In this document: piece by piece, positions 1 to 64,000 of the stretch
How positions within the stretch are numbered: the stretch's first letter is position 1
How the letters are laid out: each line of letters starts with the position of its first letter
Assembly: GCA_037951105.1 (NCBI GenBank)
Contig: JBAMJV010003376.1
Span: 62,001 to 126,000, forward strand
Origin: Echinarachnius parma
Lineage: Eukaryota; Echinodermata; Echinoidea; Clypeasteroida; Echinarachniidae
DNA: 64,000 nt
Direction: 5' to 3'
Notes under the pieces: model-generated
Database searches by the model: none
Told to the model about the DNA's origin: nothing
Seen by the model: only the letters and a program-made list of their open reading frames with translations
Translations under genes and position numbers: made by a program

Positions 1-1200
1 ACAAAACACACACTAAGTACTAGTTATTCACCAAAAAAAGGTCTAGATGCGCTTGAATTCTATCACAGAAAAATCAGAACGAATCATTACAAATGTTGCA
101 GCATGCTTTAATTCTATCTCAAGTCATTCAGGGCCCCTATAAAAAAAAGATTTATGATTATTTGTTTGATCAATTGATTGATCGCATGATTAATTCAGTG
201 ATCCTACAAAGACTGCTGCATTAACATCCATTGATAAAGACCTATCTGTCATATCAAGACAGGGCACGTTATTCCAAACAATGAAACAAAATATTTCCTC
301 GTATTGGACATACAGTCAACAACAGTTGCAGGCGGAATCCTAGAGTACATTGAATCAGTTTTGAGTTCTATATGGAGTGCAGAATAAAGAATCAGCAACA
401 TTATTCCAAGCTAACTGTTTCATTTGACTTTTAGTCAAAAATTAGGCAAAAACAATTGCATGCATGTTATTTATATATATTTTATGTACAATACAGAACC
501 ACAAAATGAAGAGAAGGCACTCATATGATATGTCCTGTTTACTTCAATTTTAGTCCCCAAAAATCCTTATCAAAGCAGTAGCAATTGATCACTGGTTGAC
601 ATACAACTGAACAATAAAAAGGAGTGGGCACATAATTATCCCTCCGTGCATTTTTGTTTGGTTCTTTTCCAGCACTGAATTGCAGAGTGAAAAGCACTGC
701 TTACTCTCACATTGTACAAAAACCCATTGGCCATAATTACTTGTAGCATTTAACTCCTTGAGTGCCAAGCTCACATTTTTGCGAGTTACAATACACACAA
801 ATGCCATAGAGCATTAAAATCCCTGGCACGTTAAGAGTTAATAGTCCTAAGCACATAATTAACCCATATAGAACACAGCCCACAGTCAATGTAGAATGTG
901 CGTTATATGGATACCCAAATCACAAATCACATTGTATTACATCATGGGTTAAATGTCTCATTGTTCCATGCTTACATCTGTTCACCCACATATATTTACA
1001 CTTCTTTTCTTTACATATTGGCAAAGTAAATGCCAAATTCAACAACTTTTTGAATTAAAGTTACTCTTATGTCCTCACTACTGTTTTCTCTTGATTTTTG
1101 TACTCATGATTTTGTCTCACATTTGTGTACAGTATATGTACAGTACAGTATATGTACAGTATATGTTTTTAAATGTTGCTTAAAACTAATGTTGTGACCC
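1..1200. other. gene-free AT-rich DNA
   Basis: I see no gene, splice-bounded exon or clear transposon end here. The reading frames present are short, in different frames and low in complexity. Short repeats of TATGTACAGTA occur near 1,130-1,165. Confidence 0.6.
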
Positions 1201-1223
1201 GGATCGGACCGGTACCGGTTCCG

Positions 1224-1480
1224 GTTCTTGCCCGATTGGGCAGCTAAGATTTCTGTTCAACTGGGAGAGAACAAAATAATTGTATACTGTGTAATTCTCA
1301 TGTAGAGACAAGCAAACAATTTGCCATGCAGATTGAGCACAGTCAATTTTTCTTTTGTTTCACATCTAGATTTTTTTTTGGGGGGGGGGGGGGGGGAGGG
1401 CAAGTAAACCTTCTGCTTGGGCAAGTCAAATGTGAAAATGTATGACTTATCTTGCCCAAATGGGCAAGTAGATACAAAAT
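1224..1480. repeat. diverged copy of the GCCCG-palindrome repeat family
   Basis: Contains two GCCC-N-GGGC inverted motifs (TTGCCCGATTGGGCA and TTGCCCAAATGGGCAAG) and a 17-base poly-G run at 1,380-1,396. The motifs match the better preserved copies at 41,519-41,844 and 59,462-59,745. Its ends are not definable. Confidence 0.55.
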
Positions 1481-2263
1481 TGATTGTGGAAGCTTGCAAT
1501 AATAATAGTTTGAGGGCGATTCTGTCTAAATAAATTTCTCCTGCAACTACCCCGCATTAGCTTTAAATTAAACGATTCGCCAGTCTTCAAAAATAGAAAC
1601 ACCAAGTACTGATAAAATCAGTGACATTTACAAAATAATAAACAATGGGAAACGTGTGCGTGTAGTGTGACTGGGCTGGAGCCAGCTAAAATTGCATCTT
1701 TTTAGAGCTCTCTGGAAAAAGAAGAATGATTTGAAACATCTGTTTCCGCTCTTGGTGTCGCACAGATGTCCCAGGCCAGGGTTATTTACATGAATTGTAA
1801 AATTTTGATAACTTTTGTAGGTTATTGGGCGAACAAAACAGACAAAATTACATTCATGCAAGATGCAGTTATTTGATGTAAATATATTGAGTTGCCCATA
1901 CAGGAAAAGTTAAATCTTTATTCAAAGATATTTTGTTCTACCTAGCATAGACTTAAATTTTAAAACAAACCTTTTCCATGACAATAATAGGGAATTCAAC
2001 AAAGAAAACAATTACATTTTCTTGCATTTTGTCACAAAAGAGGATTGCTGAAAGACTTTTAGTAAATAAGCTTCATTTCACTTTCAAATCATGCAACAAA
2101 TCGTATATACCCAACAGGTAGAGATGAAACAAACCTCAGCATATTTATAATATCTTCATAAATGTATCTGTATTGCACAAGAAATAAGACCTTGTTGGAA
2201 CTTATATTCAGGATTAAAATGTCAATATGCTTGCAGAAATGCTCTAGATTCTATTTCTAGATA

Positions 2264-2799
2264 TTAAAGGGGTAGTACAGTTTTGGTAAGGCTGAACTTT
2301 AGTAACCAAACCTGGACAGTAACATTATAAACTAACTCCACCATGCTCGAAAGGTATACAAAATTACAAACGACTAAGTAAAAAGCCTGTTATCATTTAA
2401 AAAGAGCCATTAAGACACAAGAGGGCGCTCTCTAAAAAGGCGTTGGTTTCAACCATTTTTTATACAAAATTATGCATGTGATGTTTTATTGAAATAATAA
2501 TTAAATAGAGAGATCATCAACAATTATTTAAAAAACGCTTTTGAACATTTTTGAAAAAGTGTAAGCATTTTTTTAATTTTTTGAAAAAATCGTCTAATTA
2601 TTTGGGCCCCAACTAATTATAAGATCAGATATATATATTTATTGATATTTCAGCCGTTTCTGGACAGATTATGACCAAATAAAGTTTATTCTGCCATTAA
2701 AATTGCATGTTCTCTCAAATTCGATACTCAGTTTTTCATTACCTCACAAAAAAATTGTGATGTGCAGCGCCCTCTCTACCAAAACTAAACTACCCCTTT
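2264..2799. mobile_element. family A MITE (TTAAAGGGGTAGTACAG ends)
   Basis: About 535 bp with terminal inverted repeats: AAAGGGGTAGTACAGTTTTG at the left and its near complement at the right. It is non-coding. Relatives are at 10,574-11,108, 13,654-17,249 (interrupted) and 40,156-40,719. All carry an internal GCGCCCTCT element next to the inverted ends. The ends TTAAAGGG / CCCTTTAA would fit a TTAA-target superfamily (piggyBac or Kolobok type), which is inference. Confidence 0.85.
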
Positions 2800-2907
2800 C
2801 AATTTTAAAACAAACTTATTTCATGATAGTAATAGGGAATTCAACAAGTAAAACAAAGCAATTTTCTTGCTATTTGTCACATAAAAGGACCACTGACAAG
2901 ACTATTA

Positions 2908-3171
2908 GGCCATGAAAAATAAATTGTTGGATTGGCGTAACCCGCCCGACCCTAAAAATACCGCCGACCCTAAAGGTTTTTTCTGATTTTTTTTTTGTTT
3001 TGAAAAATTGAATTTTTTTTTCTTTTTTTCCAATTGCGATATGTGTTATGTGTGTGTTATATGTGTGTTTTTGTGTATTTGTGCGAATCCTGGAGAAAAA
3101 AAAAACCCTACCTACCTACCCTAATTTTTGGTTGCCCGTTACTCCAATCCAACAATTTATTTTTGTTGGCC
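2908..3171. mobile_element. PIF/Harbinger-like MITE, 264 bp
   Basis: Terminal inverted repeats of about 33 bp begin GGCCATGAAAAATAAATTGT and are answered by AATTTATTTTTGTTGGCC at the right. The element is flanked by TTA on both sides, which matches the three-base TWA target duplication of PIF/Harbinger elements. It has no coding capacity. Family assignment rests only on the duplication and the termini. Confidence 0.7.
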
Positions 3172-3249
3172 TTATAATTAAGCTTTATTTCTTTCTCATT
3201 CGCACAACCAATCATACATGCCAAGGAAAAAAAGATAAAACAAACCTCA

Positions 3250-4300
3250 ATATATCTATATTATTTTCATAAACGTATCTGTTTTGAACAAGAAATAAGA
3301 CCTTCTTAATCTTAGAACTGATTTTCAGGATTAAAATGTCAATATGCTTGCAGAAATGCTCTAGATTCTATTTCTAGATCTATAAAAGCACAAACAAATT
3401 ATTTCTTTGATTTCTTCACATATTTGCATTCATACACAAACCACCTTTGATAATACAAAGTGAAAACAAATCTAACATCACAAATAGATGTACATTTGCA
3501 ACAAAAACAATGTCAATGCTTGAATGAATGATGATCAATTTTTGCAATGCTATTTGGAAAAGTGTTTAGTATTTATTGAGACACAAATCACATAAATACA
3601 TAAACACCTTCATTAATCCATATTGTGCAACAAATCATGACATCCCGAAATAGACGCACAGGATAAACAACATGTCAATGTATGCTAAAGATAGATGCTT
3701 CAGATCATAATTGCTCTTTGGGGAAGTGCTAGAAGAAATTTCAATTTATATGATTTCTTCATTTCATCGCACTTAGTGTTGAGACATAAATCACATTATA
3801 CATTTACCCATATTGTGCAACAAATCGGACATCCCACTAGATCAAAATATATATGATAAACAACAAGACAATAAGTTTCGAAAGATGCTCAAGATATTTT
3901 GGGGGTAATGCTAGAAAAATAAATTCATATTATTATTTCTTCATTTCATCACATTTAGTTTTGAAATGCACACTATAAAATAAACACTTCCCAACAGATC
4001 CACATGCTAAACAACAAGTCAATATGCTTAGAGAAATGCTCCAGATGCTATGCATTTTTAGAAGATGCTAGAAAATTTTTAATTCATAATAGAATTTCTT
4101 CATCTCATCACATAATGTGTTGAGACATAAATCACACTATACATTTATACATTCATCCATATTTAACAACAAATTGGACATCCCAATAGATCATCGACGC
4201 ACATGATAAAGCACATGTATTAACCAACAAGTCAATATGCTTAAAGAGAAATGCTCTAGAAGCCATGCTATTTTCGGGGAAATGTGATCAAGCAAGCAAA
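3250..4300. repeat. degenerate tandem array, about six units of 155-214 bp
   Basis: The phrase AACAAGTCAATATGCTTA and its variants recurs near 3,341, 3,508, 3,671, 3,858, 4,013 and 4,227. Each is followed by a variant of GAAATGCTCTAGAT and a TTTCTTCATTTCATCACA block. Units are heavily diverged, so the array is old. No coding potential was seen. Confidence 0.7.
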
Positions 4301-4379
4301 TACGCACACGCAAAAAAAAAAAAGATCCTTCATAATAATATTATTATGCACTTGCGGCAAATACGTCAGCACTACGTCA

Positions 4380-4601
4380 TTAGAATCCCCTCATCAATTT
4401 GAGCGTGAGTGAACGCACGCAACAACACTGATTGATGGAGGGAGGTAGATGTGGGTGGAGAGAGGGGGGGAGAGAGAGTGGGAGAAGATGATAGAATGAC
4501 GATCGGTTTAAGCGTAAATGGATGCGAACACCACTAGTTGATGGATGGACATATGGAGACAGAGAGAGAATGAAGATGCACAAGACATGTGTATGTATGT
4601 A

Positions 4602-4633
<32 letters not shown>

Positions 4634-5560
4634 ACTGTGTGTGAGTGAATGCACGCAACAACACTGATTGATGGAAGGAGGTAGATGTGGGTTGGAGAGA
4701 CGGAGTTAGAGGGGATGAAGGGAGATATATAGGGAGATGAGGATACAGAGCTCATCACTTTGAGTGTGAATGGATGTATGCAACAGTCTTGATTGACAGA
4801 GATAGAGAGACAATCTATTTGTCTATTTGTTAAATCTATTTGTTAAATCAAGAAGCCATACTGATTGATAGATGGAGATAGATGTGGGATGGAGAGACAG
4901 ATAAAGAAAGTGATAGATAGAGGACACAAAACTAAGCATATATCTATCTGTCCGAATGCCTGTCTGTATGTCTGTCTGTCTGTCTGTTTCTGTGTGGGAA
5001 TGTACACAATCTAACTGATGAATAGAGGAAGAAGGTAGAGAGACAGAGAGAGAGTAAGAGAGGGGGGGGGGGGGGGGTGGATACAACGAAGATACAGAGC
5101 ACATCGCTGTGAGTGGGAGTGCATGTATCTAACAGTACTGACTATTGGTGGATGAAGAGACAAAGCAATAGGGAGGATACAAACTGATCATATGTCTGTC
5201 TGTATGTGTGTAGGTATGTGTCTGTGTGTTTCTGTGTATGTCTTTGGTGAATGTACGCAACAACAATGACTGATAATCTGGAAATAGACAGGAGGATGAA
5301 GACACGAAGAGATGGGGGATACAAAATTATCACATTTATGTCTGTCTGTATGTGTGTATGTTTGTGTGTATGTGTGTGTCTGTGTGTTTCTGTGCATTCT
5401 GTGCAAGGAGATAGACAGAGAAGGAATACACATGTCTCTTTGTGTGTGAATGTACCAACTTTCTGCTTGTTGGCTGCTCAGGGCAAATGGTGGTGGATGT
5501 CTTTAGAAACAGATACTAGTTACAGAGACAGTGCTATAGAAAGTGACATTAAACATGTAT
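4380..5560. repeat. minisatellite of about 120-bp units with (TGTC)n
   Basis: A block resembling GCAACAACACTGATTGATGG recurs near 4,420, 4,521, 4,656, 4,780, 5,010, 5,125 and 5,255, mostly 110-135 bp apart. Between these lie (TGTC)n/(TATG)n runs and purine-rich GAGAGA stretches, including a poly-G run at 5,062-5,077. Both strands give many artificial reading frames here; none is a gene. Confidence 0.75.
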
Positions 5561-5739
5561 GACAAGTGAAGGATGCAAATAGATGCATTAAAATACAGTT
5601 AGTCAGACCAAGGTGTTATCAGTAACGACTCCTTGATCTGACCAACGACAGAAAAAGAGGGAAGCAAATGTCGTACAAAAAAAAAGGAGAGAGGGGATCT
5701 TATGGGAACGGAGAGACAGTGATACATTGAAAGTGCGTA

Positions 5740-5870
5740 TAAATGATGTACATGAAATGCGATGGGGATGAGGGAGGGAGGGAGGGAGAAAGAGAGGGGG
5801 AGGATAAGAAAGAGGGGGGGAGAGGGGGAGAGAGAGGAAGAGGGAAACGGAGACAAATGTCAACCCACAG
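5740..5870. repeat. purine-rich simple repeat (GGGA)n/(GAGA)n
   Basis: The plus strand is almost pure A and G. Low-complexity arginine, glutamate and proline reading frames on both strands result from this composition and are not genes. Confidence 0.8.
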
Positions 5871-5889
5871 GCACATCTCATTCATTACT

Positions 5890-6860
5890 TACGGTGCACA
5901 CCGCATCATGATAAAGGGCACATAAATAAATGATTGGTGAATACGGGACAATTTTGCACAGGATGCACACGGAGTGAATCTCTATTCCATCTCTCAAATG
6001 GAACATACTTGAAAAGGAAATTACATAATGTACACCCCCACGAGCAGATCTCCATGTCCTGTTTGGATAACATGACATTTGCTCCCGTGACCATTGGTCC
6101 GGTATAAGTTTTGTTCATAAACCGCCAGAGGTTAAATATAAATCCTAATTAATCTCTAACTTTCTGCTTTCCTTGTGGCCCAGTTGGGCAAGTAAATCAT
6201 TTTTCATATCTTAATGGCTCAAAACCAGAAGCTGGTGGCCCAAAACAAAATATAAAAAAACATTACTGGTAAATAAAACAATAACATGACAATAAAACAT
6301 CAGTGTCGTTTTCTCATGTTTCACTAGATACCATGTACTGTGATGCAGCCATGCAAAACTAAACCAAATTGCTCAGAATCCTTTTCTGTCATCGCAATGG
6401 GATGTTTATAAACAAAAACAGTGATTTTTCTATTGTGTGGACTTAGATGTAGACAGGGACCATGTTTATAATATTTAATACAATTACATGAATTTGCAGA
6501 CCATCAATGTTTGTCTCTGGTCAAAAACACTTTGACTGGACATCTCAACCCACTCGCCTACAGGAACCTAGTGAGTCCTGTATCAACTCTATGGGGATTA
6601 CAAAAATCTAGTAGGGAACAGGTTAATATTGCACGATCATTGATTTCACACCCCAGGGAGTCTGCAGCCGGTAGACAAGATTAGGTCGCGACACCACATG
6701 TTACGACATCACATGCAAGATTGAACACCATTCCAGATTGTAGACGACAGCAATACCATAATTGCCATTTTCTCATTCTGCCAGTGGACGAGCAATTACA
6801 TTACAAACCCTTTAACCCTTTCAAGACTGACTGATTTTGATTATACAGAAAAAAAATTAA
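5890..6860. other. gene-free segment with a GCCC repeat fragment
   Basis: A fragment of the GCCCG family lies at about 6,175-6,260 (GTGGCCCAGTTGGGCAAG, then a second TGGTGGCCC). Nothing else is recognisable. Confidence 0.5.
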
Positions 6861-6867
6861 TATTTAT

Positions 6868-7065
6868 TTTTCGGGGGCTACTTTTCAAGCTTGCTTGCAT
6901 TATGAATGCTTGCATTATGAATAAAACAATCTGAAATTTGTTTTGTATTGAACACTATGCAAATTTTTGGGGGCTCTTTTATGACTTTCCGGGGCTCTTT
7001 TTGGCATTTCGTGGGCGAATTCGCCCCGAGGGCCCGAGCCCCATGTATTTTTTTACATGCATTCT
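6868..7065 (+). repeat. family F repeat (GGGGCTCTTTTTGGCATTT)
   Basis: A dispersed non-coding repeat of about 190 bp running from CTTTTCAAGCTTGC to GAGCCCC..TGTATTTTTTT. Other copies are at 56,040-56,252, 57,225-57,400 and 63,030-63,202. A reverse copy is split by the LTR element at 28,305-28,390 and 33,957-34,030. Its G-rich core is where several poly-G tracts of this window sit. Confidence 0.75.
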
Positions 7066-7328
7066 CCATATGTCAGCGGTGTGAGAGAAAGATTGAAAAC
7101 AAATCTGAAAAAATCTGAAATGAAAAGTGTGCGCGAAGTCCCTTACCTTAGGCCGGGGTTCAAGGCTCGATGCAGCCGTGTCACTCGGCGGTACGGTGTG
7201 CAGCGCATGCATGCTGGCGGTGTGCATGCTAGCGCTGCGGGTAGCACAGGCGCGCGTTCGTTCAGGTGTACTGTAAGGCCACACCGCAAGCTAAACCTCG
7301 CCGCTGAATGCACACGTGTGCGATTTCC

Positions 7329-8128
7329 ACATGTGGGCAATTCCACCGAAATTGTTCACTTGGGTCAAAAAAACAATTGGCTCTATTTCAAATCCTATTG
7401 ATTTTTTCTGGATTATTTTTCCATACAACATGATCCTATGATTATATCTTTCAGTTCACATGATTTTTGTTATTCTCGGGTGTCTCCATATAGGAGAAAT
7501 GGAAACCATACATGAAACTCCACACATGGGACTACCCTGTGCAAATTACAGGAAATCCTTATATTTTCCTAATTTTCTGGTATTTTTATTATTTAAGGCA
7601 CCAAATTTGATTACTGATAATCAAAGTACCTTTTCAGATTAAAATTTCAGTCTTTTGAGTGCTCTAAAGTATATATTTTAATTAATCAAATCCTCCGGAC
7701 AAAAGTGTAATGTCCGTAACGCTAAAAGTGTAATGTCCGTAACGTCATATTTCATACTGTGAGTAAAAAATAGATCACTGAATTTACTAATGGCTTCCAT
7801 CACTATTTAGAATAGCATCTTGTGATCCAAATAATGTAAGATATTACCATGTTTGGTGATTGAACTCACAGGGTTTTGGAATTGTACAAACTGTGTAAAA
7901 TGCTTCGTCCGTTTAGCGTAATGTCCGTAACGAAAACAAAATGTCTTTTTTCTCAGCAAATATTCATTCCTCAGTCATGAAACTTTGCATGTTTATCACT
8001 GACTATTTGAAGTTACTGAATCAATGACTCGAAACGTTTCCTCTTGTCTTATTTTTGCTGTGGATGGTTCTAAAGAGAGAAAAATGTGTCTGGTGGTAAT
8101 GTCCGTAACGCTGGAATTGCCCATGTGC
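7329..8128. mobile_element. non-autonomous element with TGGGCAATTCCA ends
   Basis: The left end ATGTGGGCAATTCCACCG at 7,331 is answered by CTGGAATTGCCCATGTGC ending at 8,128. The 800 bp between are non-coding and carry the 14-base motif TAATGTCCGTAACG at 7,711, 7,730, 7,919 and 8,097. The inverted ends and internal repeated motif suggest a DNA transposon derivative. I cannot name the superfamily. Confidence 0.55.
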
Positions 8129-8367
8129 TAAATACAAAATTGGTACGTTGTACAATGTAGCACTCGATATGTCATCAAAATATGCTAAACCATTGAGTGC
8201 TAATACTCAAAATAATCGGAAATTAAAAATAATCGGAAATTAAAAATTAAACATAAGCGGAAAATGAAGATTGCTGTTTGAGGTAAAAAGTCGGAATTCC
8301 GCGTAAAATCGGAGGTCTCACACCCCTGATATGTAGACTCCAGCCCAAGTATTTTGGGACCAGTCCT

Positions 8368-8506
8368 GGGCCTCGTTGCATTTGTGCACAATTGTGCACA
8401 ATTAATTGCAAGTCAGATCATGTGATGATATGTACAAATCTGATTGGTTAAAAAGAGCATATTTTCTGACTTGCGATTAATTGCAACTCTTTCTGCAATG
8501 GGGCCC
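8368..8506. mobile_element. family E palindromic MITE (GGGCCCCATTGCAGAAAGAG)
   Basis: About 139 bp, nearly palindromic, with GGGCC at both ends and TTGCAATTAATCGCAAGTCA arms. Relatives are at 21,478-21,633 and 45,024-45,182, with a weaker one at 44,519-44,620. Confidence 0.75.
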
Positions 8507-8519
8507 AGGAGGGGTTGAA

Positions 8520-9480
8520 AATTGGGTTTCATGGGAGGTACGCCAATGCAAGGGTCTTTGTGGCTCATGGTAGAGCACGGATCTAGCAATCCTTACTAAG
8601 CACACTTACTACCAAAATAACATTATACATGCACAGTGATGCACTTGTTCAATTTCCATTATTCTTTGCTTTATTATTTATTACAAATATTTCCTGTCAA
8701 GTTTTCGCATGTTCAAATTGATTTTCATGAAACTTATTTTGATACATGCTGCTCTAGAAACCGTATTAATGAGGAATCTGAAAAATACTCTTATTCAAAA
8801 CCACATCACAATGCATATCAAACGTGCGGGTCACTACAAAATCAACATCATATATCAAATTAATACTGAACTCACAAGATGAACCAGATCTGTCCAGTAT
8901 CCAATTGCGCAGAGTTATAACTGATCATATCCAAATTATTCAGAATGGATCTAAATTTGTGGTTATTTCATTTTGTTCTATCCGAAATTCCAGGTTAGAA
9001 TTAGACACAGGTCTCGAAGACTCGAATATATGTTGTACATTTGACAGTACTTAGACACATTCACAATTTCACATTATTTACATTCACTCTTGGTTGCTCT
9101 TGTTCTTCCGATATCAAAACAGGAACCCAGGCTTAATTATAGGTTTCAAAAACATTTCTCCATTAGATAGATCATCATGATTATTTGCATGAAGCTCTGG
9201 TTAAAATTTGCGTAATCATGCCACGAATGCGTAACTGTATACATGTAAGGTTACATTTCACACGCAATGCTGCCACTATCTTTTCGTATCTAGATCTGGT
9301 GTTCATGTACATACTGGATAGGATTTAATTCTAAAATAAACATTACTTAAAATATTTCAGTAGTAATTACTATTAATAGAAACATTCCTGTGTGTCTAAA
9401 GCAGCAGGCGCAATGGACTGCAATTTATTCCCATTTAATTAAAAGAAAATAAAGCCTGTTTTGTTTTGTAAATGCCTTTG
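8520..9480. other. gene-free segment
   Basis: Ordinary AT-rich sequence. I found no splice-bounded frame or repeat end that I could support. Confidence 0.5.
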
Positions 9481-10573
9481 TTAGGTAAAGAAAAAGTCCT
9501 GGATCGTTCTCGGATCGGTAGAATTCAAAATCCCTAACGAGATTCTCGGATCGGATCGGATCTCGGAAAAAAATAATATTGCAATTTGCTCTGAAAAAAA
9601 TGCAGCGTTGTAGACTTATCTTTCTTGTTTTATATGCCAATAATATTAACAATGTTGACGCTTTGAGGCATGCACATATCAATCTTTACAGAAAAACAGT
9701 TACAGACTATTCAGAATTAACTAAGTTTCGCAAGAAAAGTATTTTTTCCGAAGTGAATTGGGCCTAGAAATCGATCGTTTGTTCAGCATCGCGCATTCAC
9801 AGAACTCAGCCGGCCAGTCACGGGAAACATCACATGTAAATTTGTACGATCTTCTTGGTGAGCTACTGCCTTCAAAAAGTGGCTATAAATTAGCCTTTTT
9901 GTGATCAACACAATTTTGGTAGTCTACTTACATGATAACATGGCATCTGAAAGCTGAACAGATTAAAAAAATTACCCCCAAAACAATGAAAAACTGCGCT
10001 GAATATATTGATAAATTTCCAAAGCACGTTCGTGAGGGAAGGTTGAAGTAGTTACGGTACCGGTAGCATGCAGCAAGTTTTCGGGCCGCTGCACTGCTGG
10101 CATGTTTCACGCATATTCGCTCGTGTACGTACGGGTCTTTGTTCTTACGCCGGACTCATCCGCGATACATTATATAGTTGTTATTTACCGATTTTTTAAG
10201 TAGTTGTTTGCATTGCTTTGGGGCTTTTTTTTCTGTTCAGCTTTTAAACGCCATGCAATCATGTAAGTAGAATATCAAAACATTTAAACATGGTGCAAAT
10301 AACCAAAATACGTATTTTAAGCCACTTTTAGAATGCACTGGCTGATCAGCTCGATCATACAGATATACATCTGAACTCTGAAGTCTCCCCGAGAGTGTCG
10401 GCCTAACTTTGTGTGCATTTCCGTCGGCAATGTCGTTCAAATGACTAGCAATTTTGCGCATCCTGTTCAATTTTCGACTGCGAAACGAAGTAACGAACCA
10501 AGAATTTCTCCAAAATAACCACTCATAAAGTAAACAATATTGATTCCCCCATTTTTTATTTAAATTACACTAC

Positions 10574-11108
10574 TTAAAGGTAACGTTGAGTATTGGTCAA
10601 ACTTAACTTTAGTAACCAAAACCTGCACGAATACGGTACAAACTAATAGTTATAACTTCACCATGCTCGAAAAGTATACACAATTACAAACAACAAAGTA
10701 AAACCCCTGTTATCATTCAAAAAGAGCCGTTACAACTCAAGTGTCAAATTAACTCTAGAGAGAAGCGCTAGCGTTCTAGGTCCTCCTAATATGGGACTGT
10801 AATGCGCGGTATTATTTACCGCGCATATTCATGTGTATCGCAAGCGCCGTTCGCCTTTCGCATAAGAAAGAGGACCTAGAACGCTTGCGCCTCGCGCTAG
10901 CGTTCTCTAAAAAGTGATGGCCGGACGTCAATCACTTTTATAAATATTTTGAAAGCAAATTTCACAACAATTAGAGCATTTGAATGGGAATTATTATTAC
11001 TTCCCATGTTTTTTTCGATGATCTTTCATATGGAATTGAAATCAACCAAATCTGTTACAATTAATGGGGGGCACTTTGGAAATTACCAATACTCAACGTT
11101 ACCTTTAA
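10574..11108. mobile_element. family A MITE, subfamily with AACGTTGAGTATTGG ends
   Basis: Ends are TTAAAGGTAACGTTGAGTAT and ATACTCAACGTTACCTTTAA, a perfect pair. The interior matches the other family A copies (GGTTACTAAAG..., GAGCCATTA-like block). A separate hairpin at 10,756-10,910 is inserted in it. Confidence 0.85.
10756..10910. mobile_element. palindromic insertion of about 155 bp inside a family A MITE
   Basis: The arms AGAAGCGCTAGCGTTCTAGG and its complement near 10,900 enclose a second hairpin, GCGCGGTATTATTTACCGCGC. Other family A copies lack this segment, which shows that it is an insertion. It is non-coding. Confidence 0.7.
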
Positions 11109-11299
11109 TGGACTGTCAAACCTACACATTTTCAATTATTACTGGAGAAAATGGGTCGGCAAAATCTTCCGATATTTTCTACCGAGAAAATTTATTTCTC
11201 GGATCCGTCTCGGATCCGGCTCGGAAGCGATTATCGCCGGGAAATCGGATCGTTCCCGGATCGGATAACAGCATTAATTTATATTACATGTAAATTATG

Positions 11300-11615
11300 C
11301 ACTGGCCCGCTGGCCCGGGGCCATTGAAATTGCACTTGGGGCCAGCAAAATGTATAAAAGTCATATTTTGGTGGCCCGATCGGGCAAGCAGATTTTCAAC
11401 CCGACATTGACAAAATTTAGAAATCATGTTTTCTTTTATGTCATTTGTAATCACAGGTTTGATTAGGAAAGAGTGATATTTTGAATAGTAAAAAGCTTAC
11501 TTGTGAAATATAATTTTGGGGCCAGTAAATTTTCTTTCGGGCCACCAGAATAGGGGAAGAAACTATTTCACTGGCCCGACCGGGCAACTGACTTAAAAGG
11601 TGAGTGTGGAGCCCT
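11300..11615. mobile_element. GCCCG-palindrome element (family G), full length
   Basis: It runs from CACTGGCCCGCTGGCCCGG to GTGTGGAGCCCT and is near-identical in layout to 41,519-41,844. It includes GGTGGCCCGATCGGGCAAG and a second CTGGCCCGACCGGGC. It is non-coding. The flanks share ATTATG, which fits a decayed target-site duplication. Confidence 0.75.
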
Positions 11616-11619
11616 GATT

Positions 11620-12600
11620 ATGAATGCGACCATATTACAGCACTTGTATAAATAAAAAAACACAATAAGCTCCAGTCATTGAACATTTGTTTAACCCCTT
11701 TGCCTATGGGAACCTGGTAGGGTATGTACAAAGTCTATAGGAAATTCATCATCTTGAAGGGAACAAGTTAATACATGTAATGATGTCACTGTTCATGCTA
11801 TTGATCTACAGCATGAATCCGATATTCCAATCAGACAATTTTTACCAATGAAGAGATCAGAAATATCCACATCTAATTTTATGGGAAATATGATATTTAC
11901 ATAATTTATTTTCAAACTGAATAAGCTAGATCCTAAACAAACAACAATTTGCCAACAAAATTACTCCATTAATATCTTTGGTTGGATGAAGAAAATGAAT
12001 GGCCACTACTACACTATGAACCCAACCCACTCACCTAATGTACATGTGTAGTATGACAAAGTGTTCGTTCAGGACACTGATCAATGTTTTTGTTTGTAGA
12101 GGAAGCAATATTGTCAGACCTAGTCTTGCATTGTCAGACTCTGCATTGATTATGTACTCTGCAAAAAATTAAGGCAACTATGGATATTATGGGAAATGCA
12201 TGATGCCTACACCAAATTGATAAACATTATAACTAAAAAGTAAAGACCACCAAAAACTAGAAGGGGAATGTGAGATACAGGAACCAGAAATATAGTTGTT
12301 CATGAAACTGGTCTATGAATCTATAAAGGATCTATCGTTCTTGGAAATATTTGTTTTCCCAACGACACAGCATTCTTTGACATTTCTCACACTCAGATCT
12401 ATAATGTCTCATAATTTGCAGTCTATAGATAGAAAATAGTTCTAATCAATAAGCAGTTGACTTTTCTTATTAATTTTCTAATGCTGAGACTGTAAACAGA
12501 GACTAGTCAGAGCCGAGGCGAAGGTATATAGGCCTACATTTCCCCCACTCCGTGCTGGCTAAGCAGTGTGGATACTTCGTTCAAACGGCTATTTGGCTAT
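11620..12600. other. gene-free segment
   Basis: No gene, intact repeat end or RNA gene recognised. Confidence 0.5.
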
Positions 12601-13480
12601 TAACCTGTGGGTCGTAACTCGTTTGCGGCCCATGTCCTCCACACGCGCAATCCAGCATCTTTTATCATACACGGAAAGACAAAATTAGTGATTATCACTT
12701 TTTTCACATCATTACAATAACTCTAACTCAGCGCATATTTTACACTTTCCATTTACAAAACTCATGCATGTTGCATGATACTGATACAGATCTATACAGT
12801 GCATAATACTAATTGCCTTGGCTTAAACCCCCCTTCCACACAAAATAACCAAGAATTTAATGTCTTCCATACGAGCAAACCAGCATTTTGACATCTTTTA
12901 TCCAATATTCTGAACAGATGTAAGAAATGATGATGACATATTTCATTTCATCAAAATTATCCTGACTATGCAAGGATTTTACACTCTCCACAAAACTCGT
13001 GCATGAAATCAAACAGGTCATTCTATTGCCTATCATCTCCTCTTGTCCAACACAAAAAGATGAGCAAAGTCAAAATATGAGCAATTCTGCATGTTGGCGT
13101 CTTTTACCCAATACAAATAGGGTGATGATCACTTTTATTCACTTCACATTGATCATTCAAATAGGACTCCACGAACTTCCTAAAAAAATCCAATATTATA
13201 CTGTGCATTCTAAAATTGCCTTTTATGCCCTTCTCTAACAAAAAAAAGTAGCTCGTTAAATTCTGGATCAGTTACCTAGTTTAAGCTACAAACAATTCAG
13301 CATTTTGGTGTCTTTTATCCAATATGCATGAATATAAAGGTGATCATCAAATTGTTCACAACATTACATATTCCTCTTTTGCGATGCTAGTCCCAAATGG
13401 GGTAAAATGCTCCAAACAAATAGCATCATATTTTTATTGTTATAGATGTATAAAAAGTAAGAGTACTACACTCAGAGATG
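12600..13480. repeat. degenerate tandem array of about 205-bp units
   Basis: Variants of CAGCATTTTGGTGTCTTTTATCC recur near 12,650, 12,882, 13,085 and 13,293, with a companion TGATGATCACTTTTTTCAC block after each. Spacing is about 203-230 bp. Units are strongly diverged and no reading frame is conserved among them. Confidence 0.65.
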
Positions 13481-13653
13481 CCAACCTCTTGACACACAAA
13501 AACAGACTGAATATCCTAAAAAATCAGATTTTGGAGAGAAAAATCAGATTTTCACGAAAACTTGACACTAACACTGGCCCGTTGGCCCCAGGCCTTTATG
13601 TCCGGAAAATGCTTTACTGGTAAGAACGGGCAAGTAAATGTTTGTTTTTTTCA

Positions 13654-16600
13654 TTAAAGGGGTAGTACAGTTTGGGTAAGCCTGAACTTTAGTAACCAGA
13701 ACCTGCACAATAACATTACAAACTAATAGTTATAACTCCACCATGCTCGAAAGGTATAGAAAAATATGAACGCCTTTAGAAGTAAAAAGCCTGTTATCAT
13801 TCAAAAAGCGCCATTAAAACACAAGAGGCGCTGTCTAATAAGGCATTGGTTTCAACCATTTTTCATACAAAATTATGCATGCAATGTTTTGTTGAAACTT
13901 GAAATAATGATTAAATAGAGAGATCATCAACAACTATTCAAAGACCGCTTTTGAAAAATTTTGAAAAAGTGTAAGCATTTTTTTATTTTTTTCAAAAAAT
14001 CATCAAATAAGTACGATCGGATATATTTCCACGGTAAAGGGGTACTTCTATATATGGAGTGAACAGATTTCTTTATGTAAATAAAATGTTTACCCTGTGG
14101 CTTTCTTTGTTTATCAGTTCATTGATTGAAGTATATAAATTTAAAAAAGACAATTTGATGCACTAATACCTTCATATAAATGTGTTGTGATCCTTTCTTT
14201 GGTGCAAAATAATCTAAAATGTGACGTTACAGAATTTAATTGTGAGCTGTATGACTTGGGAGATCTTTGCAAATATTATTTCTGCCAAGAGATCTATGTT
14301 TGAAGTTTTAGTGAGAGCTTCTGATGTGGATGGATTATGGCATTGATCTTTTGTTGTGCAATCGAGCTAAAAAGAGAGGGAATGAGTGAGTTGAAAATCT
14401 CTCAAAATGAATGGGAGATTCTGTCCACCCCCGTTACATACGTTCCAAGTGAATTTGCTTTTTAACTACAATGACTCATTAGCACTTTTGTGGTTTCTGA
14501 AAATCTTCTCATTGAAGTTCAAAATTCTGACCACGAAACATACGCCCAAACAAACACGAAATTGCACTAAAATAAAAATGAAAATCCCACTGCAATTATC
14601 TGTCCACCTCGCGAACGTACGTAACATTGCATTACAACAACAAGTATCGGTCATGGAGCCAGTGCAGTGAATACCCGCATCGCGGCCGAGTGAGCCGGGT
14701 ACCTCCATTGTCTGTCTACGCGAAAGCCAATCACTTATCATCGATACCATGTGAGCTACACGGAACCATCGAAATTCTGTCCACTCTGTGCGTACGTTCA
14801 CCTTGGATGGAAGCGCGAGTGTCACGTACGCACGCAGGACAGAAACTGGTTTCTGTCCATCGTGCGTACGTTTTGAACGTACGCACGCAGGACCGAATGG
14901 GTTTGCTACCTTTAACTGGGGTGAAATGGGACAGTTTAGATGATTTTTATGACTCTTGTACGAAATTATGTCCATCCTGCTTAACATCAGCAATAAAAAG
15001 AAATTCAAACCATGTTGGATATGAAATAAAATTTATGGAAATTTCTCTGTCCCTATTCACCCTGTGGTGGCGAATATGAATAAGGACAAAGTTGTCCAGT
15101 TATACTTCATATGTAATTTATTTCATATTTACTCTTACTTGAAGGGGTAAATAGGATTTCTTGAATTAGTGACACTGAATTACAAGATTACACATTTCGT
15201 AAGTTTCCCATGAATCAATTTCCAGAAAATGAAATTTTAAAATGGACTTCATCTTTTGAATTTGCTGTTACTATGAGCATTTATTGTTGATAAAGTGTAA
15301 TGCAACTAGAACTGTCCAAAATGATCTCCTTATGTGCATAACTAATAGAACACAATAGTGAATGGCTTGTATCAAAGCATGGTTATACTTATAGGAAGAT
15401 AAGGAACTGTGATTACAGGGTATGTCAGCATAACAAACTCTTAGAAGATTATGTAATGCTAGTTGTATTGCATAAGAGCGAAAATGTGAACACAAAAATA
15501 TTAGCATCAAATTTGTACATGGCTGCTTACATTAATGTCGTGTTCCTTTTAGATCTGATGTATAGTGGCCTATCAATCCCAGTTAATGTATGAAATTTGT
15601 AACTAAAGTTGCTATGTGAACTGTCAACAAAATAATAAATGTATGCCTACGCTACATATCGTCAGTGGGGTGACAAAACCTTGTATCTCAAAAATGACAA
15701 ATGCTTAGGAGAAAAAATGGCTGCCTTAGCATGCAAGTCAGTGGAGTTACAAGGTCTTGTCACCCCACCAATTAAACACCAATTCTCACACTTTCGTGAT
15801 ACATGTATATTATCTTCCATGGAGCTGTAACCAAATTTGTCTCTGACTTGTTCAATTTCAATTTGACTGTAATGCTTAGTTTGAATTTCAATGTTGGCTG
15901 AATTCAGAGTTGAAATCTTAATTAAATTTCAGTGTTACACTATGTAAATTTATGAATTTATGTACCTTTTAAACACACAATGTATATGTGTTATGTAGGT
16001 CATCAGTGGGGTGACAAACAGACAAGTTTGTTAATAAGCAAATGTCATGGTTGACTTTATATCTTCCATGGAGCTGTGACCAAATTTGTCTCTGACTTGT
16101 TTAATTTCAATTTGATTGTAATGCTGAATTTGAATTTCAATGTTAGCTGAATTTGGAGTTGAAATCTGAATTAAATTTCTGAGTTAAATTTCATAAAATC
16201 AAATCTATCTTACAGATATTTCAGACTTTTGCAAATAGATTTTTATCTTAGTAATTTTGAATTCAACAGTATGCATAGATGATTCACTTTTTTGCTTCTT
16301 AAGATACATGTAGTTATAGATGGTGAACGTACGTAACATTGGCTGGACAAGACAATTAAAAAATTAAAAAAATTTACTATCCACACTTGCCATATGTGTA
16401 TACATTCTATGATGTCAAATAAATGGAGCTTGTTAGCATTTTCAGATCTTATGGAAGTATATGTTTCTTTTCAGAAATATGACTTAAAGAAACATACAGT
16501 TGTCTGGTCTGTCCAGCCGTTACATACGTTCCTTATTGTGTCATAACATGCATCAACAGTAATATGTATTTTTAAAAGTGTTTTAGTGTTGGAAAAGTGT

Positions 16601-17249
16601 AAGTACCCAGTAAATGGTGACACCAAAGGACACCAAATCAAATAGGTATGCACAATTCACATTTCTCTAAAAAAAATTTATTCAACAGTGTACGCAAATC
16701 ACACATTTATTCAAATCTAGAACAACTAATTCATGAAAAGCAAAAAAAAAAAAAAAAATCACATCAAAAGTTTGAGATACAACTTTTCACTTGGTGTTTT
16801 ATCGATTGCAGTAACTGTCACATCAATAGACATTACATATACAGGTTAATAGCATGTCAGGGGAAACTTTAACTTACAAATTCTGTCCAGTGTTACATAC
16901 GTTCACTCCTCATACATGCCAAACATTAGAACCCTGGCAAGGTTAGCAAGGAAATGCAGTTATCTTTTCTGTCATAAAAATATAAAATATAGATATCAGG
17001 CAAGCAATAGCAGAAATGTTATCACCCCAGGGTTACAAATTATTTTGTCCATATTTTCATCACAGAAGTACCCACTTAGCATGGAAAGGCCAATATTTCA
17101 GCCATTTCTGAACCGATTTTTACCAAATATAGTTTATTCTGCCATTTATTTTCCATTTTCTTTCAAATTCGACACTCAGTTTTTCATTACCTCACAAAAA
17201 AATTGTGTTGTGCAGCGCCCTCTCTACCAAAACTGAACTACCCCTTTAA
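13654..17249. mobile_element. family A MITE interrupted by a 3-kb element
   Basis: The left part (13,654-14,025) begins TTAAAGGGGTAGTACAG. The right part (17,088-17,249) ends with CTGAACTACCCCTTTAA. The two align with the two halves of the copy at 2,264-2,799, so the middle is a later insertion. Confidence 0.85.
14026..17087. mobile_element. 3-kb insertion with GGGTACTTCT inverted ends and repeated GTTACATACGTTC motifs
   Basis: The left end TTTCCACGGTAAAGGGGTAC and the right end, read on the other strand (TTTCCATGCTAAGTGGGTAC), form imperfect terminal inverted repeats. The interior holds at least seven copies in either orientation of TGTCC...GTTACATACGTTC (near 14,420, 14,600, 14,780, 14,853, 16,322, 16,509 and 16,890). 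It also holds GTCAGTGGGGTGACAA at 15,660 and 16,000, and a duplicated block of about 120 bp at 15,808-15,930 and 16,060-16,185. A 180-codon minus-strand frame at 14,466-15,008 has no recognisable motif. I read this as a non-autonomous DNA transposon of unknown family. Confidence 0.6.
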
Positions 17250-17337
17250 CATTTACAGCCAACCTCGAGGTAGAAAAATCTTCTTTTTTTTTCACAAAGC
17301 CAATTTGTGCAACAAAAATACTCTATGGCTGTTTGCA

Positions 17338-17883
17338 TTAAAGGGGAATTCCACCCCAGAAATGTGATGTTTGCTATAAAATTAAGTGAATATGAAGAAT
17401 CATGATCGAAAATCTGAGCCAAAACTGTATCAGAGCAATAAAAAAGTTACTTTGCTTGATGATTTTTAGTATCGTTCGCAATTGCTATCGATCGTGACGT
17501 CACTTTGACTTCTACATATAAATTTTACAAAATTTAAATTTTCTTAATAACAAAGCAAATTTATGAGCTTACAAATTCCAAAGCGGTTCGCCCATCGATA
17601 TTCTTCTATGAATTCGTGAAAACAAGCAGAGAAATTTTTATTTTTAGCAACGAAAATGAGAAATATGTGTATTTTCATGTACTAAAGCCCCATGGCGAGT
17701 TGCTCGTCAATGATGTTGCATATGGCGGCAATTTCGAAACGATCGCTCATTACTACATAATGTTCAAATAGGTATAACTCCCGTGTTTCTTGTCCGATTT
17801 GGATCAAATTTTCACCAATTATGCCTCTTATTCTGCTTATTCAAATAACGAATGGTTTTATCAGGCCTGGAATACCCCTTTAA
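17338..17883. mobile_element. family D MITE (TTAAAGGGGAATTCCA ends)
   Basis: Terminal repeats TTAAAGGGGAATTCCACCCC and CTGGAATACCCCTTTAA enclose 546 bp of non-coding sequence. It abuts the family A element on its left. The termini are TTAA-like, as in families A, B and C, but the interior is unrelated. Confidence 0.8.
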
Positions 17884-18265
17884 TAAAAAAAAAAGTTGGT
17901 TCACACGTTTTATGAGTTATTTTTGCCATTTTCTGTCCGTTACTATCGTATGGGGAAGAAAGAAAAAAAAGGATACTATTTTTGGGTGGTGGTACCCTTT
18001 AAGATTTAAAACAAACATACATAATAGGATTGTGTTCCATTACTGTATCCTTTTTTTTTAAAGTTCTGCATCAACTTGTGTACATGTATACATGTATACC
18101 CTGTGTAAACTGAAGCATTATAGAAAACAGTTTCTATTGAAAGTAAACAGTTATACTGTGAAAAGCAGAGTGAAAAGCTTTTTGTCAATATACCAACACA
18201 ATGGAAGCCATTTGAATAGGCTCTAATCCTATCTGCAGTGTACTGTACATAGTGTACATAGCATA

Positions 18266-18436
18266 CACAGTCAAGCCTGTATAAAGTGATGACACAAGAC
18301 ATTTGGCCACTGTACACAGGTGACCTATAATGCTCTATAGACAGATCAGGTTCCATAACATTGTTTTGATGTGCAAGGAACTCTTTCATTGGTCACTAAA
18401 GCCAGATAGGTGGTCATAAAGACATGTTTTACTGTA
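18266..18436. mobile_element. family H MITE, diverged (ACAGTCAAGCCTGT)
   Basis: A shorter, worn relative of the copy at 34,305-34,501. It has TACACAGTCAAGCCTG at the left, internal GACAGGTGACC-like motifs and TTTACTGTA at the right. Confidence 0.65.
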
Positions 18437-18439
18437 AAC

Positions 18440-20890
18440 GTGGACATTCCACAGAAAGAGAATTACTTTTGTGGGACAGTTAGGAATTCCTCATTTGTCC
18501 TCAACATATCCCAACACTAGATCCTTTTTGGAAGGAAGAAATAATTTTACAAGGAGAGATAACCTAATGAAATATTTGTAACTGACCCAGTCATATATAT
18601 TCATGTCTACAGGTTGAAATTTTGTGTTTGTTTGTTTTTAGCATGCACACTGTTCTAGTGTAATACTGTAAAAGTAAAACTAATAGGGTAACGTGGAGAG
18701 GGTAGAACTGGCGAAGTATAGGAAATTAATGGGTAAAATATAACTAAGTCAAACAGCAGCAAATCATACATAAGTAGAACGAAGGAGAACATAAGAGGCA
18801 TGTTGAGAAGATCAAGTCTGGGTGTGCACTGATTTATTAAGGCAAAACTGCCAAATAAGAAAACTGATAATCAATAAGACAATAAGACAATATGCAAATG
18901 AACAGAAGGGAAAAGCAACTACAACCATATACCTAACCAAAATGGAATAACCTTATTATACAAAATAACCAATGAGGGAAGAGAAGATGGTGGCATGTGA
19001 TCATGTGATGATGAGGGAAGGTAACCAAACACAGTAGAATAGGTACAGTGTGGCATCCACATTCTGAAGTCAGTGAAGAGAAAGTTAAAGAGAGAAAGAG
19101 ATAGTCAAGTGGCCAGCATACAAGAGGGAAACAATAGCAATGGACATGAATGGATAACAGAAATGATTGAGTGATCAAATGAATAAGGATGCAAACAGAT
19201 GTGGATGGAATGGGGTGAAGGTGACCAGTAGGAGGATGAGACAATGGAATGACCTGAACTAGAAACGTCAAAATGTCAAAAAAACAACCCTACAACTAGT
19301 TACGGTAGTCCATGGATGTACGGTGGCTTTAAAAGCCGTTTCTACAAAAATTTATCATAAACTCAGTATCAAACCACTTGATAGATTCATTTAGCAGGGC
19401 TCGACACTCGCACTGGCCACCATACGGGGCGCATGTGGCGCAGGCACTCTGTCTCTCCTTCCACTCGTAAGACTACAGTATGTAGCAAGCGGCATAATTA
19501 ATCGCTAAGTCCCGCTTACCGAGCGTATGTTCGGTTTTTACGGAGCTGCGGCGCATCAAAAACCATCAAGAAACATGATAAAAAATTACTCATATTTAGA
19601 CAAAAACACTACGACAGACCCTTGAACTCTGAAGTTGAGGGATAAGAAAACTTAACAGAGATACTGTGATACAAACCAATTGTGTTGAGTTTAAACTTGA
19701 TTTTAGATGTGGAGTACTACTAGTACAAAACTGCATTAGCGCCACCAGCACCACCACTTATACCGTTTGTGCTTAGCATACAGAATCACATTGACGTAGT
19801 GCGTTATTTTTTCGCTCGGCGGGGCTATTGATTGTTCGAGGGGTGTGAGCGAATTCACTTTGACCCAGTTGACAATGAGTTGTTAATGGTTACGACCCGA
19901 CGCTAGCGGTATAGAACAAAGGCACCACGAAGTGTGTGGGGTCATGTGTAACATACAAAGTATTTTACACATGACAGTACAGGTATGATTAGCGCCTAAT
20001 TATCAATTAATTCAAACCAAGTTGACACATCTAAATGAATAATTCTACAGGGCATTTGGTTTTTTTTTTGGTGCTTGCTGTTCGTAACTCGTAAGATTAT
20101 AACATTTGATTTACAGTAACAGTTTTACTGCCATGACATGTGGCATTTACATAATATGCATGCAACGCATGCATACCAGCAAGACAAATACAATTTAGGG
20201 AATAAGACACGGAACAAGTGATATACTGATTACTGTCATTGTGTGTAGTCTACAACCCAGTTACAACAGTCACACTCCCATACCCGCAACCCGCCGGTGA
20301 TTCTCTGGCATCGCATGCATTGCGTTGCCATTGGGCCTGGCGCATTGAAACTCACACAAACACTCACTCAATCAATTCACACACAAAAACACAACCACCT
20401 GCTAATATTGCGCTTGTAATTTCACACGATATGAATTACTCACCAGAAACATGACCAACTGAATAACCCTCCGTTGAATGGTTGCTGAAGACTGAGCGAA
20501 GGTCCATGTTTACCTTCAGATAATATTATTTTCCGTTCCCTTTTTCAGAGTATAAATACACAAGTCAACAGCTGTTTACCATACCACCATTACTTGCGTG
20601 ATATGCATTTCGAATGTGTGCAAGAAGAATATGCAAACTAGGCCGATTGGTATGTGGTGGCGCCGCATCGATTTATGATACACGGGTACTCGGTAGCAAG
20701 TCGAGTCTCGAGATGGGTGAATTTTTGTTTTATCTATCTTTATGGGGTTTTTTTAACAGTAGAAAACATGAGAGGACATTTTTTGAAAAAATAAAAGTAG
20801 TGCATAACTAATAAGATATGCCCCAATAATTGTGCATGCCCCCCACCCCCCCCCCCCCCCAATAAGTCCGACCTGTATGCTACGTCACTG
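18440..20890. other. gene-free segment, partly purine-rich
   Basis: From 18,690 to 19,290 the plus strand is purine-rich with GGAATG/GAGGAAG variants, probably an eroded simple repeat. A GCCCG-family fragment with GGGCTCGACACTCGCACTGG lies at 19,399-19,425. CpG density rises around 19,430-19,560 and 19,800-19,920, without a supportable exon. Confidence 0.45.
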
Positions 20891-20899
20891 TGGACACTA

Positions 20900-21294
20900 G
20901 CTGGCGTACCCGGGATTTTTTCACGGGGGGTGAGGGGGGGGGGGGGGCTATTTCACTTCCAAAATCTTCAAGGTCAAGACCACTTGTTGAGAGTCGTGTA
21001 TGGAGGTGGGGGGGGGGGGGGGGTGTTCGTCAAAAATTCAAGACCATGATTCGCCTATAGTTAGAATTTTCGAGGCCGGATCCATCCAAAATTGTAGACG
21101 CCGAGACCGAGGCCACTAGTTAAGTTGTGTCTTTGGGGGCCGAGACCAGTGGTGTCGAGTGGCCTCGAGTGGCCTCGAGACCAGTTAAAATTTGAAAGGG
21201 GGGGGGGTTTGGACCCCAAAAACAGTCATTTTCTCATCAAAAGGGGGTTTGAGCCATCCAACCCCCCCCCCCCCCTCCCCCTGGGTACGCCTAC
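20900..21294. mobile_element. G-rich element with GGCGTACCC ends
   Basis: The left end GGCGTACCCGGG is answered by CTGGGTACGCC at 21,281-21,291. The 395-bp interior contains several poly-G and poly-C runs and a GTCGAGTGGCCTCGAG simple repeat. It is non-coding. Similar GGCGTACCC-ended repeats are common in invertebrate genomes, from general knowledge and not a search. Confidence 0.6.
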
Positions 21295-21477
21295 GACTGC
21301 AGTTCTTAAACATTTTAAAGTGAGTTTCGTCGATTTTGACAATGTTACTATGATCCCTTTAATGAACGATATATGATATGATATAACATAGAATTAACAG
21401 CATTGGTATCATCCTATACAGACCACTGCTTTTCCCTCCCACTAGTTTGTCTGATAGACAATATATCGACAAATATT

Positions 21478-21633
21478 ACCAATCGCTTGCAAATTACAAT
21501 TAAGTGTAAGTCAGAAAATGTGCGCGTTTCAAATTCAACCAATCAAATTTACGCATTTAGGACACATGTTTTGACTTATACAAATAATTGTAACTTACAA
21601 TAATTGTATATATCTCTTTCTGCAATGGGGCCC
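21478..21633. mobile_element. family E palindromic MITE, left end worn
   Basis: The right end ATCTCTTTCTGCAATGGGGCCC and the inner AATTGTAA...TTACAATT arms match the copy at 45,024-45,182. The left terminus has decayed. Confidence 0.65.
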
Positions 21634-21879
21634 TAAATATAGACCTTGCATTTGCTTGTTCTTATCGACACAATGAATGTGAACATACTGGGTTTTTTGG
21701 TGAGCTAAGTTCTGAGCTAATAATGAGCTTTCCAGTATCTTCTTTAGCCTTCCCTTCTCTGTTATAAGTTAAGAACTAAATTATGTTTTCTCCTTTCCCT
21801 ATAGAGTCTGTGAATCCCAGGTTCCCCCCTTTTCGTAGAACGATGTATAAAATATGGTGGTGTTGCTATATAAATCATA

Positions 21880-21975
21880 ATACATTACATTTATGTAGCG
21901 CATAATATGAACAAACATCTCTATGCGCTTTACAGAGATATATTACAACAACTTACAATAACAAAATTAACATAA
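21880..21975. repeat. GTAGCGC...GCGCTTTACA repeat fragment
   Basis: The sequence TTATGTAGCGCATAATATGA followed by ATGCGCTTTACAGAGAT matches a second copy at 42,385-42,465 (TTATATAGCGCC...GCGCTTTACAAT). It is a dispersed repeat of unknown class, not a gene. Confidence 0.55.
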
Positions 21976-22235
21976 ACATATAAATAAAACTTACATACGC
22001 ATATACACATTTTGGAATTACATCATATAGGGGGGGGGGGGCACGTGGGTGCCCCTCCCCCCCCCCAAAAAAAAAAAAAAAATGTGCCCAAAACAATTAC
22101 AAATTATAAGAGGGGAGACGTGTGTAAACATGAAGAAATTAATATACAAATAGTGTGTGCCCCCTCACTCATTCACATGCCCTGCTTGCCCCCTCCCCCC
22201 TAAACTGTCCGACCCCGCTGCGCCACAAACTGTAT

Positions 22236-22791
22236 CAGGGGCGGATCTAGCTTTTTGCTAAGGGGGGGGGGGTTTGACCCAATGACGATGCAGAGCATCG
22301 TCTACGAGCTGTGAAGTGGCGAAGTCCGAGCCGCGTAGCGGCGAGGCAAATTTTTTTGGCCTATTTTGCTAAGGGGGGGGGGGGGGGTTTGACTTTTAGT
22401 GAAGCCAAATATCGGGGAATGTGGTGTGTGATGGATTGTATGTGTTGTTGTACCTGCATGGCTAGTCTGTCGTTCAGACTGTGAAGTGAGTCCCTACAGA
22501 CTCAATGACGATGCGGATACTGTGTGGGTCTGGACACATGATGGCGTTTTTCTATGCACATCACATTTTCACTTGGCAGCCCAAGGTGGGGGGGGGGGGG
22601 GGTTTAAACCCATGATGGCGTTTTTCTATGCACATCACATTTTCACTTGGCAGCCCAAGGGGGGGGGGGGGGGTTTAAACCCATGATGGCGTTTTTCTAT
22701 GCACATCACATTTTCACTTGGCAGCCCAGGGGGGGGGGGGGGGTTTAAACCCCCTAACCCCCCCCCCCCCCCCCCCGTAGATCCGCGCCTG
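22236..22791. mobile_element. G-rich element with CAGGGGCGGATCTA ends
   Basis: The left terminus CAGGGGCGGATCTAG and the right terminus GTAGATCCGCGCCTG form inverted repeats around 556 bp of poly-G-rich DNA. Inside is a tandem repeat at 22,537-22,752. The terminal motif resembles a repeat end widespread in animals. Family not assigned. Confidence 0.7.
22537..22752 (+). repeat. three tandem units of 71-74 bp, each ending in poly-G
   Basis: CATGATGGCGTTTTTCTATG starts at 22,537, 22,611 and 22,682. Each unit ends with CTTGGCAGCCC and a run of 10-14 G. The units are almost identical, so the expansion is recent compared with other arrays here. The 66-codon frame across it is an artefact. Confidence 0.9.
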
Positions 22792-23248
22792 TGTATAATT
22801 ACAAAATATCATTGAAAACGTTATTATTCTGATGTCAGTCCTCTTTCATACATATCATAGCTTTGTAAAAACGTGCAGACATATTTTGTCAAAAGCTTTT
22901 GCCCTTTTTCAGTATTAGGCCTCAAGATCCAAGTTCAATGTTTTGTTTCCAACGCAGGGGAAAAGTATGAAGGAACCGTGCAATAAATAAATCACAAATA
23001 TATCACAAACAAGGCAAATTCAACAGGTATAAAACAGACGTGTACAAAACAGTGATAATTTTACTTGTTTATCCTGTTTTCTTGATCCTAACAACGAATT
23101 ATATGGTGAATTTTGTTTACGTATATAGGAAACAAATTAAGAAAAAGAGAGAAAAAGGTTTTTCTTTATTTCACGTATGCATCTAGTTAATTCAAGTCAC
23201 TTCAACTTCATTTTGTTTTTTTATTCCGATCGTCCAGCTCCCAGAGTT

Positions 23249-23560
23249 TAAGGGATCTAGTAGCTGTGTTGACATGCGCAAAAAGTGATGAATGGTTGAT
23301 AAAATGAGTATTGTTGTGATACGTCCACTAAGAAATGTGTGAACATTTTCACGTTAATGAATTTTAGTGGCCGAGTAATAAGCAAAAAATGTAAAGTGAT
23401 ATTCTTTTACTCAGCACTGACTTTGTAGCCTACACAGTTATAACTTTCCTGTGGATAATTAAACATCCGAAGCTTCAATCGTTATTATCTTTGTAACGAA
23501 AGGAAAATTTGAAAAGAAAAAAAACCTGTTCCATACTTCTATTGGTAAGGTACAAGAGAA
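23249..23560. mobile_element. family B MITE, left part only
   Basis: It matches the start of the copy at 58,796-59,180, from TTAAGGGATCTAGTAGCTGT through TTGACATGCGCAAAAAGTGA. Similarity fades by about 23,560, so this copy is truncated or badly worn. Confidence 0.65.
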
Positions 23561-23753
23561 CTTCTATTAACATTTCAGAAAATTTTTGTGGATTTAATTA
23601 TGTTACTATAGATCCCTTATACTTGATACTGTATTTTGTCAGTGCCTCAGAGTCGTTGCCACTGAAATTTGGTGGGACACGTATATATTAGGTGCATACT
23701 ATGTGTTTCTTTGTATTATAATAATGTTTACCCGTAAAATTATTATTGGGGCC

Positions 23754-23801
23754 GGGGGGGGGGGGGGGGGGCACATGCCACCCCCCCCCCCCCCCCCCCC
23801 C
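23754..23801. repeat. adjacent poly-G (18) and poly-C (22) runs
   Basis: G at 23,754-23,771 and C at 23,780-23,801 are separated by eight bases, so the strand could form a G:C hairpin. Proline/glycine frames here are artefacts of the runs. Confidence 0.9.
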
Positions 23802-23949
23802 TCCTCTAAATTCTTCTTCTTCTTCCTGTATCTGCCTCCTTCAAACTTGAAGATTCTTGCAAACTTTTGTGTGTGTGTGTATACCGTGTCGAGCGTGGTA
23901 CATAATCTTATTCTATATATTGTACAAGTCCAATAACTCATTTACAGAA

Positions 23950-26900
23950 TTATAACGCATAAATGTACAAGGTACATGTCCTCAAAATACATGTCTTCAT
24001 TTTGACATCTCCTCGAACTCGAGTTGAACATTTTCTTGTTTCTATAAACGCCCTCTACAGCTCAAAGTGCACGCATCAAAATATTTTGTCCCGTTTTGGG
24101 GAAAAAGGGGACTTTCCTGACGTCGACGTGAATGTTTTGGACATGAAAACAATTTGTTGACAAGATGACGTCCAGACGGAGTACTCCCTCGATTGCAAGC
24201 CAACATTCTGTGGTAAATACTGAATCGATTTAAGTAATAGAATTCATATAAAAGCAATATCGGTGACATTTGATGATGTTGTTCTTACTTGAGATGACAT
24301 GTATTTCATGGTGTGGGACTGTAGTGAACAGTTGTTTGACTTTGTCTTTGATAATGATTGCTGATGAGTGTGCAATGCCATGTCCCATGACTAGGCATCA
24401 CCAAATGAAAATGAAAATTGCGCGAAATTAATGCAAATTATATTCTATGAGTCGGGACTGACCTGATGTAGATCATTATGCCCTTTAAAATACAAACAAA
24501 TACCGATATTTTGCCAAAATATGGTATTTTACCCATTTGTTGTGTCACAATTTTTGCCATTCACTTAATTCTCTCGGTCGGACATCCGGGGATTTTCACT
24601 AGCGAACGGTAACTTCCGCTTAACAACCGATCGCGAAGGGGCAAACAAAAGCGAACTCGCCATACGGATTTAGCGGTATACCAGGCGTATGCCACATGTC
24701 ATGCCTGTGTAAGCCGAAGCTCGGGCGCCGCGGAGCTTTTGTCGCACGCGCGCGCACGAATCATGCAGCGATACAGGAGTTACACTACCAGTTGTTGAGA
24801 TGTGCAAATTTATTAATTTCGGTCACATTCGGGTGATTTTGTATTCTTATTGCAGATATTAATACAGTTTTCAAAATGTCCAACCATATCCACTAATTTT
24901 GAGCTTGCAAATGACTGATACGTGATAGTGACTGATGATAGTGATAGTTAAACATTTTCCAATTTAATTTTGGTCATTTGGATCAATTTTTATTCAGATT
25001 TCTCAGAATTGTTTAGTCTAGAATGTTTTGAGTAGTGTTTAACTATTACTTAATCCCTTTTAAAAATGTTCATGTGAATATCTTACTATTTTATAGTTAT
25101 ACTAATTACTACGTCTATACGGTCTAAATCCTAATCTAGAATTGAAATTCCTAGTTTTGGTTTACGCAGGAAATGTGTAACAATTTCATGTAGCCTAAGT
25201 TATACCCGACTTGTGTCTTTCTTTGATAAAATTCATTATTAAATTGTGTCTTCATTTTTAAAAATTCTAACACAGGAAAATCATATAAATAATATGAATG
25301 CTTACCTCATGCTGGCAACGGCAGTGCGAGGTCGAGTTGCCATCGCTAACGCCAGTTCGTCCTGGGACAAGACGCAAGGTTGCTAACGTCAGCCTTGTAC
25401 AACAACGATGCAAGTTTGCTAACGTCAAGCTTGCTTCATGATGGATGTTTGTGAGGTACAAGGTCGCTCACGTCGACCTCACCTCGGGTTGAATGATTTT
25501 GATGTGTCATGTTGTTAGAATTTTTCTTTATTTATTTTCAACATATTGAACAATAATTATGATTTATACAAATTGAATGATAAAGAAATATATTCATTGC
25601 ATAATTATAAACATTGCATGATTAGGCTACTGATAAATTGATCAACATAATAGTAAAGACTAAAGGAGAATAAAACACATCTTTTCAAAACATGGGTACA
25701 TAATAATGAATATGTTGCTACCTTCAACTTTTATATGTTGGGATGAGATTTAAACTGTCCGAGTGTCAAGTTTATTATTGCATGATTTGTTCCACCTGTT
25801 CTTTAATTGCTGTTCATATTGCATGCCATGTTGCGTACATGTCTTTTTAACTTTCATCTTTTATTCTAACATGAAATGAAATTGCAAGTACTATAATAAT
25901 GTTTCACTTTATTACACATAAAGAACAACATGTTAAACTTTAATGGACATGAAATGAAGTTATACAAACTTATATTGCGCAGATCATTTATAATCAAAGT
26001 TTGCAGATAATATCATAAGGGTAATTACAAACAAATGGGTACTACTGGGAACTATCTTGTTCATCGCCGAATCAATATCGGGAAGAATGATATGTATGTT
26101 TGGTAACGCTGCGTTATGAAATTACCTACATATCTTTTAAAGACCCCCTTATCAGTGGGGTAGTAGCACGGTCAGTCTGATTGGGGGTACACTAAATTTA
26201 TTGGGGGGAGGAGGGGCACACAGTATACATTCCTTTTTTAAAATGTCATCTCATGTTTTATATTGTTTTCTTTTCTAGAATAAATGGGGTGCATGTGCCC
26301 CTATCCTATTATATCTTTAAATTACTTATCAATATGGTCTGATTCAAATAAGCTCAAGATCAAAAGCGACTTGGGAAGTAAGTACTATGTGATGTCGCTC
26401 TTTACAAATCTGGTGATTAACATTCATCTTTTGAAGATCATGTTGTCGGTTATTTCTTACTTCTCCTGAAGTAAATATAATCTGCCGAGCCCTGTAAAAT
26501 AAAAGAGAAAAAAATCAAGGTAAGATGGGTTGATAAACAATTCATCATAATGTCATAAATATTATAAACGTTTTTTATTTGTATTTAGCCTATTTTAGTC
26601 TTAACAAAACTTATAAAACTTATCAGTCTAGATTATTAAAAGTATATAGAATAATTATTATTGTATTAATAATACTAATAGATATGTATTAATTTATTAA
26701 ATACAATATATCTATTTACATTTCCTGATATCATGCATAAATTCAATCGGGACAGCGCGCGATTGACATGCAATCGCCAATCACCGTGGCCGCTGGCTGC
26801 GTGTGTTGCTGTACTGTGCACTGCACCGCGCCGCACGCATCGGCTAAACGATCCCCCGCCGATCCCCATCGCGAAGATCGCTAGTGAAATCGACGGTCAC

Positions 26901-27095
26901 AAAACGCAATGCAAAAAGTGACCATGAAACATCTGTTTTTTCTGGATTTTGGTAAGACGTTTAAAAAAACTAACTTCAGATTTGTGATCTGTGATTATTG
27001 TTCTTCATTTTGATATGTAATTCGCCCCGATTTGTTGAAGTTCAGAATGTACATGAGCGTGCTTAACTAATGTCAAGAGTACTGCACAGTACAGT
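23950..27095. other. gene-free segment with CpG-rich patches
   Basis: Patches at 24,590-24,780 and 26,740-26,900 are rich in CpG and GATCGC. At 25,340-25,470 a motif close to GCTAACGTCA occurs four times, next to a minus-strand GAG|GTAAGC donor-like site at 25,305. These could be promoter or first-exon regions, but no conserved protein is readable. Confidence 0.4.
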
Positions 27096-27099
27096 CAAC

Positions 27100-27420
27100 A
27101 CTCGCTCGCGCTAATTGTTTGCCCCTTTGTCAAAATGGCCGATCGCGTAGTTAGGGAAATCACGTGACTGTGACGTCATGCCGACCACGAGAATGGCGCG
27201 CTGCGAGCTTACCTTTCGTGTGCCCGACCGATGTCGCTCGCTTGGTCTCTGGCTCGCACGCGGCGTGCGCTCCCACTATCTCTGCACGCAATTTGAATAC
27301 CCGCTCGCGCGACGGCACACGCGGCGGGCCCCGGCGCGCCGGCGACGACGGCTAAAATCACAGAATCGAAGCCCCAAAAGCCCCTGTTCGAGCATCAAAA
27401 TGATTATGTGAGACTGCTTG
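27100..27420 (+). promoter_or_regulatory. CpG-rich candidate promoter, possibly for TAB1
   Basis: A GC- and CpG-rich block containing CAAAATGGCC (YY1-like) near 27,131, CACGTG at about 27,162 and TGACGTCA (CRE) at 27,172. These are typical of animal core promoters. It is the nearest such block upstream of the first visible TAB1 exon and has the right orientation by default. The ATG in CAAAATGGCC opens MADR, followed by GTAGTT, a weak donor that would join in phase 0 to the exon at 34,601. This link is conjecture; transcript data would settle it. Confidence 0.3.
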
Positions 27421-28300
27421 AGGCGGACAAATCTTCCGAGAATATATCGTAAAAACACCTGAATTATCCAAAAATGTAAGTTTCCAAAGTGCAGACTACT
27501 GCCGATTGCTCGAAAATTTGAGATTTCAACAAAGTTCACTGCGAAAATGCGGCAAAAAATGACTTACGGAGGTTGAAATTGATCGAGTTTCTCGATTCAA
27601 AACACGAACCGGATCTATAATCATCGCAAGCATATCTTGTGTATACTTCACATGCATATTACGTGGTTCAATCAGCTGTTTGACCGCATTACATTTGGAA
27701 AAATAGTATATCCCTCCACCCTTGCAATAGCGAAGTTGCATTGCCCACAGCCAAACATCGCGCAATCTACGTGTACAAAAATATGGCCCATGCGCGCACG
27801 CCATGTAACGCCGAATGACGATGCCTACCATGACCATGATGACAGTTTTATGTAATCTTTTCAGATGAACTGACCTAGTCTAAAATGTATAAAACAAAAA
27901 TTCAGAGCCAAAGTAAATATATCCATGCACTACAAAGTACATGAAATTGACGGCAAGTGCCAAGCCCAAGCACTGGCGGAAACATTGCCATTATCATTGG
28001 CAAATGAGTTTACTGTTTACAGTTTACATGTAGTTCCAATTTTTAATTTGAAATTGATTTGTGATATGGCCTGCCCTGGTGCATTGTAGTTTTATCCTGT
28101 TAATGCATGGACGGGTTCTGATGGATGAAAAAGTAAGAAATAACAGTAACCTATCACAGTTAATTACTTAGAACTGAGTGACAGTAAAGTGACACTGACA
28201 GACTGAACTAATTTGATTTGCCTTTTGTTCCACTCATACTGTCATAGTCATATACAGACATTACAATGCTGTTGTGTACCCCACACTATGGCTATGCATT
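27420..28300. other. gene-free segment
   Basis: Nothing recognisable beyond ordinary AT-rich DNA. If TAB1 starts near 27,130 this would be intronic. Confidence 0.4.
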
Positions 28301-28304
28301 GACA

Positions 28305-28390
28305 ATGCAGTGAAAAAAATACACGGGGGCTCGTGGCAAATTTGCCCCCAAAATGCCCAAAAGAGCCCCTGAAAATTTTCATAGAGTTCA
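28305..28390 (-). repeat. family F repeat, first half (split by the LTR element)
   Basis: Reads CAGTGAAAAAAATACACGGG to CATAGAGTTCA and continues directly at 33,957. Removing 28,391-33,956 and one copy of TTCA restores a sequence collinear with the family F copy at 56,040-56,252. Confidence 0.8.
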
Positions 28391-29223
28391 TGACGCGGAA
28401 GGGCGGGGGGGACAACAGCGGTCGACGTGCCGCCGGGGCCTAGGGGGCCACAGTTCTTCGGTTCACCCCCCGCTCTCGCGCCAAAGAAAAATGAGAAGTA
28501 CGAGTAACACCAAACACAAGTAAAAGCGGCGTAGAATTAAGGGTTCATGTAGCTTTATTAACGAAATAAGAATTAAACAGCAAATTATATCTTCTGAGCT
28601 GGGCGAACTGAAAACTAACGAAGTGAAGAGAACTAAAACATGGAGCTGCAAATTGCTTCTTCTCCAACGAAACTCAACTTAAACTCTTTTCGCCTATAAT
28701 TCAAATCTCCCGCCCTTTATGGGCGATAAACCTCATCACTTTGATGCAATGCGCGACATTAATCCACCCCTTTTAATTCCCTTATTTTGGAACTTCATTA
28801 ATGAGTATGAATGCTTCGTAAGTCGTTCTCGGGAATACTGCACGTGGCAAAATACGATACACACACATTAACTCACACATAACACATTCGTATAGGCCTA
28901 CATACGCACAAACACACACACATACACCTCCACAATCGGACCCATCCAATCATAATCCTGGATACAACCCACGTGCATCATTCAACAACACCCACATTCC
29001 AAGATCCACCCAAGTCACGCCCACCAACAGCATCTCCGAGAACGAAACAATACCCAAGCATTCTTACTATCTTTAAACAAAGACCCGTGTCCCCATAATT
29101 ATATAACAACGACATACCCCCATGCGCGAGGCTCCCAAAATATCCAAAGTATTTGCCTACTAATTACCATCCTAATGTAGCTCTCCATTAACCCAGGCAG
29201 AGCCAGAATCCCGTTCCGCTACA
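28391..29223 (-). repeat. 3' LTR of the retroelement
   Basis: 833 bp, paired with 33,111-33,956. Both copies hold the same leucine-rich 62-codon minus-strand frame, a by-product of the LTR sequence and not a gene. Confidence 0.9.
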
Positions 29224-30270
29224 ACTCTACCCTACTAACAAGATCTTTTCCACAAGATCTTATTTCAGTCTAGCCCAGCTCAGATAGAAAAACATCATTT
29301 GAATAACAACTGTACATATACGTCAATGTGACAACAATCAATGTTTATACATTACTGACGTTACACATCAGGGGTGCTTGGGTGCGGAGCGGTAACTGGA
29401 CATCCCTGATCGTTACCTCTCCCCCCATGCAACCCGGTTGCGTCTGTATAATGAATAATTACACGAGTATATATACCAGTGCTGTACATTTCCCTGCTCT
29501 GTACGTTAAAATCAAACATTTAACCGTTTCAGGAATCACCATCCAATGATCCCAGCATTATCGTAAGACTTTCCTTTTAACTTTGTCCCCCATAAATCTT
29601 CCCTTATCCATAAAATATAACAACCATCAACAATAACATACCCTTCTTGGAGAAGAGAGCTTCCAATTGAAACCCTATAATTACTATCTCAGCAGTTTAC
29701 ACATCCACTTCATTTTCCCGAAACGGCCTAAATTTATATCTTTCCAATCCAAACCCACCGTGTCATTATGCTCTTTTCCATAACACACCATATTCAATAT
29801 ACACTACATATCGTATACCCCCCTTTTCCTTTACCAAACCAATATATATACTAGCATAAATAAATCGAAAGCCAGCCCAGCTTACCAAAAATACGTCTTC
29901 TTTCCTACTGTATATAACTTTTCTTATTTACTTTATATACTATACTAATTTATACTACTTATATTTACTTATACTATTATTTTAATCCACGTTCCTCAAC
30001 CAACACGTTCCTTAACCAGGAGCGTAAATTATAGATTATATCAAGGTACTAATAATATGGCCGCTTTCTGATTTCGTCGTCACCAAAGAACTGGATTTCC
30101 CAGCCTTCCTCCCCCTGGACGTCGGAACCAGAGAGACACCAAATCACAGAACCATCCACCATTATCAGTGCCGAACACAGACACCTTTTACAAAGCTACT
30201 CTAATAAAAAAAAAACATGCATCATCCAATTACGAAACCATCTACCGTTACCAATAAAAGACACCTTTTT

Positions 30271-31247
30271 AATTATGCCTCCGCCAACGAAGTGGCCGGA
30301 GGCATTATGTTTTCGGGTTGTCCGTCCGTCCGTCCGTCCGTCCGTACGTACGTACGTCCGTCCGTCCGTCCGTACGTCCCGTTTTCGTTCTCGCGATATC
30401 TCAAGAACCGGTTGACGGATCAATTTCAAACTTGGTATGAGTGTACATATTGGGGTGACAATGATCTGATTAGATTTGGGGGTTCATGAGGTCAAAGGTC
30501 AAGGTCACATGACTCAATATATGTTTTAAAATGCCTCGTTCTCGCGATATCTCCAGAACCAGTTGACAGATCAAATTCAAACTTGGTATGAGTGTATATA
30601 TTGGGGAGACAATGATCTGATTAGATGTTGGGGTTCATGAGGTCAAAGGTCAAGGTCACAGGACTCAATATATGTGCAAAAATGCCTTATTCTCGCGATA
30701 TCTCTAGAACCGGTTGATGGATCAATTTCAAACTTGGTATGAGTGTACATATTGGGGCGACAATGATCTGATTAGATGTTGGGGTTCATGAGGTGAAAGG
30801 TCAAGGTCCCAGGACTCAATATATGTGCAAAAAAGCATCCTTCTCACGATATCTCAAGAACCGTTTGACGGATCAATTTCAAACTTGGAATGAGTTACAT
30901 ACACATCGGGTGGCAATGATTGGATTAGGTTTGGGGGGCCATGAGGTTGGGGGGCCATGAGGTCAAAGGTCAAGGTCACATGACTCAATATATATGCAAA
31001 AATGGTTTGTAACTTGACAAAATCTCAAGACCTGAATGTCAGATTTCAATCTAACTTGGTACCTGAATATTCTTGGGAGCCAATGTAGCCATCAAAGTTT
31101 GGGGTCTACATAGGTCAAGGTCACAGAACTCAAAATATATATTTGGAAAAAAAAAAATGTCAGTGCACGTTATTTTGGGCTTGATATTGAAAATTGCGTC
31201 ATAGCGGAGGCATAATTTTCGACTGCGCGCAGTCGAAGATCCATCTA
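30271..31247. mobile_element. repeat element nested in the LTR element, with 151-bp internal array
   Basis: It opens with AATTATGCCTCCGCC, which with GGCCGGAGGCA makes a small hairpin, and closes with GCGGAGGCATAATT, giving inverted ends. A (TCCG)n/(TACG)n microsatellite follows the left end. The body is four tandem units starting at CTCGCGATATCTC near 30,390, 30,541, 30,692 and 30,843 (period 151 bp), plus a decayed fifth at about 31,012. Each unit contains AGGTCAAAGGTCAAGGTCAC. It is non-coding. Because it lies inside a young LTR element, it either moved recently or was carried in. Confidence 0.8.
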
Positions 31248-31651
31248 GTTGTTACCCTAATTCCGCATTGACACGCACTTCCAGTGCATACGCCCAGCAC
31301 CACCAAAATAAGCGCATTTAAACTTTGAAGCGCCTCTATAATCTTATTCCCGGGTTCGCCCTATTTCTCCGGACCTCCCCTACTATATGCGTGTCCACTC
31401 CCCCTGAATGAAGCACATTCAAATCCATCACCATTCCTATCTATTTTCCTATTTTCTTCTTTTTCATATATAAAAATGAAGCATACCAAACTCCCAATCT
31501 AAAACTACCAAGTACATAGCCCTTTATACCATCTTAAATAACCTCTCGCTCCTAAAAATTTAACACGCTGCCCATTCTCCCCTACTTAAATTACGCAAGT
31601 CTCTCTCATCCTGAAACCTAACGTATGTATCTCTTGTCCTAACAAATTTAC

Positions 31652-32113
31652 TTAAATTTCAAAACTGTTTGCCCCATCTCTGGAGATAGGGGCAGCCCAT
31701 CTCTGGAGATAGGGCTGGCAGCTGCTAGACTGTTTGCCCCATCTCTGGAGATAAGGGCAGCTAGCCCGCTTATGCCCAACTTCCCTACAATTCCAACATG
31801 CCGGAACCCGCGGCGCCCCTTTTTTGCTATTCTTTTGCGACTGATTGTTGTAACCTTTGCGGTTGGGACAAGTGGCCCGCTTATGTCCCTCTTCTTTACA
31901 ACACCCACATATCGTACCCTTTTCTACCTTCTCAGGGATTATTTGTTGGATACACCAACATAAATCACAAGTTTCTGGACGGGCATAATTAACATGAGTA
32001 GACCCCTTTTTTCTACAATACCAACATACCGATTCTCGGGGGCAGTCAATACATTTATGGCCCTCCTCATTGCACCCCCAACATATCATACCCTTTCCTG
32101 TCGTCCTAAACAT
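31652..32113 (-). pseudogene. Gag zinc-knuckle remnant of the LTR element
   Basis: A 153-codon frame with several CX2CX3-4HX4C knuckles (for example CWGCNEEGHKCIDC and CWNCREVGHKRASC), typical of retroelement nucleocapsid domains. It is part of the fossil at 28,391-33,956. A short repeat containing CTCTGGAGATA lies at its 3' side near 31,675-31,755. Confidence 0.75.
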
Positions 32114-33110
32114 TATTTATTAACCTACCATACCCTTTATACGAATGCTAACTATAAAATGTCCGAAATTATTTTTAAATTTGCCTCAATTTCCCGAAGC
32201 AAAAATGGAACGGCTACCCTATGCAGAACATACAATACCCCACTATCTAAAAAAGAATGGTTAACAATGGTTAGCAATAGCATCAGTCAAATACAAAATA
32301 AAAATAATGTGGCATGCATTAACACATCAATAACACTGAAAATACAGGTTATAAAACTCCAGTTCATTTCACCCGTTCGGCTAACCGAACGCGTGGTTTC
32401 ATTTCCAGTTCATATAAAAGTTAATATCCCCAAAGTCAATTCAAGATGTGATTGTTTCCTTTTTTCATGTATTTACAAGTTTATCTCCCGATTAAAAGTA
32501 CAGTCCACCATCTGGGAGTATGTTCGTACAAGTTTAGATTGTTAATTGTTCTCACCACATGTCGTGCAGAAGGTGACCCCACGATCCATTCATCCATCCA
32601 CGATCCGACGCAAGGACTTCGTAGTGGCTCCGCCTGCGATGTCACTCGATACGAAGCTCTCGCTGAGGTCGAGGAAGGTTAGTACTCCCGTTATACTCCG
32701 GCACAAGCGGCCTCCGGTCTCCCTGCCAACGGTTCCGTGGCCCGCTCCCCACGGCACTTCAGCAAACCAGCTGCTGCTGCTGCTGCTGCACCACTTCCTC
32801 GCCAGCCAATCACCAACCGGAGGTTACGGTCCCGTCCTCGCTGCGCACGATGATCGATCCCCCGCAACCCAGCTAAGCAAACCGATCCCAGCCAGACGAG
32901 ACCCGCGCTACCACAAGGTGGACGTGGGCATCAATGAGTTTGCAGAGTCGCGAGCTCAGCCGCCGTTAAACTCGCTAACGCCACGTCCGTGCTGCCCATG
33001 TACGTGCAATACACAAGGCCAGTCGCCTTCTCTTCCGATGGAACAATCTTAGATTACAGCCAATGTCGGCATCGAGTTCGACGTCGATCTATCCCCCTCA
33101 GGCCTCCATC

Positions 33111-33956
33111 TGACGCGGAAGGGCGGGGGGGACAACAGCGGTCGACGTGCCGCCGGGGCCCAGGGGGCCACAGTTCTTCGGTTCACCCCCCGCTCTCGCG
33201 CCAAAGAAAAATGAGAAGTACGAGTAACACCAAACACAAGTAAAAGCGGCGTAGAATTAAGGGTTCATGTAGCTTTATTAACGAAATAAGAATTAAACAG
33301 CAAATTATATCTTCTGAGCTGGGCGAACTGAAAACTAACGAAGTGAAGAGAACTAAAACATGGAGCTGCAATTTGCTTCTTCTCCAACGAAACTCAACTT
33401 AAACTCTTTTTGCCTATAATTCAAATCTCCCGCCCTTTATGAGCGATAAACCTCATCACTTTGACGCAATGCGCGACATTAATCCACCCCTTTTAATTCC
33501 CTTATTTTGGAACTTCATTAATGAGTATGAATGCTTCGTAAGTCGTTCTCGGGAATACTGCACGTGGCAAAATACGATACACACACATTAACTCACACAT
33601 AACACATTCGTATAGGCCTACATATGCACAAACAAAAACACATACACCTCCACAATCGGACCCATCCAATCATAATCCTGGATACAACCCACGTGCATCA
33701 TTCAACAACACCCACATTCCAAGATCCACCCAAGTCACGCCCACCAACAGCATCTCCGAGAACGAGACAATACCCAAGCAGTCTTACTAATTTTAAACAA
33801 AGACCCGTGTCTGCAACCTGCGTCCCCATAATTATATAACAACGACATACCCCCTTGCGCAAGGCTCCCAAAATATCCAAAGTATTTGCCTACTAATTAC
33901 CATCCTAATGTAGCTCTCCATTAACCCAGGCAGAGCCAGAATCCCGTTCCGCTACA
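33111..33956 (-). repeat. 5' LTR of the retroelement
   Basis: 846 bp, TG...CA ended. In the element's direction it is followed after two bases by TGGAGGCC, which could be the start of a tRNA primer-binding site. That is a suggestion only. Confidence 0.9.
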
Positions 33957-34030
33957 TTCAATGTAAATTGTAATACATTTTTGGAGTGTTATTTTCCTGT
34001 AGGCAAGCTTGAAAAAAAAAGCCCCCCCCA
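33957..34030 (-). repeat. family F repeat, second half
   Basis: Begins with the duplicated TTCA, then ATGTAAATTGTAATACATTT and CAGGCAAGCTTGAAAAA, continuing the half at 28,305-28,390. Confidence 0.8.
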
Positions 34031-34304
34031 AAATAAATTATAATTTTTTCCCTGTGACAATGCATGAGTGCCGGTCCTCAGAACAACCATCACCCATGCA
34101 TCAAGTATACACTGTTTGCTCCGATGATATTGTGTTTCTGGTGTGTAAATGGTCGTAACATTGCATAGTATGACCATTTACAATATAGATGAGATTTATT
34201 CTAGATGTTTTCCATTATCACTAACTTGTCTTTATATTTTAGTTATGGTGTGGTAGTGCATTATGGGCTCATAATTCAATTCTCAATGCTCTTTTAAATA
34301 GTGT

Positions 34305-34501
34305 TACAGTCAAACCTGTGTATAGTGACCACCCAAGGGAAACAAGAAAAAAATGGTCTCTGTAGACAGGTGACCTCTATATAATTCTATAGGCATGTTT
34401 TGCAACACCTTTTTTCTTGGCAGGATTCCACTTTTGATGTCAAGTATAGGCAGGTTAATGGCTGCTATAGACAGGTGGCCACTAAGACCGGTTTGACTGT
34501 A
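34305..34501. mobile_element. family H MITE (TACAGTCAAACCTGTGTATA)
   Basis: Terminal inverted repeats TACAGTCAAACCTGTGTATA and CCGGTTTGACTGTA, with internal repeats of ATAGACAGGTGGCCAC. Ends carry TA, as in Tc1/mariner-related MITEs. Non-coding; it lies just upstream of TAB1 exon a. A diverged relative is at 18,266-18,436. Confidence 0.75.
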
Positions 34502-34600
34502 TTTGCTTTCTCTATATCTGTTGGAAGATTTAACAAATAAAATGACTTAAAGGAGGGGATTTGTTTAATTGATTTTTAAAACAAATTTCTACCAATGCAG

Positions 34601-34737
34601 GGCTCCCTTCAAAGTTGGACAGATGATCTCCCTGTTTGTCGCCACTCTGGCATAGGCTTCTCCAACAACCAGATCTACCGGCCCGATGGAGCCAGGAGCG
34701 AAGAGCACGAGTTTGAAGACAAATTCTTCCACTTTAG
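34601..34737 (+). CDS. TAB1: TAB1 exon a
   Basis: Bounded by TGCAG and GTAACC; ends in phase 2. Encodes SLQSWTDDLPVCRHSGIGFS onward, matching the vertebrate PSWTDDLPLCHLSGVG segment that opens the pseudophosphatase domain. Its last 23 bases plus the donor are repeated downstream (see 34,738-35,180). Confidence 0.93.
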
Positions 34738-37700
34738 GTAACCATAATAACCCTAGTAGAAGTACATGTAAAACTGACTCAGGAATAGCAAGACACATAT
34801 CATCCGGATAGGGGGTTAGTGAGGATCACGTGTTCTAAGTTTGAAGACAAATTCTTCCACTTTAGGTACATGAAATTTTACAAGAACCATAGTACATGTA
34901 CAACTGACTCGGAAATAGCAAGACACATATCATCCAGAAAGGGTGGGGGGGGGGGGGGGGGGGGGGGGGGGTCATACGTTCTGAGTTTGAAGACAACTTC
35001 TTCCACTTTAGGTAATTATAAGAACCCTAGTACATGTACAAAAAATGATTTAAAATTGTTCTAAAACTGTCCTTACAAAAAATATGAGCCTCCTAACATA
35101 CGTGATCCTCAAATTTGTGATAGCAATAACAAGATACATATCATGCGGAAAGAGGGGGTAGTGAGGAGCATGTGTTATGATTACAATTTTATTGTCGACG
35201 AATAATTCAGTTGCCCAATCAGGCAATCAATTAGACCATTCATGAATTTTGACTTGCCCAATGTCATTTTGTACTTGTCCTTTTCAATTGGGCAAGTCTG
35301 AGTGTTAAGCCCTCGTCTATGATTGGGGAATGATCTCAATATTGTATATATTGTTTTAATTCAAACATATAGAGAAACTGACCAGAAATATAATGTGATT
35401 AAAACTGAGCAAAGAAAATGGGATTCCAACGGGATTCGAACCCGAGACCTCCGGATTGCTAGACTGGTGCTCTTACCGACTGAGCTATAGAAAACCCTAT
35501 GACGGCATTCGTCCCAGAAACCCCTTAATTTTCATTGCTCGTGAGGTCAGAAGCTATTATAAACCTGACATAAACCTGAAGGATAGAAATCAACTTGTAT
35601 ATATGCGAGGGATCACCGAAGTGATGCAGCTTTTTAAAATAATTAATTCAAACATATATATTGTTTTGAGAAATTTTGTCAATTTTTGTTCTCTTTTGTC
35701 AAAAGAACTGATCAAGATGACTACCTCTACGCCATCTTTGATGGCTACGATGGGGCTCACGTGCCCAACTTCGCGCACCAGCGACTGCCGGCCGAGCTGC
35801 TCCTTGGCCAGCTAATCGGTGTCCGTGACGATGCAGAGGTGAAGCGGGCCCTGCACCAGTCCTTCGTGACGGTGGAGCGCAGCTTCTTTGAGACCCTGGA
35901 CCAGGTCCTGGCAGAGAGGACCAACCTGAAGCTGTCTCTCCCAGATGTAAGTGGAGAGGATTTCAAACTATTGTTGTTGTTGTTAAGATAGAAATACAGT
36001 AGATCATAGAATCCAGACGTGAGATTTCTTTCTGTGTTTAGTTGATAGGTAAATTGGAAATAACCATCCTGATTGTTCACTCCCCTTAGTGATGGTGAAA
36101 AGTGTCCTTCCAATACCTCAAAAGCCTGCTAGGGTTATGCAGGGTGGATGACTTATTACTTGATGTATAAACTATATTTTATGCATTATACCCTTTTTAT
36201 TTCCCATTAGGGTGTATTAAAGTGAATACCAGTTATTACCAGTTATTAGATGGAGCTAGAAGCCCTGGACATGGAGATGAGTGGAGGCACATCAACTCTT
36301 TAATCATAATTACACATATAATTGTATTGACATTGTTATTCCTTCTCAGGGCGTGAGTGAATACCAGTTATTACAACAGTACCCAATGGAGATGCAGAAG
36401 CTGCAAGCCCTGGACTTGGAGATAAGCGGAGGCACGTCGGCCATCGTTACTCTAATTCATGCCAACAAGCTCTTTGTCGCCAATGTTGGTGAGTCTAATT
36501 CATCTCTACATAATATTCATTTATGGGGGGTGTTTCAGATTTTAAGTTGAACTGAACTCTTAAAGGGACTTAGTAACATTGTCCAATTCCTCAAAATAAA
36601 ATTGTAATTCTAGCGGTTCCCTTATACCTTGTTGTATTCGTATTAACAATAAAATCATGGGACAGGTTTCGGTTTTTCAAATTTTCCTTTCGTTACAAAG
36701 ATATGTATGATTGAAGTATTCAGATAAGAAAAACTCCGGGCGAGTTTTTCTTCCGTGTACAAAGTGAGTGCAGTGAGTTAGTGACTATCACTTTGCATTT
36801 TCGCTCATTTATTGGCCATGCAATGTCCATTTGACTTGAAATTTTCACACAATACCCTGTCGACATATGAGATAACAACAATATACATTGCATCAACCAT
36901 TCATCACTTTTTGCACATGTCAACAAAGTTACTAGATCCCTTTAAGTGGGACCTGACAATTATGGAAAGCCGTTAGTTTCTTTGAAAAATTGTTGAAACA
37001 GTTCATTTAGAAGGCATTCATTTTGATAAAAATCAGTAATATTTGTTATTATCAAAGAACCTTGATTTGATTGATAAAAATTTCTGTTGGAAGTCTCAAA
37101 TACTTGATTTTGTTTGCTTTTGAATATGTCTTTTGAATACAAGCGAAAAAAGCACACTGTTTACCTGGCGAAAAAGTTTGAAAATTGATGTAAGATTTTA
37201 TACCCTACTGCCGATGATTCTGACTCACACTTGTGCCATTTAATAGAGCTGCTGGAACGCTTGCCCATCAAACATTAATATCTCCATAATTAGGGAGACA
37301 TTTGAAAAATCATAGCAGTTGTATTCTTCTGATACCATAAGCCAAAGCTAGCCTTCACAGTTCCATTCATTGTGTCGTGCGTAAGGTGATTCAAGGGCCA
37401 TATTCTGCACCCTAGAGCCAGATTAAACAGAGTAATGTTTGACAGCTTAGCGCAAGCCTCGGCATGGACCACTCAACTGACAACCAGTACTAAATGCTAC
37501 GGTTGAACAACCAGTTCGGATCATTTGTTAGAATTTGTTAGAATGCTAGCTTTAACAGTCCCATTCATTGTATCTTGTGTCAGGTGATTCAAGGGACCTA
37601 CTCTGCACCCTAGAGCCAGCCGGCACCAATGAATTGCGACAACTCAGCGTGGATCACACAACCGACAACCAGTACAAATTGCTACGGTTGAACCAGATTG

Positions 37701-39323
37701 GATCATGCAACAAATTGTATTATTGAAATTTGTAAGAGTTCTAGCTTTCACAGTCCCATTCATTGTATCTTGTGTCAGGGGATTCAAGGGCTCTACTCTA
37801 CACCCTAGAGCCCAACGGCACCAGTAAAGTGCGGCAACTCGGCGTGGATCACACGACCGACAACCAGTACGAACTGCTATGGTTAAACCAGTTCGGATCA
37901 TGCAACAAATTGTAATATTCAAATTTGTTAGAATTCTAGCTTTCACAGTCCCATTCATTGCATCTCGTGTTAGGTGATTCAAGGGCCCTACTGTGTACCC
38001 TAGAGCCCGACGGCACCAGTAAAGTGAGACAGCTCAGCATGGATCACACGACCGACAACCAGGATGAACTGTTACGGTTGAGCCAGATTGGTCTGGACAC
38101 GAATATCCTAGCACCGCAGAAGCTTTTCGGCGACAAGTGCGCCACAAGAACCATCGGTAACTACCTGGTCAAGGGTGGCTACAGGGATCATGTACTCCTA
38201 CGGTGAGTATTATTTTATAACTTTTGATTGTATTTCATATTTTTGGCTAATAATTTGAGCCTTCATCTTCATTGTTAATCAAATTTAGGCCCATTGAAAA
38301 TTACTACACGAAACAAAGAATGTAGAAAACAATTACAAATATCCTTATGGATTCAATCCAATACTTTGAATCTGTCTTAGACATATTCTGCGTAACTTAA
38401 ACACATGTGTCCCATGGTTTGCCATATATTCTTTTACCTTGTAAATGCTTGCTCTACCATACAGGGATGCTAGGAGTGAACCCATCATCCCTGAACCTGA
38501 CATCATAGGAGGTCTGGATGTCAGCAACATGACTGGCTTCCTACTGATGTACTCCAACGGTCTCAGCCTATCCCTGATAGAGGCCACAGGGACCACACAG
38601 GCCAATCTGGACCTAGCCTATATGGCAATGGCTGAGTTTGAGGTCCAGACGACGTTGAGCGGCGTTGCTCAGGGAGTTGTGGACAAGGTCGTGCGGCGCC
38701 ACCACGACAGCTACCTCTCCGGCGGGGAGCGCATGAACATGTGCCGGACGCGAGACGACATGACGCTGATTGTCCGCAACTTTAACTACCCGCTTCGCAG
38801 TCGCGTGGTGACCAGCCCAACAACGGCTCCAGGGCAGCCGACGTTCGCTGTTCAGTTCTCGCCAACCACGCCTCCGGGCACACACCCACCACAGCTATCA
38901 ATCAATGCAAATGCAAGGACACCAGATGCACATCTAATGACGCCCCTCTATGTCCAGGTGGACAACGAAAACGTCCCGATCGACCAACAGCGCTCACCAT
39001 TCAGAGGGGTCATCGCGGGTGAACTGACGCCCCAACCGAGCTTCCCGCAGCCGTATTTCGAGGAAGACCCTCAGCGCACGCCCTCTGAGAGCGAGAGAGA
39101 GGAAGGGGACGGGGATTCGGAACACACCCGCAACTCCAGCAGTACTACGACCTCATACACGCACAGTAGCAGCGAGGAGTCGCAGAGGGTCTTTGACTTT
39201 AACCGCCACGATGAAAATAAGGCAGCGCCGGACGAAGATGGGAAGATTGACCCCTATGTAGACTTCTCAGATTTCTTTATTGCTTACAAGGCTGCATGTC
39301 CAGATGCGTTTTCATCGCAATGA
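34601..39323 (+). CDS. TAB1: TAB1, TAK1-binding protein 1 (five exons; initiator exon not secured)
   Basis: Exons 34,601-34,737, 35,706-35,946, 36,350-36,488, 37,974-38,202 and 38,465-39,323 join in phase to 534 residues; human TAB1 is 504. It opens SLQSWTDDLP, followed by a PP2C-like pseudophosphatase domain. At the far end PYVDFSDFF (residues 512-520 of the visible chain) matches the TAK1-binding motif PYVDFAEFY of vertebrate TAB1. TAB1 is a cytoplasmic adaptor that activates the kinase TAK1 in TGF-beta, IL-1 and related signalling, and binds p38. PP2C landmarks are FDGYDG (57-62), GDSRA (173-177) and RDDMT (345-349). The third metal motif, DGLWD in active enzymes, reads SNGLS, so activity is not expected. 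The N-terminal few codons must lie upstream of 34,600, possibly near 27,130. Confidence 0.95.
34738..35180 (+). repeat. decayed tandem copies of the 3' end of TAB1 exon a
   Basis: GAAGACAAATTCTTCCACTT plus TAGGTA recurs at 34,842 and 34,989 after the true exon end at 34,715. A tail motif AGACACATATCATCC recurs at about 34,790, 34,921 and 35,132. Units are 127-147 bp, the third inflated by a 27-base poly-G run (34,945-34,971). Each copy keeps a GT donor but no acceptor or upstream exon, so it is an exon fragment and not an alternative exon. Confidence 0.85.
35206..35315. repeat. GCCCG family fragment in TAB1 intron
   Basis: TTGCCCAATCAGGCAA, later TTGGGCAAGTCTGAGTGTTA and AGCCCTCG, the closing motif of family G in either orientation. 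Confidence 0.6.
35421..35494 (-). tRNA. tRNA-like sequence, loop AGC (Ala); probable SINE head or pseudogene
   Basis: Read on the minus strand it has TAGCTCAGTCGGTAAGAGC (D arm and A box), an anticodon loop CTAGCAA, a five-base variable loop and GGGTTCGAATCCC (T arm and B box). The internal promoter boxes are intact. The acceptor stem pairs poorly and the anticodon stem has two mismatches, so a working tRNA is unlikely. It lies in a TAB1 intron in antisense orientation. tRNA-derived SINEs would look like this. Confidence 0.55.
35706..35946 (+). CDS. TAB1: TAB1 exon b
   Basis: Acceptor TCAAAAG, donor GTAAGTGG; 241 nt, completing a split Arg codon. Encodes DDYLYAIFDGYDGAHVPNFA and RLPAELLLGQL, matching human FLYGVFNGYDG and RLSAELLLGQL. 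The Asp of FDG, a metal ligand in active PP2Cs, is kept here, whereas vertebrate TAB1 has FNG. This is the only internal coding exon of the gene without a visible partial copy. Confidence 0.95.
36208..36300 (+). pseudogene. partial duplicate of TAB1 exon c (5' part with acceptor)
   Basis: TTCCCATTAG then GTGAATACCAGTTATTA, GAAGCCCTGGACATGGAGAT and AGTGGAGGCAC copy the start of the exon at 36,350, 135 bp upstream. It has an acceptor-like AG but no donor, and a short internal loss shifts its frame. Confidence 0.88.
36350..36488 (+). CDS. TAB1: TAB1 exon c
   Basis: Acceptor TTCTCAG, donor GTGAGT; 139 nt ending in phase 1. Encodes SEYQLLQQYP..LQALDLEISGG and NKLFVANVG, matching human LPPQYQKILERLKTLEREISGG and NKLYVANVG. 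Confidence 0.95.
36560..36945. mobile_element. family B MITE (TTAAAGGGACTTAGTAAC)
   Basis: 386 bp with TTAAAGGGACTTAGTAAC and GTTACTAGATCCCTTTAA ends. It lies inside the TAB1 c-d intron. Non-coding. Relatives: 23,249-23,560, 41,895-42,145 and 58,796-59,180. Confidence 0.88.
37310..37973 (+). pseudogene. three tandem partial copies of TAB1 exon d, period 195-197 bp
   Basis: The intronic marker TAGCTTTCACAGTCCCATTC starts at 37,349, 37,546 and 37,742, and at 37,937 before the real exon. Each copy continues through an acceptor-like AG into GTGATTCAAGGG..., about 115 bases of exon d sequence. Similarity stops at the same place in each copy, after CAGATTGG or its equivalent, and intron-like ATCATGCAACAAATTGT follows. 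No copy has a donor. Substitutions and small indels differ among copies; the two nearest the gene are best preserved. Confidence 0.92.
37974..38202 (+). CDS. TAB1: TAB1 exon d
   Basis: Acceptor CGTGTTAG, donor GTGAGTAT; 229 nt. Encodes GDSRALLCTLEPDG, MDHTTDNQDELLRLSQIGLD and IGNYLVKGGY, matching human NRALLC, VDHTTENEDELFRLSQLGLD and IGDYKVKYGY. The GDSRA wording is that of active PP2Cs, where vertebrate TAB1 has GTNRA. Confidence 0.95.
38465..39323 (+). CDS. TAB1: TAB1 last exon (e)
   Basis: Acceptor CCATACAG; 859 nt to the TGA at 39,321. Encodes the end of the pseudophosphatase domain (PIIPEPDIIGG, GGERMNMCRTRDDMTLIVRN), a long Pro/Ser/Thr-rich linker with SSSTTTSYTHSSSEES, and the acidic tail with PYVDFSDFF. 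The linker would correspond to the p38-binding and phosphorylated region of vertebrate TAB1, but it is poorly conserved. Confidence 0.95.
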
Positions 39324-39412
39324 ACCTCAAGTATATTTTAGCCTTGATTCAAGTACAATTTGTCAGGATTTTAGTTGAAACAATAAGAAGAAGACGGCAT
39401 GATTGCCCTTTA

Positions 39413-40070
39413 AGTAGACTTCTCTGATTTCCTTGTTGCTTTAAAGGGCAATGCAACTCAAGAAAAGAGTTAATACTACTTTATACATCGTAATATTCCT
39501 GTTTATTATATGTAACCTTACTCCGACTCAGATTTCTGCTTTGGAAGAAAAATGTGAAAACTCTATAGGCTTTACCACTATTTACGCGAACACTGGAGGC
39601 CGCCATTATTAGGTTTGCACAGACTACATGCACTAATGCATTTCAATAGCACCCATTCAACCATTGTTATGGACAACGGGTATCAAATAGTGGTAAAGCC
39701 GATAGAGTTTTCACATTTTTCTTCCAAAGCAGAAATCTGAGTCGGAGTAATGTTACATATAATAAACAGGAATATTACGATGTATAAAGTAGTATTAACT
39801 CTTTTCTTGAGTTGCATTGCCCTTTAATACAAGGCTGCATGTCCGAATGCTTTTTCATTACATTGAACCTAAAATTTATCAGGGATTTTAATAGAAACCA
39901 AAAATGAAGATGGTATGATTGACCATTTACTGACAATATGATTGACCACAAGGATGCATGTCCCAGTCTGGATGCTTTTTCATTTCATTGAACCTAAACT
40001 CTGTTTCAGCCTTGATTTAAGCATATTTTATCAGGGTTTTAGTAGAAACTGAAAGAGCAAACTGACCCAC
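39413..40070 (+). repeat. two decayed tandem copies of the TAB1 C-terminal tail and 3' UTR
   Basis: The coding end GTAGACTTCTCAGATTTCTT (39,259) recurs at 39,413. AAGGCTGCATGTCC (39,289) recurs at about 39,831 and 39,951, each followed by TTTTTCAT, GAACCTAAA and a CAGGGTTTTAGTAGAAAC-like block. Not counting the hairpin inserted in the first copy, spacing is about 120-155 bp. The copies are after the stop codon and have lost the frame. Confidence 0.85.
39441..39827. mobile_element. family C foldback MITE, 387-bp near-perfect hairpin
   Basis: TTAAAGGGCAATGCAACTCA at the left is answered by its complement at the right, and the arms pair over about 155 bp each with few mismatches. It interrupts a duplicated TAB1 tail copy, so it is younger than that duplication. 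In a TAB1 transcript that runs this far it would form a long double-stranded stem. Confidence 0.9.
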
Positions 40071-40155
40071 GAAATGCTTATATTTCGCTTTCTTTTCAAG
40101 GAACTGATGGTCGTGTCAAATTTCTGTGATGGACGTTGACATGGTTACACTAGAT

Positions 40156-40719
40156 TTAAAGGGATAGTTGAGTTTTGGTAGAGAGGGCGCTAGACTACTT
40201 ATTTTTTTTGTGAGGTAATGAAAAACTGAGTGTAAAATTTGAAAGAGCATAATATTTAAACAATAAAATCATCTTTGTTTGATCAAAATCGGTTCAGAGA
40301 CGGCTGAAATATCCATAAATATAACAATTTGTAATAAACCCGGGGCCCCGGGTTTATTAGAGAATTTTGAACCAGCCGTTAAAAATTTTTAAAAAATGCT
40401 TCCTCTTTTCAAAAAGTTACAAAATAGGTATTTAAATAGTTGTTGGTTATTTCTCTATCTAATCACTATTTCAACAAAGCATCACATGCACAATATTTAT
40501 TTCAAAATGGTTGAAACCGATGAGTGTTTAGAGAGCGCCCTCTTACGTTTTAATGGCTCTTTTTGAATGATAACATGATCTTTAATACGTCATTTGTAAT
40601 TTGTTGTTCCTTTCTAGTTATAAATATTAGTTTGTAATGTAATGATGCAGGTTTTGGTTACTAAAATTCAGTTTCACCAAAACTATACTCTCCTTACCAG
40701 AACTCAACTATCCCTTTAA
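40156..40719. mobile_element. family A MITE downstream of TAB1
   Basis: Ends TTAAAGGGATAGTTGAGTTT and CTCAACTATCCCTTTAA; the inner body matches the other family A copies in reverse. Non-coding. Confidence 0.85.
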
Positions 40720-40756
40720 GTATCAGGCTCCTAAAGCTCTTTGAAATCCACCTTTT

Positions 40757-40975
40757 TGACTGGGGCCCATTGGGGCAAGTCAAAATAAGATTTTTCAAAT
40801 TCTAGTGGCCCAAAACCTAAATCTGGTGGCCCCAAACAAAAAGAAAAATTACAAATTCTGTTATATTTGGTTGCCACTTTGGGCCAGTTGAATTTAGCAT
40901 CGATTAATTTTGGTGGCCCAAAGCTAATTTTCAGTGGTTCTTGGTCATTTGGCCTGTGCTAATTTCCAGCACTGT
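40757..40975. repeat. GCCCG family copy, diverged
   Basis: Repeated GGTGGCCC and GGGCCAGTTGAATTT motifs with TTTCCAGCACTG at the end. No clean terminus. Confidence 0.5.
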
Positions 40976-41229
40976 CTGAATATGAAAGTTTTATTGTCCC
41001 TTTCAAAGCAGTTATTCTTTTTGTACATGTGCTTCCAAATGAAAGAATACTAATTTGGAAAAAAACGTTTTTGGAAACACCAGGCTTCAATGGCTTATAA
41101 TTGTATCATCAGTTAATTTTGTGTAGATGCCTGTTGCCAAATTGAATTACAACTCCATGAACGACAGCATGCATGGTGAGATGTGATATGAGACATCACA
41201 TGTATTACAAACAAGAGGGCCTGATGGTG

Positions 41230-41900
41230 TGGTGTTGTAGCAAGGTTTATGTATGGCCTGGAAAACCTTGAAAGTCATGGAATTTGACTTTAGGGTATTT
41301 CCAGGCCTTGAAAGTCAGGGAAATTGTAAAAAAAATTATCTCTTTGGCCATGCAAGGTCATGCAATTTCATTTTATCTGATTTCTTCGTTTCTGGAATAA
41401 AATTAATTTGTTACGAAAAGAACTGAAAGAAGTTAAAGAACCTGGTTAACCGTGGTGAGAAGTCATGTAAAAGTCATGGAACTCTTGCTCGTAAGGTCAT
41501 GGAAAGTCATGTAATATGCACTGGCCCGCTGGCCCGGGGCCAGTGAAATTGCACTTCGGGCCAGCAAAAATGTATGAAAGTAATATTTTGGTAGCCCGAT
41601 CGGGCAAGCAGATTTTCAACCTGACATTGACAAATTAGAACAATCTTGTTTTCTTCCATGTCATGCTTCATCTATAATCACAGATTTGATCAGGAAAGAG
41701 CGATATTTTGAATAGTAAAAAGTTAACTCATGAAATAAAATTTTTCGTGCCAGTAAATTTTTCTTTCGGGCCACCAGAAAGGGGGAATAAATTATTTCAC
41801 TGGCCCGACTGGGCCACTGACAAAAAAGTTAAGTGTGAAGCCCTGTAATATGACTGAAAAGTAAGGGAAAGAACCCTGCATAGTCATACTGTCTATAAGG
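41230..41900. repeat. AAAGTCATGGAA repeat hosting a GCCCG element
   Basis: Variants of AAAGTCATGGAATTTGA and GGTCATGGAAAGTCATG recur from 41,268 to 41,515, and the repeat resumes after the inserted element at 41,853. Confidence 0.6.
41519..41844. mobile_element. GCCCG-palindrome element (family G) with 8-bp target duplication
   Basis: 326 bp from CACTGGCCCGCTGGCCCGG to GTGTGAAGCCCT, flanked by the exact duplicate GTAATATG (41,511-41,518 and 41,845-41,852). An 8-bp duplication is the hallmark of hAT transposons. The interior is non-coding and contains GCCCGATCGGGCAAG. A near-full copy is at 11,300-11,615 and a reverse one at 63,739 to the window end. Confidence 0.85.
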
Positions 41901-42145
41901 ATATTTATGAATGAAGTGTTCAGATGTTGAACTATCCACTGGATAGTCCTAACTGTGTACAAAGTCAGTGCAATGAGTCAGTGACTATTACTTTGCATTT
42001 TTGCTCATTACTCAGCCATATAACGTCCATTTAACTTGAACTTTTCGCACAATACCCAATGGGCGTATCCGATAACAACAATCTACATTGTATCAACCAC
42101 TCATCACTTTTTGCACATGTCAACAAAGTTACTAGATCCCTTTAA
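41895..42145. mobile_element. family B MITE, right part
   Basis: Matches 36,690-36,945 and ends GTTACTAGATCCCTTTAA. The left third is missing. Confidence 0.75.
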
Positions 42146-42149
42146 ATTA

Positions 42150-45020
42150 ACAGGTAATCCCAATAGACGGGTTAATAAACGTGTGGAGGCTTGGGTAATG
42201 ATTTTAAAATGCACGTCAAACCTATTTAAGTGAGAGAGTTCTAGCCTCATATGCCTAAAACCCTGCTAGCTTAGTTCCATGCTAAGTCTATTTCAAATGG
42301 TGTGATTAGGTGAGCAAAAAACAATTTTCGTAGTCCCCAACCAGGGTTAGCTGGGTAAGCCTTAGAGACACACTAATAATAATAAGAATATTCTCGATTT
42401 ATATAGCGCCTAATATGATTGATAGTCATCTCTTAGCGCTTTACAATGATATTATTACCCCGGTCATAGGATACACTAAGTTAACCCTAGTTAGCAACTA
42501 TAAATCATGTGCTCTGTTCTTAGCCATGTCATCCAAAATAGACTTGGCATGCCACCAAGCTAGCAGGCTTTCATGAATATCTTTCTTTGATGTTGAGAAT
42601 GAATGTTGATATTGTTTATAATCATTGTAGGGTTTCAAAATATCTAATTTATTGTGTACTGGTATTCATGGAAATATTTTCAGGGTTGATGCGATATAAA
42701 TAATTTGAACCATTAATCAAAATGACCCTAGTTTTTAAATGTATTTTTGTTGTTGGTGTTTTAAATACTTATTTTGACTTTCTATGAAGTGATATAGACA
42801 ATGTCGATTCTGTCAAATTTTAAAATAACATTGATTTTCCACTTGAAAGGGTTATCTACAGATAAAGGTGAGTTGACAAAATTGATATTGATTAGAAATT
42901 TAAAAAATCATGTTTTAAATCAAGCACAAAGATAAACTGAGAAAAAAATATTTTCATAATTATTGTTTTATATATTTGTATGATTGGGTATTGTTTAATT
43001 ATTAAATTTGAAAATCTTGCCATGATACGTAGGTCAATTATGAGATGTCATTCGATATAATTAACACTGATATAAAAAAAAAATTGTTTTTAAAAAATGT
43101 TCTAGTCATAGAGATTTTCATTTCATAATTTGTGTAACTCTGATAATACAAAATGTTAATGTAGCTCAACATATTTTACTGTTCGCAAGGGTTTCATTAG
43201 TGTTGCAGGGAAATATTTATTTAACGTCAGTACGTCTCTTTAAGAGATATTTCTTCTCTTAATTGTTTTTATTTGTATTCATTTTTTTTAGGGGGGGGGG
43301 GGTTCTTTTCATGCATAATTACATTATACTTATGAATATGTTTAACCTAAGCATTTTATACTGAATCATGTTTTGCATACTATTTGATGGGACCATAAGA
43401 TTATTTACTTTAGCTCTTCTGTAATTTTTCTATAACTGTTCACTTTTGTTCTACTTCATATATTTATACCAATCTTATTTGTATTACTATGGAAGGGGAT
43501 AAAGGGTTACATATCTTTTCCGCTTATTATAGAGGATGTTGATTTAAGCATAAAATATTTGGCTAATTTGTTTATTTCCCCCCATTTAAACAAAATATAT
43601 ATACCATTACTACATGTACTCATTCATGGAATTATGTATATACGATACATTGGTGTCTACAAATGGAGGAACATATTTCTTAGGGAGACATTCAGTAAGC
43701 CTTGAGAACATTTTAAAATTTTTTATCTATTTAAATATTGAGATGTGTGCATGGATACGTGTAATTGTGTATGTTTGTTTGTGCATGGACTCTTTGTAGG
43801 GTCCATGGTTTGTGCACGTACGTGTATATTTGTAAAAAAAATGTGTATATTGCAGAAGATTATGTACAATAGATGTAAATTAAATCAGATAAATTCATGT
43901 ATAGCTACATGTATGAATCCTTACCTGAAGTAAAATGTTTACATTTGAATTATTTGTGTATTTTTTTTGTCTATATGAATAGCAAGATATGTAAGTTTAT
44001 GGCTGGAATTCACAAAGGTAGTTTATGTCAACCATGGTTTACATAGCTATAGACTGCTGCTTGTAGACCAAGTTAAAAAGAGTAAATTACATGTTTTAAT
44101 TGCTAACGACATAGCAGTTGGTGCATGCTAAACAGTGCACTAACTAAATTTTCCATTTCTGTGAACATAAGACTTATTGGCCCGAATTCTCAACTTGTGG
44201 CTCAACTTGTGCCTGGCCTAAAAGACAAAGACTACCGGTAAAAAAAAGTAAGAAGTGTAAATTCTTTCTCCATCATTTAACAAATGGTGTTCCTAAATGT
44301 TAACCATGGTTTAGATAAACCTCCTTCGTAGATTCCAGCCTATGAATCAATAAACTGGTAAAACTTATTGGTGTAAATTTGTGCAAAGTTTTGCAGATTA
44401 GCAACGGCCTTCATTTTGCAACCATCCAATGGGGAATGTTACCCTACTTACCCAAGTAAATGTTTCCAGTTTGTTGATTCATAAACTACACTATTCTGGA
44501 TGATAATAATGCGCATCAAATTAAAGAGCCATAAAGAGCTGCGATTAAATGCAAGTAAGAAAATATGCGCATTACAGCCAGAGTTGCGGATTTGGGCGCA
44601 TTAATTGCAACGTTGCAATGTGTATTATGTATAATGTATATCTATATTAGTATACAGATTTCAAATTCTGTGTTCATAAACTGTACACTGAGATATCGGG
44701 TAACTTAACAAAAACCTTGGAAAAACAAAAACTTTCTTTTCTTAGTTAATTGTTTTAAATGAGTGACCACTAAATTTGAATGAAAATGAAAGTGAAAATG
44801 AATGCAAACTATTTTTATGTAACTGATGCAAAATGTTTAAAGTGAAACCAGTAAAGTGTCTAACTCCACGAAAATTACTTGGAGCTTCCACATTTCTCTT
44901 CTACCGTGTTGTTTGGCTTATGGTAAGAGAAGAATAAAATAGGGTTAGATTTGTTTAAATGCCCCTTAAGTATGACGATGTCTAATTACTGTCTTTTTCC
45001 TTGTGTATTGGAATTAAACA
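42150..45020. other. gene-free intergenic DNA
   Basis: AT-rich. It holds a TATAGCGCC...GCGCTTTACA repeat at 42,385-42,465, a poly-G run at about 43,291 and a diverged family E copy at 44,519-44,620. No gene is supported. Confidence 0.5.
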
Positions 45021-45023
45021 CAT

Positions 45024-45182
45024 GCCCCATTGCAGAAAGAGATACAATCGATTGTAAGTTACAATTAATTGTAAATCAGGAAATTTGTGCGTTTCAACCA
45101 ATCAGATTTGCTCATGTAGGACACATGATCTGACTTACAATTAATTGTAAGTAACAAGCGATTGTATCTCTTTTTGGGCCCT
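45024..45182. mobile_element. family E palindromic MITE
   Basis: GCCCCATTGCAGAAAGAGAT at the left and ATCTCTTTTTGGGCCC at the right; arms contain TTACAATTAATTGTAA. Best preserved member of the family here. Confidence 0.8.
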
Positions 45183-45797
45183 TTCCTAGTATTAATTTCA
45201 TGGTTCGCAAATGTACTATCAGATATATGTTTTTCAATTATAGTTATTAAGTGGCCATGCTGTCATAACTTTATACAAAATACATGTTTACAAATCAGCC
45301 TGAAATTCAGACATTTTCAATTATAATTTCTAAACATGTCAGATCATGTATTTGCAGTCAACAAGAACTTACTATAACACAAGCTCAAATGGATGTAGTG
45401 TACCATTTTTGTCATTGCTGAATATCACACTGATCCATATGGTAAATACCAATAAGACAAAAGAAAAGGTACACTATTCAAGTCATATACTGTATATATA
45501 ATAAAAAATGCCTTTATTTCATAGCATCACAAATACCAGTAATGATATTGCATCAATAAAATGACAGAATTATGACAGGAAAGGGTCTAAACCTAAATCT
45601 AAAATATGTTCCTTGGACTGGTGTTTCTTAGCTTTATTTACATACTATCCAAAGTTTGGGTAATCCAGCTTGTGTATAAATATGGTAGGATGAATCCACA
45701 ACACACAGACGTAATATACAGTACAATCACACCAGTATACACATGACATATCTATTGATAAATAACATCAGTGGTTACTCATATTACAGAGCACTAG

Positions 45798-45883
45798 TAC
45801 AGTTGAACCTCGTTATAATGAGATAATTGTTTCTGGTCCATGGTCATGGTCCCTAGCTCTTGTTATAACGAGGTTCCACTGTA
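45798..45883. mobile_element. 86-bp miniature element with GTTATAACGAGGTTCCACTG ends
   Basis: TACAGTTGAACCTCGTTATA and ATAACGAGGTTCCACTGTA form inverted ends closing on TA. This terminus is typical of pogo/Tigger-type elements, which use a TA target. Confidence 0.75.
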
Positions 45884-45889
45884 CTCAAC

Positions 45890-47970
45890 ACATACATGTA
45901 TATAATGAGGATTACAGACTACAATGGAAAAACCATAGTTTGAATAAAGAATTCGTAAAGAGCTGTGTTTTACACAATTGTAGAGGAAAATATGTTGATT
46001 GCCAAAGAGAATTCTGGGTAACTTTTTCAACTGACAAATGTAAATTGTAAGAAATTGTAAGACATTTCTACATGTATACAAAATGACAGATACGCATACA
46101 TCTACTTGTCTTAATTGAAGGGCAGTGTGGAAAATTATCAAAGGTAAGCAACAAAGTTCTGATGTTAGAAATATGAATATAAGGAGATGTGTTTTATGTA
46201 TGATTTTCAAGGTATTGTCCATCACAATTCCCTCACGATACAACATTAATTGGTTAACAATCAAAGGCAAGATTTCATTTCTAATGGAACCGACAGTTAC
46301 ACATAAACTAGGTGCCTGGTGCGTATCTTTCTAATCTAAATGAAATAAAATGAAATAAATAAATGAAATCGGTTTTAATTATTAAAGCCACCTCAATCTA
46401 TAAAACCAGAGCATGCCCACTTATTCAATTCATGATGCAGCAGAAATGCAGCATCAAATCAAGGTTTTACAAAACCTTACTGTTATCACATTCACACCTG
46501 GATTTACACCCACCATCAGATTAGGGCACCATTTATACACGCACAAGGCTCAAAGTTAGCACTGGCCTAGGGTTACCAACCTTTCTTTAGGACCAAATTT
46601 GACGTGCCAGTTGGGGCAAACAGATATAACAATCAGGCTTGAGGCTGTTAATGTTTGTCGTTGCCTGGGCAACCAGAAGACAAAGTAACTTTCTAACGTT
46701 GCCCAAATTGTTTGAAATCAATTGCAATGATAATTTGTAGCACTTTCTATGGATTTTTTTTGTAGCCATTTCGTTTGTCCATTTAATAAAACAGCTCATT
46801 TTGAGTATCTTTGCGTTTACAACAGAAGTGCAACAACAACATTTTATAGAACAGATGAATTTGGTGTAATTTCTATCATCTTCCACAGGGCTTGAAATCA
46901 GCAAATTCAGCACTGACCTGCTGGTCATTGTCTTTTGGACCAACCAAATCTTGTAATTTGACCATAAAACTTGGAAAAGTCTTGATTGTACTTTCCTGAT
47001 GGACTACCCTGGGACAATGGATCTTTTTTTAGCACTGCCTTACACATAAACTGTGGTGCGCTAGTGCACTACTGGATTTGTAAGCGAAAAAACTCCAAAA
47101 GGATCATTTGGATCTAGATTTTCTAAATGTTGTGGTTTACCTTTGCCATACAATATACAATTTTCAGCTTCATGATCAATTACTTTTGTAAAGAAAGCAT
47201 GTACGGAAAGATCAAATAAAATATATAATTAACAAAACAAATGGAAAATATACACAAGTGAATATGTTGGGGTCACTGTGCGTGAGATCTTGTGCAAAAC
47301 AAAAACAAATAAGACACAACTTGGTTACAAAAAAAAATAATCATGAGTTACTGGGTACCTCATCTGTTAGGGAGCATTTGGAAAACTTTGGTAGTAAGTT
47401 GACCAAATCTTTGCCTTTTTGTTGATTACCAACCGCTTCTATTTCCCTTCCAAATTGCCATTTAAATTACATGTTTTGTAAAGAAGAGTTTAAAGTGCAA
47501 ATACAAAATCAGACCTTTTAATTTGGCTTCAGAAAAAACAAGTGGAACAAATGTTAATATTTCTGAAGAAAAAAAAAAGGTGGAGGATATATGAAGAAAA
47601 AAAATTTGTGCAATTCACTGAACTCCTTGGCAGTGGGCAAGGATAGAATGAGGAAGCAGAGAAATTACAAAATTTGTGCTTGCATTAAAATAGTAATGAC
47701 TATCAATGATGCAACGATATGTCAGTAATTTCCTATCCACTACTAAGTAGTTTTTTTCTTCATCTTTTTAAATTTTAACACACTAATAGGCTGACTCACA
47801 AATGCGACGTAAATAATAATATACTAAAAAACTTTCTGTATTCACACTGTACACGAAAATGAATTGATTTGATTGAGAAAAAAAGAAAAGAAACAAAGAA
47901 AGAAATAAGAGATAATCATTTTGGATCAGCAATAATTCCATAATTTTCACATTAAAATTGGCAGCAGACA
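45890..47970. other. gene-free DNA between convergent genes
   Basis: A worn GCCCG-like repeat (GCACTGGCC, GGACCAAATTTGAC, GACCAACCAAATCTTG) spans about 46,550-47,035. Otherwise nothing is recognisable. The 118- and 135-codon minus-strand frames have no known motif and the first lies in the repeat. Confidence 0.45.
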
Positions 47971-47973
47971 TCA

Positions 47974-48267
47974 TCATAACCTCTTCAAAGTCCTCTTTTT
48001 GTCCTTTTTCTTTTTCTCCGCGAGCGCGACTTTCTTGTCTCCCGCGTGTTTCTTCGCGGCGGGACCCTGTGCGTTGACTCCCGACGTTGACGGGTTACAG
48101 TCTTCGTTTTCCCGCGACTCCTTTGACGACCGGTGAGGCTGTGCGTGGATTTCTGTCATCATCTTCGCCCGTGAGAAGTACGTGTCGTACTGCTCTAGTA
48201 ACAGCTTGCCTGCCTCCTCATTCAGTGCCGACTCGGGGTTGGGGTAGATTAGCAAACATTTGATTGT
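47974..48267 (-). CDS. UBE2S: UBE2S exon 4 (C-terminal)
   Basis: Acceptor TCTAG, 294 nt to TGA at 47,976-47,974. Encodes [20 protein letters not shown], the last UBC helices, a variable acidic/Ser linker, [10 protein letters not shown] and the basic tail. AAKKHAG matches human MAKKHAG. Confidence 0.96.
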
Positions 48268-51200
48268 CTAGAGAAAAGAAACAGACGGAAAGATAAGAAA
48301 CATATTTCAATGACCTGGCAATAGTTATAAATGATCAAAACCTTCCTTTTTTCTCTCTCTCTCTTTAAATTATCAAGGTAGTAAGGACAAATATGGCAGG
48401 ATATCTTAGATTTATTTTTTACTTCACATTGTGTTTTATTTGTTTATTTCTGACAAGCAACTTCTTCTTTATGATTATAAATAACATGAGGAAACCCTTA
48501 TTGGTCCATTGTATTCTTACTAAAATAAACTTTAACAAACGTGTCAAACACATGTTTGACAATATATCTGAGCTTCTTATTTAACAAGGTTTGACAATCT
48601 CTTCCGAGACGTTCCCTCGGCACAACTCTGAAGACAGTCAACCTGTTCGAAACGTCGAGCCCCTCCTACCACCCATCCTCTCATTACAATAACTATACCA
48701 GCGCTGTAGTTCTTATTAGAACTACAAGCTCAAGAAATAATACCAACATTCCTTTCCAGGACTACCAGAGTCTTTTTTAGGACTATCCTAGAAAGAATAC
48801 AAAAAGGACTCTCTAATCCTCCCTTCTCACATGGTGAAACTGCAAGCGGACTGTATGTTGGAAGAGAATGCCAGAGGTTCCACTGTAATCCCTAACTTAC
48901 CAGAAGGAGGTGTTTGATGCCCAGGTCCGCCTTCCAGTCTCGCTTCAGCGTGTTCACGCAGATCTCACCATTATTGGCTACGTTTGGATGGAACACTTTG
49001 GTCAGGAAGAAGCCCTTTGGAGGTGCCTTCGGGAAATCTTTGCCCAATATCAGCTTGACCCGGAACTGACCCGCTGCATATGGTGTACCAGCTATGGAGA
49101 GATATTTATATGAAATGATTAGAATTTGCCTAAAATACTATTTTGATTATAAAAAAACAGATCTCCCCGTTACTGGCAACGTTTGGATGGAACAAGAAGC
49201 CTTTTAGAGGTGCCTTTGGAAAGTCTTTTCCCAATACCAGCTTGACCCGGAACTGACCCGCTGCATATGGTGTACCAGCTATGGAGAGATATTGATATGA
49301 AATTATTAGAATTAGGCAAAATACTATTTTGACTATAATGAAACAGATATCCCCATTATTGGCTATGTTTGGATGGAACACTTTGGTAAGGAAGAAGCCT
49401 TTTGGAGGTGCCTTCGGGAAATCTTTGCCCAGTATCAGCTTGACCTGGAACTGACCCGCTGCATATGGTGTACCAGCTATGGAAAAACATATAACAATTA
49501 AACAATATAATATGATATTATTGGAAAAAAGCGAATAGGTAAAATACTATTTTGACTATTTAATGAAACAGATATCCCCATTATTGGCTACGTTTGGATG
49601 GAACACTTTGGTCAGGAAGAAGCCTTTTGGAGGTGCCTTCGGGAAATCTTTGCCCAGTATCAGCTTGACCCGGAACTGACCCGCTGCATATGGTGTACCA
49701 GCTATGGAGAATCAAATGAATAGTATAAAAAGATTAGAATATAGTAATCAAAGAGGCAAAAAAATGAAAAGTTGATTATGTTGAACTAGATCTCTATATT
49801 TTGGACTTGGGAAAGATTGGATGGATAACATTGGTCAGGAAGAAGCCTCTTTGGAGGCAGGTGTAGACCCTTTGCCATATCGTGTGATATGGACTCATAG
49901 CCAATGTACATTAGGCATTACGGCAAAAAAAAAAACACCTTAATATGTGAAATACCCATCACTACGATATACCATACTCACGTAATATGATGCAACAAAA
50001 GATGGAAGCATTGAAATCAAGTCTTTTATCACATGAAACAGTCCAAAAAGTGTTTTTTCCTGTCGAAATGAAGTCCATAAAATCCACTGAAATTCCTGTG
50101 TGTATGTAATACACGAGTTCACTATCGGAAACTCAATTTTTGATGTCGTACGCAGATGGCGCTATATATTTTCACGTATCGATAATTCGTGGTGGCGATT
50201 AAAAAAAACAAACTTGAGTTTCTAAATTTTGGAGACCTCGACTAGCCTCGATAATCAATGAGTTTTATATTTATTTTGCATTGCCTTTCTCAATACGCCA
50301 TGCCTAAATACCTTGTAATGTCATGATCGGTAACAGGGTGCCACACCTATCTTTATTCAGGACGAAGACAATTTGAGCAAGTATTTTCTCGGTTTGATTA
50401 CCGAGATGAGACATGAATAATGGGCTTCATGGATTTGGTAAATTGATTGCGGCTTGAACGAAAACTAACGTGGTGTAATCGGAGTAGAACCGATATCGGT
50501 ATTGAATGCGTGTATTATATCGCGAAGACGTTGTTTACATTGCCATTCTACAGGTCGGTGTGTTGGAAATACTCAGTAGACGAAGAGAAGGTGAGCATAA
50601 AGTTCGTTTTTTCTGTTATTTACAAATAATGAAGGGACCTAAAACATAGTCTAAATTTGCTATTGCAGTGTATACACAAGACTGTGTGAGAATGCGGGGC
50701 GAAACAATCGGTATTAAATATCAAATTTGGATGTCTTTTAAAAAATGTTCGCAAGTCAAAAAAGACCTATCGGTATTACACAGTAGTAACGCAAGGGGCT
50801 TACGCAGTAAGCCCCTTGACTTGCAGGGGTGCTTTGGAGGTGCCTTTGGGAAATCTTTGCCCAATATAAGCTTGACCCAAAACTGACCCGCTGCATATGG
50901 TGTACCAGCTATGGAGTTCTAAGGAAAATAAAACCAATATGGAATAATTTAGCACTAAGACAGAATGAGAAAAAAAGCTTGGTTATGTTAACAGCAATGT
51001 CCCGTTATTGGCTTTGTTTAGATGAAATACCTCGGTCAGGAAAAGGCTTTCAGAATAGCCTTTGGGAAATCTTTGCCCAAGATCAGCTTGACCCAGAAGT
51101 ATCGTGTTCCAGTAATGTGGAAAAAGAAGAAACAGGACATAATTAGAAGGACAAGTACTAATTTTTGTCAAGATACATGTTGAAACAAATTTCCCTCTTT

Positions 51201-52425
51201 CTAGCAATGTTTGGATGGATGGAAATCTTTGCTCAATCCCGGAACTGAACCAGTGCATGGTGCACCAGCTAGTATGCCTATGGAGGGACAAATGGGCATC
51301 ATAAGATTAAAACAAGGTCTGAATGTATGTTTAGATAGTTTATCCAGAATTTACCAAAAGCACATTGTGTGCCAGCTTTGAGAGGGAAAAGAAAATATTA
51401 GATTTGAAAGTAAAATAAATTATAAGAAATAAAATAATTTATTCTCAAAATTTATACAAGTTAAACAATACAACAATGAAATATAAAAGCCTTATCAGGT
51501 CGATACCTTTGTAGGGGGGACGTGCCATAAATATTAAAAAAAATCATCACTTGATCATGGGACAATATGGTAATTAAAAAAAAAAGATATTGGGATTAGT
51601 GGCTTATGATCACAGAAAGTCTCAAGACTCAAGTCAGAGAGTAAATTTGAACAAATTTGATTTAATTTATTCTCTGACTTAAAGAGTTTTGATTTTCTGT
51701 TTTGTTTATACCTGGCCCTTCTATCGTTGCACGGATGTCTGTGATGTCCTGCTCATTTGGGAAGATCTTGATTCCCTCGGGCGGACTCGATGACAGGTCA
51801 GCGATCTCTCTCGTGATATGGCGGATGACTTTTGGGGAGAAGTTTTCCATGTTTGACGAACTCTGAGTAAAGACAAGAGGACACAATAAAAAAAGACTTG
51901 ATTAAGCAAGGTGCTACATTATCTATAGTTACTTCACCCAAAATATAGGCTAGATTAATATAATTATTCATTTATTATGGGCATTCTCTTCCGAAACAAC
52001 ACAATCATTCATACATTTTTTATTTTAAATAATAAAAGAGATGATGCCAGATTTATCGGTTAAGTTTCATCTTACATGCAATTGGGCAGAAACATAATTA
52101 GTCATACTTTATATAAAGTCAGCTTGCAGTTTTCATAGCAATTAAAATTAAAGAAAATAGGCAAAAAACAATCATTCACATTCATTGCACACGTACACAA
52201 CAACGGCAAAGCGTCAACCGTTCAACGGCAGAGCGTCAAACCGCGGCTACAGTGCAGTGATAATGACACAAACAGACTCAATTCAATCAGGCATTCAACT
52301 TCGTTCAAAAATCACTCAATTACAAGCCATGTTCTTCTCATTTTCACCACGATCGCAAATCTCAAATCAAACGTAATTTTACAGGCGGATACTTGAGAAT
52401 TACGACTTACCCCTGACATGGACAT
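47974..52425 (-). CDS. UBE2S: UBE2S, E2 ubiquitin-conjugating enzyme (complete, four exons)
   Basis: Exons 52,411-52,425, 51,712-51,862, 48,901-49,091 and 47,974-48,267 (minus strand) join in phase to 216 residues; human UBE2S has 222. UBE2S extends Lys11-linked ubiquitin chains on substrates of the anaphase-promoting complex. The UBC fold shows [19 protein letters not shown], the FHPNV motif (His about 90) and the catalytic Cys100 in NGEICVN, followed by [16 protein letters not shown] and [13 protein letters not shown]. The C-terminal extension is lysine-rich and ends [11 protein letters not shown]. In human UBE2S the KKRALRRL tail binds APC2/APC4, so the LKRL end is functionally meaningful. 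Intron 2 (49,092-51,711) is filled with partial copies of exon 3. Confidence 0.96.
48590..48860. repeat. GAAACGTCGAG repeat and AGGACTACC repeat fragment in UBE2S intron 3
   Basis: Contains CTGAAGACAGTCAACCTG then TTCGAAACGTCGAGC (48,628-48,660), and a block with TTTCCAGGACTACCAGAGTC and CTCACATGGTG. A matching block with TTTCTAGGACTACCATAGTC and CTCACATGGTG is at 54,580-54,650. Confidence 0.5.
48901..49091 (-). CDS. UBE2S: UBE2S exon 3 (catalytic exon)
   Basis: Acceptor CTCCATAG, donor GTAAGT; 191 nt. Encodes [36 protein letters not shown] and [16 protein letters not shown]. It is the only copy in the cluster with both the catalytic Cys and the following RDW helix plus a donor. Confidence 0.96.
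49158..49278 (-). pseudogene. partial copy 1 of UBE2S exon 3
   Basis: From the acceptor-side CTGGTACACC through GTAAGCTTCTTG-like sequence to GGGGAGATCTG. It covers GTPYAAGQF to the Cys region, lacks a 10-base block in the middle (frame lost) and has no donor. It ends where intron-like TTTTTTTATAATCAAAATAG begins. Confidence 0.9.
49343..49476 (-). pseudogene. partial copy 2 of UBE2S exon 3
   Basis: Open from the acceptor to GGGGATATCTG (NNGDIC), with [20 protein letters not shown]-like content. It stops being exon-like right after the Cys codon and continues into TTTCATTATAGTC. No donor. Confidence 0.9.
49568..49701 (-). pseudogene. partial copy 3 of UBE2S exon 3
   Basis: Almost identical to copy 2 and to the true exon up to GGGGATATCTG, including intact FHPNVANNG. 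It has the same 3' breakpoint and is open but without a donor. Confidence 0.9.
49812..49880 (-). pseudogene. worn fragment of UBE2S exon 3 (copy 4)
   Basis: Only the middle is recognisable on the plus strand: TTGGATGGATAACATTGGTC, AGGAAGAAGCCTCTTTGGAG. Confidence 0.65.
50829..50908 (-). pseudogene. partial copy 5 of UBE2S exon 3
   Basis: The acceptor-side half is preserved (plus strand GGTGCCTTTGGGAAATCTTT to TGCATATGGTGTACCAG). The part beyond is replaced by unrelated sequence with a CAGTAAGCCCCTTGAC palindrome. Confidence 0.85.
50995..51113 (-). pseudogene. partial copy 6 of UBE2S exon 3
   Basis: Plus strand GTTATTGGCTTTGTTTAGAT through GGGAAATCTTTGCCCAAGAT to TTCCAG. More diverged and frame lost. 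Confidence 0.8.
51190..51271 (-). pseudogene. partial copy 7 of UBE2S exon 3
   Basis: Plus strand TAGCAATGTTTGGATGG, AAATCTTTGCTCAATCC, GCATGGTGCACCAG. A large internal loss leaves about 80 bp. A last trace, TTGTGTGCCAGC, is near 51,366. Confidence 0.7.
51712..51862 (-). CDS. UBE2S: UBE2S exon 2
   Basis: Acceptor TTTACTCAG, donor GTATAAAC; 151 nt ending in phase 1. Encodes [20 protein letters not shown] and [20 protein letters not shown], matching human VENLPPHIIRLVYKEV and PPDGIKVFPNEEDLTDL. Confidence 0.95.
52411..52425 (-). CDS. UBE2S: UBE2S exon 1 (MSMSG)
   Basis: ATGTCCATGTCAGGG followed by the strong donor GTAAGT; joins in phase 0 to exon 2. Two in-frame ATGs are present (52,423-52,425 and 52,417-52,419) and a third Met lies in exon 2 (MENF). 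The first is chosen because it is upstream-most. Human starts MNSNVENL, which aligns to SSNMENF. Confidence 0.75.
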
Positions 52426-52875
52426 TTTTACACAAAACAAGAGTGATTCGTCAAAAAGATGAATTTTAGACCCGGTACACTACGTTTGCTGCGCGTTGAA
52501 AAATATATCAGCTGGGTCAGTGTGGGTCAAAAACATTACGAATGGACCAATCGTGAGGGAGCTTTCATTCACGCTTCCGGGTTCCGTAGCAGACATCTCT
52601 ACACAAAAATGATGCCAAAATTATAAACACAATTGAAGATGAAAAGAAATGCTGAAAATAAGCTATAAACTTAATATTTACACATAAAATAGTTGGAAGT
52701 TATAGTTTAGAATGTAGGTTACATATTCTGAAACATAATGATTAAAGTATGACTGGATTTTAGAATTAGAGTTGTTTGCATGAACCTTTGTTAGGGAATT
52801 TGCTGTGGTGAAATTATGATGATGTCATTTGCCAAATGGGATTTCGTTCATCTGTGTGAAATCCGGGCATCTGAC
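52426..52875. promoter_or_regulatory. putative bidirectional promoter of UBE2S and a divergent transcript
   Basis: Upstream of UBE2S exon 1. Contains CCAAT at about 52,547 and CTTCCGG (ETS-like) at 52,574. On the other side GACATGGCGGCC (52,873) is a YY1-like site. No TATA box was noted at a convincing distance. Motifs are short, so support is modest. Confidence 0.4.
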
Positions 52876-52943
52876 ATGGCGGCCAACAGTGATTATATTT
52901 CACAGCGGAATACTGGTGAATAAATGCTGCTAATATCTATTAT
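52876..52943 (+). other. candidate first exon of a divergent transcript
   Basis: ATGGCGGCCAACAGTGAT opens a 15-codon frame (MAANSDYISQRNTGE) that stops before a strong donor, TAT|GTAAGTAAAG, at 52,944. It could be a 5' leader with a small upstream frame. No homology recognised. Confidence 0.3.
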
Positions 52944-53081
52944 GTAAGTAAAGTTTTCGTTTTGGTGTCAAATTCTGTTTGTTATGATGTGTTTGCATAC
53001 GTTGAGATACTATAAAATTCTTCATTTACACCGTTTGGTTTATTTATGGACATTTTAAAATTGATTTCCGTGCCTATTCAG

Positions 53082-53186
53082 GAACTGTTGTGTGACCAGC
53101 AAGCGCGCGAGCTCGTACGCCTAGCCAGCGAGCACGGGGCCGGGCTGGGGCCGGGCTGGGGCGGGGCGGGCTCGGACGGGACGTGA
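53082..53186 (+). other. candidate GC-rich exon after a good acceptor
   Basis: GTGCCTATTCAG|GAACTG precedes a 34-codon open frame rich in Gly/Ala (ELLCDQQARELVRLASEHG, then a GAGLGPGWGG-like tail) ending in TGA. The GGGGCCGGGCTGG repetition explains part of it. It could be exon 2 of the divergent transcript. Function unknown. Confidence 0.3.
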
Positions 53187-53199
53187 CACTGCACTGAGC

Positions 53200-56035
53200 T
53201 GCGCTGCTGCGGCATGCGGCTGTATGTGCCTAGTTGTGAATTTTTGAGTGAATGTTTACAAATTAAAAGCAAAAGTTCTGTAGAAATTGTACAAGCAAGC
53301 ATTCTGTCATTAAATAAGCATGAATATATCCTTCTTATTCTGAGGATTTGATGAAGACGATATCTACACACAATTATTTGCAAGTCGCTCGACTCGGAGA
53401 GTCGAGTCACAAGTTGAACTTGAACTTTGAAGTTGAACTTGGAAAGTTGGTTGAATGTTTTGTTGATTATGAAGTGGTGTCATTTTTACGTGTTCTTTCC
53501 CACATTTAGTCAAGATTCTGATTCTGCTGGCCACTTGATTATTCATTTACATGCATTATTTTCGCCTTCTTAAAATCAAATTTAACTTTTAATTTCTATT
53601 GTGCACATTATTATATTGTATTTCATGTGCAGCTTTGTACTAATATTAATAACATGTTTGCATTTTTTTCTGAGATGTCATACAGTCAATGTCAATGTAC
53701 AATTTGCTGCAGCCGCCCTTGCCTTAGCAGGCTAGGGCTCTCCCTTAAGCTTTTCTTTCAGGTGTACTGGTTGTATGTAGTTATGAGAGCCAATCAAAAT
53801 TGTGATTTTGAAATGTGTATATCGATGTAAAACTTGAGACAAATTTTCTGATTTGCTACTTTGCCAATGAGACAAAAAACGGGAACATTCTGCTTCAGAA
53901 AATGCTCATTTAAATTGCATTATGTTGAATAAATATTTTTGTTTAGGCTAGTATAGATACAATATGTACAGTGAAAAACAACACCTATGCTGCCCTAAAA
54001 CTACTCAAAATGTTAATTCTAAGGCAATTTCAGGGGGGAAGATCATATTTAAATCAAAAGTAGATCAACAATTAAATCTGTCAATATCAGTCATTTATTT
54101 GGCATGAAAAGGGTAAATTTATCATTTATTTTCAAGCAAATTAAACAGCCTGTATTTGGGATTGACCAGGTAAAACAGGTTCCAGACTGTGAACAGATCT
54201 TATATGGGAACCTGGTGGTTGGACAAACTTTTGTGTCTAAGAAAAGAGTACTCTAACCTAAACTTGATATGAGGGTTGGATAAAAACGTTTGAGCCTAAC
54301 TACATGTATGACAGGAGTGATGCCAGGTTAAGGTCATCAACATTTGACAAGTGCTTGTTTCAGCTCTTTAGAAGAATAACTGGCTTGTTACTTTTTAGGT
54401 TTCTGTGTATTCATCTTTTGACAAACTTTGAAAATTAGTTGTGACTTGTGAACATCCCTAAAACCTTCTACAATCACTTTTCTAGCAGATGAAATCACCT
54501 TTGCCTTTCTTCAGGGGGGGGGGGGGGGGGGGGGGGTGAGGTTAGTTGTTTATATTGCTCGGATTAGTTGTGACTTGTGACCAACAGTCCTTTCTAGGAC
54601 TACCATAGTCCTTTTCAGGGCTTACCAATCCACCCATCTCACATGGTGTACCCGTAAACCACACGTATTATATACACCACCATGGAAACCGATACTTACA
54701 AGCAACATTTATTGCTCGGATTGTTTCGTTGAATCTGGCCCAAAGTGATGGACCCAACACTCATCCTGGGTTAGAAAACAAGAAGTTAAATTAGCTGGAT
54801 CTGCTCTGAAGAAGGCTAATGTGGTTGCATCTGCTGGGAAAGTGGTAGCATCTTTTTTGGGGGATGCAAAAGTGACATTCACAATGTCAACAAACTTTCA
54901 TAGTCTTATGTCAAATACAAAAAAAACCTGAAAATAAATAGCTGAAATAAGTGCACATGTGCCTAATTTCAATGATCTTGTTTCTTGCAAAACTCCTTTG
55001 TAGTTCTTCATCTCATTAAAAAAAGAAAAAAAAAGAAGTATATTTTAAAAGTTACCTAGCTCAATTAATGTTCCACTTGTTTTACATTGTTTTTTCTTTT
55101 TTCTTGAGGGAGAGGGGGGGGGGGGGGGGGGCAGGTAAGTAACAAATCTTAGTTACATTGTTACCATTAAAAGCAGAGCACTCTGTCAATGTCCTTCAGA
55201 GCACTCAAAATAATCTCTGATTGACAATAGAAAATCTTGAGTCGGCAAGTTTCTGGCAAATATATTCTTGCATTCTATCGTTGAACGTTAAACCAAAAGG
55301 TTGAGCCTTAAACCAAAAGGCTGAATCTTGAAGAGTTACCCCCCAAAAAGCATAGATCTGCTGTCCAAGAGATGGCTGTGCTGTAGGTGCTCCAATTGTT
55401 AAAATGTTCTCTCAATTAATTTGGAACTAGATTACTTGCCCCCGATGGGTAGGTACTAAGGAAGTTAGGGACTTCAAACTGTAACCCTAACCCTAACCCT
55501 AACCCTTCAAACTTGCCCAAAACTGATTATCATTTGCCCTTGGTAAGTAGGTTTGTAGAGCCTGGAGAACTATCTAAATTTGCCGGGGGATCGAGCTCAA
55601 AAGCAATGCCAATGTTACAGTTGTTAGTAATTACTGTATCTGTGATACAGACCATTATCTGTAGCTAGACAAACCAATTAAGGTAACAAATAAAAAAACA
55701 AAACATCCAAACACACATGTTGCAAGCAGACCAACATATGGCACCATGAAATGCTTAAACATAAAAAGAGCAATTCATTTGCTGTTTTGTAGCTTCTCTC
55801 ATTGTTGAACAACAGTTTAAATGATTAAGAGCTACACAATGTGTCAGAGGGTGTGTTTTGAGGTTACAGCTGTCTTGGAAAGGAACACATTTAAAAGAGG
55901 ACACTTTCTCGGCGCAAATTAAAAAACCCATGAATGTCTTTTCATGTGAAATATTAATCAAGCAAATATAACCATGTTTACAGTACCACAGTTGCAAATT
56001 CATTATTTCTGATATCAATCATTCCAGGGGAAAAA
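53200..56035. other. gene-free segment
   Basis: Poly-G runs at 54,514-54,536 and about 55,116-55,131, an interstitial telomere-like (CCCTAA)n at 55,484-55,506 and a repeat fragment at 54,580-54,650. No gene is supported. Confidence 0.5.
55484..55506. repeat. interstitial telomere-like (AACCCT)n
   Basis: Nearly four perfect AACCCT units. A similar run lies at 58,270-58,294, also in the CCCTAA orientation. Confidence 0.9.
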
Positions 56036-56039
56036 TAAC

Positions 56040-56252
56040 AAATATTTTGTTGGGGACTATTTTTCAAGCTTGCCTGTATGAAAATGCCACTCTAAAATGT
56101 ATTTGCATTAAACTCTATGAGCATACATTTCAGGGGCTCTTCCATGAATTTGGGGGGGCTCTTTTTGGCTTTTTTTTTTTTTTTTGGGGTGGGGGGGGGG
56201 GGGGGGGGGCAAATTTGCCCGAGCCCCTGTGTATTTTTTTCACTGAATCATT
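56040..56252 (+). repeat. family F repeat
   Basis: GGGGACTATTTTTCAAGCTT to GAGCCCCTGTGTATTTTTTT, with a T17 run and a 19-base poly-G run (56,191-56,209) in the core. The best template for the empty site of the LTR element. Confidence 0.8.
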
Positions 56253-56624
56253 CTTTCTTTGAGGGAAGCCTACGTGTAAGAAACCTTTGTCATTAACAAT
56301 ACTGTATAAAACATTAAATCTCCCAGTAAGCTGCATTTCCTTGTTTTTTCCTTAAAATTCTACTCATTGACAATCTATTAGTTGGCATATTATGTAACAT
56401 TTGACCTCCTCTCAGGATTGCATTTCAAAGGCATCGTTCATTTGCCTGTTAAAAGTCTATGCTATAGATTTGTATAAAGGATAGTCTACTTTATGTACAG
56501 ACATTATTAGGACTATACAATGAAAGTCAGACATTTGTTTCCTTCTCTGGAATAATGCACAGTGGATATAAAAATAGAGACCATGTACTCATGCAGTTGT
56601 ACACATTTTAATGTGAATGTGAAC

Positions 56625-56955
56625 AAAATACACAGGGGCTCAGTCACTCAAGGTGATTAATTCCCTAAAATGCCCCCCCCCCCCCAAAAAAAAAAACAAC
56701 AACAACAACAACAAAAACAACAAACAAACAAACAAACAAACAAAAAACCACTTATAAATCATGTATTTGTCAGCAGATACTCTCCAAGATTTCCTGTATG
56801 AAAATAGCACTCTAAAATTTGTTTAAATTAAAATGCATTGAACTCTGTGCAAATTAATGGGGGCCCTTTTATGATTTGTAGGGGCGTTTACAAATATTTG
56901 TTAAGGCTAGATTGCCCTGCATGCATGAATCCCCTGTATTTTTCACTGTGTGTCA
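56625..56955. repeat. two facing family F fragments around (AAC)n
   Basis: A reverse fragment (AATACACAGGGGCTCAG) is followed by C12, an (AAC)n/(AAAC)n microsatellite at 56,685-56,745, and a forward fragment (GGGGGCCCTTTTATGATTTG to CCCCTGTATTTTTCACTG). Confidence 0.65.
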
Positions 56956-57224
56956 ACTAGAGGTCATTGAGGCATGACATGAAATTTGAAGAACAAAATC
57001 ACTTGCAAAAAATAATATATGCATGTTCATGTAATGCAACATGAAAAAAGGTGTAATATCACAGGGAGTATATTTCACAGGCTTTTCCCCCACAGTTCCA
57101 AGGTAATATAACCTGTTCAGTGAGCCTTGTCTTGTTTACACAGTTTGCTTGGCTAGATTGAAAGTGAGAATCCAGTGAATGGATAACGAATGAGTGGGCA
57201 ACTCATGCATACACTGGATCGGGG

Positions 57225-57400
57225 GGGGGGGGGGGGGGGGAACAAATTTGTATTCTCTGGGGCTACATGTACTTAAAATTCAAGCTTGCCTGCATGAAAA
57301 TAACACATTGTAAACATTATATAGATCACAAGAAATTAGAGCGGCTTTTTTTTTTGGGGGGGGGGGTATTTTTTCTGGCTTTTTTTGGCATTTGATGACA
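57225..57400 (+). repeat. family F repeat, worn
   Basis: A G20 run, then TTCAAGCTTGCCTGCATGAA and GGCTTTTTTTGGCATTTGAT. Confidence 0.65.
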
Positions 57401-58269
57401 TAAATGGTACCCTGGGGTATCAAATGAAAATCCACCATTTTGTTGAATTATTTTTTTTCTTTCTTCAGGGCTGTACCCGGGGTTACCAAAAAGTGTGAAA
57501 TTATTTTCGGTATGCTTTATTAACGTTCAAAATGCTCTTCTTGCGGCCGCGGTAGCGTGCATACAAGCGCTGCATGCACAACGCAATACACCAGCGGCGT
57601 CCATGATTGCTCTGCGGTACGGTTGTACTTCGGGTGGACACAAGATGGCGCTACACAACGTGGTACCCCGGGGTACTGCGTGGTGCATCATTTCTGGGAC
57701 TAAATCACCCTCGGCTCCTGTTTATATTTTCACTGGACTATGCATTATCAGCAAAAAAACAAACCTGTAAAAAAGGCACTACATGGAATATGTGCAATGA
57801 ACTATTAAAGAAGCTTGTTAAACTTAGGGTTTGGTTTAAATTGTTTTATCTTAATTGTGGAACTTTCAATGATTGTGTAAATAAAGTTGAATTATTTGCT
57901 CTTTTTTAAAAATCAAATTGTATATTGAAAAATAACACAAAATCTTCAACCAATTTGAATGAAAACTTGATATTTTAAAACTAAATTTCTACAATTCACA
58001 TACTGTACTGTACAATTCTAATCTCTTACATGACCTGACAACTTATTGTTTACAAGTAAATACAGTTAGGCATACAGAGTACATTTATAAGAGTACTATG
58101 TGTTTAACAGATTGGGAAATGAACTGTTTGAAATTGGTAAGCCAACTGTTCCTAGAAATTAAATGTTTTGCATTGTGGCCCTTTTGGCCAAGTTAAAAGT
58201 CAAATTATAGTGGCTCGAAAAGTTAATCTGGTGGCCCTAAACAAAGAAAAACATGAACAAATCTGTTTT

Positions 58270-58294
58270 AACCCTAACCCTAACCCTAACCCTA
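58270..58294. repeat. interstitial telomere-like (AACCCT)n
   Basis: Four AACCCT units inside the tandem array. Confidence 0.9.
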
Positions 58295-58795
58295 CGCAAC
58301 TTATTGTTTACAACTAGTTACTTATGTCTACATGTACTGTGTGTTTAACATGACATGGGATTGAACTGTTTGCCTGAGGTTGCATGTTATCTACATGCCA
58401 ACCATAATACTGTACACAACTGTCATCTTGTTGGTACTGTACAAAAATATAATGGGTACATATCTCAATGTATGATCATGTACATCATACATGGACCCAT
58501 GTCAAGTTTGAATTGAACAATTAAATCTTCATCTATTCTAACCTGTTCCTTTATACTAGATTACAGAACCCACAAGGTTCCTGTAGCCAAAGGGTTAAAG
58601 TCAAAGTCTAGTGAAATTCTAAATCCCTACAGTACCATATATGAAACTACATCATGAAGTTGAACTGGTAACTTACTGTTTACAACTGGTTAGGCATACA
58701 TGTACATACTTTACATATAAAATGTGTTTAATCAAGGAGTGAGTTCTACTATTATAGTATAGCTGGGGGAAACTCCTTGGTATGGGAATGAACTT

Positions 58796-59180
58796 TTAAA
58801 GGGATCTAGTAACTTTGTTGACATGTGCAAAAAGTGATGAGTGGTTGATACAATGTATATATTGTTGTTATCTGATATGTTCACTGGGTGTTGTGTGAAC
58901 ATTTCAAGTTAAATGGACGTTATATGGCCGAGTAATAAACAAAAATGCAAGTGATATCCACTAACCATTGCACTCACTTGTACACGGTTTCGACGATCCA
59001 GTGGATAATTTAACATCTGAACACTTCAATCGTAAATATCTTTTTAACGAAAGGGAAATTTGAAAAACGAAACCTGTCCTATGCTTTTATTATTAATACA
59101 AATACAACAAGGTATGAGGGAACCGCTAGAATTCCAATTGGATTTTGAGGATTTGGACAATGTTACCAAGTCCCTTTAAA
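58796..59180. mobile_element. family B MITE, full length
   Basis: TTAAAGGGATCTAGTAACTT and AATGTTACCAAGTCCCTTTAA form the termini; 385 bp. Inserted in the tandem array. Opposite orientation to 36,560-36,945. Confidence 0.88.
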
Positions 59181-59461
59181 AGTTATATTGTTATCTACAT
59201 GTACATGCCAACCATTACAAGACTGTCATCAAGGTACTGTATATGTAGTATGTGTCATGTGATGTGTATATTTCCACATACAAGCCTGTGAGTGGATCCT
59301 GGTCTAGTTTGAATATTGAATTGATTAATTTTACTTTAAAGTAAAGTCTCAAATAAAGCTCTGTCATGAACTGGCAACTAATTGTTTACAACTATATCTA
59401 CATGTACATGTATTGTGTGTTTAACATACAGGGGATTGAACTGTTTTGAAGTTGTATGTAA

Positions 59462-59745
59462 GCCTCCACACTAACCTTTTTCTCTACTAGCCCGTTCAGG
59501 CAAGTAAAATCATAAATGTACACATTTTACTTGCCCAAACAGAAAATGTACTTGCCCGCTTACTTCTAGATGAGATTTACATGTATGGAATTACACTCTA
59601 CTATCGCAATTGAAGAAAAATTTAATTTGCCCGATCGGGCAAGCAAACTAGACCTTTTTTTATGAAATTTTTCTTGCCCGACATTCATTTTTACTTGCCC
59701 CGGGCAAGCAGGCAAGCGGGCAAGTGTTAGTGTCGAGCCCTGTTG
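59462..59745. mobile_element. GCCCG family element, aquatic-genome type with TTGCCC motifs
   Basis: Holds the 18-base palindrome-like TTTGCCCGATCGGGCAAG, several CTTGCCCG motifs and closes with GTGTCGAGCCCTG. Inserted in the tandem array. Confidence 0.7.
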
Positions 59746-60296
59746 TATGTTATCTACATGCCAACAGTTCCAAGACTGTCATCTAGGTACTGTACTCTGT
59801 GATGTAACATATTTCCATGTACATGCCTGTAAATGTGGATCCTGGTCTAGTTTGGAAATGAATTGATGGATGAGACAAGATTTAAAGTAATATTACAACT
59901 ATTTAAATCTATAGCTCTTTCATGAACTAGCAATTAACTGTTAAGAAACAGTTATGTCTACGTGTACAGTGTGTTCAACTGTTTGACTGAGGTTGCAAGC
60001 TATCTACATGACAACCATTACAAGACTGCCTGCCACCTAGGTACTGTACAAGTATGTGACAATATCTAGGTACTGCTGTATGTAGTGATGACTGTGTACA
60101 TATCTCCACGTATGTGAGCCTGTACATAGATCCTGGACTGTGGTATGCCTGTACTGTAGCAGTCGGGCCACAGGAAAACATAGAACCAGTCATCACTGTG
60201 CAATGCACACTATCTAGCCTTATCTCAAGAGTATACATTCAACTAGTTAATAGAGTATGTTACGCTAGTTCATGCATACCATAATAATGCAATGCT

Positions 60297-60405
60297 CGAA
60301 ATGAGCACAGACCCATTGGCCCGAGGCCACTAAAAATAAGCTTTTGGCCACCAAATTTCATTCATAACTCCACTGGCCCAAATCATGGGCAACCAAAGGG
60401 GCAAC
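60297..60405. repeat. GCCCG family fragment
   Basis: CATTGGCCCGAGGCCACTAA and CCACTGGCCCAAATCATGGG. Truncated. Confidence 0.55.
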
Positions 60406-60950
60406 TAAACTGGGCTCCAAAAGAAACTTATCACTTATTCAGAGCGACACACATTAAATTCCAAAACATAAGAATTAATCATAATTTGACATAGATTAGC
60501 TACACATGTAATACTCCTTAGCAAGCTCATCCAAAAAAAATATGTTTGCTTTAGTCAACAAAGAATAAAATAAGGTGAAATCGCAGAAGGTCATTTTTCA
60601 AAAATCACAGAAACTGCTCGCTTTCTGGGCACAGACCTCGGTAGGGACAAAAGCCAGTCTAGTGGTTACATAACCTGCTTTGAAGTTGAATGAATAGCTA
60701 TTGAAAGTTCTGAATAGACCGCCTTCCGTGGAGGTTGGCAGCGAGCAGTTTCTGTGATTTTTGAGAAATGACCTGTAGTGATTCCATCGCATTTTTCTCT
60801 TCTTTGACGAAAGCAAACTTGTAATTTTTCAGATATGCTTCATGAGGAGAATGATAGCTTATATGTGTTTAAATATGATTCAAATTGATGCTATGGATTT
60901 TAGTGAGCGTCGCTCTGAAAAGTGATAAGTTTCTTTTGGAACCCAGTTTA
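60406..60950. mobile_element. palindromic foldback element, 545 bp
   Basis: TAAACTGGGCTCCAAAAGAA at the left pairs with TTCTTTTGGAACCCAGTTTA at the right. Inner arms pair too: TTTGCTTTAGTCAACAAAGA with TTCTTTGACGAAAGCAAACT, and AAATCACAGAAACTGCTCGC with GCGAGCAGTTTCTGTGATTT. The whole unit can fold into one hairpin. Non-coding. Confidence 0.85.
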
Positions 60951-61029
60951 CATGTAAAAATAACAGAATTTATCATTGACTGGAGCTACGATATTCACAT
61001 TATGGGCAACTAGAAATGGAAAAGTAGCA

Positions 61030-61999
61030 TGAAATTGTTTCAAGTGCTGACATTATGACATATCATATAAATCCTGGACAGTCAGTAGCAAGGTACCGTA
61101 AATCTCCGTGTATAAGACGCACTCGTGTATAAAACGCACCCTCAACTTTGACAGCAAAAAACCTGTATTTTTTTTTAGACACCCTGTAGTGCTGTTTGAA
61201 TGCTTACACATGTATACCACTGGTCTAGCATTCATCAACATGTACATTTTCTCACACAAAAAATAGTGGTTAGTACCAAAATTGCACATTTATTGAGTAA
61301 GTAACATTGAGTAGTAATATATGAATATTCATGATGCTCATTAAATATGCAATTAACTAAAATTACTAATAAAGATTGTTAATATGAGAAAAATTCATAA
61401 CCTATTGCATATTTAATGAGTATTGCTGCTCACGAATGTATGCGTATATTCATTAGTAGCAGTGTTACTTGCTCAATAAACTTTTTAACTAACCAATATT
61501 TTTTATGTGAGAAAAAGGTATAACTTGCTGAATGCTGAATTTGACAGCAAGCTCTTGTCATGCCCTAGACAGGACTAAACATGACTACAGGGTGTTGTTG
61601 TTGTTTTTTTGTGACTGTACCTGTGTATAAGACGCACCCCCCACTTTGAAAATTTTCTGACGGAAAAAAAGTGCGTCTTATACACGGAGATTTACGGTAA
61701 TTGATATTTACATCGGATGCAATATTTCACCACATTCATGTTTTTTAATATCGCAATATATTGTGTCACCGGCCACTACTACTCAGGGCAAAAGTTAATT
61801 TCTAGCATAGCATACAGTACCGAAGTGTGATACACAGCAGGGCTTGCCCTTAGTAGCGGTGGCCGGTTTATATTGCGATATATTTAAAAACACGAATGTG
61901 GTGGAATATTACATCCAGGATGCGTCCAATGTAAATATCAATTTACCTTGCTACTGTCCAGGGTTGACATGATAGATGTCAGTACCTGAAACAATTTGT
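61030..61999. mobile_element. palindromic element interrupted by a second palindrome
   Basis: Outer arms GAAATTGTTTCAAGTGCTGA...GGACAGTCAGTAGCAAGGTA and TACCTTGCTACTGTCC...TGAAACAATTTG pair. So do TTGATATTTACATCGGATGC and GCGTCCAATGTAAATATCAA. Without the insertion the element is about 366 bp. Confidence 0.85.
61096..61697. mobile_element. 602-bp palindromic MITE (CCGTAAATCTCCGTGTATAA) with TA duplication
   Basis: CCGTAAATCTCCGTGTATAA and TTATACACGGAGATTTACGG are exact terminal inverted repeats, extending to GACGCAC. It is flanked by TA on both sides, in the left arm of the outer palindrome. Removing it and one TA restores GCAAGGTAATTGATATTTAC, the mirror of the right arm. TA duplication suggests the Tc1/mariner group. 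Its interior (61,289-61,484) is itself palindromic. Confidence 0.88.
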
Positions 62000-62755
62000 G
62001 ATATTCATGCTGGTATGTTGGGAATGCAGATTTCAAAAGTCCACAGTTATGGTCTATATTGTATACATGATACTTCTGTAATTTCCTTACAACTATTATA
62101 TTACTGTTGAAAAAGGCATACAAGGGTGGGGGGGGGGGGGGGGGGTGGATATGAGGAGGGGGAAGGGGGAATGGCTAGGAAGTTGCAGCCCCCCCTACCC
62201 CAACAAGGATTTTGAAAATATACAATATTTGGGTAAAACTTCCACATTTTGGGGTAAAACCACAATTTCTGGCAAAATCATTCCCTTTTGTGCAATTCAA
62301 GCTCCCTTGTCAAAATCAGCTCTTAAAAAAAAAAAAAAATTATAGTGAAATTAAGAAAAATATTATTTGAGAACTGTCCTTCATGTACTTCAGCTACTTG
62401 TAGTCTTCCCTGGAAAAATCACCCATGCCTGTCTGATCCTGTCAATAACTTTGTGTATTTATGCAACCAATGAAACTGATATCATATACATCCGTGATCC
62501 GTGAGCCCTTTTCAATGCATAGAAATGTTTATGATGATTGAGCATAACATTTATATTTATTGAAAACAAAACTATTATTGGAAGTACTTGGCATTCATCC
62601 ATCTAGTATACAGACTTTGTACATTAATTTGTACTTTTTGAAAGTTCAAATTTGCATGGTTGTTCTATACAACATGTGTGTGGTAATAGAAATAATACAA
62701 ACATAACATGTACAGTCCATGACGAGGTCCATAAAATCACACTGCTCAAACTCAA
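62000..62755. other. gene-free segment
   Basis: A poly-G run at 62,128-62,145 and poly-A at 62,325-62,338. Nothing else recognised. Confidence 0.5.
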
Positions 62756-62759
62756 ATAT

Positions 62760-63355
62760 CTATTGTTGCAATTATGCGTTGCAGTGTGCCCTTGATAACT
62801 GTTATGCATGAGCCTGCATGCTTAAAGCCTCAGCCTAAAGACCTGCCAACATGCCTACAAGCACACAATCATATACATGTATGCCTCAAAACATGCAAAA
62901 TATCATAATTTATATGAGCCTAGCAGAATTTATCTGAGCCGTGTGGGTTAATTAAAATAAGAACGTTCTATGATCCCATCACACACATATCACAATCCCC
63001 TACAAATAAATTACAAACAAATATATTATTTATTTTTCTTGGGCTTCTTTTCAAGCTTGTCTGCATGAAAACAGACTCTAAATTTTTGTTTGCACCCTAT
63101 GCAAATTTATAGGGGCTCTTTTATGATTTTAGGGGGCTCTTTTTGGCATTTCAAGAGCTTATTCCCTCTGAGCCCCCGTGTATTTGTTTTCACTGAGGCA
63201 TCTATATTATAGTTATTGTAATGCATTGCAGTGCGCCCTTGATAGCTGTTATGTATGCAATATGTTAAATGCATTCATGAGACTAAAGCCTCAGACTAGA
63301 GCCAGAGGCCGGGCTACATTACACGCCTACAAGCACCGCACACGTATCATACGCC
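62760..63355. repeat. duplicated block flanking a family F repeat
   Basis: GCAGTGTGCCCTTGATAACT...AAAGCCTCAGCCTAAAG...GCCTACAAGCAC at 62,780-62,865 recurs at 63,230-63,340. A family F copy lies between, at 63,030-63,202. Confidence 0.7.
63030..63202 (+). repeat. family F repeat
   Basis: GGGCTTCTTTTCAAGCTTGT through GGGGGCTCTTTTTGGCATTT to GAGCCCCCGTGTATTTG. No poly-G expansion in this copy. Confidence 0.8.
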
Positions 63356-63373
63356 TCCCTTCACACATGCACT

Positions 63374-63650
63374 GTACATGACATCGGTTGACGTGTCTGA
63401 ATCAGTTTAAATGCAATCGTGTTATGCCCGGTTCACTAGCACTGCTGACAGTTCTGTCTTAGTTAAAGGCCCACAAGAGTTTTTGGAAGTATGTGAATAT
63501 TTTGTTGTCATACACAGTCTGTACATGACATCGGTTGACGTGTCGAATCAGTTTAAATGCAATCGTGTTATGCCCTGTTCACTGGCACTGCTGACAGTTC
63601 TGTCTTAAAGGTCCACAAGAGTTTTCGGAATGATGTGAATATCATATGAT
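63374..63650 (+). repeat. two tandem units of 147 bp
   Basis: GTACATGACATCGGTTGACG starts at 63,374 and 63,521. The units agree through GAATCAGTTTAAATGCAATC and CACTGCTGACAGTTCTGTCT. The two short frames across them are copies of each other and show no coding signature. Confidence 0.9.
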
Positions 63651-63738
63651 GTGAATAAGAGTTTGAGAAATGTACACACTTTTCCAATAAGGCAGCTAAC
63701 ACTTCTGTTCAACTACAAGAGAAATATAATTCCTTATG

Positions 63739-64000
63739 CAGGGCTCCACACTTACCTTTTTTTTCCAGTGGCCCAGTTGGGCCAGTGAAATAATTTCTTC
63801 CCCTTTTCTAGTTGCCCTAAAGAAAAATTTACCGGCCAAAATTTTTATTTCATTCCGAGTAAAATTTTACTATTCAAAATATCACTCTTCCTGATCAGAC
63901 CTGTGATAAAAGATGAAGCATGATATGGAAGAAAACAAAATGTTTCTAATTTTGTCAAGTTAAAAATCTGCTTGCCAGATCGGGCCACCAAAATATGACT
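63739..64000. mobile_element. GCCCG-palindrome element (family G), reverse, cut by the window end
   Basis: Begins AGGGCTCCACACTTACC and runs collinear with the complement of 41,519-41,844 up to GGGCCACCAAAATATGACT at the last base. Confidence 0.85.

What the first reader, a model, noticed from the sequence alone, without database searches (positions are those of the whole stretch)
34601..51400. Both host genes carry partial tandem copies of their own exons at five separate exon boundaries
TAB1 exon a (3' end), exon c (5' end), exon d (5' end, three copies) and the last exon (3' end, two copies), and UBE2S exon 3 (5' part, about seven copies) are each accompanied by decayed partial duplicates. 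The sequence shows that each duplicated segment spans one exon boundary plus adjacent intron, and that one intact exon always remains. A tandem duplication across a single splice site leaves the message readable, so this is the subset selection would tolerate if short duplications of 120-230 bp were frequent genome-wide. Five independent cases among nine coding exons is far more than I would expect in a typical animal gene. It may reflect an unusual repair or replication slippage process in this lineage.
Basis: partly seen in the sequence, partly recalled or inferred. Interest (0 to 1): 0.85.

Follow-up and report, generated by a model that had tools for sequence, protein, structure and literature searches.

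The report
Decayed partial exon copies beside exons
Two ordinary animal genes carry worn tandem copies of bits of their own exons, left by short DNA duplications that ran over one exon edge without breaking the gene; the kind of event is known, and only how densely the copies sit at exons here is unusual.

Summary
TAB1 and UBE2S carry local direct partial copies of five exons, with units of about 120-230 bp. Four of the copied segments cross a splice site; the fifth (TAB1 last exon) covers the end of the coding sequence plus 3'UTR. In 5 of 5 loci the copies lie on the side where a one-edge tandem duplication leaves the gene readable. Older copies carry stops or frameshifts. The longer arrays grew by later amplification, so they are not many independent events. 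Tandem-type clusters touch exons more often than random placement gives (5 of 14 against 0.8 expected, P=0.0008). For old copies this is partly ascertainment, because a constrained exon keeps them recognisable. For a young subset chosen after the fact the excess is weaker (3 of 8, P=0.008). New here: in UBE2S copies 2-4 the exon part is much better conserved than the intron part, which suggests exon-anchored exchange or, less likely, some use. The event type is published (PMC4974935). No genome or relative could be compared.

The parts
34601..34737 (+). TAB1 exon a (intact)
   Evidence: AG before, GT after; protein match to TAB1 structures
34837..35176 (+). two downstream copies of TAB1 exon a 3' end plus donor and intron (a1 34838-34943; a2 34983-35048, with a further intron match at 35122-35176), G-run 34941-34971 between them
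   Evidence: a1 90/109, a2 59/69 identical columns; exon part 0/28 and 1/28 mismatches, intron part of a1 11/73, donor GT kept in both
35706..35946 (+). TAB1 exon b (no copy found)
36194..36311 (+). upstream copy of TAB1 exon c 5' part plus acceptor
   Evidence: 93/130 columns identical to 36333-36457; frame broken by gaps
36350..36488 (+). TAB1 exon c (intact)
37344..37914 (+). three upstream copies of TAB1 exon d 5' part plus acceptor and intron, period 195-198 bp (d3, d2, d1)
   Evidence: d3 has 3 stops, d1 and d2 each differ by 16% from the intact exon
37974..38202 (+). TAB1 exon d (intact)
38465..39323 (+). TAB1 last coding exon with stop codon
39387..40048 (+). two downstream copies of the end of the TAB1 coding sequence plus 3'UTR; the first split by a palindromic insert 39436-39832
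   Evidence: 51/66, 48/62 and 109/153 identical columns; in-frame stop in the first; palindrome 82.9%
47974..48267 (-). UBE2S last coding exon
48901..49091 (-).
49158..49701 (-). UBE2S copies cp1 (49158-49278), cp2 (49344-49476), cp3 (49569-49701): exon 5' part with acceptor; no good donor seen after them
   Evidence: exon-part mismatches to intact 11/121, 7/133, 4/133; acceptors
49807..49857 (-). UBE2S fragmentary copy cp3b
   Evidence: 51 columns, 84% to the intact exon
50833..51275 (-). further UBE2S copies: cp4 (50833-50908, cut off after 76 exon bases, hairpin-like sequence follows by eye), cp5 (about 50986-51117), weak cp6 (about 51180-51275)
51712..51850 (-). UBE2S first coding exon (no copy found)

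Best explanation
Short local tandem duplications (units about 120-230 bp) happened at several points in two ordinary genes. Each duplicated segment ran from intron (or 3'UTR) into one exon, so one complete exon remained and the message stayed readable. In the four splice-site cases the spare piece has a splice site on one side only and is expected not to be recognised as an exon. The spare pieces then lost most constraint. In two places (TAB1 d, UBE2S) the tandem array grew, and in UBE2S its units probably exchanged sequence, with the well-conserved exon part as the natural anchor. The copies most likely have no function. Shown here: segment structure, side rule, decay of the older copies, array periodicity, exon/intron discordance in UBE2S. 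Inferred: slippage in replication or repair as first step, unequal exchange or conversion as second, lack of function.
For: Direct repeats with steady periods and shared junctions: TAB1 d 195/195/198, UBE2S 187/198/225. Side rule met in 5 of 5 loci. Decay: stops or frame-breaking gaps in d3, cp5, c and last-exon copies. In TAB1 d, exon and intron parts do not differ significantly in divergence (19/116 vs 7/79, p=0.14; 19/116 vs 8/66, p=0.52). The three d copies share states absent from the intact exon (CAGTAC for CAGGAT, AACCAG for AGCCAG), so later copies came from an already changed one. UBE2S cp2-cp3, mismatches plus gap openings: exon 3/133, intron 30/83, p=1.5e-11. Similar duplications where no exon was recognised: 15811-16208 (86%), 22526-22752 (91%, with G-runs), 63361-63665 (84%).
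Against: Exon-touching clusters exceed random placement (5 of 14 vs 0.80 expected, P=0.0008; 5 of 6 in the gene region vs 1.17, P=0.0013); the young subset is still high (3 of 8, P=0.008). A uniform process with decay does not predict this. UBE2S cp1-cp4 keep frame and acceptor, and 8 of 15 changes that I place on copy branches are synonymous against 0.24-0.29 expected (P 0.01-0.04), more than free decay gives. TAB1 d1 plus d2 also lean that way (21 of 38 synonymous against 0.37-0.46 expected, P 0.02-0.18, not independent). No reads, transcripts or relatives could be examined.
Confidence: 0.76

Rival explanations
1. Pure ascertainment: duplications fall evenly over the window, and those touching exons are noticed because the exon is recognised and held still by selection. 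This concerns the exon excess only and can be true together with the best explanation.
For: At 0.20 and 0.25 changes per site per lineage simulated intron-only duplications are detected 50% and 9% of the time, exon-anchored ones 96% and 61%. The exon c and last-exon copies are of that old kind (71-77% identical columns).
Against: TAB1 a (intron part 11/73), TAB1 d (7/79) and UBE2S cp1 (7/65) are young enough to be seen anywhere (detection 0.96-1.0 up to 0.15 per lineage), yet 3 of 8 young clusters touch exons (P=0.008) and none of six gene-region clusters is intron-only.
Confidence: 0.4
2. An exon-biased duplication process in this lineage: exons act as preferred anchors or breakpoints, for instance because introns of the two parental chromosomes differ too much for recombination to use them.
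For: Exon excess in the window and in the young subset; exon-restricted similarity among UBE2S cp2-cp4.
Against: One window and two genes, chosen after the fact; tandem duplications without a recognised exon also occur (15811, 22526, 63361). The first breakpoints lie in an exon on one side and in intron or 3'UTR on the other, which homology between exons alone does not explain.
Confidence: 0.15
3. Some UBE2S copies are used: as alternative acceptors or short alternative ends that regulate the gene.
For: cp1-cp4 keep the acceptor (TCCATAG before the exon part) and the reading frame. Exon parts of cp2-cp4 are better conserved than their introns. Synonymous changes are in mild excess: 8 of 15 on copy branches, P 0.01-0.04.
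Against: No good donor follows any of them (read by eye). The frame meets a stop soon after cp3, and after cp2 and cp1 at 49130. Seven of 15 changes on copy branches still alter the protein. The five copies and the intact exon share history, so the counts are few and not independent.
Confidence: 0.1
4. Assembly artefact: two diverged haplotypes joined in tandem.
For: Exons are the most similar parts between haplotypes, so false joins would overlap there; the G-run 34941-34971 could disturb assembly.
Against: Alleles would both be intact coding sequence; here copies end at a fixed exon point, differ by about 3-29% in the aligned parts, and several carry stops or indels. Four-unit arrays at a steady period are not expected from two haplotypes.
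Confidence: 0.04

Closest known systems
Tandem genomic duplication across an intron-exon boundary, potato RdRp gene (PMC4974935; passages seen, including parts of the abstract)
   Different: In potato the duplicate became a new spliced intron through a cryptic donor; here no new intron can be shown and the copies appear inert.
Tandem exon duplications found by aligning exons to their own genes (PMC9013439; passages seen; it cites a 2002 study reporting about 10% of animal genes with tandemly duplicated exons)
   Same: Extra exon-like stretches near the parent exon, many unannotated.
   Different: That work looks for duplicated exons that may be expressed or mutually exclusive; here only one edge of each exon is copied.
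[quoted passage not shown] passages seen)
   Same: Partial, local duplication touching exon sequence.
   Different: There the duplicated piece lies inside the coding exon and carries a proto-splice site; the paper notes that the footprint of duplication may be lost.
Internal gene duplication (Gao and Lynch 2009; not held; known here only as cited in PMC4974935)
   Same: Segmental duplications inside genes, cited there as commonly observed.
   Different: Not read, so no comparison of rates was possible.

Membership tests
Tandem duplication across one exon-intron boundary | Copy is a direct repeat next to the parent and includes both exon and flanking intron sequence | tested here: met
   TAB1 a, c, d and UBE2S
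Tandem duplication across one exon-intron boundary (TAB1 last exon only) | Segment crosses a splice site | tested here: not met
   Coding end plus 3'UTR; the other four loci do cross one. The last exon is therefore not filed under this heading
Tandem duplication across one exon-intron boundary | A complete exon with its splice sites remains on the predicted side | tested here: met
   4 of 4 splice-site cases
Mutually exclusive tandem duplicated exons | Each copy is a complete exon with acceptor and donor | tested here: not met
   Copies hold only one exon edge
Mutually exclusive tandem duplicated exons | Copies are spliced into mRNA | not testable with these tools
   No transcript data
Intron gain by tandem duplication | Duplicate supplies a new spliced intron | not testable with these tools
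   No transcripts or relatives; the copies lie within introns or behind the stop codon
False duplication by haplotype mis-assembly | Copies are near-identical intact alleles | tested here: not met
   Cut at fixed exon points, about 3-29% diverged, several with stops or indels

The most novel reading that the evidence does not exclude
In this lineage short tandem duplication is tied to exons: exon edges are copied several times more often than introns, and the copies keep exchanging sequence through their exon parts while their introns drift, so many genes would carry a halo of partial exon copies that can feed new splice sites and exons.
Probability: 0.12. Interest if true: 0.6.

Novelty: new member of a known kind. 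Interest (0 to 1): 0.33.

Why it matters
If the density holds genome-wide, this would be a convenient system in which to watch raw material for new splice sites, introns and alternative exons arise and decay, and to test whether exons are preferred sites for short duplications. As it stands it is a clear local example of a known event, harmless because it copies only one exon edge.

Tried and rejected
Chance similarity was rejected (best E 6e-7 or lower at each locus). Processed (RNA-derived) copies were rejected for the four splice-site loci, since the copies carry intron sequence. Haplotype mis-assembly was judged unlikely. The tolerated-subset idea alone was judged insufficient (no intron-only cluster among six in the gene region). 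Six regions with other local duplications (1900-3450, 12500-13450, 15700-16320, 22350-22950, 31800-32200, 63200-64000) were looked at by ORF listing; apart from a CCHC ORF at 31800-32200 none looked coding to my eye, which is not a full test; other clusters, such as 3321-5394 and 59742-60080, were not looked at. Relatives: TAB1 last exon and UBE2S last exon against viral contigs and genome contigs gave 3, 31, 342 and 109 pattern matches, none a relative by tblastn. I did not try metagenome contigs (cap stated as 0). Literature: seven searches, listings capped at 10-20 rows; four papers opened: PMC9013439, PMC4974935 and PMC2891723 by passages, PMC5589949 by abstract and outline. Within those listings I saw no report on this gene pair or on a lineage-wide halo of partial exon copies.

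Weak points of my own tests. The random-placement test uses eight exons with ends within a few bases of those and omits the unlocated TAB1 start exon; the 39829-39998 cluster counts there as not touching an exon although it consists of last-exon copies. The young subset of eight was chosen by me after seeing the list: from the 14 clusters I dropped 3321, 12632, 31881, 36194, 39231 and 39829. The exon/intron comparison depends on counting gap openings and on phase: by mismatches alone cp3-cp4 is not significant (5/76 vs 11/74, p=0.12), while cp2-cp3 (p=1e-8) and intact-cp3 (p=5e-5) are; with each exon part paired to its downstream intron, cp2-cp3 becomes 3/133 vs 11/65, p=4e-4. The synonymous totals for UBE2S cp1-cp4 (21 synonymous, 8 not) count one base just beyond the copied part three times; without it 18 of 26, P 0.001-0.01 against the mixture expectation, sites shared between copies counted repeatedly. 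After this check I moved the 'used copies' rival from 0.07 to 0.10 and the best explanation from 0.78 to 0.76. Microhomology at the breakpoints was not measured.

Full report
What is there. The region holds two convergent host genes: TAB1 on the + strand (five coding exons placed, 34601-39323; the exon with the start codon was not located) and UBE2S on the - strand (three coding exons, 51850-47974). Identity rests on matches to solved structures: TAB1 5nzz, E 2e-113; UBE2S 6qhk, E 1e-73. The eight exons join into open frames, with AG or GT at 13 of 13 splice ends.

The copies. Self-comparison of the whole window and gapped alignments give five loci with local direct partial copies: (i) TAB1 exon a, 3' end plus donor plus intron, two copies downstream; (ii) TAB1 exon c, 5' part plus acceptor, one copy upstream; (iii) TAB1 exon d, 5' part plus acceptor plus intron, three copies upstream with period 195-198; (iv) TAB1 last exon, end of the coding sequence plus stop plus 3'UTR, two copies downstream, the first split by a palindrome of about 390 bp; (v) UBE2S middle exon, 5' part plus acceptor plus intron, five clear copies (cp1-cp5) and two fragments, all upstream in gene sense.

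Side rule. A tandem duplication that crosses only the 5' edge of an exon leaves the last unit joined to the rest of the exon, so spare copies lie upstream; one that crosses only the 3' edge leaves them downstream. This holds in 5 of 5 loci. In the four splice-site loci a spare piece has an acceptor without a good donor, or the reverse, and exon definition (general knowledge) would pass over it.

Decay and array growth. TAB1 d3 has three stops and 16 inserted bases; UBE2S cp5 differs by 24% over 39 codons and has stops in its frame; the c copy and the last-exon copies are frame-broken or carry a stop. d1 and d2 are stop-free but 16% changed, with 21 synonymous and 17 nonsynonymous differences together; the expectation for a free copy beside a constrained exon is 37-46% synonymous, observed 55% (P 0.02-0.18, the two copies not independent). 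The three d copies share changes absent from the intact exon, so the array grew from an already changed copy: one founding event is enough. UBE2S cp1-cp3 share a junction directly after the GAGATCTG or GATATCTG end of the exon part.

Exon/intron discordance in UBE2S (mismatches plus gap openings). Intact-cp1: exon 12/121, intron 8/65, p=0.63. Intact-cp3: 4/133 against 21/64, p=2e-8. cp2-cp3: 3/133 against 30/83, p=1.5e-11. cp3-cp4: 5/76 against 23/74, p=1e-4; by mismatches alone the last is not significant (p=0.12) and the other two are (5e-5 and 1e-8). The intron stretches of intact-cp3 and cp2-cp3 align no better by mismatch rate than shuffled sequence (0.22 and 0.29; shuffled mean 0.24); that they are homologous rests on shared blocks seen by eye, and if they are not, the discordance would mean separate duplications with other intron ends. 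TAB1 d shows no such discordance (p=0.14 and 0.52). Two causes are possible: exchange between units anchored in the exon part, or constraint on the copies. Of the 19 variable sites among intact and cp1-cp4, 12 are synonymous; setting aside four that I place on the intact (functional) lineage, 8 of 15 are synonymous against 0.24-0.29 expected for free change (P 0.01-0.04). That is a mild excess with seven protein-changing differences left, so I favour exchange and keep use of the copies as a minor rival.

Is the exon bias real? Clusters of tandem-type repeats (offset up to 400 bp, at least 46 bits and 50 columns) number 14 in 64 kb; 5 touch exons against 0.80 expected from random placement (P=0.0008), and in 34-52 kb 5 of 6 against 1.17 (P=0.0013; the sixth consists of last-exon copies). 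A simulation shows why old exon-touching duplications are over-seen: detection of intron-only and exon-anchored pairs is 1.00 and 1.00 at 0.10 changes per site per lineage, 0.96 and 1.00 at 0.15, 0.50 and 0.96 at 0.20, 0.09 and 0.61 at 0.25, with 0.04 for unrelated pairs. The c and last-exon cases belong to that old class; TAB1 a, TAB1 d and UBE2S cp1 do not (intron parts 11/73, 7/79 and 7/65 mismatches). Keeping eight young clusters (chosen by me after seeing the list), 3 touch exons, P=0.008. The window was picked because it looked striking, so this is suggestive only. Duplications of similar size where I recognised no exon (15811-16208, 22526-22752, 63361-63665) indicate that the process is not confined to exons.

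Mechanism. Most likely short tandem duplications by slippage in replication or repair, retained when they copy only one exon edge, then amplification in the two longer arrays and, in UBE2S, exchange. The first step is inferred; arrays and discordance are shown. A G-run separates units at 34941-34971, and G-runs also sit inside 22526-22752, which may mark a slippage-prone context in those two places.

Known or new. [quoted passage not shown] Tandem exon duplication is reported as common in animals (PMC9013439, passages). The copies here fail the test for mutually exclusive exons because each has only one exon edge. Whether the density is unusual for the species is open: no genome, relative or transcript was available.

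Noticed in passing
28391-29223 and 33111-33956: Direct repeat of about 840 bp, 96.8% identical, with an ORF holding CCHC motifs by eye between (31652-32116, - strand): looks like a fairly young LTR-type element just upstream of TAB1.
   Followed up: no
12552-12662 (+): Vault RNA match, 41.1 bits against a gathering score of 34; vault RNAs are best known from deuterostomes (recalled), a weak hint at the phylum.
   Followed up: partly
39436-39832: Long palindrome (82.9%) inserted in a TAB1 last-exon copy; its flanks read TTTAA on both sides, which suggests a piggyBac-type TTAA element (name recalled).
   Followed up: partly
35420-35495 (-): tRNA-Ala-like sequence in a TAB1 intron, possibly part of a short interspersed element.
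   Followed up: no
34941-34971 and 22526-22752: Long G-runs at the joins between tandem units in two unrelated places.
   Followed up: no
15811-16208 and 63361-63665: Tandem duplications (offsets 249 and 147 bp, 86% and 84% identical) with no recognised exon.
   Followed up: partly
30385-31152: Minisatellite with a 151-bp unit, 3.4 copies by TRF plus diverged sequence beyond.
   Followed up: no
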